62,782 bases of DNA from a virus: the IMG/VR virus record IMGVR_UViG_3300010938_000039, positions 1 through 62,782 of that record; one strand, given 5' to 3'. Positions 1 through 62,782 of the stretch are shown here, one piece after another. The number at the start of each line of letters is the position of its first letter. Positions within the stretch are counted from its first letter, which is position 1. Both the position numbers and the translations under genes were made by a program. The notes beneath the pieces are model-generated. The model was not told the origin of the DNA. It did not search any database and was given only the letters and a program-made list of their open reading frames with translations.

Positions 1-887
1 TGAAGGCCACCGGGACGAAGACCCACTCGGCCGATGCCGATCTGAAGGCCACCGGCACGAAGACCCACTCTGCCGACGCCTTCCTGAATGCCGCCGGGAC
101 GAAGACCCACTCTGCCGACGCCTTCCTGAAGGCCACCGGCACGAAGACCCACTCGGCCGATGCCTTCCTGAAGGCCATCGGCACGAAAAATCATTCGGCC
201 GATGCCGATCTGAAGGCCGCCGGCACGAAGACCCACTCGGCCGATGCTCTCTTGAAATCTTCCGAGAATGAAACCCAATCAGTTGATGCAGTTCTGAAGA
301 TTATCGGAACAAACAGTCATTCTGTCGACTCTCGGATCAAGAGAAGAAGTGAGACACAGCATGCCGTCGATATCCTGGCGAAGAAGGTTTCGACAAGCGC
401 ATCTTCAATCGAGTCGGTCATAGAAAGAGCGATTCAAAAATCGACCAGCGTAGACGTATTTCTAGTCAAATTTAGTACCACATCTTCTTTGGTCGATGCA
501 GATGTACTAGCCACCATCTCGGTTCATGCAGGAACAGACTCCATCCTTAGTAAATCTTCTTCCGTCGGCTCCTCCGTTGATTGCGCTATATCGACCACGA
601 ATCTAATCCCGGTCCAGGTCGATTCGGCCCTGGTCAAGACTGCAACAGCAGTTACGTCTGTAGATTCGCTCATCTCCTCGGCGAGCATCTCTATCGGATG
701 TCGGGTCAATGCGAAAATCGTCAAGCATAGATTAATAAGCGTGGATAGTGTTGCAGGTACTGCACTATCAGGAGTTTCGACTGACTCCCTTCTCCCATAC
801 AGTGACGCAGGAGTTTCGAGCGACACAGGAGTTTCTGGTAAATCCATTCTTCCATACAGCGATACAGGAGGTAGTTTGTCAGGTTGA
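1..887 (+). CDS. Repeat protein, probable tail fibre or appendage, 5' partial
   Basis: The reading frame (codons from base 3) is open at the left edge, so the start lies outside the window. At least 294 residues are visible. The first 84 are six copies of a 14-residue unit, consensus KATGTKTHSADAFL. The units then degenerate but keep a T-x-S-V-D-x-x-L/I pattern almost to the end (VDALL, VDSRI, VDVFL, VDSLI). The tail is rich in Ser, Asp and Gly. No catalytic motif or membrane segment is visible. The same pattern occurs in the small gene at 58889-59218, next to the tail tip genes, so a fibrous virion role is inferred. The stop overlaps the next start (TTGA). Confidence 0.7.
   Translation, partial: KATGTKTHSADADLKATGTKTHSADAFLNAAGTKTHSADAFLKATGTKTHSADAFLKAIGTKNHSADADLKAAGTKTHSADALLKSSENETQSVDAVLKIIGTNSHSVDSRIKRRSETQHAVDILAKKVSTSASSIESVIERAIQKSTSVDVFLVKFSTTSSLVDADVLATISVHAGTDSILSKSSSVGSSVDCAISTTNLIPVQVDSALVKTATAVTSVDSLISSASISIGCRVNAKIVKHRLISVDSVAGTALSGVSTDSLLPYSDAGVSSDTGVSGKSILPYSDTGGSLSG
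3..254 (+). repeat. Six tandem 42-bp repeats
   Basis: Six head-to-tail 42-bp units begin at 3, 45, 87, 129, 171 and 213. Each encodes a 14-residue unit. They differ at few positions, such as ACC/GCC/ATC in the third codon and GAT versus TTC near the end. The array continues left of the window. The high DNA identity against the diverged units after 254 points to recent expansion. Confidence 0.95.
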
Positions 888-1255
888 TAAAGTTCTGTGA
901 ATACATGGTAGAAGATGATTTCTATGGAGAAAGGTACTGTGGGAAACCTGGCCGCATGATGCACAACAATACGAAATACCTTTTCTTGTGTAGATATCAT
1001 CAGCTTGTTGTTACAGGTCAAGAGAGGATCTTGGAGGAGTACAATCGATCGAATTATGCCCAAATCACGAAGATATGCCCTCAGTGCAAGAAAGAATTCA
1101 AGGTCCCACGGTACCTAGCGATGAGGACGATGCGGAATTTCTGCAGTCACAGTTGTAGAGGAAAATTCTACTACGAGCAATCGTATCTGAAAAAGAAAAA
1201 TGAGAGCAAGAATAAAACCAGTGTCGAGCCATTATCAGATTGCCGGCAGGTGTGA
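884..1255 (+). CDS. Small zinc-finger protein
   Basis: This 123-residue protein starts at TTG, overlapping the previous stop by 4 bases, 11 nt behind AGGAGGT at 866-872. An in-frame ATG at 905 is an alternative start. Two metal-binding parts are visible: an N-terminal C...C...C-x2-H set and a central CPQCKKEF followed by FCSHSC, arranged like a treble-clef finger. The C-terminus is very basic. A nucleic-acid-binding role is likely; no nuclease motif is evident. Not assigned to a named family. Confidence 0.7.
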   Translation: MIKFCEYMVEDDFYGERYCGKPGRMMHNNTKYLFLCRYHQLVVTGQERILEEYNRSNYAQITKICPQCKKEFKVPRYLAMRTMRNFCSHSCRGKFYYEQSYLKKKNESKNKTSVEPLSDCRQV

Positions 1256-1261
1256 TATGCT
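1232..1261 (+). promoter_or_regulatory. Candidate promoter before the MoxR/VWA genes
   Basis: TTATCA at 1232-1237 and an extended -10 (TGA-TATGCT, hexamer 1256-1261) are 18 bp apart. They lie about 50 bp before the MoxR start. Seen by eye only. Confidence 0.35.
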
Positions 1262-1312
1262 TGCGGTGGCGGCCAGAACGGCCTTATCGATTCTGGGAAG
1301 GAGGGATTCATC

Positions 1313-2419
1313 GTGGAGGCATATGCACAATCCGCAATCGCATTGGCGATCCAGACTAGGCTTCCTGTCCTTCTTTGGGGTGGCCCCGGTACTGGCAAAA
1401 CGTCTTTCGTCAATCAGATTGCCAAGCATCTCGGTGTTCCGATTGAGACGATCATCGCTAGCATCCGTGAGCCTTCTGACTTCGCTGGCCTACCGGTTGT
1501 TCGTGATGATGGAGTTGTTTTTGAGCCACCGGCATGGGCAAAGCGTCTCGCGTCTCTAGATGGAGATGGGGGAATCCTCTTCATCGATGAGATTTCGACA
1601 ACTCCTCCTGCAGTGCAGGCTGCACTGTTGAGGGTCATCCATGAGGGGGTTGTCGGTGACATCACGCTCCCGAAGACCATCTCTAAGGTGGCGGCAGCCA
1701 ATCCGCCGGAGCAGGCGGCGGGGGGCTGGACGCTTGCCCCGCCTCTTGCGAACAGGTTCGTTCACTTCGACTGGACAACGTCTTATGAGCGATGGGCTGA
1801 TGGCGCTATCGATCGGTGGAAGAACGTGAATTACTACATCCCTGTCCTTCCTAAGGACTGGGAGGATCGTATCCCGGACGCTCTTTCTTTGGTGTCCGCA
1901 TATATCCGCCACCGACCGACCCAGCTCTACCAGCTTCCTCAGCACGACTCTGAGGCTGGTCGTGCATGGGCGTCTCCACGTACCTGGGAGATGGCCGCAA
2001 TCCTGATGGCCGCTGCGAATGCGGCTGGTGTGAACGATGATGTTCGCGTGACGCTCATCTCCGGTGCGGTCGGCTCTGCTGTGGCGATCGAGTTCATCAA
2101 TTGGTCGAATGACCTCGATCTACCGGACCCAGAGTGGTTGCTCGAGAACCCGACCAAGTATAAGGTTCCAGACAGGACCGATAGGGTCTATGCAGTCCTG
2201 TCTTCCGTGCTGGCCGCAGCTCTGACGAATCTCACGAGGGAGCGGTGGCTGGCTGTCTGGCATATCCTTGCTGAGACTGCTAAGGAGAAGGCCCCCGATA
2301 TCGCGGCTTTCGCCGCTAAGACGTTGGTGCAGAAGATTGATATGAACTCGAACCTGCCAATCCCGAAGAAGGAGCTTGCAGTCTTCACGCCGATTCTTAA
2401 GGAAGTGAACCTAATCTGA
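1313..2419 (+). CDS. MoxR-type AAA+ ATPase
   Basis: A 368-residue AAA+ ATPase. Walker A is GGPGTGKTS near residue 25 and Walker B is GILFIDEIS near residue 85, followed by the MoxR-like PPAVQAALLRVIHEG stretch. The GTG start is preceded by AAGGAGGG at good spacing. It couples by TGATG overlap to a VWA metallopeptidase-like gene. MoxR ATPases act as chaperones that remodel or insert metal into partners, usually VWA proteins encoded next door. The target here is unknown; it could be a phage structure or a host complex. Confidence 0.88.
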   Translation: MEAYAQSAIALAIQTRLPVLLWGGPGTGKTSFVNQIAKHLGVPIETIIASIREPSDFAGLPVVRDDGVVFEPPAWAKRLASLDGDGGILFIDEISTTPPAVQAALLRVIHEGVVGDITLPKTISKVAAANPPEQAAGGWTLAPPLANRFVHFDWTTSYERWADGAIDRWKNVNYYIPVLPKDWEDRIPDALSLVSAYIRHRPTQLYQLPQHDSEAGRAWASPRTWEMAAILMAAANAAGVNDDVRVTLISGAVGSAVAIEFINWSNDLDLPDPEWLLENPTKYKVPDRTDRVYAVLSSVLAAALTNLTRERWLAVWHILAETAKEKAPDIAAFAAKTLVQKIDMNSNLPIPKKELAVFTPILKEVNLI

Positions 2420-3609
2420 TGAAGGTAGAACGGATTGCAGCGGCCAGGCTCTTCCTGGCGAATCATCGTCCGTATCTCTCGGTGGCTCTTTGGTCGTTGA
2501 TGCCCAAACCCATCGAGGGGATGGGGACGTTCGCCGTGGATAAGTACTGGCGACTCTACTATGATCCCCAGCTGGATTGGGATGTTCAGACGACGGCGGC
2601 GGTCCTGTATCACGAGGTGTTCCATCTCCTGCGGGACCATGCCGGTCGTGCCAGTGAATCCCGAGATCCGACCATCTGGAACCTAGCGGGAGATTGCGAG
2701 ATTAACGATGATATCCGGGAAGAAGGGTTCTGGAACCTTCCAGAGAACTGTGTTTACCCGGACACCTTCGGGCTTGAAGATGGGAAGCTCGCGGAATATT
2801 ACTACGAGCAGCTCATCAAGAACGCGGTATTCGTTCAGGCCGAAGGGCCAGCACCTGGTGCCGGTCAGTGTGGCTCGGCAGCTGGTGGGCCGAGAAGGTC
2901 ATGGGAGGAATACGACGGTAGCGACAAGAAGATAGGGCAAGCGGAGGGGCGACTGATCGCTCGTAAGGTGGCTGAGGATATCCAGCATTACCGAGAAAGA
3001 GGGACAGTCCCGGCTGGTTGGGCGAGATGGGCTGAGGAGTTCCTTAACCCAAAGGTCGATTGGCGGAGAGAACTCCGTGCTCTCATCTTCAACTCGGTCG
3101 CCGATGTGGTCGGGAAGGTGGACTACACTTATCGTCGTCCGTCTCGCAGACAGTCCGCTTTCTCGGATGTCGTGATGCCGTCGATGACGGAACCGATGGT
3201 GAAGGTCGCGGTGATCATCGACACTTCTGGTTCCATGAATCAGGAGGATCTCAATGCGGCCTTGACAGAGGTGAAGGGTATCCTCGATGCCACAGGGGCT
3301 AGGGAGGGCGTTACGGTCTTGTCGGTCGATGCTGCCGTTCATTCCGTGCAGCGGGTGTTCAGTGCTCGTCAAGTGAAACTCGCTGGTGGAGGCGGGACGG
3401 ATATGCGTGTCGGCTTCGATGAGGTCGCTAGGTTGCGTCCACGACCTAACGTGCTCGTGGTGTTGAGTGACTTCTATACGCCCTGGCCGGATTCGCCCCC
3501 GAAGGGGCTCTCCAGGGTTATCGGGGTCTGCATCAATAGTGATATCGAGATTACGAATGTGCCATCTTGGCTCAAGGTAGTGAAGGTCGATACGAGGGGT
3601 GAGGGGTGA
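2419..3609 (+). CDS. VWA-like protein with metallopeptidase-like domain
   Basis: A 396-residue protein with two parts. The N-terminal half carries YHEVFHLLRDH (HExxH at residues 65-69) followed by WNLAGDCEIND, the signature of the predicted metallopeptidase domain found with VWA-like domains (COG3864 type). The C-terminal half is a VWA fold with a DTSGSMN MIDAS motif near residue 268 and a later GGGTDM. The ATG overlaps the MoxR stop, so the two are co-translated. MoxR/VWA pairs are known from bacteria. Whether the peptidase centre is active cannot be judged here. Confidence 0.85.
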   Translation: MKVERIAAARLFLANHRPYLSVALWSLMPKPIEGMGTFAVDKYWRLYYDPQLDWDVQTTAAVLYHEVFHLLRDHAGRASESRDPTIWNLAGDCEINDDIREEGFWNLPENCVYPDTFGLEDGKLAEYYYEQLIKNAVFVQAEGPAPGAGQCGSAAGGPRRSWEEYDGSDKKIGQAEGRLIARKVAEDIQHYRERGTVPAGWARWAEEFLNPKVDWRRELRALIFNSVADVVGKVDYTYRRPSRRQSAFSDVVMPSMTEPMVKVAVIIDTSGSMNQEDLNAALTEVKGILDATGAREGVTVLSVDAAVHSVQRVFSARQVKLAGGGGTDMRVGFDEVARLRPRPNVLVVLSDFYTPWPDSPPKGLSRVIGVCINSDIEITNVPSWLKVVKVDTRGEG

Positions 3610-3962
3610 TGCCGAAGATCCCAGAATCCCCTCCAACGGCTCCGACGTATCGGTATGCGAAGCCGAAGGGGCATAAACAGCAGAAGATTGATACCGCGAG
3701 GTTGCTTGCTATCATGTTCTCGTCTGAGATGGTCTTGCCTCGTAGTGGATCGAAGATCCACTGCGGTTACGGAGAACCACTTGTAACGCTTTGCGGTATC
3801 AAAAGGAACCTTAGAAGGGTGAACGAGCGGTTCATCTCATTGATATCGAATGCCGAGGGGCCGATCAGTTGGGCGGACCTTCCGAAGGTGTGGCAATGCG
3901 CTAGGTGTGCCGAGATCTTCAGGACCGTAAGTGAGGCGATAGGAGATTATGAAGATGTATAG
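3609..3962 (+). CDS. Conserved small protein with zinc-ribbon-like cysteines
   Basis: A 117-residue protein. The ATG at 3609 overlaps the VWA stop and a GTG one codon upstream (3606) is also possible. A basic N-terminus (KPKGHKQQK) precedes a core with H-C ... TLCG ... and WQCARC near the C-terminus, a spacing that fits a zinc site. No family recognised. It sits between the VWA gene and RNase H and is probably in the same transcript. Confidence 0.65.
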   Translation: MPKIPESPPTAPTYRYAKPKGHKQQKIDTARLLAIMFSSEMVLPRSGSKIHCGYGEPLVTLCGIKRNLRRVNERFISLISNAEGPISWADLPKVWQCARCAEIFRTVSEAIGDYEDV

Positions 3963-4362
3963 GGCAAGTTGTGATGGATCTTCGAAGGGCAATCCTGGTT
4001 CGGCAGGAATCGGAATTGTCATTTTCAATGACAAAAATGAGGTGGTGAAAAAGATAAGTGAACACATAGGTGTAGCCACGAATAACGAAGCAGAATATCA
4101 TGCGGTGTTGCGTGGGATTTGCGAGGCAAAAGAACTTGGTGCTGACATGGTTATAATCCAGTCAGATAGTAAACTGGTAATCCATCAGATGACTGGCGAG
4201 TATCGGTCGAAAGCTCCGAACCTATGGAAGATTAGGTCGAAGATCCTCTTGGAGATGGAAGATATAGATGTGATTTTCAAGCATATCCCTAGAGAGCAGA
4301 ATGAGCTCGCTGATACGCTTGCCAAACAGGGGGCAGCAGATGGAAAAGGAACGAGACACTGA
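3949..4362 (+). CDS. Ribonuclease HI-like protein
   Basis: A 137-residue RNase H fold protein. The four expected acidic residues are in their motifs: D in CDGSSKGNPG, E in NNEAEY, D in QSDSKLV and D in ELADTLAKQG. These match the RNase HI/reverse-transcriptase-like family that cleaves RNA in RNA:DNA hybrids. A role in primer removal or R-loop clearing is inferred. Two ATGs (3949, 3955) are possible; the second has better spacing from AGGAG. The gene overlaps the preceding one by 14 bp. Confidence 0.9.
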   Translation: MKMYRASCDGSSKGNPGSAGIGIVIFNDKNEVVKKISEHIGVATNNEAEYHAVLRGICEAKELGADMVIIQSDSKLVIHQMTGEYRSKAPNLWKIRSKILLEMEDIDVIFKHIPREQNELADTLAKQGAADGKGTRH

Positions 4363-4798
4363 TACAGGCAGATCCCTTGATGGTGTTGATGTCACGCTTA
4401 TGGCTTTAGAGGGCGATGACCGCCTTCTTCAGACCATGCAAGATGACATCTATCCAGTCATGGTATTCATGACGAGATATAGCGGTGTCTACGAAGGAGA
4501 TAGGTGGGCGGCGATATGCGCATGGGAGATACCGGAGGAAGCGCATGGGAGTGATATCGAATGCGCGGAATGGTGGGCACAGGTAGGAGATAAGTGGGCA
4601 GGGGTTGGGCCAACGCCGAATTCCGCCGTGCTTGAACTATACAAGAAGATAAAAAAGAGATACTCCGAAGATCCTTTGAGCGAGCACTGGCCTATACCCA
4701 CATTCAAAATGGCCGATGCATTCAGATTTGATTGTGAGTCTTTCAGGAACGAAACTCTGAACAGGATGGACGAAAGGGATTACTTCGATGACCATTGA
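4340..4798 (+). CDS. Hypothetical protein
   Basis: A 152-residue protein when started at ATG 4340, behind AGGGGGC; the open frame extends to 4301, but the extra residues look non-native. It is acidic with several Trp. The pattern WAAICAWEIPEEAHGSD...AEWWAQVGDKWAG is not one I recognise. It overlaps RNase H upstream and the phosphatase downstream, so it is translated in the same operon. Confidence 0.65.
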   Translation: MEKERDTDTGRSLDGVDVTLMALEGDDRLLQTMQDDIYPVMVFMTRYSGVYEGDRWAAICAWEIPEEAHGSDIECAEWWAQVGDKWAGVGPTPNSAVLELYKKIKKRYSEDPLSEHWPIPTFKMADAFRFDCESFRNETLNRMDERDYFDDH

Positions 4799-5258
4799 GG
4801 TAGTAGAAGTTGTACCGCATCTGTGGCAGGGCCCTCATCCCAATCCAGAAGATGAGGAGATTATGAGGTGGGATCTAGTCGTCGGTGCCGCAGAAGAGGC
4901 GATGCAGCCCATCTATAAGGTGAACTGGCTTTACCTGCCGCTCAGGGATTCGGACGAAGAATATCAGAATGTCAGGATGATGATGGTGGCAAGAAGAACT
5001 GCCGCCTTTATAGCTGATCTTCTCGAAGATGGCGCTGATGTGTTCGTATTCTGCGGAGCAGGGCTGAATAGGAGTGGATTGATAGTAGCAAGAACTCTGA
5101 TGTTCAGAGGATTCTCTCCGATAGAATCGATACAGGAGGTTCGAAGAGCAAGGGGTTCGATGGCCCTTTCGAATGGTGGTTTCGTCACTTGGTTGATGGC
5201 CGAAGGCGGTATGGCAGCGTCGGATATGCTCTTGTCCGAAATAATCACTCAAGAGTGA
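4788..5258 (+). CDS. Dual-specificity/tyrosine phosphatase-like protein
   Basis: A 156-residue protein with the C-x5-R loop of cysteine phosphatases: FCGAGLNRSG, with Cys89 and Arg95. LPLRDSD upstream (Asp near 54) could supply the general acid. Length and layout match small dual-specificity phosphatases. It may dephosphorylate a host or phage protein, or a nucleotide or RNA 5' end; the substrate is unknown. The ATG overlaps the preceding gene. Confidence 0.85.
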   Translation: MTIEVVEVVPHLWQGPHPNPEDEEIMRWDLVVGAAEEAMQPIYKVNWLYLPLRDSDEEYQNVRMMMVARRTAAFIADLLEDGADVFVFCGAGLNRSGLIVARTLMFRGFSPIESIQEVRRARGSMALSNGGFVTWLMAEGGMAASDMLLSEIITQE

Positions 5259-5259
5259 G

Positions 5260-5535
5260 ATGGAAAACGAAGACTTCTGTTACGGGTGTTTCTTCGGAAC
5301 CCCTACAACGACCCGTAACGGGCATCCGGTATGTCAGGAATGCGCCAACAGGCTTGGCCGAGATGATTGGCCAGTTGATACCAGTACATATAATTCTCCT
5401 TCTTCTTACGCATGGGCACTTGATGCTCTCCGTCTCTGTTGGCGATGCATCAAGAAAAAGACCAATGATCCGCCAGATGGTGTAGGTCTTTGCGAAGATT
5501 GTAAAGAGGAATTGCGTCAACTGTCGAATACGTAA
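5260..5535 (+). CDS. Small zinc-ribbon protein
   Basis: A 91-residue protein with three CxxC pairs: CYGC, CQEC and CWRC, plus CEDC near the end, consistent with two zinc sites. It begins one base after the phosphatase stop. It ends just before the LexA-boxed promoter, so it is likely the last gene of the upstream operon. Function unknown. Confidence 0.7.
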   Translation: MENEDFCYGCFFGTPTTTRNGHPVCQECANRLGRDDWPVDTSTYNSPSSYAWALDALRLCWRCIKKKTNDPPDGVGLCEDCKEELRQLSNT

Positions 5536-5643
5536 TCTCTCGACGTACTCAAATCTGGCTCATATAATGTCCGAGCCTAAAAGGAGAGAAAAGAGGCAAA
5601 AAAGTGCTGACTCAGCAGAGGGTTCCGACTCCGGGTGCAATCT

Positions 5644-5657
5644 CGAACATACGTTCG
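5644..5657. promoter_or_regulatory. LexA (SOS) box upstream of the Ubl operon
   Basis: CGAACATACGTTCG has the GAAC-N4-GTTC form of Gram-positive and actinobacterial LexA boxes, with 5-bp perfect arms. It directly abuts the -35 hexamer at 5658, where bound LexA would block RNA polymerase. Confidence 0.75.
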
Positions 5658-5687
5658 TTGTCAACTCTTGGTCTTGTTTGGTATCAT
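5658..5687 (+). promoter_or_regulatory. Promoter of the ubiquitin-like operon
   Basis: TTGTCA (5658-5663) and TATCAT (5682-5687) are separated by 18 bp. The same hexamers with the same spacing recur at 15629-15658. Transcription would start near 5694, about 90 bp before the first gene. Confidence 0.75.
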
Positions 5688-5695
5688 CCGCTCGG

Positions 5696-5727
5696 GCCGG
5701 GAGATCCCGGCATCGGACCTTGAGAAC
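5696..5727 (+). promoter_or_regulatory. Leader hairpin plus CCTTGAGAAC element
   Basis: GCCGGGA (5696-5702) pairs with TCCCGGC (5705-5711) at the expected 5' end of the transcript. CCTTGAGAAC follows at 5718-5727. The same order, hairpin then CCTTGAGAAC-like word, recurs at 15664-15706, and in variant form on the minus strand at 22101-22110 and 23013-23050. An antitermination or RNA-processing role is possible but untested. Confidence 0.5.
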
Positions 5728-5784
5728 AGAATAGTGAAAAGTGAGGCCCCCACTAGGAAAGTCGATAAAGGAAGGGGGTGCGAA

Positions 5785-6513
5785 GTGGAAGTCTTGAAGG
5801 ACGTGGAGCACTACACTTCTTTCGACGACTTCGCGAAGGACTCATGGAAGGCAGCCGTAGATAGTCTGATCTACGGTTGTGAACTTTCTTTGGAGGAGTA
5901 CCGTGATCGACTCTGGAACGAGGTCGTTCTCGTCGGCAAGCTCCCCACGGTCGAGGAGCTCGACTTCGTCAAGTCCTTCAAGAACCTGTCATGGTCGTAC
6001 CAGTTCCCATACGTGTTCGTGACTACGAAGTCGCTCGTTACGGAGAAGCGGTACTACTACCATCAGCGCAGACTCGGGAAGTTCACCATCGCCATGAGCG
6101 TGCCGAACAACGCCATATCACTCTCGGAGTGGTCGTGGGCGCCGCATCTCCTCGTCTTCCCGGCAGGAGACAACTTCATGCTGGGCGATGGAGTGCTGAT
6201 CTATCATCCGCACGTCGGAAGTGATGGCGAGATCTGTCTCGGGAACTACAAGTACCTCATCCAAAACTTCGTCGCGAATATGGAGTGGGCATCGACCATC
6301 GATGCAATCATTCACTGCCTGATGAACCCGAATCTAGAAGATGAGGTGGGTCGTCGAATAGTGATGTGGCCATACAAGAACGGGAGTCCTCCTAAAGGGG
6401 TGTGTCCCAAGTGCCTCAATAGGAAGGAATACTGCGAGTGTTGTCCCAACTGTCATGAGCTAGGTTGCATCTGTTGCATCGATTGCGACTCATACCCATG
6501 TCGGTGTGAGTAG
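5785..6513 (+). CDS. E2-like ubiquitin-conjugating-fold protein with Cys-rich tail (copy A)
   Basis: A 242-residue protein from GTG 5785, behind GGAAGGGG; the frame extends to 5635 but crosses the promoter. Residues about 95-195 carry the E2 signature: HPHVGSDGEICLG places Cys151 ten residues after His141, exactly as in HPN...C of eukaryotic E2s, followed by W168 and MNPNLEDE, which match the conserved helix and PNPEDP region. The last 40 residues contain about a dozen cysteines (CPKC, CECCPNC, CICCIDC, CRC), probably zinc sites that could act like a built-in RING. It would accept the activated Ubl from the E1-like enzyme downstream and transfer it to targets. Family assignment is by motif only. 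Confidence 0.8.
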   Translation: MEVLKDVEHYTSFDDFAKDSWKAAVDSLIYGCELSLEEYRDRLWNEVVLVGKLPTVEELDFVKSFKNLSWSYQFPYVFVTTKSLVTEKRYYYHQRRLGKFTIAMSVPNNAISLSEWSWAPHLLVFPAGDNFMLGDGVLIYHPHVGSDGEICLGNYKYLIQNFVANMEWASTIDAIIHCLMNPNLEDEVGRRIVMWPYKNGSPPKGVCPKCLNRKEYCECCPNCHELGCICCIDCDSYPCRCE

Positions 6514-6530
6514 TGGGAGGGGGTGAAGGC

Positions 6531-7748
6531 ATGGTAACACTCATCTACACAGGTTTAGACGGCGAAGTCCATCGCGTGGAGAATGACAACAGCATCCCAA
6601 CGTTCTTGGACTATCTCTCCGCCTACTTCTGGAGTGTGATCGGTGAGAGCCACAAGCTCATCGACGAATACTCGCGGCAGTTAGAGTCGCTCCGTCTCGA
6701 CGATTTCGAGACAGAGGAAGGATACCAACTCGAACAGAATCGACTGAAGCATGGCATCAGATACAACCAGGAACACGCCAACTCGATGCTCGAGTGGATG
6801 TCTAAGGTCACGAACCGGGAGAAGTTCAGACATGAGCTGAGCATCATCAAGAAGATTGACGGAGTCGCCAACGTCTACCTGTCACTCGACAGCACCATCG
6901 AGAAGTGGGACGATTCGATCTTCCCTGACGCAGAACACTACATCAACCGTCGGCATCAGTACGTCGTAGTGGAGACGGAGGACCTCCTCACTCCGCCGAT
7001 GGGGGCTCGGTTCTTGCCGAAGAATCTCGGGAGTTTCGTCATCGTCTTGCCGTTGGCCCACTTCGATACCTACGTGCTTCCGCTTTCTGGAAACTATGTG
7101 TATGACGACCTCATGCACTTCCATCCTCATATCAGTGAAACCGGCAGCCCTTGTATGGGGAACATCTCTCATGCGCTTCCGCCACTCATCGAGTCGGGTG
7201 AGGTCGCTGCGGCGGTGCAGCTCATGATCGAGTTCCTCACGAACCCGAATCCAGATGATGACTGGGGGAAGGCGATCAACCTATGGCCGTACATCGACGG
7301 GTACATCCCGGATGTCTGCGAACAGTGCTGGCATGAGGATGACGACTGCGAGTGTTGCCCGAACTGTGGGTTGTACGAATGCGAGTGTTGTATCCAGTGC
7401 GGCAACTACCCCTGCACGTGTTGCCCGGACTGCGGGGAAGATCCCTGCACTTGTCTTTGGCCGTGGGATGACGGTGTAGGATGTGAGTTCTGTGCAGATT
7501 CCGGCAGAGAGCCGTGCGATGACGGGAAGGGCAAGGGCGACTACAACCTGAAGTGTCCACAAGTAAGTAAGTATCGGTATCCCGATGACGAACCCTGGCC
7601 GTTCAGTGAGGATCGGCCCGGCTGCGAGTTCTGTGCGAGTATTGCCAAGAAGGCGAATCTGGAAGTGTCGGTAACGCCGTGTTACAATGGTCTTGGCCGT
7701 GGCTACTTCAACTACTACTGCTACTACGCGGTTCGGTACTCGGGCTGA
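6531..7748 (+). CDS. E2-like protein with long Cys-rich tail (copy B)
   Basis: A 405-residue paralogue of copy A, from ATG 6531 behind GGGAGGGGG; GTG 6513 is an alternative. It has an extra charged helical N-terminal region of about 120 residues. The E2-like core follows: HPHISETGSPCMG with His198 and Cys208, again ten apart, then LTNPNPDDD. After residue 262 comes a dense Cys array (CEQC, CECCPNCG, CECCIQCG, CTCCPDCG) and two more CEFC modules, enough for several zinc ions. A 17-bp gap separates it from copy A. Two different E2s in one operon may serve different targets, or one may act mainly as a scaffold or E3. Confidence 0.78.
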   Translation: MVTLIYTGLDGEVHRVENDNSIPTFLDYLSAYFWSVIGESHKLIDEYSRQLESLRLDDFETEEGYQLEQNRLKHGIRYNQEHANSMLEWMSKVTNREKFRHELSIIKKIDGVANVYLSLDSTIEKWDDSIFPDAEHYINRRHQYVVVETEDLLTPPMGARFLPKNLGSFVIVLPLAHFDTYVLPLSGNYVYDDLMHFHPHISETGSPCMGNISHALPPLIESGEVAAAVQLMIEFLTNPNPDDDWGKAINLWPYIDGYIPDVCEQCWHEDDDCECCPNCGLYECECCIQCGNYPCTCCPDCGEDPCTCLWPWDDGVGCEFCADSGREPCDDGKGKGDYNLKCPQVSKYRYPDDEPWPFSEDRPGCEFCASIAKKANLEVSVTPCYNGLGRGYFNYYCYYAVRYSG

Positions 7749-7768
7749 GTGAGGAAAGGAGGAAGTAA

Positions 7769-8557
7769 GTGACTGATAACCCCACCGCCTACTTCACGCC
7801 CTACGCATGGGCGAAGTTGTGGGCATACGTTCGGAACGCGACTGCAGAGATTGCCGGTATGGGGATCGTGGAGGTAGTGGATAACGACTACCTCCTGGTT
7901 TCCGATGTGTTCATCGTGGAGCAGGAGGCATCGGCAGCTCATGCCGACTTCGATGTCGAGGGAGTGGCGAGGTTCATGGAGGAACTCATCGCCGCCGGTC
8001 GTGAGGATGACATCCCGAAGATGAAGTTGTGGTGGCACTCTCACGGCACCCTCGAAGCCTACTTCAGCTCCAGGGACACGCAGACGATCGATGAGTGGAA
8101 GAACACTTCTTACCTCATCTCCATCGTCTGCAACAAGAAGAACCGTTACTCGGCTCGACTCGATCTGTGGAGTCCAATCAGGATGGCCACTGATGTGGAT
8201 GTCGAGATCTTCTCGGTGATCCCAGAGGAGGAGATCGACTCCATCAAGAAGGAGATTGCCGAGAAAGTGAAGACACCGAAGATCACTTCCGGCAAGGTCT
8301 ACTACACCGGGTACACAGGTGGAACCGATTACCTAGTGAAGTCCTTGTCTCGCAAGGAGTTGAAGAAGAAGGAGAAGGGGCATCATCATGATGAGCCCGA
8401 CATGACCTATGATGAATACATCGAGCACCTCATGAGTGACAAGTGTTGCTCGGACATGGGGTGCTGCGGACGGATGGACTACTGGGACCGGAAGTTCTTC
8501 GGAGAGGACTTCGACGACATCGAGGTCATCGGCGAAGACACCGATACCGAGCACTAA
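7769..8557 (+). CDS. JAB/MPN+ (JAMM) metalloprotease, probable Ubl-removing enzyme
   Basis: A 262-residue protein from GTG behind AAAGGAGG. It has the complete JAMM signature: Glu27 in TAEIAGMG, then WWHSHG (His90, His92) and Asp103 exactly ten residues after the second His. All zinc ligands and the catalytic Glu are present, so it should be active. In ubiquitin-like systems such enzymes cleave the Ubl from targets or process its C-terminus. The Ubl here already ends in Gly, so deconjugation is more likely. The C-terminal 60 residues hold a His/Cys cluster (GHHHD, DKCCSDMGCCG) that may bind metal. Confidence 0.88.
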   Translation: MTDNPTAYFTPYAWAKLWAYVRNATAEIAGMGIVEVVDNDYLLVSDVFIVEQEASAAHADFDVEGVARFMEELIAAGREDDIPKMKLWWHSHGTLEAYFSSRDTQTIDEWKNTSYLISIVCNKKNRYSARLDLWSPIRMATDVDVEIFSVIPEEEIDSIKKEIAEKVKTPKITSGKVYYTGYTGGTDYLVKSLSRKELKKKEKGHHHDEPDMTYDEYIEHLMSDKCCSDMGCCGRMDYWDRKFFGEDFDDIEVIGEDTDTEH

Positions 8558-8600
8558 AGAAACGGCGCGTAGAAGTGCGGACTCAGGAAAGGAAGTGGGG

Positions 8601-9272
8601 ATGACGGAGATCGACTACTGGCGTCAACTCGACCTGATCTCACCGAACGAACTCCGGGATGCTTTCGTGACCATCATCGGAGTCGGTGGCATCGGCTCTC
8701 CGACTGCACTGGCTCTTGCGAAGATGGGGGTTCCCGAGATCGAAGTGTGGGATGCAGACACAGTCGAGAACCACAACCTGCCGGTGCAGTTGTATCGCAA
8801 GAGTGATATCGGAAGGAAGAAGGTCCATGCTCTAGCCGATGTGCTGGCTGAGTTCACTGGTGCAGTGGTTCATCCGGTGGATAGGAAGTTCACTAGGAAC
8901 GATTCTTTCTCGAAGAAGGGGATCGTCATCTCTACAGTCGATTCCATGTCTGCGAGGAAGAACATCTGGTACGCAGTCAAGAGGAACAAGAACCTGGTGG
9001 ACACTTACATCGACGCCAGGATGGGGCTAGAAGTGGGGTGGGTGCAAGTCGTAAACCCGCTTTCAGCTCAAGATGTAACAAGATATTCTAAGACATTGTA
9101 CAGTGACGAGGATGCGGTAGATTTGCCTTGTACGGCCCGCGCTGTCTGGTACAATGAGGTTTGTATCGCAGCCGTCATCGGAAGGATAGTGAGAGGGGTG
9201 ATCAAACGGCAGCCGGTAGACAGAGAAGTCACTTTCGATCTGAACATGATGCTCTTCACCACATCCCAGTGA
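8601..9272 (+). CDS. E1-like (ThiF/MoeB family) adenylating enzyme
   Basis: A 223-residue Rossmann-type protein from ATG 8601, behind AGGAAAGGAAG. It shows the ThiF/E1 nucleotide motif GVGGIGS (27-33), DADTVENHNL (51-60) with the Asp and Asn/Arg region that positions ATP, STVDS (111-115), and Cys177 in DLPCTAR as a candidate catalytic cysteine. It is a minimal single-domain E1. It would adenylate the C-terminal Gly of the Ubl encoded next and pass it to an E2-like cysteine. The gap to the JAMM gene is 43 bp. Confidence 0.88.
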   Translation: MTEIDYWRQLDLISPNELRDAFVTIIGVGGIGSPTALALAKMGVPEIEVWDADTVENHNLPVQLYRKSDIGRKKVHALADVLAEFTGAVVHPVDRKFTRNDSFSKKGIVISTVDSMSARKNIWYAVKRNKNLVDTYIDARMGLEVGWVQVVNPLSAQDVTRYSKTLYSDEDAVDLPCTARAVWYNEVCIAAVIGRIVRGVIKRQPVDREVTFDLNMMLFTTSQ

Positions 9273-9310
9273 TAGTCCCTTACGGATATTGGGAAAGGAG
9301 GTGAAAAGAA

Positions 9311-9532
9311 GTGGTCAAGGTTGCTATCTTCGGCTCTGACGTTCCGGTCAAGGTCGTCGAGGCTGGCGCTTTGAAGTCGGTCCTGGAGCGAGTCTTCGAC
9401 AACCGCCGTTCCGCTGAGGAGGCCATCGAGGGGTACACGGTGCGACTCAACGGCACCACCGTTGACGATCTCGGGACGTACGTCCCGGAGGAGTCGCTCG
9501 TCACCCTCGTGCCTGAGGTGAAGGCGGGCTAA
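9311..9532 (+). CDS. Ubiquitin-like (beta-grasp, ThiS/MoaD-like) modifier
   Basis: A 73-residue protein from GTG behind a near-perfect AAAGGAGGTG. Its size and pattern fit a beta-grasp fold: strand VKVAIFG, strand VPVKVVE, a helix around residues 19-31, then YTVRLNGTTVDDLG and a final SLVTLVPEV strand. The chain ends in Ala-Gly with nothing after it, so the C-terminal Gly is ready for adenylation without processing. Its place as the last gene behind an E1-like enzyme, in an operon with E2-like and JAMM proteins, makes it the probable tag. ThiS/MoaD-type sulfur carrying is the main alternative, but that would not need E2s. Confidence 0.82.
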   Translation: MVKVAIFGSDVPVKVVEAGALKSVLERVFDNRRSAEEAIEGYTVRLNGTTVDDLGTYVPEESLVTLVPEVKAG

Positions 9533-9573
9533 GGCCGGGCACGGACGAAAGTCTGTCGTAACAGTCAGATCAT

Positions 9574-9619
9574 CCGCCGGGAGGAGTCGGGTTGGTGCCC
9601 CTCCCCCTCCTCCCGGCGG
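9574..9619 (+). terminator. Hairpin terminator closing the Ubl operon
   Basis: A 13-bp perfect stem, CCGCCGGGAGGAG (9574-9586) with CTCCTCCCGGCGG (9607-9619), loop 20 nt. There is no T run, as is common in actinobacteria. It marks the operon as a separate unit. Confidence 0.7.
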
Positions 9620-9670
9620 AACCGACCCTTCAGGGAGTTGGAGGCAATAGATGGGAAGGGGGATTTGGCA

Positions 9671-9970
9671 ATGAATGAAACTACTTTCGATGAAATCATC
9701 AAGGCACTCGAGGTCGCCATCACGAATCACGTCGAGGCAATCTTGAGTCTTGCCACCATCGCAGCTCACAATCCTGCTGTCGCACCACGCTGCATGGAAC
9801 TCGTCGGCGCAGAAGTCATCAGATTCATGGAGCAGATTGGATTCCCTCGGCCGCAACTCGATACGAACTCCATGCGAGGTGCCATCTTCGCTCTCGAAGC
9901 ATTCGCAGGGAAGAACAACAACTACTTCACGCAGGAGACAGAGGACTACCGTCCGGGTATCTATCTCTAA
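9671..9970 (+). CDS. Hypothetical small protein
   Basis: A 99-residue protein, mainly helical, from ATG 9671 behind GGAAGGGGG. It has no cysteine motif or membrane segment. It loosely resembles the 91-residue product at 16711-16986 in size and in an early TFDE/TFDE-like helix and NPxxVA segment, so the two may be distant paralogues. Function unknown. Confidence 0.6.
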   Translation: MNETTFDEIIKALEVAITNHVEAILSLATIAAHNPAVAPRCMELVGAEVIRFMEQIGFPRPQLDTNSMRGAIFALEAFAGKNNNYFTQETEDYRPGIYL

Positions 9971-9994
9971 GATCCGAGGGGGGTTTCCACTTCG

Positions 9995-10243
9995 ATGCCT
10001 AGGGTCGTCGATTTCACTCCAGCCCCTCCAGGGGGCAAGGTCGCGAAGAAGCAGTGCCAGCCAGAAACCAACGGCAAGAAGTCGAAGAAACCCATCAAGA
10101 CGAGAACCGTCACCATCGATGGAGTGAAGTACAAGGTCATCGTCTTGCCGCCGGAACCGGAAGCCGCGATGATGGACTCTAGGTTCATCTGGGGCGATGG
10201 CCCAAAGAAGAAGCCCACTTTCGCTTTCAATCATAAGGTCTAA
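9995..10243 (+). CDS. Small basic protein
   Basis: An 82-residue protein from ATG 9995. The N-terminal half is rich in Lys and Pro. The second half has TVTIDGVKYKVIVLPP, a likely beta-hairpin. The nearest purine-rich site, GAGGGGGG, is rather distant at about 13 nt. No family recognised. Confidence 0.6.
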   Translation: MPRVVDFTPAPPGGKVAKKQCQPETNGKKSKKPIKTRTVTIDGVKYKVIVLPPEPEAAMMDSRFIWGDGPKKKPTFAFNHKV

Positions 10244-10260
10244 AGGAGGAGGTGATCAAG

Positions 10261-10398
10261 TTGACATGGGACGAGTTCATGACACTGGTACTTGCAACCT
10301 TCCCCGATTCGGTTGTGAGTGAGGACGAGGAAGGGCAATTGATTGTCCATACCGGACTCCGCCAGATGCCGGATGGAACGATTGAGCTCGTTCGATAG
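10261..10398 (+). CDS. Very small hypothetical protein (45 aa)
   Basis: TTG start behind AAAGGAGGAGGTGATCAAG, a strong ribosome site. It encodes 45 residues starting MTWDEFMTLVLATFPDS, with an acidic middle and a final strand-like GTIELVR. The strong ribosome site and protein-like composition support a real gene. Confidence 0.6.
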   Translation: MTWDEFMTLVLATFPDSVVSEDEEGQLIVHTGLRQMPDGTIELVR

Positions 10399-10469
10399 TT
10401 CGTGGGAAGGACTGAATATGCACTAAAATCTGCGCGCCGAAAGAGTCGGAGCCGGAAAGGAGTGGGAAA

Positions 10470-10847
10470 GTGAGGATGGATCAGTACGTCGGGCTCACCG
10501 ATAGGGCGAAGAAGTGGCTCGACGAGAACGCCACACGCCTTGATTGGGTCAAGACGGTCACTCATTCTGACGGCAGACAGGAAATCTTCCGGGGTTCCGA
10601 GATTGAGTCAGAAGCGTACGGAGTCATCCAAGGGGTTTGGGATGATGAGGTCGCTGCACTTCGTCGGTACACGCTCAAGGACGGAAGTCACCTCGAGGAG
10701 TTCGTCCTTGCGGAACCGTGGTCGTCTGGACCGATGTATTTCATCGGACTCAGGCCGGCACCGGATTCGCCTGCCGACTCCTTGGCGTCGGTCGCCCCTT
10801 GTGATGAGTTGAACTGGCAGGAGTGGGAGATCGAGCAGGAGCTGTGA
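10470..10847 (+). CDS. Hypothetical protein
   Basis: A 125-residue protein from GTG behind GGAAAGGAG; ATG two codons later is possible. Charged, with several Trp and Tyr, and an acidic C-terminus. The leader contains CACTAAAATC (10421-10430) and GAGTCGG, words that recur before other genes of this phage. Its stop overlaps the next ATG (TGATG). Function unknown. Confidence 0.6.
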   Translation: MRMDQYVGLTDRAKKWLDENATRLDWVKTVTHSDGRQEIFRGSEIESEAYGVIQGVWDDEVAALRRYTLKDGSHLEEFVLAEPWSSGPMYFIGLRPAPDSPADSLASVAPCDELNWQEWEIEQEL

Positions 10848-11038
10848 TGCTGTATCAAGACCGCATCAACGGAGCAGTGGTATGCGAGGATCATGCCGGT
10901 CCAGTGAAGCATTCAGACTGCTACGATTTCGTGCCGATGACGGACATCGAGGAGTCTCTCTGGAGAGACTTCATCACGTCAATCCACGGCCCGAACGCAC
11001 CACTGTGTGAGTGGTGTAGGGCTCGAGTTATGACCTGA
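10847..11038 (+). CDS. Small zinc-binding protein
   Basis: A 63-residue protein, translationally coupled (TGATG) to the gene before it. It contains VVCEDHAG, HSDC and CEWCRAR, which could bind one zinc ion. It lies just before the RepA-like ATPase. Function unknown. Confidence 0.62.
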   Translation: MLYQDRINGAVVCEDHAGPVKHSDCYDFVPMTDIEESLWRDFITSIHGPNAPLCEWCRARVMT

Positions 11039-11055
11039 AAGGAGGTGAAACGGGG

Positions 11056-11991
11056 ATGAGGATCAGGCCGCTTAGTGAGGAGCCGGCAAAGGAGGTGAAG
11101 TGGCTTTGGCGGCCTTACATCCCCTATGGGGCTGTCACTATCTTGGAGGGCGATCCCGGTTCTGGAAAGTCGTGGTTGGTCATGAACATCACTGCTGCCA
11201 TCACGAGTGGTCGGGCACTCCCGTACAAGCGTAGGTCATCCCCAAAGGGAGTGATTTACCTCTCGGCGGAAGATGACAGTAGCACTGTCATCAGGCCGAG
11301 GCTCGAGTTGATGGGCGCGAATCTGGATAGGGTCTTCACGATCGACATGACTAGGTCTTCCAGACTGCTCGACATCATGGACAGTGCGATCGAGGATGTC
11401 GAGAAGGCCGGCATGGTAGTCATCGATCCGATCCAGGCTTTCTTCCCATCAATGTATGGCCTGAGTGTGGTCAGGGATACAATGTTCTCCTTGTCCACGA
11501 CTGCATCAGAGAAGGACATCGCAGTCATCTGTATCAGGCATTTCACTAAGGGAGGGCGAGGCATGTACCGAGGGCTAGGCTCTATCGACTTGGCAGCGGC
11601 AGCTCGGTCCATCCTCGTGACAGGGACTGCGCTCGCCTACCCCGACATCCGAGTGATGGGGCACCTGAAGTCCTCGTACGCTGAGGTCGGCAACAGCCTC
11701 GGGTACGTCATCGACAAGAAGGGATTCAAGTGGACAGGAGCAGTTGATGTTTCAGCAACAGATCTGCTTTCAACTAGTCCTACTTCAGAGGTACGTTCGG
11801 CGCTCGAAGAAGCTAAGGAGTTCCTACTCACGATGCTCGAAGACGGCGAAGCACTTGCGAAGGACGTTCGGCGTGAAGCGTCCGAACTCGGGATCTCATC
11901 GGGGACGCTCATGCGGGCTCGACGGCATCTCGGAGTGAAGGCGAAGAAGGTCGGCGGAAGAGGAGGTTACTGGGTACTCACTATGCGGTAG
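11056..11991 (+). CDS. RepA/RadA-like AAA ATPase (RecA fold)
   Basis: A 311-residue RecA-fold ATPase of the AAA_25 (RepA helicase-like) type, from ATG behind AAAGGAGGTG. Walker A is GDPGSGKS (32-39), Walker B is MVVIDPIQ (Asp near 124), and a later CIRHFTKG matches the H-x-x-K sensor segment. Residues 240-311 form a winged-helix-like module (DVRREASELGISSGTLMRARR), as in primase or helicase loaders of mobile elements. A role in replication or recombination is inferred. A repeat-rich non-coding patch follows. Confidence 0.82.
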   Translation: MRIRPLSEEPAKEVKWLWRPYIPYGAVTILEGDPGSGKSWLVMNITAAITSGRALPYKRRSSPKGVIYLSAEDDSSTVIRPRLELMGANLDRVFTIDMTRSSRLLDIMDSAIEDVEKAGMVVIDPIQAFFPSMYGLSVVRDTMFSLSTTASEKDIAVICIRHFTKGGRGMYRGLGSIDLAAAARSILVTGTALAYPDIRVMGHLKSSYAEVGNSLGYVIDKKGFKWTGAVDVSATDLLSTSPTSEVRSALEEAKEFLLTMLEDGEALAKDVRREASELGISSGTLMRARRHLGVKAKKVGGRGGYWVLTMR

Positions 11992-12013
11992 AGACTTAGG
12001 GTTGCTCTTTTGT

Positions 12014-12058
12014 GAAGAATCCAAGAATCCAAGAATCCACGTTGGATATGGATTCTTC
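12014..12058. repeat. Three AAGAATCC iterons inside an inverted repeat
   Basis: Three tandem AAGAATCC units (12015-12038) lie within a 10-bp inverted repeat, GAAGAATCCA (12014-12023) and TGGATTCTTC (12049-12058), followed by an AT-rich stretch with CTATTATAAC. It could be a terminator of the ATPase gene, an operator or a replication origin; iterons next to a RepA-like ATPase make the origin worth testing. Confidence 0.45.
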
Positions 12059-12103
12059 AAACCGGTAAGTACCTATTATAACAACTGAAAGGAGGACTTA
12101 GAC

Positions 12104-12856
12104 ATGACGCACTTCCCTGTTGCGGTGATCCTGCCGAAGGACGCGGACCCAGAGTCCGCTGAGGACATCGTTCACAAGCTCATGATGCCCTACGATGAGG
12201 AACTTCAATTGCCTCCCTACAAGAGGCGGTGCTGGTGCGTAGAGTCGAAGGCATACGCTGCCCTTGACGCGAAGGAGGATGAGTTCGACGCCAAGATCAA
12301 GGAACTCAGGAAGTCGTTCGAGCCCATCGCGGAGAGCATCAGAGCGAAGTATCCGAACGCTCCGAAGGAGTTCGATCCGTTCGACCCAGACCTGAGCGAG
12401 GACCAGGAGCGGGAATACTTCATCATGTCGGACGAGTTGGACTTCGCATGGGTCCAGCATATCAAGGAGTTCACTGAGTACCGCGAGGCCGAGAAGGCGA
12501 GGCTCGAGAACGAGGTCGAGCCGGACCCGGACTGCGAGGAGTGCGGAGGCACCGGACTGCAGGTGACGACGTACAACCCCAAGTCTAAGTGGGATTGGTA
12601 CGAGATCGGGGGTAGGTGGCACGGCGACTTCGATCCGACCGACCAGCAGCGGGACGTGCTCCGAATCGAGGAGATGAGTCCAAGGCCACCTTACGCCTAC
12701 ATCACCCCGGATGGGGAGTGGCATGAACGTGGACTCGTCGGGTGGTTCGGGACCTTCGCCAACGAGAAGTCGCTCGGTGATTGGTCGAAGGAGTGGAGGG
12801 AGGTGAGAGAGCGATTCAGTGGACATTACTGCGTTATCGTAGATGCCCACATCTAG
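12104..12856 (+). CDS. Conserved phage protein with small zinc site
   Basis: A 250-residue protein starting MTHFPVAVILP, from ATG behind AAAGGAGG. A charged helical region (residues 45-140) is followed by CEECGGTG and KWDWYEIGGRWHG, a combination I recognise from other phage proteins of unknown role. The C-terminus (HYCVIVDAHI) is strand-like. Probably a monocistronic gene. No enzymatic motif. Confidence 0.7.
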   Translation: MTHFPVAVILPKDADPESAEDIVHKLMMPYDEELQLPPYKRRCWCVESKAYAALDAKEDEFDAKIKELRKSFEPIAESIRAKYPNAPKEFDPFDPDLSEDQEREYFIMSDELDFAWVQHIKEFTEYREAEKARLENEVEPDPDCEECGGTGLQVTTYNPKSKWDWYEIGGRWHGDFDPTDQQRDVLRIEEMSPRPPYAYITPDGEWHERGLVGWFGTFANEKSLGDWSKEWREVRERFSGHYCVIVDAHI

Positions 12857-12860
12857 TAGA

Positions 12861-12889
12861 TTGTCTAGTGTAAGTAATGATGGTAGAAT
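12861..12889 (+). promoter_or_regulatory. Candidate promoter
   Basis: TTGTCT (12861-12866) and TAGAAT (12884-12889) with a 17-bp spacer, about 43 bp before the GTG start at 12933. Confidence 0.6.
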
Positions 12890-12932
12890 CGCTTTACTGC
12901 TAGAAGGCCTGGCAGAAGAAAGGAGGGAGTAA

Positions 12933-13364
12933 GTGCCTAAGGTGCCACACGAGGGAGCGGTCACTCCTCCGAAGCGTCGTGGCGGCAGGGTCAGTATCCG
13001 CCAGCAGGAAGTGCTTGAGGCGCTCGAGATGCTCAAGAAGGGGGAGGGTAGTCTCGTCGAGAGCGAAGATGGAGTCAAGTACCTGTGCATCGCGCTCGAC
13101 CCGTCGAAGGTGGAGACGGTCGCTCAGGCGAAGTCCGCCCTCTACAACCTGCGGTGGAAGCTGAATCCGAAGAACCCCAAGACGGCAGGGGATGCCGAAC
13201 TCTACGAGTATTTCTTCTCCAAGGAGTTCGGGCGTGGAGCAGTGAAGGTGGAGGAGCAGAACGGCGAAATCCTCCTGTTCGTTCCACTGTCGTTCGCCGC
13301 GCAGACCATCACTGCCAAGAAGAAGAAGGAGAAGGAGAAGGAGAAGGAGCCGGCAACGGCCTAG
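12933..13364 (+). CDS. Hypothetical protein with basic tail
   Basis: A 143-residue protein from GTG behind AAAGGAGGG. The core has AKSALYNLRWKLNPK and LLFVPLSFA. The last 20 residues are a Lys/Glu run (KKKKEKEKEKE). Basic ends and size would fit a small nucleic-acid-binding protein, but no family is recognised. Flanked by its own promoter and terminator. Confidence 0.62.
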   Translation: MPKVPHEGAVTPPKRRGGRVSIRQQEVLEALEMLKKGEGSLVESEDGVKYLCIALDPSKVETVAQAKSALYNLRWKLNPKNPKTAGDAELYEYFFSKEFGRGAVKVEEQNGEILLFVPLSFAAQTITAKKKKEKEKEKEPATA

Positions 13365-13381
13365 TGGCATGAGCCCGGTAC

Positions 13382-13434
13382 GGGGTAGGGGGGAGTGGAT
13401 ACCCCAGGGGGGTATCCGGGATACCCCCTACCCC
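13382..13434 (+). terminator. Nested hairpin terminator
   Basis: GGGGTAGGGGG (13382-13392) pairs with CCCCCTACCCC (13424-13434). A second stem, GGATACCCC/GGGGTATCC (13397-13405/13409-13417), sits inside, giving a long GC-rich structure. Confidence 0.7.
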
Positions 13435-13459
13435 TACCGCCAAGTGGGGGAGAGGTGCA

Positions 13460-13642
13460 GTGTACGAGATGGGTAGGTTCTTAGTGACTGAGAGGTTTGG
13501 ACGACTGTTCGGCGGGGAGAAGCGGTTCGGTTACATCTGCAAGCGCTGCGGAGCGTTGCGGACGGATGTAGCCATGTCACTACGCGATCTGGACAAGGAA
13601 TACGAGAAGCACGAGTGCAACAAGGAGGAGGTGCGCCGATGA
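13460..13642 (+). CDS. Small zinc-finger protein
   Basis: A 60-residue protein from GTG behind GAGAGGTG. It shows YICKRCG and a later KHEC, giving a C-x2-C...H-x2-C zinc site. Likely nucleic-acid or protein binding. Confidence 0.6.
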   Translation: MYEMGRFLVTERFGRLFGGEKRFGYICKRCGALRTDVAMSLRDLDKEYEKHECNKEEVRR

Positions 13643-13894
13643 GTGAGCTGGACAGATCCATCACTGCGATCCTTCATGAGATTCGCCGAGACGAGCAGTG
13701 AGGACACCCCAAGCGGGCGCAGTATCAAGGCTTTCGACCTAGCAGTGTTGAAGGATGAGGAGGCGCTCGATTTGTGGAGGCAGGAACTCAGGTCGGCTGC
13801 CGCTCAGGCAGCGCGTCGGTGGACGAATCGTAGTCGCTATCGCGCCTACAAGGAGCAGAGGGAGCGAGCGCGCCTTGAGGGGGAGACACAGTGA
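13643..13894 (+). CDS. Small basic helical protein, start uncertain
   Basis: An 83-residue frame with a helical, Arg-rich C-terminal half (AAQAARRWTNRSRYRAYKEQR). The start is unclear: GTG 13643 or ATG 13676. The best ribosome site (AAGGAGGAGG) points to ATG 13639 in another frame, which yields only a 20-residue peptide (MSELDRSITAILHEIRRDEQ) ending at 13701. The peptide may couple translation, or a frameshift may join the two frames. Confidence 0.5.
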   Translation: MSWTDPSLRSFMRFAETSSEDTPSGRSIKAFDLAVLKDEEALDLWRQELRSAAAQAARRWTNRSRYRAYKEQRERARLEGETQ

Positions 13895-14142
13895 AGTCTT
13901 ATGATGTCCTCGGCTATACCTTCCCAGGGTATGCCGTATGCCTCGACTGTCATCTCAAGGTGGAGCATGAGTGTGGCGCTGAAGATTCTTGCTACCCCAT
14001 CTTTGCCGACTCAGAGTGGGATTATATCCCCACCTGTGACATCTGCGGGAAAGCCATAGAGGGAGTGAGACTTACGGAGGAGTATTCGCTCGCACTAAAA
14101 GAGCGGCGGGAAGAGAGTCGGAATCGGAAGAGCGGAAAGTGA
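13891..14142 (+). CDS. Small zinc-ribbon protein
   Basis: An 83-residue protein, GTGA overlap with the preceding stop. CLDC, a following C...C, and CDICGKAIEG give a two-part zinc ribbon. The C-terminus is basic. Confidence 0.62.
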   Translation: MKSYDVLGYTFPGYAVCLDCHLKVEHECGAEDSCYPIFADSEWDYIPTCDICGKAIEGVRLTEEYSLALKERREESRNRKSGK

Positions 14143-14156
14143 CTAGAGGAGTTTAG

Positions 14157-14423
14157 GTGCTACTCCCGATTGACAACTACGGTACACTGGTAAACACCGA
14201 CGAAGTGGCGGCTTGTGGTTTGGCGTACGCCAAGGACATCCCTAAGGAGGCCCAGAAGCAGGCTGCGGAGAACTCAGAGCCGTTCAAGCGCTGGCACATC
14301 TGGGTCACTCTGAAGAGTGGCCACAATATCTCTGGAATGAGTCTCGGCTATGGAATAGCAGCGAAGATGTTGGGGGAGGAGATGCTACTCCGTATCGCCA
14401 ACGCTATCGCAGGAGGTGACTAG
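14157..14423 (+). CDS. Hypothetical small protein
   Basis: An 88-residue protein from GTG behind AGAGGAG. RWHIWVTLKSGHNISG looks like paired strands, followed by a helical end. No family recognised. The next gene starts 3 bp after it. Confidence 0.6.
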   Translation: MLLPIDNYGTLVNTDEVAACGLAYAKDIPKEAQKQAAENSEPFKRWHIWVTLKSGHNISGMSLGYGIAAKMLGEEMLLRIANAIAGGD

Positions 14424-14425
14424 AG

Positions 14426-14647
14426 ATGGTAGGTAAAAAGTTAATCATCGGAATGGTCGTCGCAAGTGTCCTGGCCTTCCCGTCGTATGCGTTCGGCACC
14501 ATCGGGAAGCCATGGCACCCGAAGATCCTCAAGGACTGTCAGTTGGTCGGAAAGAGGGAGTTCCGTCAGTACCGTATCGCACTGATCACCAGGGACCGAG
14601 CACTGTTGCGCGAGGCATGTGATAAGTCTCCATGGACGGTAAGGTGA
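14426..14647 (+). CDS. Small exported protein with signal peptide
   Basis: A 73-residue protein from ATG behind AGGAGGTGA. The first 24 residues form a signal peptide: MVGKK, a hydrophobic core IIGMVVASVLAF, then SYAFG as a possible cleavage site. The mature part is about 50 residues with two cysteines (DCQLV, EACDK) that could form a disulfide. It would act in or outside the envelope, for instance in superinfection exclusion; that role is a guess. Confidence 0.6.
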   Translation: MVGKKLIIGMVVASVLAFPSYAFGTIGKPWHPKILKDCQLVGKREFRQYRIALITRDRALLREACDKSPWTVR

Positions 14648-14648
14648 G

Positions 14649-14825
14649 ATGTTCTTCAAGCGCCACTATGAGTTCATCGCAGAGGTTCTAAGCCGTATCC
14701 AGCCGCCTTCGGTGAGGTATCGGCTGGCATCGGAGTTCGCGAAGGCGTTCAAGGAAGACAACCAGAACTTCGATACGGTAAAGTTCATCGCCGCAGTCGG
14801 GCGGCAGAAGGGAGGCAACAAGTGA
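14649..14825 (+). CDS. Conserved small actinophage protein (HYEFIAE family)
   Basis: A 58-residue protein that starts MFFKRHYEFIAEVL and ends with FKEDNQNFDTVKFIAAVG. This pattern (aromatic-KxHYE.IA, then a DN..FD...F motif) is a small protein I recognise from many actinobacteriophages, function unknown. It ends four bases into the next gene. Confidence 0.7.
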   Translation: MFFKRHYEFIAEVLSRIQPPSVRYRLASEFAKAFKEDNQNFDTVKFIAAVGRQKGGNK

Positions 14826-15103
14826 AGTTCATCAAGATCGAGAACAAGATTTACGGACTGCTGCCGGTCGAGATGTTGTTCCAAGCAGCGGACATCGTCA
14901 GTAAGGATAAGGAAGTGGCCGAGAAGGATGACATGGGCCGATCCGACTGGTCAGATTGGGAGAAGATCGACACGGCGTACTCAGACTTCGTCCACGACCT
15001 CGTTGACCACTTCTTGCTCGACGGGGCAGACACCATCGCCAAGATCGAGTCGATCGCTGGAAGTTGGGACCCGGGAGTTGACATCGATGTTTCTGACATC
15101 TGA
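14822..15103 (+). CDS. Hypothetical acidic protein
   Basis: A 93-residue protein, GTGA overlap with the preceding stop, behind GGGAGGC. Acidic with Trp and Asp-rich segments (RSDWSDWEKIDTAYSDF). No cysteines. Function unknown. Confidence 0.6.
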   Translation: MKFIKIENKIYGLLPVEMLFQAADIVSKDKEVAEKDDMGRSDWSDWEKIDTAYSDFVHDLVDHFLLDGADTIAKIESIAGSWDPGVDIDVSDI

Positions 15104-15182
15104 GTCCTTTGGCACGCTCATCTTGAGCATCGCATTCCTAGTGTATCTGTTGATCGATAAGTGGCTCGACAGGAGGAGTTGA
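15087..15182 (+). CDS. Tiny single-pass membrane peptide (31 aa)
   Basis: ATG 15087 within the end of the preceding gene, behind GGGAG. It encodes 31 residues with one hydrophobic helix (TLILSIAFLVYLLI) and a basic C-terminus (KWLDRRS). Its stop overlaps the next ATG, so it is co-translated with another membrane peptide. Confidence 0.5.
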   Translation: MFLTSESFGTLILSIAFLVYLLIDKWLDRRS

Positions 15183-15301
15183 TGTTCTTCGGAGTTCAGA
15201 TCGAAATCCTCATCGCAGCAGTCGTACTCGCGCTCATGATACTCTACATCCTTGCCGGAGAGTTCAAGTTCTGGCGGCAGAAGCGGAACTTCTGGAGGTG
15301 A
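15182..15301 (+). CDS. Tiny single-pass membrane peptide (39 aa)
   Basis: TGATG-coupled to the preceding peptide. Its 39 residues have a hydrophobic helix (IEILIAAVVLALMILYILA) and a basic aromatic end (KFWRQKRNFWR). The pair has the size and topology of small holin- or toxin-like membrane proteins, but no lysis gene is nearby, so function is open. Confidence 0.55.
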   Translation: MFFGVQIEILIAAVVLALMILYILAGEFKFWRQKRNFWR

Positions 15302-15304
15302 AGA

Positions 15305-15445
15305 TTGGGGAAACCACTGAAGAAAGCACAGGAACGACTCGAGCGGAGGGTTCACGGCGGAGACGGGACCCATCGCGCTGGTAAGTGCGGATGTGACTTG
15401 TGGTTGAAGAAGGGGTACCGCAAGCCGGGCTCAATGAAGAAGTGA
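15305..15445 (+). CDS. Small basic peptide (46 aa)
   Basis: TTG start behind GGAGGTG. 46 residues, strongly basic, with HRAGKCGCDLWLKKGYRKPG. The CGC could bind metal. It is the last gene before a 570-bp regulatory region. Confidence 0.5.
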   Translation: MGKPLKKAQERLERRVHGGDGTHRAGKCGCDLWLKKGYRKPGSMKK

Positions 15446-15595
15446 CTTGAAAGTGTATGGATGACGCCCAAGCATAAGAGGCGAACATCCTGGGACTAAA
15501 ATCCGGCCCCGTATAAGGTCCGACTCTGAAAGAATAGTTGAAGTGCACTAGACTCTCGGGGGGGGCAGAGTCGGCACTCTGCCGGCGGCCACTCT

Positions 15596-15609
15596 CGAAC
15601 ACGTGTTCG
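15596..15609. promoter_or_regulatory. LexA (SOS) box, perfect palindrome
   Basis: CGAACACGTGTTCG is a 14-bp perfect palindrome of the GAAC-N4-GTTC class. It lies 19 bp upstream of the -35 hexamer, further away than at 5644, so repression would have to act differently or partially. Confidence 0.72.
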
Positions 15610-15628
15610 GATGAGTGGGGAAATAGTA

Positions 15629-15658
15629 TTGTCAACTCTGAGCCCGAGATGGTATCAT
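15629..15658 (+). promoter_or_regulatory. Promoter of the small-gene region
   Basis: TTGTCA and TATCAT with an 18-bp spacer, the same hexamers and spacing as at 5658-5687. The adjoining bases (ACTCT after the -35, GG before the -10) are also shared, so the two promoters are copies. Confidence 0.75.
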
Positions 15659-15663
15659 ATGTG

Positions 15664-15706
15664 TAGGATCGACAGAGAGTGCGATCCTAGAGTGAACCTT
15701 GAGAGC
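15664..15706 (+). promoter_or_regulatory. Leader hairpin plus CCTTGAGAGC element
   Basis: TAGGATCG (15664-15671) pairs with CGATCCTA (15682-15689) at the predicted transcript start. CCTTGAGAGC follows at 15697-15706. Same arrangement as at 5696-5727. Confidence 0.5.
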
Positions 15707-15719
15707 TGCACAGAGGGGG

Positions 15720-15763
15720 AGGCGACTCCAGAGTCGGGACCGAGATGGTCCCCGGAGTCGCCT
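15720..15763 (+). terminator. Large leader hairpin, possible attenuator
   Basis: AGGCGACTCC (15720-15729) pairs with GGAGTCGCCT (15754-15763), with an inner GGGACC/GGTCCC stem. It sits in the untranslated leader just after the CCTTGAGAGC word, where an antitermination decision could be made. Confidence 0.5.
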
Positions 15764-16015
15764 GGCTAACAGGCCAACGGAGATCCACTCATGCCATGGG
15801 GGGCGGAGTGCGAAACGGGGACCGGATACTCTCCCGGTTCCACTCACCTCGTATCCACTCCTCGGCGGTCGAGCGGAGTGACCAAGGGAATATCCGCCAC
15901 CGTCGCCCATCGGACCTCTGAGTCGATCCCCTCGACGAGAGTCGAGACGACACCGCAGCCTGGCCGAGCCCCAGAAGAAATCCTCACTCAAGATTCAGAG
16001 TGGGAAGGAGGAGTC

Positions 16016-16648
16016 ATGGAGACGGAGACGTTCGTCTGCCAGAACGGACTCCACCGGGAGTGCTCCGGGAACATCCTGGAGCGGACCCGACGTGGAGTGC
16101 GCCGGCACCGGTGCGGATGCCGGTGCCACGACGGAGTCGCCGGCGCGGGAGTGGCCAAGCCGAAGATCACCGCTCCGAAGGGTGCGCGATGCGCACTCTG
16201 CGGTGGCGTCGGCGACCTCGTGAAGTCGGTTGGCGAAGAGTGGATCTGCGCCGACCGGTGCAGCGGCAGCGCGGCATTCACTCAGCGGACCAAGAGGTGC
16301 TCAGAGTGCGGTGGGGTGATGTGGCGACTCACCCCGCCTGAGGACGACGAGGAGGACGAGGGAGTGTGGGTCTGTTCCAGCCAAGCCCACACTCCGATCC
16401 CCGAGAAGAGTCGGTTGACCGTCCGAAACGGGGTCATCCGGCTCACTCTTGCCGACGGCACCGTCTACGAGCAGACCGTCGGGAAGGTCAGGAAGAGTCG
16501 CAAGAAGAAGAAGCCGGCAAAGCGGGTCCACACTCACAAATGGGTGTTCGACCCGGAAGATTCGGTGATGCGCTGCGCTTCCTGCCGGAAGCGTGGCGAG
16601 ACGAAGCGACTCCGCCGGGCGCCGCGACGCCGGCGGCAGACACTCTGA
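16016..16648 (+). CDS. Multi-zinc-ribbon protein
   Basis: A 210-residue protein from ATG behind GGAAGGAGGAG. At least four cysteine groups are visible: RCGCRCH, RCALCGGVG, RCSECGGVMW and a C-terminal MRCASCRKRG, separated by an acidic segment and a very basic one (RKSRKKKKPAKR). The ends are Arg-rich. Probably binds nucleic acid. First gene of the SOS-boxed unit in this region. Confidence 0.65.
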   Translation: METETFVCQNGLHRECSGNILERTRRGVRRHRCGCRCHDGVAGAGVAKPKITAPKGARCALCGGVGDLVKSVGEEWICADRCSGSAAFTQRTKRCSECGGVMWRLTPPEDDEEDEGVWVCSSQAHTPIPEKSRLTVRNGVIRLTLADGTVYEQTVGKVRKSRKKKKPAKRVHTHKWVFDPEDSVMRCASCRKRGETKRLRRAPRRRRQTL

Positions 16649-16710
16649 CTCTACTAAAGATTCAGAGTGGCAAGGATCGGAGTCGGCAAGGAGTGAGGAC
16701 AGGAGGGACA

Positions 16711-16986
16711 ATGCAGACGTTCGACGAACTCTACGAGGCAGCCTACAACATCGTCGTGGTCGGCGCGTCGAACCCGGTCGCCGTCGCCAGCACTCTGCAC
16801 GAGGCCATGCTCTTCTTGAGTCGGAGGGGTTTCGACCACTCCGACATCAAGGAGTCGGCCGCTGTGCGGGCCATCGCGGGCCATCTGAACTTCCTCCTCG
16901 GGCAGGGACTCGGTCCCGAGGAGTCGGATCTTGGGCTCCTCATGACGTGGCGGGAGGAGCTCGAGAGTCGGAACGCGGAGGAGTAA
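16711..16986 (+). CDS. Hypothetical helical protein
   Basis: A 91-residue helical protein from ATG behind AGGAGGG. It has the layout of the 9671-9970 product (short TFDE start, NPVAVA segment, GFDHSDIK turn), so it may be a distant paralogue. Function unknown. Confidence 0.6.
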   Translation: MQTFDELYEAAYNIVVVGASNPVAVASTLHEAMLFLSRRGFDHSDIKESAAVRAIAGHLNFLLGQGLGPEESDLGLLMTWREELESRNAEE

Positions 16987-17003
16987 AGGAAGGAGGAGTC
17001 ACG

Positions 17004-17261
17004 ATGGCCTGGAAGACGCTCAAGACCTTGTCTGCCATCCGGCAGGGAGAGTCGGGGAGGTTCGTCCCCGGAGGGAACGCAATCTCCGTCTCACTCGTCG
17101 AGGTGAGCGGGAAGCGACTCATCGACGTGAGAGTCTTCGGCGGGAAGGGCTACGACGGCCCGACCAAGGCCGGCTTCGCACTCGACGAGCAGACACTCAG
17201 CGCCCTCATCACGGCACTCACCGCTGCGAAGAAGGCGCTGAAGGAGTCGAACAAGAAGTAG
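17004..17261 (+). CDS. Possible PC4-like single-stranded-DNA-binding protein
   Basis: An 85-residue protein from ATG behind GGAAGGAGGAG. The order of strands (NAISVSLVEV, LIDVRVF) followed by PTKAGFALDEQTLSALITAL resembles the PC4/YdbC ssDNA-binding fold, where a K-x-G-x-x-L turn leads into a helix. The match is by pattern only and needs a profile search. Confidence 0.5.
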   Translation: MAWKTLKTLSAIRQGESGRFVPGGNAISVSLVEVSGKRLIDVRVFGGKGYDGPTKAGFALDEQTLSALITALTAAKKALKESNKK

Positions 17262-17403
17262 GATCCACTCTTGAGTGGGGTGAGGTGCTGTGGGGGTGGA
17301 GTCACCTCAGGCGCCGGGGCCACGTACCGCCACGACCTCACCCCACTCTCAATCTCGGCTAAAAGATGGCGGCCCGGAGAGTCAGAGTCGGAAGGGAGTC
17401 GAG

Positions 17404-17595
17404 ATGAATTGCTCGCTCTGCGGATACCTGATGTGGGACTCCATGTGCCCTCGTTGCGACTTCGCTCCTCTCGAGCCGGAGTCGCAACGGAGGTCGCCAT
17501 ACTGCTCACTCTGTGGCGCTCTGATGGACGGGGCGGGAGAGTTCCTGTTCTGTCCGAACTGCGACCCTGAGTACGTGAAGGGAGGTGACTCATGA
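17404..17595 (+). CDS. Double zinc-ribbon protein
   Basis: A 63-residue protein from ATG behind GGAAGGGAG. Four CxxC pairs, CSLCG, CPRC, CSLCG and CPNC, make two clear zinc ribbons. Overlaps the next gene by 4 bases. Confidence 0.65.
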   Translation: MNCSLCGYLMWDSMCPRCDFAPLEPESQRRSPYCSLCGALMDGAGEFLFCPNCDPEYVKGGDS

Positions 17596-17741
17596 CGACC
17601 ATCGGGTGGCCACTCCGGGAAGTCGAGATCCCGGACGAGTTCGAATTCGACCTGCCGACCCTCGAGCCCGTCGAGGAGCCGGCGACTCTGCCCGTCGAGG
17701 AGCCGGCGACTCTGCCGGTCGAGGAGCCCGCACTCATCTAG
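17592..17741 (+). CDS. Small acidic protein with EEPATLPV repeats
   Basis: ATG behind GGGAGGTGA. 49 residues, acidic and proline-rich, with three tandem 8-residue units (EEPATLPV) encoded by near-identical 24-bp repeats, 17674-17732. Likely unstructured. Role unknown. Confidence 0.55.
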   Translation: MTTIGWPLREVEIPDEFEFDLPTLEPVEEPATLPVEEPATLPVEEPALI

Positions 17742-17784
17742 GTTCACTCTCCCTTTCGGGGAGCGATTCGGAAAGGAGTCGGAA

Positions 17785-17964
17785 ATGTTCATCGTCAACG
17801 TCCCTATGCGAGTTGCCGGAAAGCGCGTCACGCGGCGACTCGCCGAGCAGGCCGCCGTCGAGCACGTCAAGCGTGAGAAGCGCATCCTCACTCGGGTCGT
17901 CGGAGTCGTCCCGTCGGCCCAGAGTGGGGTCTTCCAGGTCGTCTTGCAGAAGGTCCGGCTCTGA
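17785..17964 (+). CDS. Small basic protein
   Basis: ATG behind GAAAGGAG. 59 residues, Arg/Lys/Val-rich, starting MFIVNVPMRVAGKRVTRRLA and ending VFQVVLQKVRL. Looks like a compact strand-helix-strand protein. No family recognised. Confidence 0.55.
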   Translation: MFIVNVPMRVAGKRVTRRLAEQAAVEHVKREKRILTRVVGVVPSAQSGVFQVVLQKVRL

Positions 17965-18111
17965 GCACACTCAGGGCGTCGGCACTCCACCCCCGCTAAA
18001 AATCCCCGTCCGCGGAGTGCCGACTCGCGGAGAGTCGGAGTGTCGCCGCCGCCGCCACCCCCGAGCGCGCTCCGACTCTCCGCCCCCTTCCCCAAAGAAA
18101 GGAGGAGTTTG

Positions 18112-18387
18112 ATGAACCTGCCCCCAGGCGTTGGAGTGTTCGACATCCCCGGCAACCGGCCGGAGGATGAGCAGTGGGAACTCTTCATCGAGGAGTTCTA
18201 CAAGCGCTTCAAGGAGCGCTATCCCGACTCCTTCGCGAAGATGGAGTCGCTCTTCGACGACGAAGAGTTCTTCGACGCGTTCGCCGACGCGCTGGCCATC
18301 GCCTACGAGATGGGCGAGAGTGCCGGCTTCGCGAGTGGCAAGCTCGAGGCAGAGTTGGATCGGTACTACGAGGAGGTGGAAGAGTGA
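18112..18387 (+). CDS. Acidic hypothetical protein
   Basis: A 91-residue acidic, aromatic-rich helical protein from ATG behind AAAGGAGGAG. No cysteines. Its strong negative charge could fit a DNA mimic, which is speculation. The GTGA overlap couples it to the next gene. Confidence 0.6.
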   Translation: MNLPPGVGVFDIPGNRPEDEQWELFIEEFYKRFKERYPDSFAKMESLFDDEEFFDAFADALAIAYEMGESAGFASGKLEAELDRYYEEVEE

Positions 18388-18548
18388 AGATTGTCCTGAC
18401 CACCGAGTCCGGAAAGCACATCTCGCTCATCGAGCGACTCACGCCGGACGACTTCTACCCGCCGGCATCGGAATGGCTGATGGCCCAGCTCCGAGAGGCG
18501 GTCGAGGAGTTCGATGGCGGAGGTGAGGATGAGAACGCGACTCGGTGA
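18384..18548 (+). CDS. Small hypothetical protein (54 aa)
   Basis: GTG overlapping the preceding stop, behind GAGGAGGTGG. 54 residues starting MKIVLTTESGKHISLIERLT, acidic at the end. Function unknown. Confidence 0.55.
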   Translation: MKIVLTTESGKHISLIERLTPDDFYPPASEWLMAQLREAVEEFDGGGEDENATR

Positions 18549-18621
18549 GTTCGTCATCTGGTCGCTCGTGGCAACCGCGCTGTTCCTTGAGTGGGTCATC
18601 GCCCTCCGCATCGTGCGGTAA
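18529..18621 (+). CDS. Tiny single-pass membrane peptide (30 aa)
   Basis: ATG within the end of the preceding gene, behind GGCGGAGGTGAGG. 30 residues: basic start (MRTRLGE), one hydrophobic helix (FVIWSLVATALFLEWVIAL), basic end. Resembles the membrane peptides at 15087-15301 in size. Confidence 0.5.
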   Translation: MRTRLGEFVIWSLVATALFLEWVIALRIVR

Positions 18622-18650
18622 GGGCTGAGTCTGAAAGGAGGGAGTTGTTT

Positions 18651-19046
18651 ATGGCAAAGTCGAGCACGAAGAAGTCGCAGCCGGCGAAGGCTGCCAAGCC
18701 CAAGACCGTCAAGGAGTCCCCGAAGAAGGAGTCGCCGGCCCGCAAGCGCAGCCCCCGTGGCCAGGGTGACGTGAGCCGGATCGACTCCGTCGTCACGGCC
18801 ATCCTCGAGGGGCGACTCGGGAGTGCCAAGGACGGCGTGAAGGCGGAGCTTCACCTCAACGGCACTCCCAGGAGTGCCTGGTGGAATTGGCTCTGGTACC
18901 ACCGCCAGCGCCAGACTCCGACCTACGCCGCGATGGTCTACCGAGGCATGCCACTCGTGGAGGAGAGTGGCAAGGTCTTCCTCATCTGGAGTGGCGAGCA
19001 GGTCGCCGAGATGAGGAAGGAATACAAGAAGGCAAAGAAGTCGTAA
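18651..19046 (+). CDS. Basic protein with Lys-rich N-terminus
   Basis: A 131-residue protein from ATG behind GAAAGGAGGGAG. The first 40 residues are a Lys/Ser/Pro-rich tail (KSSTKKSQPAKAAKPK) like those of actinobacterial nucleoid proteins. The rest is a Trp-rich globular part (SAWWNWLWYHRQRQ). DNA binding is possible. A perfect terminator hairpin follows. Confidence 0.6.
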   Translation: MAKSSTKKSQPAKAAKPKTVKESPKKESPARKRSPRGQGDVSRIDSVVTAILEGRLGSAKDGVKAELHLNGTPRSAWWNWLWYHRQRQTPTYAAMVYRGMPLVEESGKVFLIWSGEQVAEMRKEYKKAKKS

Positions 19047-19056
19047 CTCCATCCGT

Positions 19057-19086
19057 GGGGGGAGTCGGGCAACCCCGACTCCCCCC
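19057..19086 (+). terminator. Strong hairpin terminator
   Basis: A 13-bp perfect stem, GGGGGGAGTCGGG (19057-19069) with CCCGACTCCCCCC (19074-19086), loop of 4 nt. Confidence 0.8.
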
Positions 19087-19148
19087 ACCCGCTAAAGGAA
19101 CCGGTCGGCAGAGTCCGAGACTCAAAAGGAGTCGGAAAAGGAGCAGCG

Positions 19149-20366
19149 ATGTATCGCTCTGTGACTCAGATGTACGAAGTCTACATCCCGGAATCTGGCG
19201 GCGACAATCATCGTCGACTCGGCGACAAGCAGGTGTGGTGGTTACTGACTCTCCTCAATCGCGAGGACGAGGACAGGTGGCTGGCACTCCCGCCGTACAA
19301 GCCACTCATGAACGCCATCGCGGATCACAACTCCATGAGGGCATCAGGATGCCGACCGGGGTGCCCACTCCCCCGGACGCACGTCGTCGCCCGCCGGCGT
19401 TGTGAGTGCCGGAAGGAGGAGGCGCTCTTCAAACTCGTCCACGAGTCGGAGCTGCAGGTCTCCCATCGACTCGTGGGCGAAATCGTGGATGGAGTCCATG
19501 AGGCGTTCGAGGAAGGCAGAGCGGTCCTCATCACGAACTCCACGACATCGTACTACCCCGTCGTCAGGAGTGTCGGCCGCGATGACCCTCTGGAGATCGA
19601 AGTCGGCAAGAGGGCGGCTGAGGCGGTGCGGCACCCACTCTGGGTGTCCATCGCGAGGAACCTGCGTCGCGCCGGGCACACCGGCCAGGCACTCCTCATC
19701 GAGAATCTCAGCGGCGGTGAAGTTCTCGACTACGTCACTCACAACGCCGCCTTCTGCGAGGGAGTGCCCGAGGATGCCGACAGGCGGCTCAATCCGCAGA
19801 AGTACGAAGTCGCTATCTTCGGAGTGCACGGCTGGACCGTGCACGACACTCTGAATCCGGCGCTCCGCATCGGAGTCTGGCTCTCGGGGTCGGCCACCTG
19901 GGTGAAGCAGGCTGCGGCAGGACACTCGCCCATCATCGGTCTCCGTTTCTGGAGTCTCGATTACAACGGGCCGGTCACTCTGAGGGGGTCGTTCGGAGCG
20001 GCCTGGACGAGTCCGCGTCACACGGCGACATGCGACAGGTTGCACTCCGCGCCGGAGGGTGACCACACCTGCGGCGTCTACGCCGTCCTCAGGGACGGCG
20101 TGCAGCCCGAACTCTCCTCGACCGCCTTCTGGCGGTACGGGAATCCGATTATCGGACTCGTCTCCTGCTCGGGGAAGGTCATCGTCCACGAGAGGGGAGT
20201 CCGTAGCCGGCACGCCACGTGCCGACTCCTCGTCGTGTCGGACGAGGACAGGCGGAACGTCATCCTCGCCAACTCGCCGGCATGGCGGGAGACCCGAGTC
20301 ATCACGTACCAGGAGGCACTCCGTGCCATCGAGGCGGGGCTGCCGGCGTCGGAACTCATGAAGTGA
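19149..20366 (+). CDS. Large Cys-containing phage protein, paralogue of the 25719 gene
   Basis: A 405-residue protein from ATG behind GGAGTCGGAAAAGGAG. Residues 60-95 hold a Cys group (GCRPGCPLP, CECRKEE). The C-terminal 150 residues have a pattern shared with the gene at 25719-26417: GLRFWSLDYN, a Cys-containing TCGVYA turn, then SGKVIVHERGVRSRHA. I know this GxYA...GKVxEHxxGxR module from actinobacteria and their phages, without an assigned function. Confidence 0.65.
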   Translation: MYRSVTQMYEVYIPESGGDNHRRLGDKQVWWLLTLLNREDEDRWLALPPYKPLMNAIADHNSMRASGCRPGCPLPRTHVVARRRCECRKEEALFKLVHESELQVSHRLVGEIVDGVHEAFEEGRAVLITNSTTSYYPVVRSVGRDDPLEIEVGKRAAEAVRHPLWVSIARNLRRAGHTGQALLIENLSGGEVLDYVTHNAAFCEGVPEDADRRLNPQKYEVAIFGVHGWTVHDTLNPALRIGVWLSGSATWVKQAAAGHSPIIGLRFWSLDYNGPVTLRGSFGAAWTSPRHTATCDRLHSAPEGDHTCGVYAVLRDGVQPELSSTAFWRYGNPIIGLVSCSGKVIVHERGVRSRHATCRLLVVSDEDRRNVILANSPAWRETRVITYQEALRAIEAGLPASELMK

Positions 20367-20483
20367 GAAAGGGGGCGCGGATGAGTGTTCCTTCCTCCTG
20401 AAGAACCCATACTCCAGTACGTGGAGTGCATCTGGCCAGACGTTCGAACTCCGAGATGGGCGATGCCCAGAAAGGCGGCGCTG

Positions 20484-20861
20484 ATGATGTACGATAGGAT
20501 CGAAACACTCTCCTGCGGATGTAACTACGACACCCTCACAGGAGCCTGCACCGCGCAGTGCAGGTACCACCGCATCTCCGAGGCAGTGCGACTCTTGAAC
20601 GAGGTGCTCCGGGAGATGGACGAGGAGGCGGGGGAGTTGGATCTTCCTCAGGGTCACTCGTCGAGGGAGGAGTCGGACGCCCAGGACGGGCAGGAGTCCG
20701 AGACGGAGCTGTGCGCCGAGTGCGGGCACCCGCATCGGTGGCGGCCTGAGTTGGATGAGTACACTCCCTGCCCCATCTGTGAGGGGTGGGATCCCGAGGA
20801 CGGTCCGTCCTTCTGGGTCGGATATCGTCCCGGAACGGACTCCAGGAAGGGGGACGGCTGA
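20484..20861 (+). CDS. Zinc-binding hypothetical protein
   Basis: A 125-residue protein. The open frame begins at 20385, but ATG 20484 is best placed behind AGAAAGG. It has CGCNY, CTAQCRYHR, then LCAECGHPHRW and CPICEGWDPEDG, giving two zinc sites with an acidic linker. Confidence 0.6.
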   Translation: MMYDRIETLSCGCNYDTLTGACTAQCRYHRISEAVRLLNEVLREMDEEAGELDLPQGHSSREESDAQDGQESETELCAECGHPHRWRPELDEYTPCPICEGWDPEDGPSFWVGYRPGTDSRKGDG

Positions 20862-20922
20862 AGAAAGCCCACCCTACCACCCAGAATCACTAAAACCTAA
20901 CTCCCTACGAGTGTGAAAACCA

Positions 20923-20993
20923 TTAGCCCCACTCCTGGGGCTAACGCATCTGGGCGGGAGCCGGCCACTCAAATCGGGCCACTCGCAGTGGCC
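20923..20993 (+). terminator. Two hairpins between genes
   Basis: TTAGCCCC/GGGGCTAA (20923-20930/20937-20944) and GGCCACT/AGTGGCC (20977-20983/20987-20993). The first probably ends transcription of 20484-20861. Confidence 0.5.
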
Positions 20994-21046
20994 GACTCCG
21001 CAAGGGCGACTCTGGAAGGAGACTCAAGGACGGAGACTCAAGGACC

Positions 21047-21322
21047 ATGCCTGTGAATCGGTACCACGTCACCTTCGATTTCGAGGTCACCATCCCGGCC
21101 AACCGACTCCGCCACCTCGCTGACTTCGACGAAGACCCGGAGACTCGGTTCCTGGAGGAGTTGGAGGAGTACCTGACCCTCCGCGACTTCGAGAAGGTCG
21201 TGGAGTCGTACCTCCAGGACTACGTGGCATACGACATCAAGGTTGGGGGAGGTGGAGTGAGGAAGATCAAGAAGATCCTAACTCTTGCCGGCATTGTCAC
21301 TCTTAGCACGTCCCCGCTATAG
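21047..21322 (+). CDS. Hypothetical protein
   Basis: A 91-residue protein from ATG, with an acidic helical middle (DFDEDPETRFLEELEEYL) after a strand pair (YHVTFDFEVTIPA). The last 25 residues become basic and hydrophobic. No family recognised. Confidence 0.6.
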   Translation: MPVNRYHVTFDFEVTIPANRLRHLADFDEDPETRFLEELEEYLTLRDFEKVVESYLQDYVAYDIKVGGGGVRKIKKILTLAGIVTLSTSPL

Positions 21323-21364
21323 GAACGGGGAGTGCTGGAGTAGAAGTCTCAACCTGAAGTTGAG

Positions 21365-21490
21365 ATGAAGGGTATCCTCCAGCCATCTTTCAGACTCATC
21401 AAGAAGGAGTCTAAGAAGGAGGCCATCAAGAGGGCGCACAGAGAGTTCCGCCGGCAGATCCGGGCGGAAAAGACCCTGAAGTTCAGGTAA
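21365..21490 (+). CDS. Small basic peptide (41 aa)
   Basis: ATG 21365, 41 residues, strongly basic and helical (KKESKKEAIKRAHREFRRQIRAEK). No clear ribosome site, so the call is tentative. Confidence 0.4.
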   Translation: MKGILQPSFRLIKKESKKEAIKRAHREFRRQIRAEKTLKFR

Positions 21491-21585
21491 GGAACCTCAC
21501 CTGCGTGAGTGGCCGGCCGGGCCCGCCCTTTCCCGACTCCGGGGTGGGCTCGCCGGCTGCTCGCAGTCGGCGACTCACAGTCGCC

Positions 21586-21675
21586 CACTCAAAGTCGGAA
21601 CGTATAAAGTCCCGACTCTGGCCGGCTTCGCCGGCGACTCCCCACTCAAAGTCGGCCCGTATAAAGTCCCGACTC
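21586..21675 (+). repeat. Two 33-bp direct repeats with TATAAAG core
   Basis: Copies at 21586-21618 and 21643-21675 differ only in two bases (AA versus CC). Each reads CACTCAAAGTCGG, two variable bases, then CGTATAAAGTCCCGACTC. The arms AGTCGG and CCGACT pair around the TATAAAG core. A third partial copy (CGTATAAAGTCCCGACTC) is at 22313-22330, and a variant at 15510-15525. Confidence 0.8.
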
Positions 21676-21725
21676 CAAAACGGAGTGCCGGACTCGGAGT
21701 CTGCACTGCCAAGTGGGCAAAGAAG

Positions 21726-21755
21726 AAGGCCGGCCCCTGAGTCGGGACCGGCCTT
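21726..21755. terminator. Hairpin between converging genes
   Basis: AAGGCCGG (21726-21733) pairs with CCGGCCTT (21748-21755), with CCC/GGG extending the stem. It lies between a rightward and a leftward gene and can end both. Confidence 0.65.
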
Positions 21756-21818
21756 CCTCCTATCCTTGAACCTTCCGCTAGGCCTCCTCCCCGCCGGGGA
21801 TTCTTCCACTCTAAGGGT

Positions 21819-22037
21819 CTATCGGTCCACGTAGGCTCGCCGCACGTCCACAACCATCCGTGCGGCCCCCACCGTGCCTTCCGACTCCAGGCATGCCTCG
21901 CAGATCAGGTTGAGTCCGATCATCCCCTCGTGCGCCCATGCGCAGGATTGCAGGTGGCCGCACTCCAGCTCGACGGCCCAGGCGTAAAACAGGGGTCGGC
22001 GGTTCCTCACTCGCTCGGGGATCCGCAGAGTCCGCAT
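21819..22037 (-). CDS. Small zinc-binding protein
   Basis: A 72-residue leftward protein whose ATG follows GAGAGAGGAGG. Cysteines and His in ELECGH, SCAWAHEG and ICEACLE form a probable zinc site between basic ends. It has its own LexA-boxed promoter. Confidence 0.65.
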   Translation of the reverse strand: MRTLRIPERVRNRRPLFYAWAVELECGHLQSCAWAHEGMIGLNLICEACLESEGTVGAARMVVDVRRAYVDR

Positions 22038-22100
22038 CGCTTCCTCCTCTCTCTCGGCGGGAGGAAGCCCGGCGGAGGGTTCAAGTAGAGTCTCTATGAT

Positions 22101-22110
22101 GTTCTCAAGG
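22101..22110 (-). promoter_or_regulatory. CCTTGAGAAC leader element (minus strand)
   Basis: On the minus strand CCTTGAGAAC lies 24 bp after the -10 of the leftward promoter, as in the two rightward operons. No strong hairpin precedes it here. Confidence 0.45.
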
Positions 22111-22133
22111 TACCGTACTACCGTATGCCCCGT

Positions 22134-22162
22134 ATCGTACCGCGATTGTACGAGCCGGACAA
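22134..22162 (-). promoter_or_regulatory. Leftward promoter
   Basis: Minus strand TTGTCC (22162-22157), 17-bp spacer, TACGAT (22139-22134). Transcription would start near 22127 and read into the gene starting at 22037. Confidence 0.6.
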
Positions 22163-22182
22163 GTATCGTCCCGACGCAACCC

Positions 22183-22196
22183 CGAACGTGTGTTCG
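22183..22196. promoter_or_regulatory. LexA (SOS) box
   Basis: CGAACGTGTGTTCG, GAAC-N4-GTTC class with 5-bp perfect arms, 20 bp upstream of the leftward -35, the same distance as at 15596. Confidence 0.7.
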
Positions 22197-22471
22197 AGCC
22201 TAGGATTGGCCGCCTCCCAGACTCTAAGTCGGCGCGGGTGAGTGAGGAAAAGGCGCGGCATGATCTTCACTCATGAGTCTAAGTAGCTTCCCGACTCTAC
22301 TATAAGTGCCGTCGTATAAAGTCCCGACTCTCCAGGAGTCGCACTCAGGTCGGAACGTTGGGCCTCGGGCTCAACGTTGAGCCCGGAGCTCAAGGTTTCG
22401 GGATCGTCTTTGGGGCGGCCGGATGTCGGGAGGGGCGGCCGGATCGTCTTTGGGGAGGGCCCCGGAACGCA

Positions 22472-22500
22472 AGGAGCCCGGCCGTATCGGCCGGGCTCCT
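22472..22500 (-). terminator. Terminator of the leftward gene at 22539
   Basis: AGGAGCCCGGCC (22472-22483) pairs perfectly with GGCCGGGCTCCT (22489-22500) around a 5-nt loop. It lies about 40 bp after the stop at 22539. Confidence 0.8.
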
Positions 22501-22538
22501 CCTTGCCTTGCATAGCGGGGCGGCTCTTGTGTACCTAC

Positions 22539-22973
22539 CTACTTCTTCCGGGTCTTCCGGGTTCCGACCTCCTCCTTGAGGAGCCGGCGGGAGATGAGGA
22601 TGTAGACCCTCCCGTCAGCGTCCTCGACGAGCGGGGCCCGGAAGGAGCGGACCCAACCGACCTCCTTGGCGAGGGCCTCGGAGTACGAGACACCCTCCTC
22701 CCGGAGGCGGTTTGTGATGATGCAGTTCAAGACCTTCGAGAGGCTCCGCCCCTTCGGGCGGCCCTCCTTGTCCCGCTTCGAGGGCCGGAGCGGGAGGTCC
22801 GTCTTGACGCGCACGAGGACGTTCTCCTCGCGCGCCTCCTCCGCCGCGGAGTATCCCTTGGGGAGCCGGAGGCTGTTCCAGACCTTGGGGCTCGGGACCG
22901 CCCCTCCGGCCCGTGCGGCCTCTGCGGCCTCCTTGAGGGCCTCCACGAGGGCCTCTGTCGCGTTCTTCGGCAT
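22539..22973 (-). CDS. Hypothetical basic helical protein
   Basis: A 144-residue leftward protein whose ATG (22973) follows GAGGAGGT; the open frame runs on to 23072 but only through the leader. The N-terminus is an Ala/Glu-rich helix (ATEALVEALKEAAEAAR). The middle has KRDKEGRPKGRS, and the end is basic (TRKTRKK). A DNA-binding regulator would fit, but no known HTH is visible. An overlapping rightward frame is rejected as its shadow. Confidence 0.65.
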   Translation of the reverse strand: MPKNATEALVEALKEAAEAARAGGAVPSPKVWNSLRLPKGYSAAEEAREENVLVRVKTDLPLRPSKRDKEGRPKGRSLSKVLNCIITNRLREEGVSYSEALAKEVGWVRSFRAPLVEDADGRVYILISRRLLKEEVGTRKTRKK

Positions 22974-23285
22974 GAGAGACCTCCTCTGTACGAAGAGCCG
23001 CCCCGCTATGCAGTTGGCAAGGTCCGCCGACGGCTCCCCGGTACCGTCGGATGCATACTCAGAATGGCACAAACGTACGGGATTGTCAATGGGCTCCGAC
23101 TGCCATCTTCTTTGCTACGTGATATGGTAAGATCCGATTGTCATGACATATAGGCATCGGTGCGACTCCGTGGGGCGAGTCGGCCCGGGGGCGCGGGGCC
23201 ACCCATCTCCGACGGCCACTAAAATCCCGGCCCCTCACCGCTCCCATTTGCAATCTCAACCACCGACGAGTATCCTCCAATCGAT
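22974..23285. other. 312-bp divergent control region
   Basis: It separates a leftward gene from the rightward methyltransferase gene. On the minus strand: TTGACA at 23089-23084 with an unclear -10 near 23066-23060, a 7-bp hairpin CCGACGG/CCGTCGG (23027-23050), and CCTTGCCAAC (23022-23013), a variant of the CCTTGAGAAC element. On the plus strand CACTAAAATCCCGG lies at 23217-23230. No gene seen. Confidence 0.55.
23013..23050 (-). promoter_or_regulatory. Leader hairpin plus CCTTGCCAAC element (minus strand)
   Basis: Fourth occurrence of the hairpin-then-GGACCTTGnnAAC arrangement, here in the leader of the gene at 22539-22973. The bases around it (GGACCTTG before, ATAG after) match the copy at 5718. 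Confidence 0.45.
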
Positions 23286-24908
23286 ATGGGTGACGATATG
23301 GGGAAAATCCCCAAACCGCAGAGATTCACGACTGATGATCTCGATCTCATCGATGACACCGGGAACGTCCTCCCCCCACTCCCCACGCCCGCCTTCACCG
23401 AACTCAAGCGGGATATCGCCGAACGCGGCGTGGTCGTCCCTATAATCCTCTACCCACACCCACGACTCGCAGGGCGGTATACCCTAGTTGATGGCCACCA
23501 CCGCCTCAGGGCCGTCAAAGAGTTGCTTCAAGAGTCAACACCAATCCTCGACATCCCCGTATCCATCATCTCAACCGCACTCCCCGAGGCGGAGCTCCGG
23601 GGGATGGCTAGGATGCTCAACCTCACCAGGCGGCAACTCTCGCGGGCCGAACGTCGGGGGATCATCGCCGACCAGCTCAGGGAAACCCCATCGTACTCGG
23701 ACAGGCGGATTGCCGCGATGCTCGGCGTCGACCACAAGACAGTTGCATCGGTACGGCGGGAACTCGAAAGCACGGGGGAAATCCAGAGATTCGATGAGCT
23801 CGAAGACTCCATCGGGCGCCGACGGATCCGTATCGACTTCGCGCCGTCGCGGAAACGATTCGAGTCGCGGTCCGGCGAATTGGCCAAGAAGTTCATCACA
23901 TCACCAGTTTCGGTTCTCCGGATGGACGCCCCCGATTGGCGCAAACGGAAGGAGTACTGGCGATCGATCGGGTTGCCCCCCAAACAACAACTCATATTCG
24001 AGAGTGGGCGGTCCGACAAGTGGTCTACAGGCGGGAAGACGTGGGATGCCTGGATGTCAGCAGATCCATACTTCTACGCGCAAAAGCTATCGGTGGAGAA
24101 AACATTGGGCAGGCAACTCTCATCGTGGGAATTCTTTGAGAGGTACTATACACCACCGAAGCACATCAAATCTACCTCTATCTTCGACCCTGTTCTGTGC
24201 GAAGTAGCATATCAGTGGTTCTGCCCAGAGGGGGGGAAAGTCTTGGACCCCTTCTCCGGTTGGGCCACACGCGGGGCGGTCGCGGCATTGACGGGACATC
24301 CCTACCTGGGCATAGACATAGTTGGAAGTACGGTCGAAGAGAATGAGTCGGTCTGGAGAGATGTAAAGGAATTGGCGGCGAAATATGGTCTTTACAAAGG
24401 GATAGATCCGGTATGGAGGGTGGGCGATTCTCGGAACATCAACACCATCACGGATGAAGAATATGACTTCATATTCACTTGCCCTCCGTTTCATAGCCTC
24501 GAGAGGTATTCCGATAACCCGAATGACTTGTCGAATATCAAGTCGTACGATGAGTTCATAAGCGGGTACAGAGATATCTTAATGAAGTGCATATCTCTAT
24601 TGAGAGACAACAGATTCATCGGAATAGTGGTTGGTGAGATAAGGGGGAAACGCGGCGAAATCCTCGGATTTCCAAATGATACATCCAACATCTTGCGAAA
24701 TGCGGGGGTAAACATCTGGAACAAGATAATAGTATCTCTGCCGATTGCAAGTGCCGCTGTAAGGGCATCCTATAGTTTCCCCAGAACCAGAAAAACACTA
24801 AATACACATCTCGAATTCATAGTTGGCTTTAAGGGAGACGTAGCGAATATCCCAAAGATGGAACAACGCAGTGATCAAAAATATGTCTGGGTTATCGACA
24901 ACTCCTAA
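23286..24908 (+). CDS. ParB-like nuclease domain fused to a DNA methyltransferase
   Basis: A 540-residue fusion. Residues 1-115 are a ParB/sulfiredoxin-like domain with GVVVPIILYP and LVDGHHRLRAV. Residues 125-180 include a helix-turn-helix (SDRRIAAMLGVDHKTVASVRREL). The C-terminal half is an S-adenosylmethionine methyltransferase of the amino (N4-C or N6-A) class: VLDPFSGWATRG near residue 319 binds SAM, and TCPPF near 399 is the catalytic motif, a variant of (D/S/N)PP(Y/F/W). ParB-methylase fusions are common in phages. The AT content rises in the last third. It overlaps the converging next gene by 17 bp. Confidence 0.87.
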   Translation: MGDDMGKIPKPQRFTTDDLDLIDDTGNVLPPLPTPAFTELKRDIAERGVVVPIILYPHPRLAGRYTLVDGHHRLRAVKELLQESTPILDIPVSIISTALPEAELRGMARMLNLTRRQLSRAERRGIIADQLRETPSYSDRRIAAMLGVDHKTVASVRRELESTGEIQRFDELEDSIGRRRIRIDFAPSRKRFESRSGELAKKFITSPVSVLRMDAPDWRKRKEYWRSIGLPPKQQLIFESGRSDKWSTGGKTWDAWMSADPYFYAQKLSVEKTLGRQLSSWEFFERYYTPPKHIKSTSIFDPVLCEVAYQWFCPEGGKVLDPFSGWATRGAVAALTGHPYLGIDIVGSTVEENESVWRDVKELAAKYGLYKGIDPVWRVGDSRNINTITDEEYDFIFTCPPFHSLERYSDNPNDLSNIKSYDEFISGYRDILMKCISLLRDNRFIGIVVGEIRGKRGEILGFPNDTSNILRNAGVNIWNKIIVSLPIASAAVRASYSFPRTRKTLNTHLEFIVGFKGDVANIPKMEQRSDQKYVWVIDNS

Positions 24909-25641
24909 TAGAATTTCTTATTCCAACTATCCATAGCAAATCCCCATCACTAAGGAAATCGAAACACTTTGACTCGTACATGGGGTCAAGAGGGATACCC
25001 CCGATATCACAGTGAATTTCTTGGGAATAACTTTTCGGGGAATTCTTCAATGTGAGGACGTGTTGATAGCCGGAAGGGGCGTATTTGTCCAATCGACGCT
25101 TAGGGTTGGCACCGACTATCACTCCTAAGACTGGCACCGTTATCCGTAGATCCTTCATGCCGTGTAATATACCAGCAACAGTCATCCCGGAACCGATTGG
25201 GACAACGATACGTTTAATCTCCTTCGGCAGATTGGCAACCTGGAGACTTGTTTCCTCAACGGCAGCCCAACACTCCATACCGAATGGTATATTTCTCCAA
25301 CCGGTCTTGAGGGAATCCTCTCTGGCCCGAGCAGACAAAACAGAACTATGACCTGGGTTGTGTCGGACCACCTCGGCTTCACACGATTCAGCGAATTCGC
25401 ACTCGTACGTCGATTTTCCTACTGATGTGTGTATCCTACATGGTATCTGCATCTCTTGCGCGATACTGGCAACAATCTCAATCTGGGGACTCATGCGGCT
25501 CGCCGAGGTGACGGCTCCGCTAGCGCCCTTCATAAGACGCCAACAAGTGCGGGCCTTACCACCGCAAACCCCAGCGACTTCAAATAAATCTTCTCTCTTG
25601 ATAAAGATGCCATCTACCTTCTCAATCGGAGTTAAATTCAT
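24892..25641 (-). CDS. PLP-dependent enzyme, fold type II (ACC deaminase/D-Cys desulfhydrase-like)
   Basis: A 249-residue leftward enzyme. IKREDLFEVAGVCGGKAR near the N-terminus has the family's KREDL and the PLP-binding Lys (Lys29). IVVPIGSGMTVAGI supplies the glycine loop that holds the phosphate. It is shorter than the usual 330 or so residues. DNA here is clearly more AT-rich than the rest of the window, suggesting recent acquisition. Next to a methyltransferase and an Nmad1-like protein, it may supply or attach an amino group in base modification. Amino-acid metabolism is the alternative. Confidence 0.75.
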   Translation of the reverse strand: MNLTPIEKVDGIFIKREDLFEVAGVCGGKARTCWRLMKGASGAVTSASRMSPQIEIVASIAQEMQIPCRIHTSVGKSTYECEFAESCEAEVVRHNPGHSSVLSARAREDSLKTGWRNIPFGMECWAAVEETSLQVANLPKEIKRIVVPIGSGMTVAGILHGMKDLRITVPVLGVIVGANPKRRLDKYAPSGYQHVLTLKNSPKSYSQEIHCDIGGIPLDPMYESKCFDFLSDGDLLWIVGIRNSIRSCR

Positions 25642-25718
25642 TATGCTGTGAGTATAATAAGCGCTAGCTTTTTAGTCCGTCTTCCACACTAAAATCCCGC
25701 TCGGAGGCACGCTGAAGG

Positions 25719-26417
25719 TCATGAGATATCCAGGATGTGGAACCTCACGCTGGGGTACGCACAGATGTCGATGTTGTCTACCGCAACGGAAGGGATGAAC
25801 ACCTCACGTACCTTCGCGTACTCCGCCCGGTACCCGTAGGCATGCTCGAAAACCTTGCCGTGCAAGGTGATCACGCCGATGGCGTGGAGCCCTCCCCTCG
25901 GGAGCCCGCTCACCGCACCTGGTTTCCAGGCGTAGAACCCGCACCGGGCATGGCGGGCGCACCCGGAGGAGATCTGCATACCCCCGGACTTCATGAACGC
26001 CATGGGGTTCACGCATCGCGAGGGGCCGACCTCCTCTTCCCAGGAGAAATCCGCCACCCAGGAGCGCAACCTCCGGTCCTGGTTGGCATCGACCGACCAG
26101 AGCCTAACGCCGACGAGTCCTTGGTCGGCCCAGTCCCTCGCCGCGTTGATCGCTCCGGCGACCATGAGCGTGGTGAACTGGCACTCCCCTCGATGCCCCG
26201 TCACCGAACGGTCGAGGAACGAACAGTTGCAGACGTTCACCCCTTCGGCGTACCGGGCATCGCCGACCCATCCGATGTCATACCCCTCTTCCCTGCGGTC
26301 GATGATGAGCCCCACGTGCATCCGGTGGAGCCGTTGGAGCGCCACGGTTATCGCCTCGGTGGTGAGCATCGCTCCGTGGCTCGAATAGTAGACGACCGGC
26401 ACGGCGTTAGACCTCAT
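25719..26417 (-). CDS. Cys-rich phage protein (GxYA...GYR family)
   Basis: A 232-residue leftward protein. Residues 1-115 include VNVCNCSFLDRS. The C-terminal half has a Cys group (GCARHARCGFYAW) and the module GLHAIGVITLHGKVFEHAYGYRAEYAKV, shared with the C-terminus of 19149-20366. The module is common in actinobacterial genomes and phages. Function unknown. Overlaps the next leftward gene by 11 bp. Confidence 0.68.
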   Translation of the reverse strand: MRSNAVPVVYYSSHGAMLTTEAITVALQRLHRMHVGLIIDRREEGYDIGWVGDARYAEGVNVCNCSFLDRSVTGHRGECQFTTLMVAGAINAARDWADQGLVGVRLWSVDANQDRRLRSWVADFSWEEEVGPSRCVNPMAFMKSGGMQISSGCARHARCGFYAWKPGAVSGLPRGGLHAIGVITLHGKVFEHAYGYRAEYAKVREVFIPSVAVDNIDICAYPSVRFHILDIS

Positions 26418-26715
26418 CGGACATCGGGAGCTCGAAATACCCTTTGCGCACCATGAGTGCGATGATGGCGTATCCCGCCATGTCGAGCCAACTATCGTCG
26501 AGTCCTTCGTTCACGGGGGCGTCGCCCCGTTCGATGAGGTTCTTGATCCTGGCGAACTTGTCCCATATCCGCACCAGGAGCGCCTTCTCAGGGCCGAACG
26601 GCGAGTGCAAGATGTTGTACGGGCCGTAGTCGTGTTGCTTCCTCACGACCGTATCGCGGATGTCTTTGACCACCGCATCGATGGCCTCCTCGAAGGAGGA
26701 TGGGGATCTCTTCAT
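26407..26715 (-). CDS. Nmad1 (DUF1599)-like nucleotide-modification-associated protein
   Basis: A 102-residue leftward protein with the pattern RKQHDYGPYNIL, GPEKALLVRIWDKFARIKNLI and NEGLDDSWLDMAGYAIIALM. This matches the all-alpha DUF1599/Nmad1 family, MazG-like and linked to nucleotide or base modification. The ATG follows AAGGAG. It is the first gene of a leftward operon that includes the PLP enzyme, supporting a modification cassette. Confidence 0.8.
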   Translation of the reverse strand: MKRSPSSFEEAIDAVVKDIRDTVVRKQHDYGPYNILHSPFGPEKALLVRIWDKFARIKNLIERGDAPVNEGLDDSWLDMAGYAIIALMVRKGYFELPMSDEV

Positions 26716-26772
26716 TGAAAATTCAACTCCTTGAATGATGGCACTTCCAGGCTCATCATCATCCTACCACGG

Positions 26773-27048
26773 ATGGCGAGCAAAGGATCGAAAGAGAGCC
26801 ACAAGCTGCGGAGCAAGGCCAGGGATAGATGGCAACAAGTGGTGAAAGTGTACGGCAAGTCGTGCTTCTATTGTGGTACGATGCCTGCGGACACGATTGA
26901 CCATTATATCCCGCTCGGGAAGGGCGGCACGAACGATCTGTCCAACCTCCGCCCTGCCTGTCGGGCATGCAACGAGTCGAAAGGAGACGAGCTACCGACA
27001 CGATGGCAACCACCACGAAGAAGAACGACGCCCCCGACACCCTCGTGA
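26773..27048 (+). CDS. HNH endonuclease
   Basis: A 91-residue protein from ATG 26773. CFYCG, DHYIPLGKGGTNDLSNLRPAC and CNESKGD give the complete HNH fold with two zinc CxxC pairs and catalytic DH...N. It may be a homing or packaging nuclease; phage HNH proteins often sit beside the terminase, which is not in this window. No clear ribosome site. Confidence 0.88.
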   Translation: MASKGSKESHKLRSKARDRWQQVVKVYGKSCFYCGTMPADTIDHYIPLGKGGTNDLSNLRPACRACNESKGDELPTRWQPPRRRTTPPTPS

Positions 27049-27236
27049 GGTGCAGGCATTGCGGTGCAACACAGATGATATCCGCCCGATACTGCCTCAT
27101 CAACACCTGGCCTAGGTGCCACGACGAGGCGATGCATCTAGAGGACACCACCGCCGACATCGGGCAGATCATCAACGACATCACCCGCGTATCTTGGAGG
27201 ATCTGGCGTGGAGAGCGCGATAAGAAGAAAAAGTGA
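27003..27236 (+). CDS. Small zinc-finger protein
   Basis: A 77-residue protein overlapping the end of the HNH gene. RCRHCGAT and a later CLINTWPRCHDEAMH form a zinc site. The C-terminus is basic (RGERDKKKK). Overlaps the WhiB-like gene. Confidence 0.6.
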   Translation: MATTTKKNDAPDTLVRCRHCGATQMISARYCLINTWPRCHDEAMHLEDTTADIGQIINDITRVSWRIWRGERDKKKK

Positions 27237-27507
27237 TGAATGGAAGATATCTGCGAAGTGCAGGGAGTACGACCCGGAATGGTGGTTCGAAGATGCATCG
27301 CCAGAGGAGAACAGCCGCGCCATCTGGATATGCCTGAACGAGTGTTCTGTGAAGGACACCTGCCTCGAGTACGCCGTGACCCACATGATCGAGCATGGCA
27401 TCTGGGGTGGGCTTCGAGCCCATGCGAGGCGGAAGTGGCAGGAGTTCAGCGGGTTCGTGCCGACCGAGGAGCGTAGGCCCATCATCATCGACACCAGGAA
27501 GCTCTGA
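27208..27507 (+). CDS. WhiB-like iron-sulfur transcription factor
   Basis: A 99-residue WhiB-family protein from GTG behind TTGGAGG. It has Cys18, Cys42, Cys46 and Cys52 for a 4Fe-4S cluster, the GIWGG turn (64-68) and a basic segment (RAHARRKW) for DNA binding. The middle pair is C-x3-C where most WhiB proteins have C-x2-C. WhiB proteins bind the host's primary sigma factor, so this may redirect host transcription. Coupled by TGATG to the next gene. Confidence 0.88.
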   Translation: MESAIRRKSDEWKISAKCREYDPEWWFEDASPEENSRAIWICLNECSVKDTCLEYAVTHMIEHGIWGGLRAHARRKWQEFSGFVPTEERRPIIIDTRKL

Positions 27508-27929
27508 TGGATTTCTCTGGGTTTTCCCCACGGAACTGCGGGGAGCACCGTTCCGTAGGTTCCCGAGCCTGGTGCATCGACTGCAACGACTGGTGTACGC
27601 CGCACCTTCCGTGCGTCGGTTGTTCGCGACTGCCCGTGGATGACCTCATCTACGCGATAACGCAGGCGAGGTACAAATGGGGAGATCAATACCACATCTC
27701 CCCTACGGCATGGCTCACGATCCTGACCGAAGAGGTGGGCGAGGTCGCGCACATCGTCTGCGACCACCTCACGATCGCCGGCGATGGGGATTCGTCCCAC
27801 TATCCGGAGAAGTACGATGAATTCGCGAACCTGAGGAGTGAGATCGCTCAGGTCGCTGCAGTGTGCATCAGGTGGATGCTCGCCATCGATGCCGAGGAGG
27901 ACAAGAGGACGACCGATGGACGCTTTTAG
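27507..27929 (+). CDS. MazG-like NTP pyrophosphohydrolase with N-terminal zinc motif
   Basis: A 140-residue protein. Residues 12-42 carry several Cys (CIDCNDWC, CVGC), a zinc ribbon. The rest is a MazG-type helical bundle: WLTILTEEVGEVAH with EE-x2-E metal ligands and a later LRSEIAQVAAVCIRWM. Such enzymes hydrolyse NTPs or dNTPs. It may clean up noncanonical nucleotides or (p)ppGpp precursors. Confidence 0.78.
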   Translation: MDFSGFSPRNCGEHRSVGSRAWCIDCNDWCTPHLPCVGCSRLPVDDLIYAITQARYKWGDQYHISPTAWLTILTEEVGEVAHIVCDHLTIAGDGDSSHYPEKYDEFANLRSEIAQVAAVCIRWMLAIDAEEDKRTTDGRF

Positions 27930-28104
27930 CGTTGCGCTCAGGAAAGCCTCTGAAACGCTGCTCAGAGTCGCAGGCGATATCGAAGATGTCGTCGATATGC
28001 TGAGCGTCTGGGAGTGCAGTAACGAAGCGTCTAGGTCAGAGTATATATGGCAGCTCCTTGTCGAGCTGGCTGGTGACTTATCGAAACGAGCGGAAAATCG
28101 GTGA
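27916..28104 (+). CDS. Small helical hypothetical protein
   Basis: A 62-residue helical protein from ATG 27916, overlapping the MazG-like gene. Charged heptad-like pattern. Function unknown. Confidence 0.58.
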   Translation: MDAFSVALRKASETLLRVAGDIEDVVDMLSVWECSNEASRSEYIWQLLVELAGDLSKRAENR

Positions 28105-28322
28105 TGATGGACTTGCTCATCTTCACCCCCGGAGATACCGTCTACGTTCTGGCTCCATGCGCCACCTCACACGCTTCAGGATGGCGGAAGATAAGCCGCG
28201 AGATATTCAACCTCATACTCCTGCTCTCAAGTGGCACTGAAAGATACGAGCATCCTTGTGGCTGCATGAGTATCGTTTTCATCGGCGTCAGTAGCAGTGA
28301 CTTGACGTGGCTTGGATCATGA
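28101..28322 (+). CDS. Hypothetical protein
   Basis: A 73-residue protein, GTGA overlap; ATG at 28104 or 28107 is possible. It contains LLIFTPGDTVYVLAPC and YEHPCGCMSIVFIG. Function unknown. Confidence 0.55.
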   Translation: MMMDLLIFTPGDTVYVLAPCATSHASGWRKISREIFNLILLLSSGTERYEHPCGCMSIVFIGVSSSDLTWLGS

Positions 28323-28573
28323 GCACTAACTTCTTCATCTACGAGAAGGGCAGGGGAATCACTTACCACGTCGGAAAGAGGTTCGCCGTAGGGGGAGGGA
28401 AAACGGGGTGGATGTGGGACATGTCGCCGGAGTTCTTCTGGATGGTGCTTTCTGTGGAAGACCCTCTTTTCAAGGATGAACTTGGGAACACATACACGTT
28501 CGACGAGATGGCAAACATCATCCGTCGCGTTGATGAGATAGACTATGATTTCATCGGAAAGGATTTCCTATGA
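28319..28573 (+). CDS. Hypothetical protein
   Basis: An 84-residue protein with an ATGA overlap. Aromatic-rich (GWMWDMSPEFFWMVL), acidic at the end. No family recognised. Confidence 0.58.
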   Translation: MSTNFFIYEKGRGITYHVGKRFAVGGGKTGWMWDMSPEFFWMVLSVEDPLFKDELGNTYTFDEMANIIRRVDEIDYDFIGKDFL

Positions 28574-28598
28574 AGATTACGCATTTCGGACGGATAAT

Positions 28599-28970
28599 AT
28601 GAGATACTTCATCCATAGGTGCTACAGCCTCGGTCGGCCGTTACATGCGATGATGATGCCGTCCCATTGCGAGCTGCATAGTGGAAACCTTTGGTGGGAA
28701 GAGATCGATGAGCCGACGTTCAATATGGTGATGCTCACGACCTCTATGGTCACCAAGCATCGCTGCGGATGCGTGGAGATATCCGAAAATGAGCAATTAT
28801 TTGAATCCTCGGACGAATGGGTCCCCATCACCGGTCACGTTCTGAGCATCGTCCTGCTCGCTGAAGAGATCACATATGGAGAACTTAAGTGTGGTTGCAG
28901 GGAATCCTATGCGGCAAACATCACTGAGGAGTTCATATTGTCGATCCAAGGTGATGACGATGAAGATTGA
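28599..28970 (+). CDS. Hypothetical Cys/His-containing protein
   Basis: A 123-residue protein from ATG 28599; an in-frame ATG at 28545 would overlap the preceding gene. It contains HRCGCVEIS and LKCGCRESY, a repeated x-C-G-C motif that may bind metal. Acidic C-terminus. Confidence 0.55.
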   Translation: MRYFIHRCYSLGRPLHAMMMPSHCELHSGNLWWEEIDEPTFNMVMLTTSMVTKHRCGCVEISENEQLFESSDEWVPITGHVLSIVLLAEEITYGELKCGCRESYAANITEEFILSIQGDDDED

Positions 28971-29160
28971 ATACCGGTGGTCGTGGCAGATGAACGAGCT
29001 GGAGGTTCTGTGCAAGTTCGACCTGGAAGAGATTAGGAGCGCCGATTATTTCTTATGGGACCTCCTGAAGAGAACTCCGCAAGTTGAGCGCGCACGCATA
29101 TCCAGGCAGATACTCGGGTTAGCCATCATGGCAGATAAAATCGAGTCATCGAAAGCCTAG
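28960..29160 (+). CDS. Small helical protein
   Basis: A 66-residue protein. ATG 28960 is best spaced behind AAGGTG; ATG 28954 is an alternative. Helical, with WSWQMNELEVLCKFDLEE. Function unknown. Confidence 0.55.
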   Translation: MKIEYRWSWQMNELEVLCKFDLEEIRSADYFLWDLLKRTPQVERARISRQILGLAIMADKIESSKA

Positions 29161-29187
29161 ACGAGAACGATACGACCAGGGGGAGTA

Positions 29188-29589
29188 GTGAGCGTCACTG
29201 ACCTGCTCATGGACGCCCTGAGCCGCATCCACAACATCGAGGATGCGATTAAGAACGGGCGTAGATTCTACTCGACTGATGACCAGATGTTCCGGCGCTG
29301 GGCCGATTACTACCTCTGGCAGCTGGCCCACGACCACCTGCCCAACGTGGCCGAGCTCATCCGTCGGGCCAGGGATAAAATCGCGACCGGAGCGGCTGTG
29401 GGGGCGGAGACCTCGGGACCGCGTACCGCCACGCGCCCCGGTACGCGCCTCGGACACAGTTGTCCTTTGCCCCCGGACTTCCGTAACCGCAAGGCCGTGT
29501 GGACCTGCGGGGACTGTGGTCGCACCTGGATGTCCTCGCTCTACGGCTGGACCGAGATTGTGGGCCCGCGCTTGGAGGTGGACCGATGA
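29188..29589 (+). CDS. Protein with C-terminal zinc ribbon
   Basis: A 133-residue protein from GTG behind AGGGGGAG. The N-terminal half is helical (DLLMDALSRIHNIEDAI). A Pro/Thr/Gly linker leads to a WTCGDCGRTW zinc-ribbon half. The gene is more GC-rich than its neighbours. Confidence 0.62.
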   Translation: MSVTDLLMDALSRIHNIEDAIKNGRRFYSTDDQMFRRWADYYLWQLAHDHLPNVAELIRRARDKIATGAAVGAETSGPRTATRPGTRLGHSCPLPPDFRNRKAVWTCGDCGRTWMSSLYGWTEIVGPRLEVDR

Positions 29590-29641
29590 CCTCTTCCTCG
29601 CCTGCGCTACTCTGGATTCAGGAGATGAGAAGAGATCGTAG

Positions 29642-29669
29642 TTGATTTTCGTATCATCAGGTATATCAT
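29642..29669 (+). promoter_or_regulatory. Promoter of the Pup gene, probably leaderless
   Basis: TTGATT (29642-29647) and TATCAT (29664-29669) with a 16-bp spacer. The ATG at 29678 is 8 bp after the -10 hexamer, so transcription would start at or 1-2 nt before the start codon. No ribosome site precedes the ATG. Leaderless mRNAs are common in actinobacteria. Confidence 0.6.
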
Positions 29670-29677
29670 GACTATAG

Positions 29678-29884
29678 ATGAAACAGGAGAGGGTGCAGAA
29701 ACAGAAGAAACCAGCGAGGCGTCAGGAGGAGCCCCTACCGCAAGAGACGGATTCGCCCCAAAAGAGCGATGCCTCTGATAAACTCATATCCGAACTCGAC
29801 GACATCCTCGACGAGATCGACGAGGTACTTGAGGAGAACGCCGAGGAATTCGTGAAGAACTACACCCAAAAAGGGGGACAATGA
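29678..29884 (+). CDS. pup: Prokaryotic ubiquitin-like protein Pup, phage-encoded
   Basis: A 68-residue protein. The last half is a clear Pup: SDKLISELDDILDEIDEVL, ENAEEFVKNY, then a C-terminal KGGQ. As far as I recall the Mycobacterium sequence, about 22 of the last 30 residues are identical. The N-terminus is disordered, Lys/Gln/Pro-rich, as in bacterial Pups. The terminal Gln means the host deamidase Dop must convert it to Glu before PafA can ligate it. No PafA, Dop or proteasomal ATPase is seen in the window. It could redirect host pupylation, or compete with host Pup. Confidence 0.92.
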   Translation: MKQERVQKQKKPARRQEEPLPQETDSPQKSDASDKLISELDDILDEIDEVLEENAEEFVKNYTQKGGQ

Positions 29885-29911
29885 CGAGAAAATCCGCCGG
29901 AAGGGAGGAAT

Positions 29912-30274
29912 ATGCACAAAAAACTGCCGATTTCCGCGCAATATCGGGTCGCTGGGAACCTCTGTAAGGCACTCGCCGCATCGAGGAACACCGTAGATAA
30001 AGCACTGCTCATATGTGGCTATGCCGCCATCTTGAAGAGGATCTCGGAGAGCAACCTCATCGCGGTTTCTTCGTATGCTGATGTAGACTTCACCGATGGC
30101 ACACCATCGGATATCCTGCGCTACTACGTGAAGGCGGGCTTCATCGAGATTATCGATGAAGGGAAGGGAGTGGCAAGTATCTTCGACGATGATATCATTG
30201 AAGAAGAGGATGATGAACTTCGCTACGCGAAGGCGCAGATTGAGAAATACAGGAGAGATCTTCTGAATGGCTGA
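29912..30274 (+). CDS. Hypothetical protein
   Basis: A 120-residue protein from ATG behind GAAGGGAGGAAT. Helical first half, an acidic stretch (DDDIIEEEDDELR), and a helical end. It follows the Pup gene by 27 bp and may be co-transcribed. No family recognised. Confidence 0.6.
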   Translation: MHKKLPISAQYRVAGNLCKALAASRNTVDKALLICGYAAILKRISESNLIAVSSYADVDFTDGTPSDILRYYVKAGFIEIIDEGKGVASIFDDDIIEEEDDELRYAKAQIEKYRRDLLNG

Positions 30275-30581
30275 ACCTATCGGAGAATACCTATGCAAGC
30301 AGTGCGGCAAGATGCCGATAGATAATCCGTCTGCCGTGGTCATCACGTTCCCCGAAGGGCTCAAGCTGCCTATCGCTGAGATAAAGTGCCACGGATGCGG
30401 CTCGAAGGTCCGTTCCGAGCTCACTTGGGAGGATGCCATCTTGTTCGATCAGGCAGGCGTCACCGTGAGGGGCTTCTCATTCGTAAGAGGACCAGCACTC
30501 ACCCAAGAAGAGATCGATTCATTCATCGCGAACTTCGACCGTGAGGTCGAACGGTTCTTGGATATCTGTAGCCGCAAATGA
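30267..30581 (+). CDS. Zinc-ribbon protein
   Basis: A 104-residue protein with CKQCGK and CHGCGSK pairs about 28 residues apart, a zinc ribbon, then an acidic helical tail. Overlaps the gene on each side. Confidence 0.62.
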   Translation: MAEPIGEYLCKQCGKMPIDNPSAVVITFPEGLKLPIAEIKCHGCGSKVRSELTWEDAILFDQAGVTVRGFSFVRGPALTQEEIDSFIANFDREVERFLDICSRK

Positions 30582-31558
30582 TCGACTCCATCGCTATCTA
30601 CATGGTTCCACCATCACAGGGGCCCGTGGATGGTTACTCCTACGCTGGTCTGAAGATGGTCGAGGCACTGAAAGCACTCGGGTACTCTACCCCATGGCGC
30701 GATGATGATGCTCCCGTTTCGGTCTCTTTCTGTCAGCCGGAATGGTATTCCCATGCGCAGTCTCAGTTCCGTATCGGATACACCCCGTGGGAATCCACCG
30801 TGATACCGAAATGGTGGCCCCAACACATGAACGAGATGGATCTCATCTGGACCACCTCGAAGTTCTGCAAGGAAGTATTCGAAGACAACGGGGTCACGAC
30901 CGAGATCCTCGTGGTCCCGCACGGGATTGACATCAAGGAATTCACACTATCACCTCGCAAGGAGGAAGATACCTTCTATTTCCTCCATATCGGAGAACCG
31001 GCGACCAGGAAGGGCGGACAGATGGTCGTCGACGCGTTCTGCAAGGTCTTCGCCGATGACGATTCGACCAGGCTCGTCATCAAGGCGAACGGATGGGCCG
31101 AGTGCCGGCTCCGCGAGCCGTTCGGGCCGGTCGATACCCACCCGAGGATAGAGTTGATAAAGGAACTCCTGAACATCCACGAGTTAAACGCCCTTTACCA
31201 CCGCTGCCATGCGCTGATCTACCCGTCGAATGGAGAAGGGTTCGGACTTATCCCGTTCCAGGCCATCGCCACCGGTATGCCGACGGCAGCGGTCGTATGG
31301 GGGGGCATAGCGGAGTTCGGCGAGTACTGCATCCCTATCGATTACAAGGTGGGGCCATCCGGCCACAGCTACCATCTCGGCGATTGGGCGCATCCAGACT
31401 TCGACAGCCTCTGCGAGGTGATGTATGATATCCGGCACCGGTACTCCGACTACGCAAGGGATGCCTACGATAACGCATTGGACGTTAGGAGGGAGTGGCA
31501 GTGGAAAGATATCATAGAGAACGCATTGAACATCAGTCTTTCTAAAGGCAAATCCTGA
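30578..31558 (+). CDS. Glycosyltransferase, GT-B fold (GT4-like)
   Basis: A 326-residue glycosyltransferase with an ATGA overlap. Landmarks are LVVPHGID (near 114), a YFLHIGEPATRKGG strand-loop, and YPSNGEGFGLIPFQAIATGMP, the GT4 sugar-nucleotide E-x7-E-like signature, with Glu in GEG. It would move a sugar from a nucleotide sugar to an acceptor: DNA, virion protein or host envelope. The aminotransferase and GNAT genes at 34361-35987 could make the donor. Confidence 0.85.
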   Translation: MIDSIAIYMVPPSQGPVDGYSYAGLKMVEALKALGYSTPWRDDDAPVSVSFCQPEWYSHAQSQFRIGYTPWESTVIPKWWPQHMNEMDLIWTTSKFCKEVFEDNGVTTEILVVPHGIDIKEFTLSPRKEEDTFYFLHIGEPATRKGGQMVVDAFCKVFADDDSTRLVIKANGWAECRLREPFGPVDTHPRIELIKELLNIHELNALYHRCHALIYPSNGEGFGLIPFQAIATGMPTAAVVWGGIAEFGEYCIPIDYKVGPSGHSYHLGDWAHPDFDSLCEVMYDIRHRYSDYARDAYDNALDVRREWQWKDIIENALNISLSKGKS

Positions 31559-31632
31559 CCCCCTCAGGGGACGAGAGTATACTTTCCCTCATCTTCGGTT
31601 GATTCGAGTAAACCATTCAGGAGGTGCTTTAG

Positions 31633-34386
31633 TTGTCTTCACCGCAACTTACGGAACAAGCTATCAGGGTATTGGAGGAGAGGTATTTCGATAAGGACGA
31701 GAACGGGAACATCATCGAGGATTGGGAAGGTCTTTCACGAAGGGTCGCCAGAGCTATAGCTTCTATCGAGTCCAGGTACGGGGTTGACCCGAGGCCGTGG
31801 GAGGAGTCGTTCTTCGACGCGATCTACAACCTCCGTTTCGTGCCGAACAGCCCAACACTGTTCAATGCTGGATCGCGTGGCGGGCTCGGGCTGCTGAGCG
31901 CCTGCTTCGTTCAGGTGCCCGACGATTCACTTGACTCTATCATGTTGCATGCTTGGCGTTCCGCGAAACTGTTCCAGGCTGGCGCTGGAGTAGGGTACAA
32001 CTTCTCCAACCTGCGGGAAGAAGGGGCCATGGTCCGTTCTTCCATGCGTCCATCCTCTGGAGCGATCTCCTTCATGTACCACATCTTCAACTCCATCGGC
32101 GAGGTCGTGAAGCAGGGCGGTCGTCGGCGCGCAGCGATGATGGGTCTTCTGAACGACGACCACCCAGAGATCGAGAGGTTCGTCACGTTCAAGAATCATG
32201 AATCTTCACTTACGAACTTCAACATCTCGGTGTTCGCCTCCGACCGGTTCATGGAAGCCGTTGAGAAAGACAAGCCGTGGCACCTCCTGGGCAGAACCAG
32301 TGGCAACGTTGTGAAGACCATCTCTGCGAAGGCGCTTATGGAGCAGATTGCCGAGAACAACTGGAAGATGGCCGAGCCCGGGATGATATGGCGCGACGCC
32401 ATCAACCGGTACAACCCACTAGCTCATCTCGGCGAGGAGTACCAGATCAACGCAGTTAATCCATGCGTCAGTGGAGATACCCTCATCCTTACCTCCCATG
32501 GTTACGTGCCGATACGTTCAGTGGTTGGGACCAAGGTGGAGGTTTGGAACGGCCAGCAGTGGTCGAAAGTTACCCCTAAAGTGACGGGTAGGAACCAGGA
32601 CATGCTGAAGGTCACGCTGAGCGACGGTTCCCAGCTGCGATGCACCCTGTACCACGGGTTCCACATCTGGGATGAGTCTCGTCCATTCAACCGGAGCACC
32701 CCGGTCCTGGTGGAAGCCAAGGACCTTCGACCCGGTATGAATCTGTGGAAGTACGAGATGCCCGTCATCGTAGAGGGCGAAGAAGTCGATACTTCCATCG
32801 CCTACACCCAGGGGGTGTACGCCGGGGACGGCTATCTCGCTAAGGATCGACAACAGCCGTGGGTATACCTGTATGGGGAGAAGGCAAATCTGCTGGACAG
32901 GATGGTGTACAGGTACCAGCACACTTCTGATAAATCGCACAGGATAGAGGTTTGCCTCGACCGGGATGTGGTCAAGGAGAAGACCTTCGTGCCGTTCAAC
33001 TGGTCTCTCGACGCCAGGTTGGCATGGCTTGCTGGACTGATCGATACTGACGGAACCATCACTCGAGATGGGGGCATCCAGATCGGAAGCATCAACAAGG
33101 AGTTCCTCGATGAAGTGAGGCTGATGCTTACCACGATGGGTGTTCAGGCCAAGGTGACGTTCATGCGTTCCGGTGGTCCTCGCCGGATGCCTGATGGTCA
33201 TGGTGGGACGAAGGAGTACGAAACCAAAGACTGCTACCGTTTGATCATCGCGGGGTCTGATGTCATCGCCCTCCGTCAGTACGGGCTCAGCGACTTCCTC
33301 CGCAGGGTGGACATACGGAACGTTTCCTGCAACCGCAGCGCCACCCAGTTCGTCCGCGTCGTCTCCGTAGAGCCGGATGGATTCGAAGAGGAAGTGTTCT
33401 GCTTCAATGAGCCGATCAACCACACCGGTACGTTCAACGGCATAGTCACGGCGCAGTGTTCGGAAGCTACCCTTCTCAATTTCGGCAATTGCTGTTTGGG
33501 GAGCATCAATCTCATGAAATACTTGCATGGCAAGGAGATCGACTGGGACGCGCTTGAAGCGACCACTCGCCTTGCCGTGCGGTTCCTCGATGATGTCATC
33601 GACGCCGACAACCATGTCGCGCCGGAGTTCGGGAAGGCCGCGAAGGATGTGCGCCGTATCGGCATCGGCGTGACCGGTTTCGCTGACATGCTCGTGATGA
33701 TGGATATCGTCTACGGCTCCGAATCCTCGTTCCGGGTGGCTCATGAGGTAGCTTCGTTCCTGAACCGGATAGCTGTTGATGAGTCAAGCAAGATCGCGAT
33801 GGAGAAAGGACCGTATCCGCTGTGGGACAAGAGTCTCCATAAGGACATGGGGCTCGTCCTTCGGAACATCTCGCTCCTTTCCATCGCACCAGAAGGTTCG
33901 AGGTCCATCATCACCAACACCTCACCTTCGATAGAGCCGAACTTCGGCCGGGTTATCGTGCGAACCAACAAGGGCATCGGATCGGGAACGTTCCCCCATC
34001 CGCTCGCATCGAACCCGGCGTTCCGGACTACCTACGAGGTCCCGTTCTGGGCGCACATCAAGATGCAGTCTGTGTGGCAGAACGCGATGAATGAGAATAT
34101 GGTTGGTCAGGCGATAAGCAAAACGAACAACGCACCGAAAGATATAAGTCCTGACGAACTGGCAGAAGCGTATCTCGAGGCGTGGCGGATTGGGTGCAAA
34201 GGGCTCACCGTGTATCGGGACACCAGTCGAGATGCGGTTTATTACGAGCATAAGGATGATGAAGTCCGGGACGAACACGGCAGGCTCGTGCTAGAATGCG
34301 CTACCGGTGCATGTGACATAGGTATGGCGAAGCCTCCTGTAAGGGCATTCAAGGAGCACGATGACGCAAAGGTATTACGGGGATGA
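31633..34386 (+). CDS. nrdJ: Class II (B12-dependent) ribonucleotide reductase with intein
   Basis: A 917-residue precursor from TTG behind CAGGAGGTG. The N-extein has RFVPNSPTLFNAG and FQAGAGVGYNFS; the C-extein has CCLGSINL and SIAPEGSRS, all typical of adenosylcobalamin-dependent NrdJ. An intein of 331 residues (278-608) interrupts the NP|C active-site motif. After splicing the enzyme has about 586 residues and makes dNTPs without oxygen or a second subunit. The usual C-terminal zinc ribbon is reduced to CATGAC. Confidence 0.92.
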   Translation: MSSPQLTEQAIRVLEERYFDKDENGNIIEDWEGLSRRVARAIASIESRYGVDPRPWEESFFDAIYNLRFVPNSPTLFNAGSRGGLGLLSACFVQVPDDSLDSIMLHAWRSAKLFQAGAGVGYNFSNLREEGAMVRSSMRPSSGAISFMYHIFNSIGEVVKQGGRRRAAMMGLLNDDHPEIERFVTFKNHESSLTNFNISVFASDRFMEAVEKDKPWHLLGRTSGNVVKTISAKALMEQIAENNWKMAEPGMIWRDAINRYNPLAHLGEEYQINAVNPCVSGDTLILTSHGYVPIRSVVGTKVEVWNGQQWSKVTPKVTGRNQDMLKVTLSDGSQLRCTLYHGFHIWDESRPFNRSTPVLVEAKDLRPGMNLWKYEMPVIVEGEEVDTSIAYTQGVYAGDGYLAKDRQQPWVYLYGEKANLLDRMVYRYQHTSDKSHRIEVCLDRDVVKEKTFVPFNWSLDARLAWLAGLIDTDGTITRDGGIQIGSINKEFLDEVRLMLTTMGVQAKVTFMRSGGPRRMPDGHGGTKEYETKDCYRLIIAGSDVIALRQYGLSDFLRRVDIRNVSCNRSATQFVRVVSVEPDGFEEEVFCFNEPINHTGTFNGIVTAQCSEATLLNFGNCCLGSINLMKYLHGKEIDWDALEATTRLAVRFLDDVIDADNHVAPEFGKAAKDVRRIGIGVTGFADMLVMMDIVYGSESSFRVAHEVASFLNRIAVDESSKIAMEKGPYPLWDKSLHKDMGLVLRNISLLSIAPEGSRSIITNTSPSIEPNFGRVIVRTNKGIGSGTFPHPLASNPAFRTTYEVPFWAHIKMQSVWQNAMNENMVGQAISKTNNAPKDISPDELAEAYLEAWRIGCKGLTVYRDTSRDAVYYEHKDDEVRDEHGRLVLECATGACDIGMAKPPVRAFKEHDDAKVLRG
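32464..33456 (+). mobile_element. LAGLIDADG intein in nrdJ
   Basis: The insert starts CVSGDTLIL (block A) right after the extein NP, has TQGVYAGDGYL and WLAGLIDTDGTI (the two LAGLIDADG-type helices), and ends HTGTFNGIVTAQ before extein Cys609. It ends in Gln instead of the usual Asn, a rarer splice type known from some viral RNR inteins. It sits at the active-site cysteine, so splicing is required for activity. The endonuclease motifs look intact. Confidence 0.9.
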
Positions 34387-34909
34387 GACGTATTGGTTTC
34401 GCCCTGTAGAGGAATCTGACCTCGAAGTACTGACCGAGCATAGGAATGACTTCGAGACTTGGACCAAGCTAACATCGCCCCTGCCCGTGATGGCTCATCG
34501 GCAGGTTAGATGGCTCGAGTCTTTAGGCCATGAAAATATGTATTTCATAGGCCACTACAGAGAGGACGGCATGAGCCTTCTTAGGCTCACCGATATCGAC
34601 TGGGCGAACCGTCATGCCGCCGTAGGGCTGGATGTGTTCAAGCCGTACCGTGGGTTCGGCCACGCAAAACCACTCTTCGCCCTACTCTGTAGGTATGCCA
34701 TACGGGAACTGGGGATGCACAGGCTATGGCTCTTGGTTCTCGAAGACAACATCGCCGCCCAACGGGTCTATCGCTCGGTGAACTTCGTTGAGGAGGGACG
34801 ATTCAGGCAGCATATATTCAGGCATGGAGAGTTCAAAGATTACGTATTGATGGGAGTATTGGAGGAAGAATTCGATGATTCCGCAATTCAAAGTTCATAT
34901 GAATCCTGA
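34361..34909 (+). CDS. GNAT N-acetyltransferase
   Basis: A 182-residue protein from ATG behind CAAGGAG. FRPVEESDLE start, GLDVFKPYRGFGHAKPLF (acetyl-CoA loop) and LEDNIAAQRVYRSVNFVEEG (last motif) are typical of the RimJ/RimL-like GNATs. Next to a DegT aminotransferase, it likely N-acetylates an amino sugar; protein acetylation is the alternative. Confidence 0.85.
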   Translation: MTQRYYGDETYWFRPVEESDLEVLTEHRNDFETWTKLTSPLPVMAHRQVRWLESLGHENMYFIGHYREDGMSLLRLTDIDWANRHAAVGLDVFKPYRGFGHAKPLFALLCRYAIRELGMHRLWLLVLEDNIAAQRVYRSVNFVEEGRFRQHIFRHGEFKDYVLMGVLEEEFDDSAIQSSYES

Positions 34910-35987
34910 GGCCGTCAACAAGGTGAGAACCGTTCTCGGTTCCGGCTACATCGGCCAAGGAGCCCGCGTCGAGGAGTTCGAGGAGCGTCTGAAGGAGAAG
35001 CTTGGTTTCAGTTACGGGGTAACGGTGAACTCCGGAACGGCCGCGCTCACGCTCGCACTCCGATTGATCGGGGTCGGGCCTGGGGATTCGGTGGTGAGCA
35101 CCCCGATGACCTGTTTGGCTACCAATGCCGCTATCACGCTCACCGGGGCAGACATCGTATGGGCTGATATCGATAAGTACGGCAACATAGATCCTGAGTC
35201 TGTAAGTGAGTCGATAAGGCAGAACACGAAAGCGGTCATGGCTGTCGACTGGGGTGGCATCCCTTGCGACTTCGATGCGCTTCGGAAGGCGATTGATGCA
35301 GCTCCGGCGAGGGGTACCCACGATATCCCGATCATCCAGGATGCCGCCCACGCCTTCGGCGCGACGTACCATGGCCGTCCCGTCGCTGCATGCGCCGACT
35401 ACACCGCCTTCTCCTTCCAAGCCATCAAGCACCTCACCACCGGCGATGGGGGGCTGCTCGTCACCCCCGCGTCTCAGTACGAGCGGGCCAAACTGCTCAG
35501 GTGGTACGGTCTCGATCGCACTTCCGGGGACAGGATGCGATGTCTCCAGAACGTCTATGAGATCGGCGATAAACTGCACATGAACGATATCGCTGCCGCG
35601 ATAGGGCTCGGGAACCTCGAGTCCGTCGATGAGGTCTTGGCCAAACACCGCGAGAACGCCAGGTACTACAACGACATCTTCTCACTCTACGGCGAACTGG
35701 TGGAAGTCCCACCAGGTGATGTAGACCCATCTTACTGGATATACACCATCCACGTACCGGACCCATCCGATTTCGAGCGATTCATGTTCAACAACGGCAT
35801 CTCGGTGTCGAAGGTACACAACCGGAACGACAACTACACCGCCTTCGAAGCATACCGGAAGCCACTGCCGAACCTAGACAGGTGGTTCTCCACCATGACC
35901 TGCATCCCTGTCGGGTGGTGGCTGACCGTCGAGGACCGTAGTCGCATCGCTGAGCTGGTAATCCGCTACATCACTCCGAGCTGGTGA
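34875..35987 (+). CDS. DegT/DnrJ/EryC1-type sugar aminotransferase
   Basis: A 370-residue PLP enzyme from ATG behind GGAGGAAG. SGTAALTLALRL, IIQDAAHAFGATY and FSFQAIKHLTTGDGG (catalytic Lys) are hallmarks of nucleotide-sugar aminotransferases. With the GNAT before it, it could make an N-acetylated amino sugar for the glycosyltransferases at 30578 and 36350. Confidence 0.9.
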   Translation: MIPQFKVHMNPEAVNKVRTVLGSGYIGQGARVEEFEERLKEKLGFSYGVTVNSGTAALTLALRLIGVGPGDSVVSTPMTCLATNAAITLTGADIVWADIDKYGNIDPESVSESIRQNTKAVMAVDWGGIPCDFDALRKAIDAAPARGTHDIPIIQDAAHAFGATYHGRPVAACADYTAFSFQAIKHLTTGDGGLLVTPASQYERAKLLRWYGLDRTSGDRMRCLQNVYEIGDKLHMNDIAAAIGLGNLESVDEVLAKHRENARYYNDIFSLYGELVEVPPGDVDPSYWIYTIHVPDPSDFERFMFNNGISVSKVHNRNDNYTAFEAYRKPLPNLDRWFSTMTCIPVGWWLTVEDRSRIAELVIRYITPSW

Positions 35988-35988
35988 T

Positions 35989-36444
35989 ATGAAACCCAGG
36001 TTCGTCGATAAACTCATCGATATGGCTGCATCTGTGGACGGGCGGTACCGTCTTGCAGCGATGGTCTATGACGATAAACACAACCCGATATCGTTCGGGA
36101 CCAACTCCTATGTGAAGACCCATCCCGTCCAAGCGGCGCTGACCGGGGCGCAGAAGATCTTCATCCATGCCGAGATACAGGCACTACTTCGATCTTCCGG
36201 GAAACAAGGTCGAGGCATCTTGGTCGTGCGGGTGAACAAGAACGGACTTGCCATGGCGAGGCCGTGTCGTGCCTGTTATTGGGCCATCATCGCTTCTGGG
36301 CTAAGTGAGATTATGTATTCAGACGAGACTGGTTCTATCATGAAAGAGTATGTCGATAGACCTGATGAGATTCAGGATAGGATTCGTATGTTTAACGGTC
36401 GGCCATTGGGATCTCATGTACGACCACATGAAGAGCTTGTATGA
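35989..36444 (+). CDS. Cytidine/dCMP deaminase-like protein
   Basis: A 151-residue protein starting 1 bp after the aminotransferase. HAEIQALL supplies the zinc His and catalytic Glu; PCRACYWAI supplies the two zinc Cys. It is shorter than standard dCMP deaminases. It may convert dCMP to dUMP in nucleotide supply alongside the reductase, or act on another amino-base. Confidence 0.8.
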   Translation: MKPRFVDKLIDMAASVDGRYRLAAMVYDDKHNPISFGTNSYVKTHPVQAALTGAQKIFIHAEIQALLRSSGKQGRGILVVRVNKNGLAMARPCRACYWAIIASGLSEIMYSDETGSIMKEYVDRPDEIQDRIRMFNGRPLGSHVRPHEELV

Positions 36445-37006
36445 GTGCTGGCCCCATCCCAACAAGGAGGTTTACATCGTACCGAATCTCGACTTCCGGT
36501 TATCGGTTTCTGGCGCACTTAATAAAGGCTTCCGTTGGGCATTGCGGGATGGGTGTGACTACATCATCTACGCCGCCGATGATGTGATCATCAAGGGAGA
36601 CGACATCGAGCGGCTCCTCACGACGCTGATAGAAGAGGACAAGTGGGTCGTCTCCGTACAGCTCGGTGGGCTTGCGTTCTTCGCTATCGATCCGGTTGTC
36701 TTTGATGAAGTTGGATACTGGGATGAAGGGTTCTATCCGGCGTACTTCGAAGATAATGATTGGTACTACCGCATCAAACTGAAAGACCCAAACAGGTACA
36801 AAGAGATACCCGGCCAATCAGTTCATCTAGAGAGTGTCACCTTGAAGCGGATGAGCCCGCATGAAGTGGAGCGGCATCATATCAATTTCCGCCGTAACCG
36901 AGACAGGTATACCGCCAAGTGGGGCGGAGAGCCTTACCACGAGACGTTCACCGTTCCATGGAACGGCGCGGAACCACCGGATTGGGCGGGAGGCGATACA
37001 GCATGA
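36350..37006 (+). CDS. Glycosyltransferase family 2-like protein
   Basis: A 218-residue protein in another frame, overlapping the deaminase by about 95 bp; ATG 36365 is an alternative start. RIGFVCLTVGHWDL is the first strand, YIIYAADDVIIKG holds the metal-binding acidic motif, and YFEDNDWYYRIKL is the GT-A C-terminal motif. Probably a GT-A transferase for phage or host glycans. Confidence 0.78.
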   Translation: MSIDLMRFRIGFVCLTVGHWDLMYDHMKSLYECWPHPNKEVYIVPNLDFRLSVSGALNKGFRWALRDGCDYIIYAADDVIIKGDDIERLLTTLIEEDKWVVSVQLGGLAFFAIDPVVFDEVGYWDEGFYPAYFEDNDWYYRIKLKDPNRYKEIPGQSVHLESVTLKRMSPHEVERHHINFRRNRDRYTAKWGGEPYHETFTVPWNGAEPPDWAGGDTA

Positions 37007-37374
37007 TAAATGATCAGGAGCGTGCATTCATACGCCGCATCAATAGAACACGACTATTGCGTGGCCTCCCGAGATTAAAGCACGCACCGGACCAGGTATT
37101 CATCAACGCTCAGAGGCATAGCAAGAAGATGCTCGCGGAAAACCGCTTGTACCACAGCGACCCACTCTCGACTGCCGTTGAAGGTGTGGACGTATGGAAA
37201 GTCGTGAGGGAGAACATAGGCGTCGGGCTGTCCGTTCGGTCATTGCACAAGGCATTCATGGCATCTGAATATCACCGCCAGAACATCCTCGCTAGTGATG
37301 TACGCAAGGTTGCCGTCGGTGTCGCCTTCGGAGACGAAGGGCAACTTTGGGTCACAGTTATCCTGTATGGATGA
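37003..37374 (+). CDS. CAP/SCP-like domain protein
   Basis: A 123-residue protein from ATG 37003 overlapping the previous stop. FIRRINRTRLLRGLPRLKH, HSDPL and VRENIGVG, then FMASEYHRQNILASDVRKVAVGVA, match the CAP (SCP/PR1) fold with its His and Glu residues. No signal peptide. Bacterial CAP proteins are usually extracellular; here it may be virion-associated or released by lysis. Confidence 0.8.
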   Translation: MINDQERAFIRRINRTRLLRGLPRLKHAPDQVFINAQRHSKKMLAENRLYHSDPLSTAVEGVDVWKVVRENIGVGLSVRSLHKAFMASEYHRQNILASDVRKVAVGVAFGDEGQLWVTVILYG

Positions 37375-37397
37375 TTAGCCCGATTTCCGGCTGAATC

Positions 37398-37426
37398 TTG
37401 CCTTTTTCATCGAGAAACGCTATGAT
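37398..37426 (+). promoter_or_regulatory. Promoter before the head genes
   Basis: TTGCCT (37398-37403), 17-bp spacer, TATGAT (37421-37426), in an AT-rich gap 33 bp before the ATG at 37460. A likely start of the structural transcript. Confidence 0.6.
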
Positions 37427-37459
37427 TCCATCAAGAAAGTCCTAAAAATGGAGTAATTT

Positions 37460-37777
37460 ATGTCGAAATTATGGGTTCCACCCAACCAGACCTTCATCTG
37501 CCTCTGGCTCGATGAGAACGGTAGATACGTGGTCAACGAAGATGGCGAGTTCCTCTGTGCAGAGTCCAAACGGATGGGCGATCCAGAGGTCGAGAAGAAT
37601 ATGAGGGCCGCTGCCAGGTACTACGGCATCGAAGGTGGTCAGCCGGTGTGGCGGCGCGGTCGGAAGGTCACGCATATGGAGTACGACACCCAGATGGAGC
37701 GACTCCTGGCCGGGCAAATCCCCGACGAGCGCGAGGCCATCGAAGCTGCAAAGGAGATCATGAAGGAAGATGGATGA
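37460..37777 (+). CDS. Conserved protein upstream of portal
   Basis: A 105-residue protein. GQPVWRRGRKVTHMEYDTQMERLLAGQIPD resembles small proteins found just before portals in other phages. Possibly virion- or packaging-related. Overlaps the portal gene by 8 bp. Confidence 0.65.
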   Translation: MSKLWVPPNQTFICLWLDENGRYVVNEDGEFLCAESKRMGDPEVEKNMRAAARYYGIEGGQPVWRRGRKVTHMEYDTQMERLLAGQIPDEREAIEAAKEIMKEDG

Positions 37778-39332
37778 GGATTTCAGTGAAGGATTCGTAG
37801 AGATTGACCTGGACATCCTAAGTACGCACTCAACTCAGAAAACTGAATTCGATGACCCATTCTTCGAACTTCATGTTGATGGACTTCCTGATGATCTTCG
37901 CAAAGATATCTCTAAGCTAGAGAAACAGGCGACGCGAGAGGCGAAATCTAAGTCTTTAGATGCCGAAGCGCTCACCGCATACGATGTCTTCCAGCTCGTG
38001 CCTCCGCCCTACAACCTGGAGGCTCTCGCCAAGCTCTACGAGAAGAACGCGGCCCACAATGCGGCGGTGACCGCTAAGGCCATCAACATCTGTGGTCTCG
38101 GGTACGACATCATCAACTCTTCGGAAACCGAGCTGAAGATCGAACGTCTCCAAGGGAACAAACAGAAACTCGAGAAGCTCACGACTGAGCTGAAGAAGGA
38201 GCGGATACGGCTTCAGCGACTCCTCGAAGAACTCAATGACGATGACGAGTTCTCGGAGATTATGGTGAAGATATGGACAGATGTAGAGTCACTTGGAAAC
38301 GGGTATCTCGAGATCGGGCGGAACCTTTCCGGCAAGATTGGGTATATCGGCCATATCCCGGCCCACACGATACGGATACGAGCGAACAGGGACGGGTTTA
38401 TCCAGGTCGTTGGGAACAAGTACGTGTTCTTCCGGAACTTCCGTGATTTGGAAACACCGAACCCCCTGAAGAACGACCCAAGACCGAACGAGATAATCCA
38501 CTTCAAGAAGTATTCTCCGAACTCAACCTATTACGGAATCCCCGACATCATCGCTGCCATGCCAGCGGTCATGGGCGATGCGATGGCGAAGGAATACAAC
38601 ATCGACTATTTCGAGAACAAGGCTGTCCCGAGGTACGCCTTCATCACCAAGGGGGTCAGGCTGTCCCAGGAGGCCGAACGCACGCTGAAGGAGTATTTCA
38701 GGACCGAACTCAAGGGCAAGCACCACGGAACCTTGTACATCCCGCTCCCAGCTGGCATAAACCAGAACGTCGATGCCCGATTCGAGCCCATCGAGGTACG
38801 ACCTCAGGAACAGTCATTCGTGACCTTCATCAGGGAATCCAGGCTCGAAGTCCTCATGGTCCACCGTGTCCCGCCGCCCAAAGTGGGCATCTACGAGGAC
38901 ACGAACCTCGCCGTCTCACGGGACGCCGACAGGACGTTCAAGGAGCAGGTCTGCCGACCGGAACAACGGCGGCTGGAAAAGAAGATGAACATCTTCTTCC
39001 AAGAACTATCAGGTTCAAGAGCGTTCCGACTGAAGTTCAAGGAAGCAGACATCATCGATGAGGATGTCCGCAGTCGGTTCCATGACCGATACCTGCGCAC
39101 CAGGGTCCTCAAACCGAACGAGGTCCGCAACGCGCTCGGGTTCCCGTCCGTACCAGAAGGCGAGGACTTCCTCCCCGTGCCCGGAACGGTGTCGGCGGGC
39201 AACAACCCGGTCGGACAGGCAGAGGGCAACCGCAGGAAGACCTCCGACAGGCTCCGTCCGACCGATGGCGGCCCCCTCCAGGCAGAACGCGGGGCGGAAC
39301 AAGATCGGGGCGCCCCTGAGAGGAGACGATGA
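37770..39332 (+). CDS. Portal protein (PBSX-type)
   Basis: A 520-residue portal. It has a coiled region (LQGNKQKLEKLTTELKKE), the portal core (ESLGNGYLEIGR, IIHFKKYSPNSTYYGIPDIIAA) and a charged, unstructured C-terminus. STYYGIPDIIAA is typical of PBSX-family portals. It forms the 12-mer DNA gate at the capsid vertex. Confidence 0.9.
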   Translation: MDEDFSEGFVEIDLDILSTHSTQKTEFDDPFFELHVDGLPDDLRKDISKLEKQATREAKSKSLDAEALTAYDVFQLVPPPYNLEALAKLYEKNAAHNAAVTAKAINICGLGYDIINSSETELKIERLQGNKQKLEKLTTELKKERIRLQRLLEELNDDDEFSEIMVKIWTDVESLGNGYLEIGRNLSGKIGYIGHIPAHTIRIRANRDGFIQVVGNKYVFFRNFRDLETPNPLKNDPRPNEIIHFKKYSPNSTYYGIPDIIAAMPAVMGDAMAKEYNIDYFENKAVPRYAFITKGVRLSQEAERTLKEYFRTELKGKHHGTLYIPLPAGINQNVDARFEPIEVRPQEQSFVTFIRESRLEVLMVHRVPPPKVGIYEDTNLAVSRDADRTFKEQVCRPEQRRLEKKMNIFFQELSGSRAFRLKFKEADIIDEDVRSRFHDRYLRTRVLKPNEVRNALGFPSVPEGEDFLPVPGTVSAGNNPVGQAEGNRRKTSDRLRPTDGGPLQAERGAEQDRGAPERRR

Positions 39333-39460
39333 GTGGGGAATCTTGCGGATATCACTGCCCGGTATGCAACCATTGCTGCGCTTACGTGTTGAAGATTTCC
39401 GGGCCGCAGATAGAGTTGGAGTGCCAACGTTGCGGATGGAGATGGGCGGTAGAGGTTTGA
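39329..39460 (+). CDS. Com-like zinc-ribbon peptide (43 aa)
   Basis: ATGA overlap with the portal stop, behind AGGAGACG. 43 residues with CGYHCPVCNHCC and ECQRCGW, close to the Mu Com-type zinc finger (C-x2-C...E-C-x2-C-G). Com is a translational activator in phage Mu; the role here is unknown. Confidence 0.6.
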   Translation: MSGESCGYHCPVCNHCCAYVLKISGPQIELECQRCGWRWAVEV

Positions 39461-39500
39461 CATTTGCCTTTTTACTTTAGATGTTTCATCTTCATGTTGA

Positions 39501-41588
39501 ATGCCGTACCGTAACGTTGCCGAAGCGGAGAAGAGAAATCCAGGCATCCGGGGGCTTTCGCCCAAGGCGAAACGCGCCTGGGTGGCAGCATTCAACTCGG
39601 CCAAAGCCGAGGGGAAAGATGACGAGGCGGCCGCGAAGATCGCCTGGTTCGCGGCGAAGAGGGTTATGACGAAGATACAGGTACAAGATGACAACCTAGC
39701 GATAGGTATCCCATTCGAAAAGATCGACATCAAAAACAGGACGGTAGAGGGTTTCGCGACCCTAGACAACATCGATTCATCTGGAGAGATAGTTGATTTC
39801 GAAGCTTCCCGACAGGCTTTCCGTAACTGGCTCGGCAATATCCGCGAGATGCACGGCCCGAAAGCCGTTGGGAAGGCGCTCCACGTCGAGGAACGCGAAC
39901 GGGAAGTCGATGGGAAGAAATACCGTGGCATGTACGTCAAGGCGTATATCTCCAAGGGCGCCCAAGACACCTGGGAGAAGATCCTCGACGGGACACTGAA
40001 AGGGTTCTCGCTCGGCGGTCGTGTGCTCGAGAAGCGGCCGGAGATCATAAAGTCCGACAATGATATCTACGCACGCCGCCAGGTCATGCGGATTACGAAA
40101 TACACCCTAGGCGAGCTATCGGTGGTGGACAATCCGGCCAACCCGCTTGCCCTGTTCGACGGGGTGGAGCGCACATCCCTCGTGAAGTTCGCCGATGGGG
40201 CCTTGGAGGCGACCGATGTCTTGGCCGATGACGCTCCCATCGAGCGGTTCATCTTCTACTGCGATACATGTGACGTAGCCAAGGTCGTCTCGGACGTTTC
40301 CGATGCCGAATGCCCGACGTGCCCGGAAACCATGATCCACGTGGCGACCACGTATGAGCGGCCCGATGAAGGAGATATCCGCAAGATGGTAGAGGAGTTC
40401 AAGGATAAACTGAGCAAACTACAGGAAGAGGCCGTGGATGATACCGGCAAGGTCACGAAAGCATCCGTCAACTATCGCGTCGCTGATGGCGGATATTCGT
40501 GCGCCGGATGTATGCACTACCTCCAGAACCTCGGCAAATGCGAGAAGGTGGAGTACGACATATCCGCGAACTACGTCTGTAATCTCTTCGAGAAACGCGT
40601 AGAGCCAGAAGAGATTGAACCTATCGAGGTGTACGGCAACGTCACCCAGAAATCAGAGATGACGAAGGAGGTGTCTCCCCTCATGGACGAGGAAGCCGAA
40701 GTGATCGAGAAGCGTGAGTTCTCGGATAAGGAACGTAAACGACTCGCTCGGCAAGGGCTGGCGTTGCCGGACGGGAGTTACCCGATCGTCACGGTAGAAG
40801 ACCTACAGAACGCCATCCGCGCATACGGTCGAGCCAGTGACAAGGAGCGGGTCAAGCGTTGGATTATCCGAAGGGCTCGTGCTCTCGGCAGGACGGATCT
40901 GCTGCCAGACGAGTGGAAGGTGTCCATGTCGAAGTCTGAAGATCCGGACTTGCAAATGAACTCTACAGATGATACTAATCTAGTTACTATTTTGGACGAG
41001 TTCATAAACGAGATAGTGAACAGGATAAACAAATCTGCCCCTCAGGCTGAACGGGGAGGTGATCTGGAAACGGTGGATAAGGATTCCCTATCTAGGATTC
41101 TGGACATCCTCAAGTCCGCGATAGGCAATGTTGAGGATATCCTCACGAAGGCCGGTATCGCTCGTCTGAACGATGAGGACGCCGCTGAAGTGGACCACGT
41201 TGAGGATGTATCGTTGCCCGCTGCGTCTGCCGACGCGGCCCCAGGAAAGGTCGATACGGACGGCGTTGGGGCAACCCAGGAGACGTTTGCTGAAACTCCT
41301 GGTGAGACGAACGTTCTCCCGCACGCCTTCGGCAAGGCCGAGGGTTCTGATGAGGATACGGAGAGTCTCGTGAAGGCGGCCATCACCGAGGAGATCGGCA
41401 AACTTGCAGGGAAACTGGATACCGCTTTCGAGGCTATCGAACAGCGTTTCTCTGAGTTCGCAGAGCGCATGGAGAAGCTCGAGAACAGCGGTGCAGGTAA
41501 GAAGTCTAGCGAAGTAAATGTCTCAGAAGAACTGAAGAAGTCCCGCGATTCGTTCTGGGGTGGAAAGTTCTTCTCGGGGGATATCTAA
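39501..41588 (+). CDS. XkdF-like prohead protease fused to ChaB-like and scaffold regions
   Basis: A 695-residue protein. Residues 1-55 look like a ChaB-type domain (GLSPKAKRAWVAAFNSA). Residues 70-230 match XkdF-like prohead serine proteases: VEGFATLDNIDSSGEIVDF, ALHVEERE, GFSLGGRVLE, LGELSVVDNPANP. Later parts include a Cys cluster (CAGCMHYLQNLGKC), a DLQNAIRAYGRA region and a long acidic C-terminus rich in Asp/Glu, fit for scaffolding. It would cleave itself and the scaffold during head maturation. Confidence 0.85.
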   Translation: MPYRNVAEAEKRNPGIRGLSPKAKRAWVAAFNSAKAEGKDDEAAAKIAWFAAKRVMTKIQVQDDNLAIGIPFEKIDIKNRTVEGFATLDNIDSSGEIVDFEASRQAFRNWLGNIREMHGPKAVGKALHVEEREREVDGKKYRGMYVKAYISKGAQDTWEKILDGTLKGFSLGGRVLEKRPEIIKSDNDIYARRQVMRITKYTLGELSVVDNPANPLALFDGVERTSLVKFADGALEATDVLADDAPIERFIFYCDTCDVAKVVSDVSDAECPTCPETMIHVATTYERPDEGDIRKMVEEFKDKLSKLQEEAVDDTGKVTKASVNYRVADGGYSCAGCMHYLQNLGKCEKVEYDISANYVCNLFEKRVEPEEIEPIEVYGNVTQKSEMTKEVSPLMDEEAEVIEKREFSDKERKRLARQGLALPDGSYPIVTVEDLQNAIRAYGRASDKERVKRWIIRRARALGRTDLLPDEWKVSMSKSEDPDLQMNSTDDTNLVTILDEFINEIVNRINKSAPQAERGGDLETVDKDSLSRILDILKSAIGNVEDILTKAGIARLNDEDAAEVDHVEDVSLPAASADAAPGKVDTDGVGATQETFAETPGETNVLPHAFGKAEGSDEDTESLVKAAITEEIGKLAGKLDTAFEAIEQRFSEFAERMEKLENSGAGKKSSEVNVSEELKKSRDSFWGGKFFSGDI

Positions 41589-41611
41589 AAAGGAGGTGAA
41601 TCAGTAAAAAA

Positions 41612-42598
41612 TTGGACACTAGCGAACTGCTTCAGAAGGTAGTCGATACAACGCTAGTTGGCTCCGGCGGTGGCGGTATCCTCAACCCGGAACAGGCAGA
41701 CCGATTCATCGACTATATGGTCGATAACGGCGTCCTGACCAAGGAGGCCCGTGTCGTTCGGATGAACGCTCCGGTGAGGGAGATTGACCGTATCGGACTG
41801 GGGACCAGGCTAGCCCGACTCGCAACGGAGAACGTCGATGATGGCGTCAACGCTGCCCCTACGTTCTCGAAGATCGCTCTCCAGACCGTGAAGATCCGTC
41901 TCGACTGGCGACTCACATCTGAATCACTGGAGGACAACATCGAGCGAGGTGACCTTGAGGACCACGTTGCACGGATGATGGCAACCCAGCTCGGCAACGA
42001 CCTGGAAGACCTGTACATCAACGGCGATGTGGCCAGCTCGAACGCACTGCTCAAGGCACTCGATGGGTGGCGGAAGATGAGCCTCAACGGCGCCCATGTC
42101 GTCGGCAACCCGTCTCAGAGCGGCACGTACAAGCTCTCTAAGGAGACCTTCAACGCTGCCCTCAAGGCGATGCCGAACAAGTACATGCAGCGCAGGGCTG
42201 ACCTACGGTGGTACACCGGGTCCGGGGTCCTTCAGGACTTCCTGAACGGGCTGACCGACCGGTCGACACCTCTCGGTGACGCCGTAATCTTCGGCACTCC
42301 CGGCGGGGCCCAGGGTGGCGGCCTAACTTCGATTCGCCCCTTCGGAATCCCCCTCGTGGAGGTCCCTCTGTTCGACTCAACGCTGAGCGGCACCTACTCC
42401 GGTGCTTCGGGGAACCACAGTTACGTAGAGCTGACCTTCCCGCAGAACCGTATCGTGGGCATCCAGCGCGAGATCAAGGTCTACCGCGAGTTCATGCGGC
42501 GCACCGATGCCGTCGAGTTCACCGTCTACACCCGTGTAGCGGTGGCGACGGAAAACCTCGACGCCCTCGTGTACGTCAAGGATGTCAAGCTCCAGTAA
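41612..42598 (+). CDS. Major capsid protein
   Basis: A 328-residue protein from TTG, with AAGGAGGTG about 13 nt upstream. An HK97-type pattern: DRFIDYMVDNGVLTKEARVVRM, then a long LTSESLEDNIERGDLEDHVARMMA helix, and NRIVGIQREIKVYREFMRRTDAVEFTVYTRVA near the end. Its position after protease/scaffold and the terminator behind it fit the capsid gene. Confidence 0.87.
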   Translation: MDTSELLQKVVDTTLVGSGGGGILNPEQADRFIDYMVDNGVLTKEARVVRMNAPVREIDRIGLGTRLARLATENVDDGVNAAPTFSKIALQTVKIRLDWRLTSESLEDNIERGDLEDHVARMMATQLGNDLEDLYINGDVASSNALLKALDGWRKMSLNGAHVVGNPSQSGTYKLSKETFNAALKAMPNKYMQRRADLRWYTGSGVLQDFLNGLTDRSTPLGDAVIFGTPGGAQGGGLTSIRPFGIPLVEVPLFDSTLSGTYSGASGNHSYVELTFPQNRIVGIQREIKVYREFMRRTDAVEFTVYTRVAVATENLDALVYVKDVKLQ

Positions 42599-42641
42599 CC
42601 GAACCGGGATAGCCTAGAGGCCAGATAAAAACAGTAAAGAT

Positions 42642-42678
42642 AAGTACGGCGGCAAGTCAGATCTTGTCGCCGTACTTT
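42642..42678 (+). terminator. Rho-independent terminator after capsid gene
   Basis: AAGTACGGCGGCAAG (42642-42656) pairs with CTTGTCGCCGTACTT (42663-42677), one G-T pair, loop 6 nt, followed by T and A residues. Confidence 0.85.
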
Positions 42679-42713
42679 CATCTAGCTGGCGCGACCATGC
42701 TATGCTGATCACG

Positions 42714-42775
42714 CAAGAGGGAACCCTCTCGCTCCTGCGTTGCGGGGCGACTGGCCGGGGAAGGGTTCCCTCTTG
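42714..42775 (+). promoter_or_regulatory. Long leader hairpin of the 42795 gene
   Basis: A 14-bp perfect stem, CAAGAGGGAACCCT (42714-42727) with AGGGTTCCCTCTTG (42762-42775), closes a 34-nt loop and ends just before the ribosome site GGAGGT. A TATGCT at 42701-42706 is a possible -10; no clear -35. Confidence 0.6.
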
Positions 42776-42794
42776 CTCATTTCTGGAGGTACAC

Positions 42795-43271
42795 ATGCGA
42801 GAATACCTGGAGAAGCGGCTGTTCGGGATCGAGCCACGGTTCTTCACTGGCATCGACGACCCGAAGTCATCCCTCATGATGTTCGGTTTCGAATGCGGGG
42901 ACGGGTGGTTTCCTCTTATAGAGGAGCTACTTCTTGCCGCGAAACAACGAGTTGAAGCCGGCGAATGGAAGTCATTCAGGGTCGTCCAGGTTAAAGAGAA
43001 GTTCGGCGGACTGAGGTTCTACTACGAGGGCGGCGATGAGCGTTTCGCCGGTATGGTGGAGATGGCGGAAAGGTTAAGCTTCCGTATATGTGAGGCATGC
43101 GGAGCGTGGGCTACCGAGACAAGGATAACTCGTGACCCCGAAACAGGAGAACCAAGAGGTTATTGGGTCGCAACGCTGTGTGCCGAACACCACCGAATGA
43201 GAGATTCCGGGCTCAAGACAGGAGAGGTGCTCAGTTCGAGCCGCTCCCGCGTTCGAGCAAAGGAAGATTAA
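42795..43271 (+). CDS. Conserved phage protein (QVKEKFGGLRFY family), cargo gene
   Basis: A 158-residue protein from ATG behind TGGAGGT. GDGWFPLIEELL, VVQVKEKFGGLRFYY and CEACGAWATE are a pattern I recognise from many phage proteins of unknown function. It sits between the capsid and connector genes with its own leader and terminator-like hairpins, so it behaves like a moron. Confidence 0.72.
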   Translation: MREYLEKRLFGIEPRFFTGIDDPKSSLMMFGFECGDGWFPLIEELLLAAKQRVEAGEWKSFRVVQVKEKFGGLRFYYEGGDERFAGMVEMAERLSFRICEACGAWATETRITRDPETGEPRGYWVATLCAEHHRMRDSGLKTGEVLSSSRSRVRAKED

Positions 43272-43327
43272 GTCGTAGGCCCTTGATATACTGGCCGTGC
43301 CTTCCGAATGGAAGAGCCCCTCTCCCT

Positions 43328-43365
43328 GGGGGCGGGATGATATCGTGGCCCGTCATCCCGCCCCC
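43328..43365 (+). terminator. Hairpin terminator
   Basis: A 13-bp stem, GGGGGCGGGATGA (43328-43340) with TCATCCCGCCCCC (43353-43365), after the 42795 gene. Confidence 0.75.
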
Positions 43366-43379
43366 TCCTCCTCAGAGGG

Positions 43380-43409
43380 TTGCAAGAAGTACGTAAGTGG
43401 TGTTAAAAT
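43380..43409 (+). promoter_or_regulatory. Promoter of the second cargo gene
   Basis: TTGCAA (43380-43385) and TAAAAT (43404-43409), 18-bp spacer. The predicted transcript starts about 9 bp before a long hairpin. Confidence 0.6.
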
Positions 43410-43424
43410 GAACATGCCAGCAAG

Positions 43425-43502
43425 GGGCGTCTCTATGGGGCCTTCGGTGCGGTTGTCGTCCCGAACGCCTCTGCCGTGTCGGAGGCCCCATAGAGATGCC
43501 CC
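43425..43502 (+). promoter_or_regulatory. 20-bp-stem leader hairpin
   Basis: The arms 43425-43444 and 43483-43502 (each about 20 bp, GGGGCGTCTCTATGGGGCCT and its complement with one G-T pair) enclose a 38-nt loop and end just before the ribosome site of the 43522 gene. It may stabilise the mRNA 5' end or control translation. Confidence 0.65.
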
Positions 43503-43521
43503 AAGTTAAGACAGGAGGGCT

Positions 43522-43833
43522 ATGGAGATTTTCGAAGTGCCGGAAGGCAGTTGGTATGATGAATCTGATTTCACCGTCTCCAGCGATGGGGCGGTGTTCG
43601 TGTGGGGCGATTACCGTGTCCTTGGTTACGCCCCCCTCATCTCCGCCATAGAGTCAGAGGAATACATCGAATCACTGGAGCAGTCGAAGATCCAGTATCG
43701 TTCCGACCTCAAGCCGATGATGTGGATTGACCTTACTGGCAAGGCTTGCTCGATATGCGACGCACCTGCGGCGAGTTTCATCCGGTTCGATGACGGAGAT
43801 TACGAGTACTTCTGCGAACGTTGTTCGTACTAA
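43522..43833 (+). CDS. Small zinc-ribbon protein, cargo gene
   Basis: A 103-residue protein from ATG behind ACAGGAGGG. An acidic N-terminal part (VPEGSWYDESDFTVSSDG) and a C-terminal ACSICDA...FCERC zinc ribbon. Own promoter and long leader hairpin, a second moron-like unit. Confidence 0.65.
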   Translation: MEIFEVPEGSWYDESDFTVSSDGAVFVWGDYRVLGYAPLISAIESEEYIESLEQSKIQYRSDLKPMMWIDLTGKACSICDAPAASFIRFDDGDYEYFCERCSY

Positions 43834-43846
43834 GGAGGGAGTGGGC

Positions 43847-44242
43847 ATGGCGAAAGATGCTGTAACCAGCGAAGATGTTCGTCCCCGGAAGGGTGATGCC
43901 GAGAAAGTCCTTGGTGGTCCCCCACCGGAAGAGGATGCCGATGTGGCTGGGACCAACGTCGGCACCGACACCGTAGAGGCCATCCAGGAGATGGCGAAGA
44001 AGGAGGAGCAGAAGCTCCGTCAGGAGCAGACCAGGAAGGTTCTCGAAGAGGCTGCGCTACCTGGTCGCGTCTTGCTGAAGATGGAGCGCAAGAACTCCTC
44101 CTGGACGACCCGTTCCGGTGTGATCTTCACCCAGGAACACCCCTTCCAGCTCGTCCCCGAAGAAGAGGTCGAGGAGTTGCTGCGCGAAGGCGGTTTCCGC
44201 AGGGCAGATCCCCAAGAGGTCGTATACTTCTACGCGTCATAA
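43847..44242 (+). CDS. Hypothetical protein of the head region
   Basis: A 131-residue protein from ATG behind AAGGAGGGAG. Acidic, helical middle (IQEMAKKEEQKLRQEQTRKVLEE), then a strand-rich part (GVIFTQEHPFQLVPEEEV). It could be a minor head or decoration protein by position; not recognised. Confidence 0.6.
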   Translation: MAKDAVTSEDVRPRKGDAEKVLGGPPPEEDADVAGTNVGTDTVEAIQEMAKKEEQKLRQEQTRKVLEEAALPGRVLLKMERKNSSWTTRSGVIFTQEHPFQLVPEEEVEELLREGGFRRADPQEVVYFYAS

Positions 44243-44261
44243 ACACAGAAAGTTCGTAGCC

Positions 44262-45374
44262 TTGAACATCGAGCAGAACATCAACGGGCATATAGTTCAT
44301 ACCGTTACGAGCTATGACGAATACTTCCTGGAGGGACTCGTCCAGAAGTACGGTTTGAATCATCGGGTCCTCAGGGCTAAACACTCTGACTTCGGGATGG
44401 AGGAGATAGCCGCTCTTCTGCCGGGCTATTCGAAGGTCCTCAGTGTGAAGACCGATACCGAACACGCTATCTTCCTCCACAAGAACAACGAAGAGTTGGT
44501 GAACATCTACATCACGCCATCTCGGATGGTGAACCTCACCGTCTGCGCCGTAGATAGTCGCGCAGAAGACATCATGAACCGTCTCTTGGGGTACCTACCG
44601 AGCCCGGTGATTGGCGACGATAGCGTCCTCGTGAGGTTCTGGCATCTAGGGAGATACGCCGAATCCTACGACAGACGGATCGAGGTCCCGTCATTCGACT
44701 CGATAGTGCATAATTATGCGAAGTCTACGACTAGACCAGCGCTGGAAGCACTTTTCGAGCGCTTCCGCCCAGATGCGGCGCAAGGGGGCAAACTCATCCT
44801 GTGGCACGGCGATCCCGGCACAGGGAAGACATATGCCCTGAGAGCGCTCGCCAGGGAGTGGCGGGATTGGTGTAGGCTTCACTATATCCTTGACCCAGAG
44901 AACTTCTTCGGGTCAAACGCCTCCTACATGCTCGAAGTCCTCTTGCAGGAACAGTTCGAAGACAACCTGTGGAAACTCGTGGTTTGCGAGGACACCGGCG
45001 AGCTCCTTTCCAGGACCGCCAAGGTCGAAACAGGTCAGGGGCTGTCGAGGCTCCTGAACCTCTGTGACGGGCTCATCGGGCAAGGGCTGAAGATCCTCAT
45101 CCTGATCACCACCAATGAAGATCTGGGGCGCCTCCATCCAGCGGTGACGAGGCCGGGCAGGTGCGTAGCCGACATCACGTTCCAGCCCTTCCAAGACAGT
45201 GAGGCTGCGGAGTGGTTGGAGGCGCACGGCGTGCCTCATGACGGTCATCGTCCCAGACTCCTTGCTGAACTTTATGATATGATAAACAAACAAAAGATTA
45301 AAGACGACACCCCGGTGAAGCCTGTAGGGTTCGCACCAATAGACCTCACCGAGATGGTTATGGGGGAACGATGA
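44262..45374 (+). CDS. AAA+ ATPase (DUF5925-like N-terminus)
   Basis: A 370-residue protein from TTG. The first 160 residues look like the domain that precedes AAA modules in actinobacterial DUF5925 proteins. Walker A is GDPGTGKT near 184, Walker B is LVVCEDTGE near 244, then ILITTNEDLGRLHPAVTRPGRC with sensor and Arg-finger residues. Substrate unknown; a remodelling role in assembly or in host takeover is possible. Confidence 0.82.
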   Translation: MNIEQNINGHIVHTVTSYDEYFLEGLVQKYGLNHRVLRAKHSDFGMEEIAALLPGYSKVLSVKTDTEHAIFLHKNNEELVNIYITPSRMVNLTVCAVDSRAEDIMNRLLGYLPSPVIGDDSVLVRFWHLGRYAESYDRRIEVPSFDSIVHNYAKSTTRPALEALFERFRPDAAQGGKLILWHGDPGTGKTYALRALAREWRDWCRLHYILDPENFFGSNASYMLEVLLQEQFEDNLWKLVVCEDTGELLSRTAKVETGQGLSRLLNLCDGLIGQGLKILILITTNEDLGRLHPAVTRPGRCVADITFQPFQDSEAAEWLEAHGVPHDGHRPRLLAELYDMINKQKIKDDTPVKPVGFAPIDLTEMVMGER

Positions 45375-45481
45375 ACATCGGAGAATTCGAAAGGGAAATC
45401 TGGGTGCCTGAACCAGAAGATATCCCAATGCTTATCCCAGACAAGGAAGACGAACGAGAGAAAGAACCAGTTCCGGTATGA
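45371..45481 (+). CDS. Small conserved acidic peptide (36 aa)
   Basis: ATGA overlap with the ATPase. Starts MNIGEFEREIWVPEPEDIP, then Pro/Glu-rich. A small peptide of this pattern follows such ATPases in other actinobacterial elements, as far as I recall. Confidence 0.6.
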   Translation: MNIGEFEREIWVPEPEDIPMLIPDKEDEREKEPVPV

Positions 45482-45600
45482 GGAGCAAGAAGAATCAAGA
45501 CCCCCGAGAGTTAGAGAAGAGGGTCAGTGACCTCATCGAAAGAGTGAAGGCGATAAGAGAATCGGTGAGGGAGTTGATTGAAATTGTCAGATCGGCTTGA
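45478..45600 (+). CDS. Small coiled-coil peptide (40 aa)
   Basis: ATGA overlap. 40 residues forming one charged helix with heptads (LEKRVSDLIERVKAIRESV). Likely dimerises. Function unknown. Confidence 0.5.
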   Translation: MRSKKNQDPRELEKRVSDLIERVKAIRESVRELIEIVRSA

Positions 45601-45612
45601 TGGTAGGATGGG

Positions 45613-45798
45613 ATGAGCGAGTGGGAGGGCAAGATTCGACTCACCCCGCAAGTGCTCGGCATGGCCGACCCTGCGGGGCTCCGCACGCTCGTAATCCTGC
45701 ATGGCGAGCTGTACGAGGTCGTGGGCTGGGAGCCGCCGAACATCATCATCGCCGCGCCCTTGCTGATGCCGACCATCCACGATGAGGAGGAAGCGTGA
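45613..45798 (+). CDS. Small hypothetical protein
   Basis: A 61-residue protein with WEGKIRLTPQVLGMADPAGLRTLVIL and an acidic end. More GC-rich than the structural genes around it. Overlaps the next gene by 4 bases. Confidence 0.58.
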   Translation: MSEWEGKIRLTPQVLGMADPAGLRTLVILHGELYEVVGWEPPNIIIAAPLLMPTIHDEEEA

Positions 45799-46163
45799 GC
45801 GAGCCTGAGATGCAGAACTGGCACGTCACGTTCTGGTTCGACACGCATCCGGGTCTCGCTGCGTATCTCGCAGCGCATCTGCCGGACGCGCTGAAGAGCG
45901 CCGAGGACAAAAGCAAAGGCCCCGTGTTGGAAGCCAAGGACTCGCCTGCAGGGCTGTGGGTTAGTACAACAGTAGTCGAGCAGAACGCCTATGCCGCTTT
46001 CGTTGTCGGAGCCGAGCGTATGCGCGTGGCCCTCCGCTCCGTGGGTATCAGCGTGCCGGAGGTCAGTTACGACTTCGGCCCTTCCGTGCGCGTCCGACAA
46101 GCCCAGGTGTTCCCGCGCCCATCTCTGTCGTGGTCAACCACCGACCGCAAGGAGCCGAGGTGA
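45795..46163 (+). CDS. Hypothetical protein
   Basis: A 122-residue protein from GTG behind GAGGAGGAAG. Alternating strand and helix, with HVTFWFDTHPGLAAYLAAHL and GLWVSTTVVEQN. No family recognised. Part of a block of small genes inserted between ATPase and connector genes. Confidence 0.58.
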   Translation: MSEPEMQNWHVTFWFDTHPGLAAYLAAHLPDALKSAEDKSKGPVLEAKDSPAGLWVSTTVVEQNAYAAFVVGAERMRVALRSVGISVPEVSYDFGPSVRVRQAQVFPRPSLSWSTTDRKEPR

Positions 46164-46381
46164 CATATCATGGGATTGAGGAGGTCGATCGAGGCGAGGG
46201 CCTCCGGCTCTTCGATGCCGCAGCGCGCCGATTTCTGGGCATCTCGGGCGATGAGTTCCTCCACAGATGGGACTCTGGCGACTTTGACGATGACGACCAA
46301 TCTGAAGTAACACACGTCGCTCTACTGATCCCCTTCGCTCGAGAGTGGGACGGCTGCATCGGAGATGAGACTGGCGCATAA
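46160..46381 (+). CDS. Small conserved protein (actinobacterial type)
   Basis: A 73-residue protein from GTG behind AAGGAG, GTGA overlap. FLGISGDEFLHRWDSGDFDDDD and HVALLIPFARE form a pattern I have seen in short actinobacterial proteins. Acidic. Function unknown. Confidence 0.6.
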   Translation: MTYHGIEEVDRGEGLRLFDAAARRFLGISGDEFLHRWDSGDFDDDDQSEVTHVALLIPFAREWDGCIGDETGA

Positions 46382-46418
46382 ACTGGAAAATGAAATCGCG
46401 GCGCATTAATCTGATTGC

Positions 46419-47315
46419 GTGCAGATATACTACCAGTCAACTTCTTTCTTAAGATTCACCATCATCGTAGATTCACAGCCCGTCGATGCAGACATCATCG
46501 ATGGGCAGTACCAGGTTTTCGCCACCGTCAAGAAGATCCCGGACGGCACCGTCATCGTCAGCGATGAGGCGGCCGAGCGGGAGTCGCTCGGTGTGTACAG
46601 GTTAACGCTCCCGCCGTCGAAGACATCGACGCTCGGACGTTACCAGGTGACCTGGACGTATACCGTCTCCGGGGTCACGAACATGAGGACGACCCTCTAC
46701 GAGGTCGTCGTTGCCCATGTGACCGCATCGGAGGTACGCTCTGAGGCCCCTGAGCTTGCGAACAAGACCGACGATGAGATTTACCGGAAGGAACGACTAG
46801 CCAGGCAGATTATCGAGACGTATTGCAACCAGCGCTTCACGTTCGAACTCGGGAAGACCTACAAGGTGCTCGGTACCGGCAGGAACACGCTCTTGCTCCC
46901 GAACCGGATTTTCGAGCTTACCGGCGTGAAGGCGGCCGGCGCAGATGCCGTTGAGGATATCACGGCATACGTCGAGATACATGATGACTACCACCTAAGG
47001 TGGGCGCAATCCCCTTGGGGTGTAGACCTTGCAAGGGAGTTCTTCGATACCTACCTGTTCAAGAAGAACGATGTATATCAGGTTACCGGTGACTGGGGGT
47101 GGCAGTACATCCCCGAAGAGGTGAAGCTGGCCACGATATATCTGATCAAAGACTATTTCACCGACGATTACGTCCTCAGGCAACATGGGATCATAAGTGC
47201 GAACATAGGAGATGAGTCTTATCGGTTCGCCGACGAGTTGTGGCCGAGCACCGGAAACGTTGACGTAGATGCACTCCTATCGAACTACGTCAGACCTCGC
47301 GTAGAGGTGATCTAG
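46419..47315 (+). CDS. Head-tail connector (adaptor)
   Basis: A 298-residue protein from GTG. The N-terminal 95 residues are strand-rich, Ig-like. The C-terminal part is helical (IYRKERLARQIIETYCNQRF, VKLATIYLIKDYF), as in HK97 gp6-type adaptors. Position before the stopper and tail completion genes supports the role. Confidence 0.75.
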   Translation: MQIYYQSTSFLRFTIIVDSQPVDADIIDGQYQVFATVKKIPDGTVIVSDEAAERESLGVYRLTLPPSKTSTLGRYQVTWTYTVSGVTNMRTTLYEVVVAHVTASEVRSEAPELANKTDDEIYRKERLARQIIETYCNQRFTFELGKTYKVLGTGRNTLLLPNRIFELTGVKAAGADAVEDITAYVEIHDDYHLRWAQSPWGVDLAREFFDTYLFKKNDVYQVTGDWGWQYIPEEVKLATIYLIKDYFTDDYVLRQHGIISANIGDESYRFADELWPSTGNVDVDALLSNYVRPRVEVI

Positions 47316-47666
47316 TTGAGGACCTATACTCCGTACCCCTTCCTCGTCGATGTCTACAAGAAGACCATCGACTACGACGATTCTGGACAGAGTGTCGAGG
47401 TCTGGACGCTCGACAGGACGGTGAAGGTCAACTACATGCCGGCCCGAGGCGAGGAACGTCTCGTCGGGAGAGTGCAGAACCCACACAGCTACACGATATG
47501 GACGGAAGATACCGATGTCTCGGTGACCGATCAACTCCGGAATCTCCGCGATGCGGGTGGGAATCTCGTCGAGGAGGGGTCACTGAATGTAATCTCGGTC
47601 AAGAAGTTCCCGAGGCTCGGCAAGGTCAGACATTGTGAGATCAACGCACAGGTGATACTTGACTGA
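47316..47666 (+). CDS. Head-closure/stopper protein
   Basis: A 116-residue protein, TTG right after the preceding stop. Strand-rich, with VNYMPARGEERLVGRVQNPHSYTIW, like head-tail stopper proteins. TGATG overlap with the next gene. Confidence 0.7.
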   Translation: MRTYTPYPFLVDVYKKTIDYDDSGQSVEVWTLDRTVKVNYMPARGEERLVGRVQNPHSYTIWTEDTDVSVTDQLRNLRDAGGNLVEEGSLNVISVKKFPRLGKVRHCEINAQVILD

Positions 47667-48280
47667 TGGCGAACTTCATCATCAACAAGCGAACCAATGA
47701 AATCCTCTACCGGGCGACCACCGGCCCCTTCAAGGGGACCTACGTCCGCATCAAGAATGCCGACATCCTGGATAAAATCGCCAAAGCGAGCAATCTCACC
47801 ACTAGGTATCTGGCCAGAGATGCTGCCAACGCTGCGTTCGACCTCTACGATTCGTGGTCGCGTAGGATGCCCGAACCGGTGAAAGGGAAGTTCGTCATAG
47901 ATGTTTCCCCTAGTTCAGATCAAAGATACCTCGTCCAAGCCACTGTCCTTCAAGAACCAGGTGAGAGACGACCGAAGAGTAGGGCCACCGTCTTCGTGGA
48001 CAAATCCGGCAGGGTGATGCGCGGTAGGAGATACCGCAACCTACGCGAAGCTCCTTCAATCAGTCTTTATGTGGCTCGTGAACTGCACATCGCACTCGAG
48101 GCGGCGATGGTTGAGGTGCGAGAGGCATCCAGAGAGCGTGTGCAGAGAACGATCAGAGAAGCCATGCAAGAGTTCGGTGTTAAGATGGGTGGCAGAATCC
48201 GTGCCCCCATAGGCGGAATTGAATTCGGCGGAAAATACTATAAGGGAGGGCAATACTTGCCCGTCAGACAATGGCGATAG
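47666..48280 (+). CDS. Tail completion (HK97 gp10-like) protein
   Basis: A 204-residue protein. A helical N-part (NLTTRYLARDAANAAFDLYDSW) and a long helix (HIALEAAMVEVREASRERVQRTIREAM) fit the neck proteins of this class. Order: adaptor, stopper, completion, terminator. Confidence 0.65.
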   Translation: MANFIINKRTNEILYRATTGPFKGTYVRIKNADILDKIAKASNLTTRYLARDAANAAFDLYDSWSRRMPEPVKGKFVIDVSPSSDQRYLVQATVLQEPGERRPKSRATVFVDKSGRVMRGRRYRNLREAPSISLYVARELHIALEAAMVEVREASRERVQRTIREAMQEFGVKMGGRIRAPIGGIEFGGKYYKGGQYLPVRQWR

Positions 48281-48783
48281 TAAACAACAAGGTAAGCGTA
48301 CTTCGCAAAAGGACATCGAAGAAGTCACATTCGGTAGAGGTGAAGGTCAACAAGCCAGACTTCACCGAAGCCGTGTACATCCTCAACGATTACCTGATGT
48401 CCGATGCGCAACTGAAGGACCTGATGGGTGGTCCATTCGTGATCCAACCTATGGTAGTCGACGCCCCATCCGGTGGGCCGAGCATCCCGTATATCAGGTA
48501 CGTGTCCCTCCCCGCGATAGGCCCGGTATGGAGGGTGAGAGCCGATATCGTCAGATACTACATAGGTAGTAAGAGCTATAAAGAATCTGGGAAGATCCAG
48601 GAAAGATTGAAGGAGTTGCTCATCGCAGATGACTCCCTCCCACCTTTCCCTCTGAAAAATGACAAATTCAAGATACAGTCGATAGACTTCCTGGGCGGCA
48701 CAGCCCCTACCGGCCCTGACCAGGAAGAAGGCGTGATGGAGCGTGGCGTGAACGTTGCGATAATATACACCGTGCTATCATGA
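48271..48783 (+). CDS. Tail terminator protein
   Basis: A 170-residue protein. YILNDYLMSDAQLKDLMGGP start, IPYIRYVSLPAIGPVWRVRADIVRYYI centre, and a final VNVAIIYTVLS strand match tail terminators that cap the tail tube. Confidence 0.68.
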   Translation: MAIVNNKVSVLRKRTSKKSHSVEVKVNKPDFTEAVYILNDYLMSDAQLKDLMGGPFVIQPMVVDAPSGGPSIPYIRYVSLPAIGPVWRVRADIVRYYIGSKSYKESGKIQERLKELLIADDSLPPFPLKNDKFKIQSIDFLGGTAPTGPDQEEGVMERGVNVAIIYTVLS

Positions 48784-48839
48784 TATTGACTTTTAGATAC
48801 TCACACGACAAACTATGATTGCCAAGGAGGTGAACCAGG

Positions 48840-49379
48840 ATAGCAGTCACAATCAACAACATCATCGTGGGTGCGGGGAACCTCTTCATTTCCGCCAAGA
48901 ATGTTGCGCTTGAGAGCCTGAGTGCCGCTGCCCGTGAGCCGTATCATGTCGGGGCAACGGTTGATGGCGTGGAGATTGCATATGAGCCGGATTACACGGA
49001 TATCGTCGTAGACCAACTGAAGGACGCCGCCATCATCTTCCAGAACGGTTTCCGGGTGACGGTTAGGACCCAGCTCGCCGAAGCGACCCTCGCGAACCTG
49101 AAGATGGCATGGGGCATGCCGGACTCGGCACTTGCGTCCAACAAGCTCAGTATCGGCGTTCCGCCGGACGAGCCCACAGAGAGGAAGCTCCTTGTCATAG
49201 GACGCAACCCGCAGGACTTCGAGCGGAGGTATTTCGCACGTCGAGCGGTAGCTGTAGACACATCATCGCACATGCTCAGGCGGGCCGAAGCGACGCTGTT
49301 CCCCGTCGCCTTCCGCCTCCTCGGCGATCCCGCATACACCGGCTCCGAGTACGGGTACATAGAAGACGCAACCTCATAA
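48840..49379 (+). CDS. Major tail (tube) protein, probable ATA start
   Basis: 179 residues when started at ATA 48840. The only standard start in frame, GTG 48867, lacks a ribosome site, while AAGGAGGTG lies 8 nt before the ATA. A stop (TGA) sits three codons before the ATA, and the residues it adds (AVTINNIIVGAG) look like a normal tube-protein start. The body has TVRTQLAEATLANLKMAWG and ends VAFRLLGDPAYTGSEYGYIED. A strong terminator follows. Confidence 0.75.
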   Translation: MAVTINNIIVGAGNLFISAKNVALESLSAAAREPYHVGATVDGVEIAYEPDYTDIVVDQLKDAAIIFQNGFRVTVRTQLAEATLANLKMAWGMPDSALASNKLSIGVPPDEPTERKLLVIGRNPQDFERRYFARRAVAVDTSSHMLRRAEATLFPVAFRLLGDPAYTGSEYGYIEDATS

Positions 49380-49422
49380 CGGCACTCGGCTACCACTCCC
49401 TCCTTTCCCTCCCGAGTGCGAA

Positions 49423-49450
49423 GAAGGGGCGACCGCCCGGTCGCCCCTTC
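49423..49450 (+). terminator. Terminator after the major tail gene
   Basis: A 12-bp perfect stem, GAAGGGGCGACC (49423-49434) with GGTCGCCCCTTC (49439-49450), loop 4 nt, then TCTCTT. Confidence 0.85.
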
Positions 49451-49531
49451 TCTCTTATGGCCATATTTCTTTGGACGTTATCGGTGTGGATATCGGACAT
49501 TTACCGGATGTAGGTCAGCACTGACGCAACC

Positions 49532-49561
49532 TGGACTTTTCATCGCTGTTACTGCTAATAT
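49532..49561 (+). promoter_or_regulatory. Promoter of the chaperone/tape-measure unit
   Basis: TGGACT (49532-49537), 18-bp spacer, extended -10 TGC-TAATAT (hexamer 49556-49561). About 60 bp before the chaperone ATG. Confidence 0.55.
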
Positions 49562-49621
49562 TATCTCGACAAATACAGCTGAGAGGGCCTCGGACAGGCC
49601 CGGTGAAGGAGGTTGTGTGTG

Positions 49622-49945
49622 ATGAGCAACAAAGATCATGTAGCAAGGATCGAGTCGGCTATCGAATTCGCCGACGGGAAGGTTCGAACGGTAAAACCCC
49701 TCACGATCAAGTCTCTACGTAAGTTCGTCAAGGTTATCGAGGGCCTTAACGTCGGTCCCGACACGCCGATGACCGATGAGACGATTGACAAGATGGTCGA
49801 AGCAGCTACGATAGTGCTGGAGCAGATCGACCCAGAACTCGCTCGCGACAAAGAGGCGGTAGAGTCTGCCCTGGATATGGATGTTTTCCAGAAACTCATG
49901 ACCGTGGCGATGGGCAATCGCCTGATGGACCCAAATCAAGGGTAG
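49622..49945 (+). CDS. Tail assembly chaperone, short form (G-like)
   Basis: A 107-residue protein from ATG behind GAAGGAGG. Helical, with IKSLRKFVKVIEGLN. It lies directly before the tape-measure gene and ends just after a slippery heptamer, as expected of the short tail chaperone. Confidence 0.82.
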   Translation: MSNKDHVARIESAIEFADGKVRTVKPLTIKSLRKFVKVIEGLNVGPDTPMTDETIDKMVEAATIVLEQIDPELARDKEAVESALDMDVFQKLMTVAMGNRLMDPNQG

Positions 49946-50259
49946 AGGGGGGAGGAACGAAGTTCGAGGACATCCCGCTAGCGAAGTTCGAATCGGAGGT
50001 CTTCTGCGAGGTCGGGGCGTGGAAGAACTATGAAGAACTCGAGGAATCTATGACCATGGATGAGCTTTTCCTGGCTTATGAAGCAGCTGCTGAACGTCAG
50101 AAGCGGCTCATGAAAGTCGTGGCTGCTGCACTTGGAGCGCCCTACGACGAGGGTACCTCTTCTTCAGAGTCTTCCGGATATCCCCCAGGGACGTTCGTTG
50201 ATGACAAAGGCAACGTGGTACAACTATTCGGTTACAGGAAGGTGGACAAAATTGAATAG
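49622..50259 (+). CDS. Tail assembly chaperone, -1 frameshift product (GT-like)
   Basis: Joined as 49622-49936 plus 49936-50259. C-CCA-AAT at 49930-49936 is a textbook X-XXY-YYZ site in frame with the short form. After a -1 slip the frame continues without stops for 107 codons (SRVEGGGTKFEDIPLAKFES...), with EELEESMTMDELFLAYEAAAERQKRL. ATG 50050 lies inside this frame and lacks a ribosome site. The long form binds the tape measure during tail assembly. Confidence 0.8.
49930..49936 (+). promoter_or_regulatory. -1 ribosomal frameshift site CCCAAAT
   Basis: Reads C CCA AAT in the zero frame and CCC AAA T after slipping. It is 7 nt before the TAG of the short form. Confidence 0.8.
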
Positions 50260-53200
50260 GCCGGTCATCGGCCACACGAAGTCTGGCAAACCGGTATACC
50301 CGATAGCCGGAGGAGCGGTATCGGATAACCAGATTACGGTCGAGGTCCAGTTCTCTGCGGATCTCGGCAACCTCGAGCACGCACTCAGAACAGCTAACGC
50401 TCAACTGAACCAGTTGTCCATGACCAATGCGAGGGTCATGCAGACGAGCGGCAAACTCCTGCCTACCCTTTCCGACCAGATCCTCGTCCTCAAGGCATTA
50501 GCTTCTGAGGGGGACAAAACAGCGAAGACGCTTATAGATGTTGCCCACTCTCAGGGGGCCTTCTATACCGCCTTCTCTGGAAACGTTAAACAGAACCTGG
50601 CAGCTCTATTCAGGAGCAGGACTTCCTACAAGGAGTTCACTAAGCAACTCCAAGCGGACTTCGCGAGAACTGCAGTCATCGGCAACCAGGCCGGACAAGC
50701 GCTCACTACGGTTGCCGAAGATGTAGCCCTCCGGTACAGACTGATGGGCCAGGTCATGGTCGAGAACATCGACCGTGCCGCCACGAAGATGATTACGCTG
50801 GGTAAACAGGCCCAGTGGGTTGGTCGGCAGCTCATCGTCGGTGTGACCGCTCCCGTCACCGCTGCCTTCTACATGCTGAGCAGAGAAGCCCTGCAACTGT
50901 CCAGGGCAGAAACTGAACTCGTCAAGTTCATGATGGGGACCGGCGAAAGCGCCTCCGAGGTGGCTGCGCGCATCAAAAAGGAGCTGATACCGCAACTTCA
51001 GCAAGTCTCTATAGAACTTGGCGTTGCACAAGAAGAGACAGTTAACCTGGCAGCTTCGTGGGTTGCAGCCGGTTTCGATAACGAAGCCTTGCTCGTGCAT
51101 ATAACGAAACTCACCGAGCAACTCGCAGCTCTGACCCAAGGCGACCTCGAACTGGCTGATGCTCAGGAGCTTGTTAGGTCAATCATGGCCACCTTCTTCG
51201 ACCAGACCGAAGAAGGGGTGAGGCAAACCGAGGAGGCACTGCACCAGCTCCAGCTCATCCAGTCTATCACTTCACTACAGATGGCCGACATGGCCAAAGC
51301 ATTGCCGCTTGTATCGTCGGTGGCGAAGACCCTTGGTCTGAGTGTATCCGAGATTGCAGCGATGCTGGCCGGTATGCGCCAGCTCGGTGTGCAGGCTCCG
51401 GTAGCGGCGAACGCATTGAAGTTCGGACTAGCGAGACTGGTTGAACCTACCGAAGAAGCGAAAGCATCGTGGGAGGCCCTCACAGGTACCGATCTCGGCA
51501 AGATCCTGTTCGAGGGTGGCGAACCGCGAGGGCTAGCCGCCCTTCGCGATATCTTCAACATCCTTTCGAAGTTGAACTCGGAGCAAAGGACCCAAACCGC
51601 TGCACTGCTATTCGGTGCCCGACAGTATGACCGATTCCTGAAACTCATACAGGCGATGAAGGACCCAACATCTGACTTCGCCAAGGCCATGCTCGCCGTG
51701 CAAAACCAGACGAAGGCGGACAACTTCTGGCAGGAACAGCTGAATGCCGTCCTCGATTCCGCAGTGAAGAAGTGGGAGCGGTTCAAGGTTCAGATCCAGG
51801 TATTCGCGGCTAGGCTTGGCGAGATAGTTCTTCCTCAGATGGAGAAGGTTATCAAAGGGTTCCTCAGGATGCTCGAAGTCATCGACAAGCTGCCCGACTC
51901 GGTGAAGAGGCTTGCCGTGACCATGGCTTCGCTCGCCGCCGCGATGGGTCCACTCATCTACTCCATGGCGTTCATCCAGAAGATTATCCCTGGCAACATC
52001 ATCAAAATCCCTGCGTTCCTCGGCAGGCAGATATTCGGTATTCGTGGTGTCGAAGCTCCTGAAGCTACAGTTCCCGGAATAGCTGGTTTGGTCCTTGAGG
52101 GCGTACCATTGCTTGGACAGCAAATCACTGCAGCAGAACTAACGATAGCCAAAGAGATGCAAGTTAGAGAGATAGCTAAAAGACTTGCATCTGCAGTGCC
52201 GGGAGCGAATATCTCGCGGAAGATCTTCGACCTTCCAGCCAGCACGTTAGTTGCTGCTGCTGGAGGCAAAACACTCACTAGAGAAGAACTTAAGCCACTC
52301 GCATATACCCTCTTCAGGGAGACCGAGTCTGGCAAGAAGGTGATGCTCTCATACGACAAGATAAAAGAGGCGCTTGGCATCACCATAGCTGATGCTACAT
52401 CGTCAGGGATAGCCGCAGGGGCAATCGCTGCAGCAGAAGAACTAACAGCAGAACTAACGACAGACAAAGAGATGCAAGTTAGGAAGATAGCCAAAAGACT
52501 TGCGTCTGCAGTGCCTGGAGCGAGTATCTCGCGTAAGATCTTCGACCTTCCAGCCAGCACGTTAGTTGCTGCTGCTGGAGGCAAAACACTCACTAGAGAA
52601 GAACTTAAGCCACTCGCATATACCCTCTTCAGGGAGACCGAGTCTGGCAAGAAGGTGATGCTCTCATACGACAAGATAAAAGAGGCGCTTGGCATCACCA
52701 TAGCTGATGCTACATCGTCAGGGATAGCCGCAGGGGCAACAACAGCCACGAAGAAAGGCTTTTTCAACAGCATACGATCTGTATTTAGTACCGCCACTGC
52801 TGCGGGGATGGAAGATGCGACGAAGAACCGCACTTTCATAGGCAGATTCTTCGCCAACATGCAGAGCGGATTCAGGGGTCTATTCGGAAGTTTCGAGACG
52901 ACCGTTGTCGCTGGTACCGGCGCTCAAGGCGCAGGAAGATTCGCTAAGATATTGCTTCAATTCACTTCTGCTTTACCGAAGATAATCCTACTTGTCACTG
53001 TAGCAATCGGCGTGATGGCGCACTGGCGCCAGATATGGGAAGGACTTGCCCCTTCGATCACCAAGGTGATCAAGATCCTCTCCGGAACTTTCACGAGGAT
53101 TGCCGAGACAATCACGAGAGCCATCAAGGGGACCGGTGACGAAGCGAAATCGACTAAAGAGATCTGGGTCGAGTTCGGTCAGGTTCTTGGGACGATGTTG

Positions 53201-56200
53201 GAGGGGATCGCGAAAGGGATCGACAATCTCTTCAAGGCCCTTGGGCCACTCATCGGGTGGTTCGTCCGTATAGCCAAGGTCGCATTCGAAGCCATAGCTC
53301 CTCTATTCAACTTGCTCTCCGGCGATTTCAACGGGTTCATCACCGGCATCACCAGGGCCGGGAAGGGTATCGATGCCATCACCCGATCCATCGGCTACAT
53401 GGTGGCCATCCTCACGGTCGCATACACCGCCTGGAGGGTTTACAACAGTCAACTTATTCAAGCAACACTTGGCACGTTAGGGTTAACTGAGGCAACGGTA
53501 AGTCTCGGTACTGCCTTGAAGGGTATCAGTTTTTCGGGATGGTTGGCGATACTCAGCTTGGTAGCGGCTGGGATTCAGTTAATCATCAACCTGTTCCACA
53601 AGAACGACCAGACCGCACAAGAGCTTGCAAAAGGCCTATCTGAACTCACTGATGAGTTCGCTGATTTCATCAACAAAGCCAAGCAGCTCACCTCGGAAGA
53701 TGATCTGTCGCAGTTCGCAGAACTAGCAGCTCAACAGTTCGACATCCTCAAGAAGAAGATTGGTGATCTTGCAGTCGAGTTCGGAAAACTCAGGCCAGTC
53801 CCGCCACTTATGGATCGGGTCGTCGCAGCGACAAACGTCTTAATCCCGCTTATGGCCGATCTTAATGAACTCACGGCTGATCAGCTCAAGATCACACAGG
53901 ATGTTTTCGCACAGAAACTAAAAGAGGTCGGCCTTGAGAGGCGGATGACAGCTGAGATTATCAACGGGCTCAAACTCCGCAGGGCAGAACTTATCGCTCA
54001 GAGAGAGGAGGCTATCAAAAATGCACAGGAATCAGTCTATGATGACGAAAGTAGATCCGACCTCTTAGACCGACTAAGTGAGCAACTAAAATTCATAGAT
54101 AGCCAAGTCTCTCAAGTAGATAATCTCCTCGAAGAACAGAACATCAAACTGCAACGCCTGAACATCCTGTTGCCGGTCTTCACGAGACTGAACAAGACAG
54201 CATTCGAGAGCGCTTGGGCTGATAAGTTCAACGAGGCCATATCTTCGACATATTCACTGCTTAATAGGGCGAAGTTCGCCATCGAAGGTATGGGAGGAGC
54301 CGCCGATAAGACGAAGAAGAGCATGGGGGGGCTCAAGGATGCCCTCGAGAACCAGCTCGGCGATGTGATCGACCGGTTCGTCTCTGCCGTCCTAGAGTCT
54401 TTCGATAGGCAGACCCAGGCCATGGTCGATGCCATGCAAGCCAGGATAGACAAGGTTTCGGAGTTCTACGACAAACAGATCGAGAAGATAAACGAACTGA
54501 ACGACAAAGAGGACTGGCTCCAACAGCAGAGGGAGTACCGCCAGCGCCGGGAAGAGCTGCTTCGTCAGATGGAACTCAACTCCGCCATCGCTGCACTGGA
54601 ACGCCGCAAGGCCATCGCGATGGGCCAGTTCGACGAAGCGAAACTCATCTCCCTGCGCGCACAAGCTGACCGTGAGGCTTCTGAGCGACAGATCAAAGAT
54701 CTCGATGAACAACACAAGCGCGATGTCATCCGTAGGCAGCGCGAGTTGCGCATCAAGGAACTCCAGGCCGAGAAGGAACGCAGGGTTGCCCTCCTCGAAG
54801 CGCAGCAGGAACGGCTACAGAAGATGCGGGATGCCCAGCGAACGGTCCTGCAGAACATGCTCGATGACCTCACCGAGTTCGGTGCTCGCAACAAGAAGGA
54901 GTGGATGAATCTCAGGGACGAGATCCTCAAACTCGTCGACAAATACGGCATCAGCCTGAATGAGATAAACAAGACCCATATGGAGGTATTCGGGCGCAAC
55001 CTGGCTCAAGAGTTGCGCGATGCGTTCCATGATGCGCAGATAGAAGCATCTAGAAATGCAGAACAGACAGGCAAGACGATCGGCAACTCGTTGGCCGAGG
55101 GTGTGTCGCAGAGCGAGGCGTTGAAGAAAGTCGACGAGATGTTCCAGAAGATCAAAGAGTACGAGCAGCGCATCAGGATGCTCAAGGCTAAGGGGATACT
55201 CGATGAGGCTACCGCAACCCAGTTGTGGAACAAAACACTGGCCGGCATCAGGAAAGACATATACGAATTGACCCATCAGACATTCCACACAGGTGGCTTC
55301 GTTGGTGGCCGTGGAGAGGTTCCGGCCATACTCGAAAGCGGAGAATATGTCCTCCGTAAAGAAGCTGTTCAAGCCATCGGCAAGGCGCGACTCGACCAGA
55401 TAAACGACAACGAGCCGAGACGATACCACTTCGGTGGTTTGGTACAATCTTCATCTGCATATCTCACTTCTGGTATCGGTCAGATGATGCGCCTGTTCGG
55501 GTTCTCCGCCGGGCAGAAGATCGGGACTGGACTTGGCGTGTACCTCATCAAAGCTCTGGTCGAGAATATCGCCACGAGAGCTGGTGAGGCAGTGAAAAGT
55601 GTTGCGGTGCAAACGTTCAAGGGGAGAGGGCCGTTCAGGACGTTCCCGATAGCCGGAACCAGGAATTACAGTTACTCCGATACATTCGGAGCACCAAGAC
55701 CTGGCGGTAGAACGCACCAAGGTATCGACATCATCGCACCGATGGGTGTGCCGGTAGTCGCTACCTTTCCGGGGCTCGTGGAGAGGGTCCCGAACGAACT
55801 CGGTGGGCTTGCGGTTCATGTAAGGGGCTCGAAGGGTTACACGTACAATGCCCACTTCAGTAGGTATGGCAAGTCCGGTAGAGTAGGAACAGGCGATATC
55901 ATCGGGTACGTAGGGCAGACCGGTAATGCCAAGTATTCGGTGCCTCACCTCCACTTCGAGTGGCACCCCAACAACGGCCCAGCAGTCGACCCGTACCAGT
56001 ACCTGAGAGCCGTTGACCCGAAGCTTAACCCGAAGATGCACACCGGTGGTATCGTGAGGTTCAACACCCCAGCCATGCTTCACTCAGGAGAGACGGTCAT
56101 CCCGGCAAGCGTGACGAAGGCTCTGTCTCGCGCAGGCAGCCAGCCTCCTGTCGTGAACGTGAACGTGACGATCGAGGGCGACATCTATGGCGATGAGAAC

Positions 56201-56293
56201 TCTTACCGCAGGCTCTATGAAACGCTCGAGCGGGTCGGTAACAAGGTGGCACGACAAAGGGGGGTGGATAACGTCTACCTGACGATCGGTTAA
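50252..56293 (+). CDS. Tape measure protein with M23 peptidase domain
   Basis: A 2013-residue protein from TTG 50252, behind AGGAAGGTGG and overlapping the chaperone stop. At about 0.15 nm per residue it predicts a tail near 300 nm. Parts in order: helical N-terminus, a hydrophobic patch, a duplicated 105-residue block, a membrane-like segment near 905-930, a coiled-coil stretch rich in Arg/Glu/Gln near 1390-1530, and an M23 (LytM) peptidase near 1815-1910 with THQGID and HLHFE zinc motifs. The peptidase should open peptidoglycan during DNA entry. Confidence 0.93.
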   Translation: MNRPVIGHTKSGKPVYPIAGGAVSDNQITVEVQFSADLGNLEHALRTANAQLNQLSMTNARVMQTSGKLLPTLSDQILVLKALASEGDKTAKTLIDVAHSQGAFYTAFSGNVKQNLAALFRSRTSYKEFTKQLQADFARTAVIGNQAGQALTTVAEDVALRYRLMGQVMVENIDRAATKMITLGKQAQWVGRQLIVGVTAPVTAAFYMLSREALQLSRAETELVKFMMGTGESASEVAARIKKELIPQLQQVSIELGVAQEETVNLAASWVAAGFDNEALLVHITKLTEQLAALTQGDLELADAQELVRSIMATFFDQTEEGVRQTEEALHQLQLIQSITSLQMADMAKALPLVSSVAKTLGLSVSEIAAMLAGMRQLGVQAPVAANALKFGLARLVEPTEEAKASWEALTGTDLGKILFEGGEPRGLAALRDIFNILSKLNSEQRTQTAALLFGARQYDRFLKLIQAMKDPTSDFAKAMLAVQNQTKADNFWQEQLNAVLDSAVKKWERFKVQIQVFAARLGEIVLPQMEKVIKGFLRMLEVIDKLPDSVKRLAVTMASLAAAMGPLIYSMAFIQKIIPGNIIKIPAFLGRQIFGIRGVEAPEATVPGIAGLVLEGVPLLGQQITAAELTIAKEMQVREIAKRLASAVPGANISRKIFDLPASTLVAAAGGKTLTREELKPLAYTLFRETESGKKVMLSYDKIKEALGITIADATSSGIAAGAIAAAEELTAELTTDKEMQVRKIAKRLASAVPGASISRKIFDLPASTLVAAAGGKTLTREELKPLAYTLFRETESGKKVMLSYDKIKEALGITIADATSSGIAAGATTATKKGFFNSIRSVFSTATAAGMEDATKNRTFIGRFFANMQSGFRGLFGSFETTVVAGTGAQGAGRFAKILLQFTSALPKIILLVTVAIGVMAHWRQIWEGLAPSITKVIKILSGTFTRIAETITRAIKGTGDEAKSTKEIWVEFGQVLGTMLEGIAKGIDNLFKALGPLIGWFVRIAKVAFEAIAPLFNLLSGDFNGFITGITRAGKGIDAITRSIGYMVAILTVAYTAWRVYNSQLIQATLGTLGLTEATVSLGTALKGISFSGWLAILSLVAAGIQLIINLFHKNDQTAQELAKGLSELTDEFADFINKAKQLTSEDDLSQFAELAAQQFDILKKKIGDLAVEFGKLRPVPPLMDRVVAATNVLIPLMADLNELTADQLKITQDVFAQKLKEVGLERRMTAEIINGLKLRRAELIAQREEAIKNAQESVYDDESRSDLLDRLSEQLKFIDSQVSQVDNLLEEQNIKLQRLNILLPVFTRLNKTAFESAWADKFNEAISSTYSLLNRAKFAIEGMGGAADKTKKSMGGLKDALENQLGDVIDRFVSAVLESFDRQTQAMVDAMQARIDKVSEFYDKQIEKINELNDKEDWLQQQREYRQRREELLRQMELNSAIAALERRKAIAMGQFDEAKLISLRAQADREASERQIKDLDEQHKRDVIRRQRELRIKELQAEKERRVALLEAQQERLQKMRDAQRTVLQNMLDDLTEFGARNKKEWMNLRDEILKLVDKYGISLNEINKTHMEVFGRNLAQELRDAFHDAQIEASRNAEQTGKTIGNSLAEGVSQSEALKKVDEMFQKIKEYEQRIRMLKAKGILDEATATQLWNKTLAGIRKDIYELTHQTFHTGGFVGGRGEVPAILESGEYVLRKEAVQAIGKARLDQINDNEPRRYHFGGLVQSSSAYLTSGIGQMMRLFGFSAGQKIGTGLGVYLIKALVENIATRAGEAVKSVAVQTFKGRGPFRTFPIAGTRNYSYSDTFGAPRPGGRTHQGIDIIAPMGVPVVATFPGLVERVPNELGGLAVHVRGSKGYTYNAHFSRYGKSGRVGTGDIIGYVGQTGNAKYSVPHLHFEWHPNNGPAVDPYQYLRAVDPKLNPKMHTGGIVRFNTPAMLHSGETVIPASVTKALSRAGSQPPVVNVNVTIEGDIYGDENSYRRLYETLERVGNKVARQRGVDNVYLTIG
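52151..52738 (+). repeat. Tandem in-frame duplication inside the tape measure gene
   Basis: 52151-52423 and 52466-52738 (273 bp each, period 315 bp) are nearly identical; I see only a handful of differences in the first 75 bp and none in the last 190 bp. Each copy encodes KEMQVR...IAKRLASAVPGA to TSSGIAAGA. The duplication is recent. Confidence 0.95.
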
Positions 56294-56295
56294 CC

Positions 56296-56712
56296 ATGGC
56301 TATATCACTTCCTAAGGGCTCACTGATAACGATAAACTCCACACAACTGAGCGAGCACAACAGAAGTGCGATGCAGTTGCAGCGGGAGATACTGAAGTCA
56401 GACAATAGAACGGTCACTGGTGTGATGCGTAGGTATTTCATCAACCAGAAACGCCGGATAACGATATCGTGGGAACGCCTACCCGCACTCGACAACCAAA
56501 CCGTGGACGGGAAGACGGGCAGGAATTCGCTGAAAGCCCTTTACGAAGCCAATATCGGCAATACCGTGACGGTATCCTATTACGAGGTTGACTCTAACAA
56601 CAACCAGACGCAGGTGACGTTTACCGGATTCATCGATTCATATGAAGAGACGCTGTTGAAGCGCTACAACTCCCAGCTCTGGGACGTGAGTATAACCTTA
56701 GTGGAGCAGTGA
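56296..56712 (+). CDS. Tail protein following the tape measure (distal-tail-like)
   Basis: A 138-residue strand-rich protein. MRRYFINQKRRITISWERLP, then NTVTVSYYEVDSNNNQTQVTFTGFI and LWDVSITLVEQ, a beta-sandwich like those at the start of the tail tip. No metal or catalytic motif. Confidence 0.68.
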   Translation: MAISLPKGSLITINSTQLSEHNRSAMQLQREILKSDNRTVTGVMRRYFINQKRRITISWERLPALDNQTVDGKTGRNSLKALYEANIGNTVTVSYYEVDSNNNQTQVTFTGFIDSYEETLLKRYNSQLWDVSITLVEQ

Positions 56713-56715
56713 TGT

Positions 56716-58887
56716 GTGATGCAATCGATAAGTGCGAACCTTACGAGCGCTCTCAGCGCCGGAGTTCTTTCGCCGAAAACCCGTATCGTTATGCATCTAT
56801 CGAACAACCGCACAGGCTCCCCTACCGTTACCGCCGATAACGAGAAGAACAAGATAGCGATAGTTGACGGCTGGTACGTCCCCTCCATGAAATTCGCGAG
56901 AACCGATTCGGAATACCTCACTGACGACTGGGCCAGGGTATGGCCGATGGATGTCAGTACGAACACGAAAGTGCCATGGACCAGCTCATCGAATCCGCCC
57001 ACCACGATAACCGTCGACTACGGTCAACCGGTGAACTGCAACAAGATACTCATCAGCACGGACCCGTTCGTCGATCGGGCCACTCAGATAACGGTGCAGA
57101 TCGATAAAGGTTCCGGCTTCCAGACCATCGCCAACAACTATTCGCCTAGCGGGTACCTGACGGAACTATATCTGCAGTCATCTGATGGGAACACCTGGAG
57201 CGATACGGTCAACAGGAACTATCTGACGCAGATCTATAAAGTCAGACTAACCATCAGTGCAACAGCATCTGGATACCCCGTCCAGGTCTATGAGATCGAT
57301 GCCATGATCGAGGCCGATATATCTGATGACGTGTTATCATGGACCATAAATAAGGACAGAGATATCTCTTCCCAAACAGCATCACCTATCGGTATGAGCA
57401 ATGCTAATTCTGCATCGATAACGCTGGATAACTCATCGAACAAGTACAACAACGAGTCGTCTCAAAGCCCATACAAGGACATGCTGTACCCGAACGTCAG
57501 GTTCGATATATGGCTCGGTTTCAAACTGCCAGATTCCTCATATGAATATGTGAAGCAGGGGGTCTTCTATGCAGACTCTTGGGATATGTCCAACGACACA
57601 TCTCAGGTCAGTGTTTCATGTCGGGACGGCTCTAAATTCCTGCAAGACTATAAAGTAACTCCGATCCTGTATGAAGACTGGCTGATAAGTGACATCATAC
57701 GCGATATCACGGAACGATCCGGCATAAGGGATAAAGCCATCGACACTTCGTTATCGCTGGATATCACGAGACCAGAAGGTGACCATGCAGACATCATCGA
57801 TGTCGAAGATACCGTGTGTATCCCGAAACGCCATACCGTTTGGACCGTGGATGACCAAACCTACTGGCAGTTCCTGCAAGAAATCGCACTTGCAGATCTA
57901 GGGTCATTCTATTTCGACGAGACCGGGACTTTCGTGTTCCAAACCAAAGAGTGGATGAAGAAAACCACGGTGAACCTCACCTTAGATCAGGACGTACATA
58001 TCATCTCCGCCAAACACAGGAACGAGATCGTGAAGAACAGCTTCAGCATCGAGTACACGATACCGAAAGTGACGGATCACAGCGTCGGTCTTTGGGAGGC
58101 CGATGACCCCACCATCCTCGATGCAACGACGCTTGGAGGCTCCATCACCGCGAACGACACCGTTATCCCGGCCGGAGATATCAGTGACTGGCCTAAGAAG
58201 GGCTACATCAAGATAGATGATGAGATAATCCGTTACGATAACAGGACCGACAGTTCTTTCTACAACTGCGCTAGGGGGGAACTGCATACCGATCCTGCTA
58301 GCCACTCTGGCGGCAAAACGATATATGAGATAAGGAAGTTCGAGGTCGAATTCTCACAAGCCCCGGCAACAGACATCGCAGTCCTTTCTACGAATGAGGT
58401 GTACACAGACATCATCGCGACCAACTTCGGTCCGTTCAAGGGCGAGTTCTATCTCCTGAATAACAACAGTGGTCTTACCATCGTTGAGGGTGCGCACGTC
58501 GAAGCCGCGCTAGATGGGCTCCCAGAGTTCCTCATCATCTATGGCAGAGCGATAGATGACCAAGAACCACAGACTATAAACATTCGAGACGATGCATCGA
58601 TACGCAGATGGGGAGAACAAGAGTTCGTGATGTCGTTACCATGGGTGCAATCAGAGATACATGCTAAAACACTAGCTGATTTCATGGTTGATGTGTTCAA
58701 GAAGCCTGTGGTCTTCGTCGATGCCGAAGTGTTCGCCATACCGCATCTGCAGATTGGCGATATCGTCAAGATCAACTACCCCAGACTCGGAGTTCAGTCC
58801 AAAGATTTCCACGTGGTGGGGATCACCATATCTGGTGGACTACCAGCGATCTCGCAGAGCCTAAGGCTAAGGTCGGTGACGGCGTAA
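56716..58887 (+). CDS. Minor tail (tip) protein
   Basis: A 723-residue protein from GTG 56716 or ATG 56719. The N-terminal part is a carbohydrate-binding-like sandwich (TITVDYGQPVNCNKILISTDPF). The middle has DILSWTINKDRDISSQ and VSVSCRDGSKFLQDY, typical of phage tail hub/tip proteins with a Tal-like core. The C-terminal part has VFAIPHLQIGDIVKINYP. It may form the base of the tail tip. Confidence 0.75.
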   Translation: MMQSISANLTSALSAGVLSPKTRIVMHLSNNRTGSPTVTADNEKNKIAIVDGWYVPSMKFARTDSEYLTDDWARVWPMDVSTNTKVPWTSSSNPPTTITVDYGQPVNCNKILISTDPFVDRATQITVQIDKGSGFQTIANNYSPSGYLTELYLQSSDGNTWSDTVNRNYLTQIYKVRLTISATASGYPVQVYEIDAMIEADISDDVLSWTINKDRDISSQTASPIGMSNANSASITLDNSSNKYNNESSQSPYKDMLYPNVRFDIWLGFKLPDSSYEYVKQGVFYADSWDMSNDTSQVSVSCRDGSKFLQDYKVTPILYEDWLISDIIRDITERSGIRDKAIDTSLSLDITRPEGDHADIIDVEDTVCIPKRHTVWTVDDQTYWQFLQEIALADLGSFYFDETGTFVFQTKEWMKKTTVNLTLDQDVHIISAKHRNEIVKNSFSIEYTIPKVTDHSVGLWEADDPTILDATTLGGSITANDTVIPAGDISDWPKKGYIKIDDEIIRYDNRTDSSFYNCARGELHTDPASHSGGKTIYEIRKFEVEFSQAPATDIAVLSTNEVYTDIIATNFGPFKGEFYLLNNNSGLTIVEGAHVEAALDGLPEFLIIYGRAIDDQEPQTINIRDDASIRRWGEQEFVMSLPWVQSEIHAKTLADFMVDVFKKPVVFVDAEVFAIPHLQIGDIVKINYPRLGVQSKDFHVVGITISGGLPAISQSLRLRSVTA

Positions 58888-58888
58888 C

Positions 58889-59218
58889 ATGGCCACAAAG
58901 ACGCACCTCATTGATACAAAGGTCATCAAAAGGAATACTGGATGGGCCGCTGTCGATGTTTACGTCAGAAAGAGATCTGTGAGGATATCTATCGATTCAT
59001 TGATACGGTTACGCACAAGCATATCAAACTATATCGATGTGTATAAGTCCAAATCGGTGATTTCATACTCGATAGATGCGTTCATACCTACATGCAACGA
59101 GACCGGACACAGAGTTATGGTTCAAACCAGGGCAATGAATGAGGTTTTTTGCAAAGTTTCATTGCTCACCAAGAAGACACTTAAAGTTAACAACTCGATT
59201 GATTCCATGATAGGATAA
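58889..59218 (+). CDS. SVD-repeat tail protein
   Basis: A 109-residue protein, 1 bp after the tip gene. It starts MATKTHLIDTKVIKRN and repeats a hydrophobic-Asp-x-x-I/L pattern (AAVDVYV, ISIDSLI, YIDVYK, YSIDAFI, NSIDSMI) at about 14-16-residue steps, as in the repeat protein at 1-887. Probably a short fibrous or adaptor protein. Confidence 0.65.
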   Translation: MATKTHLIDTKVIKRNTGWAAVDVYVRKRSVRISIDSLIRLRTSISNYIDVYKSKSVISYSIDAFIPTCNETGHRVMVQTRAMNEVFCKVSLLTKKTLKVNNSIDSMIG

Positions 59219-59222
59219 AAAC

Positions 59223-59528
59223 ATGCCTAGAAGGAAATCGGATAAACAAAGGTCTGATGAGATAACTAAACGACTACGCGGCGCACTTCGCCCCAACGTC
59301 CAATTGGTAGAAGATGCCGTATGCGAAGACGGCCAGACATCCATACCCCCTCAGGAAGAAGATGACGAGGGGTCTGGCATCGACTATGATCTTGTCCCTC
59401 CAACGCTCACCGTGGTTTCAGAGACTGTGCAGTGCAAAGATAAGAGAGACTGGGTCAACATCACAGTCAGCTATGACGCGGAAGATGATTTCGAATATGA
59501 ATTCGAAATAATCGAGGCTGATCTCTGA
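59223..59528 (+). CDS. Small hypothetical tail-region protein
   Basis: A 101-residue protein. Basic N-terminus (PRRKSDKQRSDEITKRLRG), then acidic with strand-like ends (LTVVSETVQCKDKRDWVNITVSY). It overlaps the next ATG by 1 base. Possibly a tail attachment protein. Confidence 0.6.
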   Translation: MPRRKSDKQRSDEITKRLRGALRPNVQLVEDAVCEDGQTSIPPQEEDDEGSGIDYDLVPPTLTVVSETVQCKDKRDWVNITVSYDAEDDFEYEFEIIEADL

Positions 59529-62500
59529 TGTCTATAGAGTACAAGACGTTCACGAAACTTGATTTCAACACTAGGTATTTCATCAGGGTTCGAGCGAAGT
59601 ATAAAGACAAGGTCAGCCCATGGCTCGAACCGCCCCTCGAGTACACGACCATGAAGAGGACAGATGTCCCCGCCCCGACCGGAGTCTCCCTCAACTTCGA
59701 CCGCAAGGAGAAGAACAGACATAACCCTATCCGTTGTGTCGTGACATGCGACGAGGTTGAAACTCCCTGCGGTGATGATGTCGATTACTACGTATTCCAG
59801 CTGTGGAGATGGGACCCCGGAACCGGATCTCTACTCGACACCGAGCCGGTGCAAAAGATGAAGGTCGAGGCGAAAGATGAGGATGCCAACACGACCGTGA
59901 AGGCGATATTCACCAACATCAGACAGAAAGGGTGGTACGTGGCCAGAGCCAGGGCAGTCTCTAATCGACATAGGAGCAAGTGGTCGGCTTTCTCTTCTCC
60001 CGGAAGCGCATCCGATTCAGAGCCGCCTCCTACGCCGTTGAACGTTACCATCCATGACAAGGCAACGAACAGGATCGTTATCGACTGGGACGCGCCGTCA
60101 GACGATAATGATAGCGAACAGATACACCCGGATATAGCTTATTTCCAGATACAACTATCCACTTCAAGTGCGTTTTCAAGTATCTATAGATTCGATAGGT
60201 ACCACCTCGGCACGTCTAAGTCCTGGAAGATCCGAGAATCTGACCTAGATAAGACTTTCTACGCAAGAGTTAGATCAGTAGATGGTTCAGGTAACAAATC
60301 TAGCTGGGTTCCGGCCACCGTTATCGGGAACAGTTCGCCAAGCGCAGCACCGGACGGCGTTACCGTTGGCGGCGGCGTGCCCCCGTCATCTCCGACCGGA
60401 AATACGCTGTCGTTCCTCAGGGATGAGACTAGGAAGGGCTCCCCATGGATAGCAAAACAACAGTGGAATGAATTCACTTTCAACCCATACACCGGCATAT
60501 CGCATTATGTCGTTCAGTTAGCTGCGAGTGATGACGGGGGGGCAACGACAAAGAACACCAGAAGGAAAGTGATTGAAGCACACGATGTCGATTCCGACAC
60601 AACCGCATTCGCGATATGGCACAACATATCTCGTCACTATTATTACAGGTCAAGAGTACGCGCAGTAGACATCTTTGGAAGACGGAGCAGTTGGAGCGCA
60701 TGGACCGCCTGGGCGAGGCCGCCGAAGATCTCGGGTCCGGTCCAGAACCTCGTCCTGAACCACCCGAAGCCCAGGCTGTACGTCGCGACTTGGGACCCGC
60801 CTACCGACGAAGATGCCGTGATCGGTTACATGGTCCGTTGGTACCAGGGGACGACGCTCAATGAGACGCAGCGAGTTGACGGATGCCGTACTAGTTACCA
60901 CGTTCCGTTGGCTGACAAGGGGCTACCGCACAAGGCGCAGGTGCGCGCGCTGTACGAAGGTTCGGTCGAGGAGTCTGATGACCCCGTCGAGTCGTCTCCG
61001 ATAACAGAGTCCGTGACTTGGGACTCTGCTGACCTGAACCTCGACGCTGTCGGCCAGTCGTTGGCGGCCGGCGGCTACATCACCGACGGCAGCCCTCCTG
61101 CATCCTCACCGACCCCGACCGTCCGGCAGGCGATCGGCGCGCTGATTGCGTCCTGGGCGGCGGTGTCGAATGCCGATCCCGTCACCTACGAGGTTCACGT
61201 CTCGACGACAGACGGCTTCACCGCCGGCGCGGCGACGAAGGTAGCCGAGACGGTCGGCACGATGCTTTGGGTTCGCAACCTAGCCGACGGTACCCCGCTG
61301 GCCACCGACACGACGTACTACGTCCGAACGATCGCCAAGGACGCCGACGGCTCGGCCGCGCAGTCAGCGCAGGCAAGCGGCACTCCGGCACAGGTGACCA
61401 GCCCAGACATCGCTGCCTCGCAGGTCCTGGCCGACCACATCGCAGCCGGGCAGATCGACGCGTCGAAGCTCGCCGCCATCGAGCTGGCGGCGTCCGGGCT
61501 GATCCGGGCCGGGGCCGCCGGTGGCCAGCGCGTGGACGTGACGCCGGACGGGATCACGCTGTACGCATCCGACGGGCAGACGGTCCTGGTCCGGCTCCCG
61601 ACGAACCCGAACGAGCGGCCGTACTTCGCCGGGCAGATCGTGGCGCAGGCCCTGACCGTGCTCGGGGCCACGCTGCTTGCCGACACGTCCATCGCGCAGA
61701 CGGCCCGACTGGTGCTGGAGCGCCAGGTCACGGACCCGAAGATCGCACCGACGCTCGCCGTCACCTGGCAGACCCAGGACCTGGCCACGTCGCTCAAGCT
61801 CATCCAGCGGCGGGGCCTGGCATACACCGCGACGGGCGGGTCGGGCGGCACGACGCCGGTCTGGTGGTTCGGCACGTCGGACATCCGCTGGGTCAACTTC
61901 CTGGTCGAGGCGGATGCCTCCACCGGGGCGCTGCTGCGCAGCATCACGCTGTCCTCCGGCGAGCAGGTCCGGGGCGTGGTGGTGATCGGCAGCACGCTGT
62001 ACGCGCTCGTCTACCGTAGCGGGGGATACTACATCAAGCGCTGGAACGCCCAGACCCTCGCCTACATCGGCGAGTGGAACGTCACGTCCTTCGCGTCATA
62101 CTCCCCCGCGCTCGGCGCGAACGGGACCGAGCTGCTGCTGGTCGACCGCGTGATGAGTCAGAACGGGCCGGACACCGTCTACTTCCGTCGCATCAGCACG
62201 TCGGACGGCAGCAGTCTCGGCCTGGTCAACACCACCTACGCGCCCGGCGGCACGGGGTCGTCCATCGCGCCGACCGGCGTCTGGACCCGCGACGACGGGT
62301 CGGGCACCCGCTGGTGGGTCTCGTTCGTGGACTCGCTCACGGGCGACCCGTTCGACGTGCAGTCGTTCACCACAGCCGGTGCGCGCCAGGCGAACGAGGC
62401 GTTCCCGACGGACGCTCCCTGGGGCATCGCGCACAACGGCACGCAGTTCCACACGCTCGCGTCGGGACTGTCGAGCGGGCAGAAGAGGCTGACCAAGCAC

Positions 62501-62782
62501 TCGAACTGGGTGTGGACGACGGAGTCCAGCACCTACTGGGTCGCCTACACCTGGCGCGACAGCGTGAACGGCTACGAGACGCGGATCTCGCCGGTCGCCC
62601 AGGTCACCATGAAGCGGCGGGCCTACCTGTCCGTCACCTGGCCGCAGCGTCCCTCCGGGGCCGACCAGACGAGGGTCTACGCCGAGCGCGGTGCGAGTCA
62701 GCCGTCGACGCTGCGGCTGCAGGCGACGACGGGCCAGGCGTCCGCGCTGCTGTCCGGTTTCAACAGCGCTGGTGCCGCGAAC
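59528..62782 (+). CDS. Large tail protein with fibronectin-III-like domains, 3' partial
   Basis: The frame from ATG 59528 stays open to the window edge (1085 codons seen). Several fibronectin III-like units are visible by their endings: RYFIRVRAKYKDKVSPW, KTFYARVRSVDGSGNKSSW, YYYRSRVRAVDIFGRRSSWS, TYYVRTIAKDADGS. After about residue 640 comes a tail-fibre-like part (VDVTPDGITLYASDGQ) and a beta-rich region with GSTLYALVYRSGGYYIKRW. GC content rises sharply from about 60,700 on, suggesting an exchanged receptor-binding part. Confidence 0.8.
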   Translation, partial: MSIEYKTFTKLDFNTRYFIRVRAKYKDKVSPWLEPPLEYTTMKRTDVPAPTGVSLNFDRKEKNRHNPIRCVVTCDEVETPCGDDVDYYVFQLWRWDPGTGSLLDTEPVQKMKVEAKDEDANTTVKAIFTNIRQKGWYVARARAVSNRHRSKWSAFSSPGSASDSEPPPTPLNVTIHDKATNRIVIDWDAPSDDNDSEQIHPDIAYFQIQLSTSSAFSSIYRFDRYHLGTSKSWKIRESDLDKTFYARVRSVDGSGNKSSWVPATVIGNSSPSAAPDGVTVGGGVPPSSPTGNTLSFLRDETRKGSPWIAKQQWNEFTFNPYTGISHYVVQLAASDDGGATTKNTRRKVIEAHDVDSDTTAFAIWHNISRHYYYRSRVRAVDIFGRRSSWSAWTAWARPPKISGPVQNLVLNHPKPRLYVATWDPPTDEDAVIGYMVRWYQGTTLNETQRVDGCRTSYHVPLADKGLPHKAQVRALYEGSVEESDDPVESSPITESVTWDSADLNLDAVGQSLAAGGYITDGSPPASSPTPTVRQAIGALIASWAAVSNADPVTYEVHVSTTDGFTAGAATKVAETVGTMLWVRNLADGTPLATDTTYYVRTIAKDADGSAAQSAQASGTPAQVTSPDIAASQVLADHIAAGQIDASKLAAIELAASGLIRAGAAGGQRVDVTPDGITLYASDGQTVLVRLPTNPNERPYFAGQIVAQALTVLGATLLADTSIAQTARLVLERQVTDPKIAPTLAVTWQTQDLATSLKLIQRRGLAYTATGGSGGTTPVWWFGTSDIRWVNFLVEADASTGALLRSITLSSGEQVRGVVVIGSTLYALVYRSGGYYIKRWNAQTLAYIGEWNVTSFASYSPALGANGTELLLVDRVMSQNGPDTVYFRRISTSDGSSLGLVNTTYAPGGTGSSIAPTGVWTRDDGSGTRWWVSFVDSLTGDPFDVQSFTTAGARQANEAFPTDAPWGIAHNGTQFHTLASGLSSGQKRLTKHSNWVWTTESSTYWVAYTWRDSVNGYETRISPVAQVTMKRRAYLSVTWPQRPSGADQTRVYAERGASQPSTLRLQATTGQASALLSGFNSAGAAN

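Follow-up and report, generated by a model that had tools for sequence, protein, structure and literature searches.

A tailed-phage operon predicted to encode a complete ubiquitin-like conjugation pathway

The DNA analysed here (the window) comprises all 62,782 nucleotides of virus record IMGVR_UViG_3300010938_000039. It is tailed-phage DNA, a virus contig that carries genes for a portal protein and a major capsid protein, the latter 53–54% identical to those of Streptomyces phages. Five genes on one strand, between positions 5785 and 9532, encode two E2-like proteins (E2a and E2b), a JAMM/JAB peptidase, a minimal E1 and a 73-residue beta-grasp ubiquitin-like protein (Ubl) (Table 1). A sequence-only reading of the window had proposed a five-gene ubiquitin-like conjugation operon, and this claim held: all five genes are present, as are the HPH-x7-C, JAMM and GxGGxGS motifs and the C-terminal Gly of the Ubl that it had named. 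The start that it gave, position 5644, required correction, as this is the palindromic operator and not a gene start; the first gene probably begins at the GTG codon at 5785, which has the ribosome site AGGAAGGGGG upstream. The pattern HPHx7CxG occurs exactly twice in the window when all six frames are scanned, once in E2a and once in E2b. Genes for an RNase H and a primase/helicase-like ATPase also lie within the window. A MoxR-VWA pair (1313–3609) and the other window genes tested were not conserved beside the module elsewhere, except in the sister contig.

Table 1. Genes and signals of the predicted conjugation operon, in window coordinates
Feature	Position	Strand	Details
Palindromic operator CGAACATACGTTCG	5644..5657	.	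Exact match to the Gram-positive/actinobacterial LexA box; abuts the -35 element
Promoter TTGTCA-18 bp-TATCAT	5658..5687	+	Motif TTGTCAACTC-N12-GGTATCAT
E2a, E2-like, 242 aa	5785..6513	+	HPH141-143 (nt 6205-6213), Cys151 (nt 6235-6237); C-terminal Cys-rich tail
E2b, second E2, 405 aa	6531..7748	+	HPH198-200 (nt 7122-7130), Cys208 (nt 7152-7154)
JAB/JAMM metallopeptidase, 262 aa	7769..8557	+	E-HSH-x7-S-x2-D complete: Glu27, HSH90-92 (nt 8036-8044), Ser100, Asp103
Minimal E1/ThiF-type adenylating enzyme, 223 aa	8601..9272	+	GxGGxGS; Cys177 (nt 9129-9131)
Ubl modifier, beta-grasp, 73 aa	9311..9532	+	Ends ...PEVKAG; no tail to remove
Strong GC hairpin closing the operon	9574..9619	+	Without T-run; conserved in sister contig L007

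The E1 matched Pfam ThiF at 3.3e-22 (79.3 bits against a cut-off of 28.1), and ten residues are invariant in 23 aligned sequences, including D51, D53, E56, N59, K74, D114, R119 and C177. Both tests of E1/ThiF membership were met, namely an adenylation fold with its nucleotide motif and a conserved Cys177, whose thioester chemistry is inferred. The dN/dS of approximately 0.04 relative to the 84.7 kb sister contig shows that the gene is under purifying selection. The enzyme has no recognisable E2-binding (UFD) domain. The peptidase matched Prok-JAB above the cut-off (5.7e-6), and its family profile retrieved N11/Rpn11-like enzymes at 6e-9; the JAMM active site is invariant in 21 aligned sequences, and the test of JAMM/JAB membership was met.

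The Ubl met the test for a modifier of this type, which is a beta-grasp fold with a C-terminal Gly. Its AF2 model (pLDDT 87) matched MoaD, Urm1 and ubiquitin in Foldseek at probability 1.0, and its profile retrieved the archaeal protein modifier SAMP2 from the PDB (7e-6) in an alignment reaching the terminal Gly. The terminus is KAG and not GG, and the protein is 42% identical to the Ubl of the related locus L016. An S4-domain match of the Ubl (E 0.0044) fell under the cut-off and was rejected as chance.

The two E2-like proteins, E2a and E2b, are 31% identical to each other; E2a matched UQ_con only at E 0.0056 (16.7 bits, under the Pfam cut-off of 27), and E2b had no Pfam E2 match. When a full-length E2 alignment was searched against the PDB, it returned coiled-coil noise because of the long N-terminal helices, whereas the core-trimmed alignment returned E2 matches. 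In the search of the E2-core profile against 177,635 PDB sequences, the displayed top 60 were all ubiquitin-conjugating enzymes or fusions of them, with alignments spanning a strand, HPN-x7-Cys and the following helix. The best E-value, 0.0095, is modest, and the HPH-C motif supplies much of the score. The HxH, Cys and Gly of the core are invariant in 24 aligned sequences, and the profile met the sequence test for the UBC superfamily (core homology, the Cys, and an upstream His at E2 spacing). The AF2 model of E2a was mediocre (pLDDT 71); none of its PDB matches was significant, the best sensible one being the Vps23 UEV domain (probability 0.30), and Foldseek matched the E2a model to phage proteins of unknown function at probability 0.97–1.00. 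The tail of E2b is longer than that of E2a and carries two GCEFCA...PC modules along with 11-aa CC-x2-C repeats.

The operon is flanked by regulatory signals whose interpretation is less settled. Perfect CGAACN4GTTCG sites occur three times in the window against 0.09 expected, and none of 100 shuffles reached three, so the boxes are not due to chance. The promoter motif is identical at 5658 and 15629, and three matches with up to three mismatches were found against 0.04 expected. Since two of the three boxes adjoin this identical promoter, the box may be the phage's own operator and not a site for host LexA; thus the claimed LexA box held as a sequence match, but control by host LexA is questioned. 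The claimed closing terminator held only in part: the hairpin is strong, but it lacks a T-run and a terminator scan did not call it.

Our analysis revealed that related modules are widespread in phages. Among 80 viral loci selected for encoding an E1 of this family, 77 have a JAB nearby, 42 an E2 recognised at HMM level, 42 a Ubl, and 39 all four; among 48 loci that came from genome assemblies, 21 had the full set. Relatives were reached only through the E1 alignment; E2a, E2b and JAB, searched singly, gave none in either the phage collection or the viral contigs. The relatives include cultured phages of Xanthomonas, Flavobacterium and Bacteroides (crAss-like), among them PhiXhv-15, Fpv1 and DAC15, as well as jumbo phages. 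In many phages the E2 gene lies directly upstream of JAB, and loci such as L016, L028, L040 and L104 have the order Ubl-E2-JAB-E1. The neighbouring genes encode PhoH, SSB, exonuclease, DnaB and primase. Some Ubls end in KG-N or KGG-R, and six loci (L035, L013, L039, L042, L041 and L107) encode tandem poly-Ubl precursors, that of L035 being a tri-Ubl; in several phages the units are joined by Lys-Gly-Asn, resembling polyubiquitin. The cultured Xanthomonas phage PhiXhv-15 has a candidate Ubl that ends in GG, an E1, and an E2 whose tail has Cys repeats of the same kind; within the 12.5 kb examined, no JAB was seen. The second E2 and the Cys-rich tail are not unique to the window phage, as both recur in relatives. 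The parts, their families, their intact active sites and their linkage across phages are shown by sequence.

Bacterial ubiquitin-like conjugation has been studied mostly as a host defence against phages, and the phage module resembles several known systems without matching any. Like Bil, an ISG15-like bacterial system that defends against phages by tagging their tails, it has a Ubl, an E2, a JAMM deubiquitinase and an E1 as four separate genes, and the Bil gene order (BilABCD) is the same as that of many phage relatives. It differs in being encoded by phages, in its second E2, 223-aa E1 and Cys-rich E2 tails, and in Ubls that end in KG-N or KGG or form tandem poly-Ubls. The earlier claim that the two-E2, Cys-rich layout departs from Bil was upheld, although both features recur in relatives. 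The PADLOC models BilA, BilB and BilC matched none of 32 E2, JAB and Ubl proteins (E 0.01), and BilD matched the E1 only weakly (25 bits), so the Bil test was not met. The E1 also resembles the E1 part of CBASS Cap2 (PADLOC E1-E2, 1.2e-17), and both systems have a JAMM deconjugase. Cap2 is an E2-E1 fusion, whereas the phage E1 and E2 are separate and a dedicated Ubl is present; with no such fusion and no CD-NTase gene in the operon, the test for type II CBASS failed.

PRTRC systems correspond to type 6d among the operons of Iyer et al. 2006. Type 6d (PMC1779556) shares separate Ubl, JAB, E1 and E2 genes with the phage module, and PRTRC_ThiF matched at 1.3e-15. However, in type 6d the E2s have no classical active-site His and carry a His downstream of the Cys (PMC1779556), whereas the HxH of the phage E2s lies upstream of the Cys in all 24 sequences, and the test for a His-less E2 was not met. 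The type 6d companions, JAB-N and an alpha-helical protein, were not found with the phage module, and the PRTRC cut-offs were not reached (PRTRC_A, 13.4 against 101.8 bits, E 0.042; PRTRC_ThiF, 57.4 against 144.75 bits). The polyUbl operons of type 6e likewise combine tandem Ubl domains with an E1 and a JAB, but their RWD-like E2 is catalytically inactive and JAB and E1 are mostly fused (Iyer et al. 2006, PMC1779556), whereas the phage E2 retains its Cys and the phage genes are separate. The TapI-TapK proteins of lambda/T1 tail assembly are a phage-encoded Ubl with a C-terminal Gly and a JAB peptidase; no E1 or E2 is known for them, and they lie in the tail gene block, unlike the present module, which lies in the early/replication block. 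Finally, the archaeal SAMP2/Urm1 system shares an E1 and a JAMM enzyme, and SAMP2 is the closest PDB match of the Ubl profile; this system is not known to include an E2, whereas the module of the window phage has two.

At the level of sequence, the core interpretation, that a phage carries a complete operon for Ubl conjugation, is supported. The outcome set beforehand as its refutation, fold predictions pointing to unrelated families, was not observed: the model of the Ubl is a beta-grasp, and the E2 profile retrieved ubiquitin E2s. We consider it very likely that the parts form a Ubl-conjugation machine, and likely (probability roughly 0.8) that the phage encodes a working, reversible pathway; activity and the order of transfer are inferred, without experiment. 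In this pathway, the E1 would use ATP to adenylate Gly73 at the C-terminus of the Ubl and load the Ubl on Cys177, from which it would be handed to E2a at Cys151 or to E2b at Cys208. The E2s would then place the Ubl on protein amino groups, with targets picked via the Cys-rich tails, which are inferred to bind Zn, probably, and may be built-in E3-like parts. The JAMM enzyme would take the Ubl off again. In the window phage it would be needed for removal only, because the Ubl is made already mature; in relatives with KG-N, KGG-R or tandem poly-Ubl it would also have precursors to cut. The module may be turned on from the operator-controlled early promoter, a timing that is inferred.

Other explanations of the same genes can be weighed against this pathway. 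The module might be a Bil-like defence borne by the phage, in which competing phages' proteins, or a sensor, receive the Ubl and the infected or lysogenic cell is thereby protected from superinfection. The loci with the BilABCD order, such as L016, the resemblance of the operator to an SOS box, and the occurrence of related modules on contigs of bacterial assemblies favor this view. The failure of the Bil models counts against it, as does the location of the module in phage replication neighbourhoods, crAss-like and jumbo phages included, and not, as far as seen, in a variable cargo spot; we consider it unlikely. Equally unlikely in our judgement is counter-defence, in which the phage would tag or untag host immune proteins, such as CD-NTases or the Ubl conjugates of Bil and CBASS, and thereby disable them. 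The complete E1-E2-Ubl-JAMM set in phages and a weak similarity of the JAMM enzymes to CBASS JABs (E 0.0013) are compatible with it, yet a JAMM enzyme alone would suffice to strip host conjugates, and the whole set with a dedicated Ubl is conserved.

Two further alternatives were considered, and we regard both as very improbable. In the first, the E1, the JAB and the beta-grasp protein would belong to a sulfur-carrier or small-molecule pathway and supply a thiocarboxylate donor, as happens in the synthesis of thiamine, molybdopterin or siderophores. The best scores of the E1 are to ThiF/MoeB-type families, ThiS-family matches were obtained for some Ubls (best 4.8e-9), and JAB is also found in operons of the thiamine, molybdopterin and siderophore type (PMC1779556). 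However, the operon also encodes homologues of E2 in which the catalytic His and Cys are conserved, neither a rhodanese nor a cysteine desulfurase nor a biosynthetic enzyme was noticed near it, and a carrier would have no use for two E2s or for poly-Ubl precursors. Alternatively, HPH-x7-C could be a convergent metal or catalytic site, leaving only E1, JAB and Ubl as real members. The weak Pfam score and fold match of E2a allow this, but what the E2-core profile brings up are ubiquitin E2s rather than other Cys/His proteins, the His-Cys spacing is exact, and the gene keeps its place directly 5' of JAB in many phages.

With conjugation as the preferred reading, its targets are inferred from gene neighbourhood only. 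Proteins of the phage or host that act in DNA replication, repair or host takeover appear the best candidates because of the early operator-controlled promoter and the adjoining replication genes, although this remains a tentative assignment that we consider less likely than not. The uses suggested from sequence alone (tagging of host defence proteins, of competitors' tails, or of the phage's own virion) remain proposals; the latter two are mildly disfavoured because the neighbourhoods are an early/replication block and not a tail block. A bolder reading, which taken as a whole seems to us possible rather than probable, is that many bacterial viruses own a complete, dedicated ubiquitin system, in which an E1 is joined by at least one E2 with a built-in, zinc-binding and E3-like tail, by a deconjugase and by tandem poly-Ubl precursors, and that during infection they employ it as a regulatory code written on replication or host proteins. 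If true, this would be a branch of ubiquitin signalling used by viruses and not hosts, and a pool on which cellular systems could have drawn.

The module appears to be a new, phage-borne and widespread variant of bacterial ubiquitin-like conjugation, whose E2 and Ubl proteins are missed by Bil and CBASS models. A search of the open-access literature found no description of a phage-encoded E1-E2-JAB-Ubl module; preprints and subscription reports are not excluded. A complete, conserved pathway encoded by phages reverses the host-defence picture and offers a tractable setting for asking how a virus uses a ubiquitin of its own, and the poly-Ubl precursors and Cys-rich-tailed E2s bear on the origin of eukaryotic-like ubiquitin features. 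The isolated phages of Xanthomonas, Flavobacterium and Bacteroides make the question testable now. In the cultured phages, members of the module are annotated as 'thiamine biosynthesis protein' and hypothetical proteins.

The gene module of the window is likely a new, widespread, phage-borne form of ubiquitin-like conjugation; its biochemistry is untested. The virus record (62,782 bases) encodes a portal protein and a major capsid protein with 53–54% identity to those of Streptomyces phages, e.g. LukeCage and StarPlatinum; therefore, it represents a tailed phage, whose host is likely, though not shown to be, actinobacterial. The sequence-only reading had claimed an apparently complete ubiquitin-like conjugation operon, and this claim held: every motif it had named was found, and HPHx7CxG was confined to E2a and E2b in a six-frame translation of the entire window. 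The operon is not a product of chance, and its support now exceeds what that reading could know.

Coordinates of the features discussed (in the window unless stated)
Feature	Position	Strand	Remark
E2a, E2-like	5785–6513	+	
E2b, E2-like	6531–7748	+	
JAB, JAMM peptidase	7769–8557	+	
E1, ThiF-type enzyme	8601–9272	+	
Ubl, 73 residues	9311–9532	+	
Operon, E2a to Ubl in this order	5785–9532	+	intergenic gaps 17–43 bases
Promoter TTGTCAACTC-N12-GGTATCAT	5658–5687		exact copy
Same promoter	15629–15658		exact copy
Third CGAACN4GTTCG palindrome	22183		
E2b C-terminal modules	7480–7745		two copies
MoxR-type ATPase, VWA-like protein	1313–3609		upstream of operon
Ribonucleotide reductase large subunit	31633–34386		apparent intein
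Sugar-related block	30578–37006		
L003 genes	1050–6211		in IMGVR_UViG_3300030451_002441

E1 matched Pfam ThiF at 79.3 bits. Since single-sequence matches were weak, a family of relatives was built. An E1 alignment seeded with relatives from crAss-like phages, a Flavobacterium phage and viral contigs retrieved, with one pattern, 151 relatives from IMG/VR, of which 80 were kept. G27, G29, D51, D53, E56, N59, K74, D114, R119 and C177 were invariant among 23 aligned E1 sequences. Between the window and its 84.7-kb sister contig, E1 showed dN 0.008 and dS 0.207, and Ubl three nucleotide changes without an amino acid change.

E2a matched UQ_con under the cut-off (E 0.0056), with the alignment falling at the active site, and E2b gave no relevant match in the same test. 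HxH, Cys and Gly were invariant in 24 aligned E2s. The 121-position E2-core profile matched 75 of 177,635 distinct PDB sequences (limit E ≤ 5; best E 0.0095), and the top 60 were all ubiquitin-conjugating enzymes, including fusions and engineered forms. HPHvsengsaClG was aligned over HPNINSNGSICL, together with the flanking strand and helix. The specificity of these matches is stronger evidence than the E-value by itself. The AF2 model of E2a (pLDDT 71; helices, four strands, then helices) had no significant match in PDB; its best matches among viral models were uncharacterised phage proteins (probability 1.0).

The window E2 tails repeat an 11-residue unit, xCCxxCxxxxC, and the tail in the cultured Xanthomonas phage PhiXhv-15, CSCCSDCESSPCKCCNRC, is closely similar; at least two CxxC pairs follow the core in 16/43 E2s. 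The tails may bind zinc and help to select targets, both of which are inferred. E2b, and not E2a, ends in two copies of GCEFCA...PC..G.G.[YF]N..C.

JAB scored over the Prok-JAB cut-off, and its profile matched an archaeal N11-like protein (6e-9) and Rpn11 in PDB; E27, H90, S91, H92, S100 and D103 were invariant in 21 sequences. The Ubl profile matched SAMP2 (7e-6) up to the terminal Gly, and the Ubl model (pLDDT 87) resembles MoaD, Urm1 and ubiquitin. Since no residue follows the terminal Gly of the window Ubl, JAB is predicted to be a deconjugase, an activity that remains inferred.

Ubl relatives end in KGN, KGGR, KGG, VKAG and similar. Among related loci (L numbers), L035 encodes three Ubls in a single frame (linker KGN-V) and L013 two (KGG-GE); further tandem forms occur in L039, L042, L041, L030 and L107. 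Judged from sequence alone, these would be polyubiquitin-like precursors requiring a JAMM enzyme for processing. The PhiXhv-15 Ubl candidate, called by position and sequence reading and unscored by the Ubl HMM, already ends in GG, and no JAB was seen in the 12.5 kb of that phage examined. Downstream of E1 in L026, L038, L039, L046 and L047, second Ubl copies share a Gly-rich tail, GRPSGGGRGNNP, past the KGN end, possibly a fused leader or a substrate for removal.

Among the 80 viral E1 loci, JAB (motif or HMM) was present in 77, Ubl in 42 and E2 in 42 by HMM, or 62 when the looser HxH...CxG motif of crAss-like group E2s was added; 39 had all four parts. The HMMs drew on sequences from a part of these loci, whose redundancy was not fully removed, so the counts describe conservation and are no independent test. 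Multiple E2 genes recur: two in L027, L029, L106, L107, L108 and L110, and three in L090. All four parts were found in 21/48 bacterial or archaeal assembly loci, many of them on short and possibly viral MAG contigs. Some lie on long contigs, such as L090 (569 kb); therefore, phage-only status is unproven. L090, from Uhrbacteria, carries three tandem E2-like genes, then JAB, E1 and Ubl, and whether it is chromosomal or prophage is unresolved. L003, encoding TFB-like, 182-residue E1-like, JAB-like and DNA-ligase-like proteins, is apparently an archaeal virus with a reduced E1–JAB pair.

PADLOC models of BilA, BilB and BilC did not match the module proteins, BilD and CBASS E1–E2 models matched E1 only as distant homologues, and scores against PRTRC models were far under the cut-offs. 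Type 6d E2s lack the active-site His (PMC1779556), whereas it is invariant in the phage module E2s. Thus, the module is similar in parts and not a member: it likely works like Bil, CBASS and PRTRC, as inferred from its parts, and by the features tested stands outside all three. Iyer et al. 2006 (PMC1779556) report phage Ubl with JAB solely for tail assembly.

Neighbours of the module include RNase H, a dual-specificity phosphatase-like protein and a primase/helicase-like ATPase in the window, and PhoH, SSB, exonuclease VIII, DnaB helicase and primase in other phages. A CGAACN4GTTCG palindrome lies 0 or 19 bases upstream of both promoter copies. This repeat is consistent with a co-regulated early block, possibly bound by host LexA or a phage repressor. 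Apart from the sister contig, relatives do not keep the MoxR–VWA pair (phrog_1297, phrog_1314) next to the module.

Elsewhere in the window, the apparent ribonucleotide reductase intein, at the NPC/SEATL site, begins CVSGDTLILT and seems to finish ...TAQ before Cys, not with the usual His-Asn. On sequence reading only, one block contains two glycosyltransferase-like genes, a GNAT acetyltransferase and a DegT-type aminotransferase, and might modify the DNA or capsid of the phage with sugars.

Follow-up and report, generated by a model that had tools for sequence, protein, structure and literature searches.

Two adjacent genes in a phage genome encode E2-like proteins that end in dense cysteine arrays, which raises the question of whether the phage carries its own ubiquitin-like protein (Ubl) conjugation pathway and what the tails would do in it. 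The genes lie in the IMG/VR virus record IMGVR_UViG_3300010938_000039, and all 62,782 bases of this stretch were analysed (the window). By its gene content, for example a 2013-aa protein read as a tape measure, the record is from a tailed phage. A WhiB-like protein was read from the sequence at 27208-27507 and suggests an actinobacterial host.

On balance, we consider it probable that the operon is a complete phage Ubl-conjugation cascade and that the E2 tails are zinc-binding docking arms with part of the role of an E3. At the sequence level, this reading is supported by the gene set, the active-site residues, the periodicity of the tails and the recurrence of the operon across dozens of phages.

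The five-gene operon

The operon had the gene order E2a, E2b, JAB peptidase, E1/ThiF and ubiquitin-like protein. Its features were as follows.

5785..6513, + strand: E2a, E2-like protein with a Cys tail, 242 aa; GTG start behind GGAAGGGGG
6205..6237, + strand: E2a active site HPH-VGSDGEI-C (H141, H143, C151), the Cys aligned with the E2 Cys
6403..6507, + strand: E2a tail, three tandem C-x2-C-x4(6)-C-x-C units, C207-C241
6531..7748, + strand: E2b, E2-like protein with a longer Cys tail, 405 aa; ATG start behind GGAGGGGG
6591..6851, + strand: E2b N-terminal helices, residues 21-107; AlphaFold2 block, pLDDT 73-96
6960..7289, + strand: E2b E2 core, residues 144-253, modelled at good confidence
7122..7154, + strand: E2b active site HPH-ISETGSP-C (H198, H200, C208)
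7317..7454, + strand: E2b tail, four tandem C-x2-C-x4(6)-C-x-C units, C263-C308, period 11
7482..7721, + strand: E2b, two further GCEFCA-type four-Cys modules, C318-C342 and C365-C397, placed by the Cys positions in the sequence
7769..8557, + strand: JAB/JAMM metallopeptidase, HSH-x7-SxxD; Prok-JAB E 5.7e-6, best PDB matches RPN11
8601..9272, + strand: E1/ThiF adenylating enzyme, 223 aa; ThiF E 3e-22
9311..9532, + strand: ubiquitin-like protein, 73 aa, C-terminus VKAG

Taken singly, the E2-like proteins showed weak similarity to E2 enzymes. E2a matched UQ_con at E 0.0056, below the Pfam cut-off, and E2b alone gave no UQ_con match in the Pfam search; PHROGs, PADLOC and NCBIfam named no family for either protein and returned only stray weak matches. 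A structure search with the whole E2b model gave matches dominated by the N-terminal helices rather than by the core. A profile of 30 E2 cores was searched against the PDB, and its best 60 matches were all E2 enzymes or E2 fusions (E 8.9e-4), with an alignment that covered HPN, the catalytic Cys (Cys on Cys) and NPDD. This profile search provides the main evidence for regarding E2a and E2b as E2 proteins, as an earlier note on this DNA had proposed.

The same note described a spacing of ten residues from His to Cys, which was found in both proteins (H141-C151 in E2a and H198-C208 in E2b) within the motif HPH-x7-C. The PNxxDD segment that it assigned to both copies was exact in E2b (PNPDDD), while E2a reads PNLEDE. 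Among the 30 cores, C69 and G71 (C-x-G) were invariant and the upstream His was present in 22; the Asn of HPN, eight residues before the Cys, was not kept and was His (H61) in 28 cores and Tyr in 2. Known bacterial E2-like families likewise vary at the HPN motif. The proposed catalytic residue C208 was the only Cys of E2b ahead of its tail. The two copies proved to be paralogs with 33% identity (E 2e-28); since the alignment spanned both the E2 core and the Cys tail, the tail belongs to the duplicated unit. The helical N-terminus noted earlier for E2b was also predicted by AlphaFold (block pLDDT about 73-96).

The zinc ligands of the JAB protein were retained in an HxHx7SxxD site, present as HSHGTLEAYFSSRD, and HSHx7SxxD was found in nearly all loci of the family. 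Cys177 of the E1 (codon 9129-9131) was invariant in E1 alignments and probably has the thioester role. The window Ubl has the C-terminal Gly for activation (VKAG). The 73-aa protein received no name from the sequence libraries searched (Pfam, PHROGs, PADLOC and NCBIfam). Its predicted model had a pLDDT of 89.5 and matched MoaD, CysO, SAMP1, Urm1 and ubiquitin best in the PDB, and a profile of its relatives matched SAMP2 at E 8e-5. It is thus the likely modifier, with a predicted MoaD/ubiquitin beta-grasp fold that, like the helical arm of E2b, comes from a model.

The fold matches also bear on a sulfur-carrier pathway, for which the mycobacterial CysO-Mec+ system is the model. The beta-grasp protein would then be of the MoaD/ThiS/CysO type and be processed by the E1 and JAB proteins, and the E2-like proteins would be inactive scaffolds. 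Although CysO, MoaD, SAMP1 and Urm1 are the closest folds of the Ubl model and the E1 resembles ThiF/MoeB, an E2 with an invariant Cys stood in the operon at 62 distinct loci, and fusions of several Ubl domains (polyUbl) are better explained by modifier processing. In addition, none of rhodanese, CysM, MoaE and ThiG was seen beside the operon in the window gene list. We regard a sulfur-carrier pathway as improbable and read the operon as a conjugation cascade.

The cysteine tails

The dense Cys array noted earlier was borne out by counting: E2a had 12 Cys in its last 36 residues (p 1e-14) and E2b had 24 in its last 143 (p 4e-20), against a background of 1.2% Cys in the other window proteins. 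The two tails were the most Cys-dense places of the predicted proteome. In E2b, four C-x2-C-x(4-6)-C-x-C units were matched by none of 5000 shuffles of the same tail, and in E2a three units were reached by 48 of 5000. The earlier note ascribed additional modules to copy B; beyond its four tandem units, E2b had two GCEFCA-type four-Cys modules. Regular Cys spacing and high Cys density point to a zinc-type tail on both E2s.

The description of the tails as RING-like was not supported. Neither tail fitted the C3HC4 order or a relaxed Cys/His cross-brace, no Pfam zinc-finger family matched the window tails even at E 1, and AlphaFold gave the tails a pLDDT below 50 with no confident fold. A RING assignment of the window tails was rejected on the missing RING order, and the tails were read as tandem four-Cys units. 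Since they fit neither a RING nor a Pfam zinc family and are modelled at such low confidence, we infer zinc binding from the Cys spacing alone; on this basis the tails probably bind zinc. Conjugation and target choice could plausibly be combined within one chain, as the earlier note suggested.

The family across IMG/VR

The family came into view through an E1 profile, with which two IMG/VR scans yielded 62 distinct loci with the E2 type of E2a and E2b, the window included. A JAB gene was adjacent in 61 of these loci, and a ubiquitin-like protein was detected in 49, with C-termini mostly KGN or KGG. Ten loci had two E2s, a recurrence with which a different target for E2b, as proposed earlier, is possible. 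Tandem polyUbl forms were found in 12 loci. The phage polyUbl proteins (L012, L033, L031, L034, L036 and others) had two or three Ubl domains, usually joined at KGN/KGG, and these junctions look as if they were JAB cleavage points.

In tblastn, none of 50,697 phage records matched E2a, E2b or the E2 of L028. The window E1 had no match among plasmids, and IMG/VR scans with E2b alone, with a two-sequence alignment and with the exact HPH..C.GN DNA pattern found nothing. A DNA pattern scan for pairs of C-x2-C-x4-C-x-C gave, among the matches listed, mostly low-complexity or off-frame sequences. At least two real CxxCxxYPCxC arrays, similar to the window tail, occurred in unrelated non-E2 proteins (L261 and L301); one lies in an open frame of 2402 aa from a Defluviitaleaceae bacterium and the other in a short open frame. 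On an 84.7-kb contig (L006), which starts 13 bases before the E1, positions 1-942 encode an E1 with 98% identity and a Ubl identical to that of the window. E2a, E2b, the JAB protein and MoxR were not found in this record, although it has a 917-aa window protein at 97%. Variation in the upstream half, or simply its loss at the contig end, may account for this.

Zinc-type tails were found in 11 of the 62 loci. They were carried by 13 of 72 E2 ORFs versus 1.7% of comparison segments, which include non-coding reading frames. The tail label, for which any CxxC in the tail counted, was scattered over the E1 tree and needed nine changes, at least five of them forced by supported branches, which indicates that tails were gained or lost several times. 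The basic chemistry does not require a tail, given that most relatives have none. L018, among the nearest relatives by E1 path, had the same kind of Cys unit, CRDCWELDYVCDC.

In L025, one of about ten tails examined, a C3HC4-spaced stretch behind the E2 core was matched by 22 of 20,000 shuffles; the family thus includes an E2 that is joined to a possible RING within a single chain. The idea of a RING was therefore right in kind for the family, but not for the window. The L359 tail also fitted C3HC4-type spacing by pattern. In L016, L337 and L359, Cys-rich tails likewise followed the E2 core; the L359 E2 (3906-5039) had 35 Cys in its tail and the L337 E2 (3093-4997) had 22, with repeated CxxC pairs. 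The L025 stretch and these other dense tails give some weight to the view that the window tails are true RING-type domains with unusual spacing, which would activate the E2 in cis as an E2-E3 in one chain. However, the window tails failed both the RING and the relaxed cross-brace patterns and had no Pfam RING match, and a cross-brace would need units that are longer and less contiguous; we hold this view to be very improbable.

A further explanation accepts Ubl conjugation as real and takes the Cys tails as structural, redox-active or metal-storage appendages rather than specificity modules. The missing match to any known zinc-finger family, the tail pLDDT below 50, the occurrence of CxxCxxYPCxC arrays outside E2 proteins, as in L261 and L301, and the many tail-less relatives would all suit such appendages. 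Unit count and spacing were, however, regular and kept between the paralogs E2a and E2b, and the repeated rise of diverse zinc-type tails behind the E2 core fits selection for a module at that place. We therefore consider appendages rather unlikely and retain the docking arms as the preferred reading. A bolder extension, which is possible but doubtful, is that phage zinc modules were repeatedly fused to E2s and made single-chain E2-E3s that, in the infected cell, retarget the phage Ubl tag to proteins of the host or of the phage. The modules concerned would be the tandem four-Cys units of the window, the C3HC4-spaced stretch of L025 and the very Cys-rich tails of L337 and L359.

Known systems and a proposed pathway

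Operons with Ub, E1, E2 and JAB genes are known in bacteria (rows 6a-6e of Iyer et al. 2006, including the PRTRC-type row 6d; PMC1779556). They have in common with the window a Ub-like protein, a JAB protein, a stand-alone E1 and an E2-like protein, and polyUbl forms like those of the phage relatives were already known in row 6e. The window differs in its phage genome, its two E2s and the Cys-tandem tails on them. PRTRC membership was considered and rejected: the window reached 57 bits for PRTRC_ThiF against a cut-off of 145 and 13 bits for PRTRC_A against 102, and the classical upstream His, absent from the row 6d E2 (PMC1779556), is kept in the window E2s.

BilABCD, an ISG15-like anti-phage operon of Ubl, E2, JAB and E1 (reviewed in PMC11354881), has the same four functions as the window, but it is a host defence, whereas the window operon is phage-encoded. 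BilD combines a pair of adenylation domains with a Cys domain (PMC11354881), whereas the window E1 has 223 aa; BilA is a tandem Ubl, whereas the window Ubl is a single domain of 73 aa. Given these differences and only a weak BilD match, membership in BilABCD was rejected. In Caldiarchaeum, a Ub/E1/E2/small-RING cascade has been described (PMC5654768). Both it and the window have a compact prokaryotic cascade, and a zinc protein acts as the E3 in Caldiarchaeum; the RING there is a separate protein (PMC5654768), whereas in the window the Cys module forms part of the E2 chain and is no RING.

A cluster in crAss-like and Flavobacterium phages (Ub, HSH..C.G protein, JAB and ThiF) also has the same four functions. 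Its E1 is related to the window E1 (29-34%), as is its JAB protein, but the surroundings of the active site differ in its E2-like protein, which gave only a marginal profile match to the window E2s (probability 34%). Cys tails like those of the window were not seen in the three E2-like proteins examined from these phages. In L003, L004 and L005, which belong to these phages, the cluster has no annotation beyond thiamine biosynthesis or hypothetical. In the open-access literature, no account of E2s with zinc tails in phages was found; a prior description elsewhere is possible. The features that appear to set the window apart from known operons are that it is phage-borne, has paired E2s and has tandem Cys units fused to them.

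The proposed pathway can be outlined as follows. The E1 (ThiF) would adenylate the C-terminal Gly of the 73-aa beta-grasp protein, which would then probably be held as a thioester on Cys177 and passed to C151 of E2a or C208 of E2b. The E2s would transfer the modifier to target proteins, and the JAB peptidase would take it off again. The Cys tails most likely fold around zinc, with one ion per C-x2-C-x4-C-x-C unit; three ions would be expected in E2a and four in E2b, where two C4 sites are possible in addition. The tails would serve as fused docking arms for substrate, E1 or nucleic acid and do part of the job of an E3 in one chain. The two E2s differ in N-terminus and tail and probably act on separate targets or at separate steps. 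We infer the conjugation chemistry, the zinc, the targets and the benefit to the phage.

Bacterial Ubl conjugation is best known as a host defence against phages. The presence of a full cascade at 62 or more distinct loci of uncultured viruses suggests that Ubl chemistry also serves the phages' own ends. The optional fused zinc tails offer natural pairs of tailed and tail-less E2s for studying target choice without a separate E3, and such pairs bear on how target choice was first built into Ubl systems.

Several relatives have genes near the operon that, judged from their sequence, resemble replication or early genes (helicase-like ones in 10 loci and PhoH-like ones in 9), and a primase and a uracil-DNA glycosylase were found near the cluster in crAss-like phages. 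Such neighbours point to action inside the infected cell and not in the virion. In the window, a protein with a CX5R phosphatase signature (FCGAGLNRSG) was encoded at 4788-5258, two genes upstream of the E2s. A MoxR-like ATPase and a DUF2201/VWA metallopeptidase formed a pair at 1313-3609, and a similar MoxR/VWA pair lay beside the operon in L010 (10024-12941).
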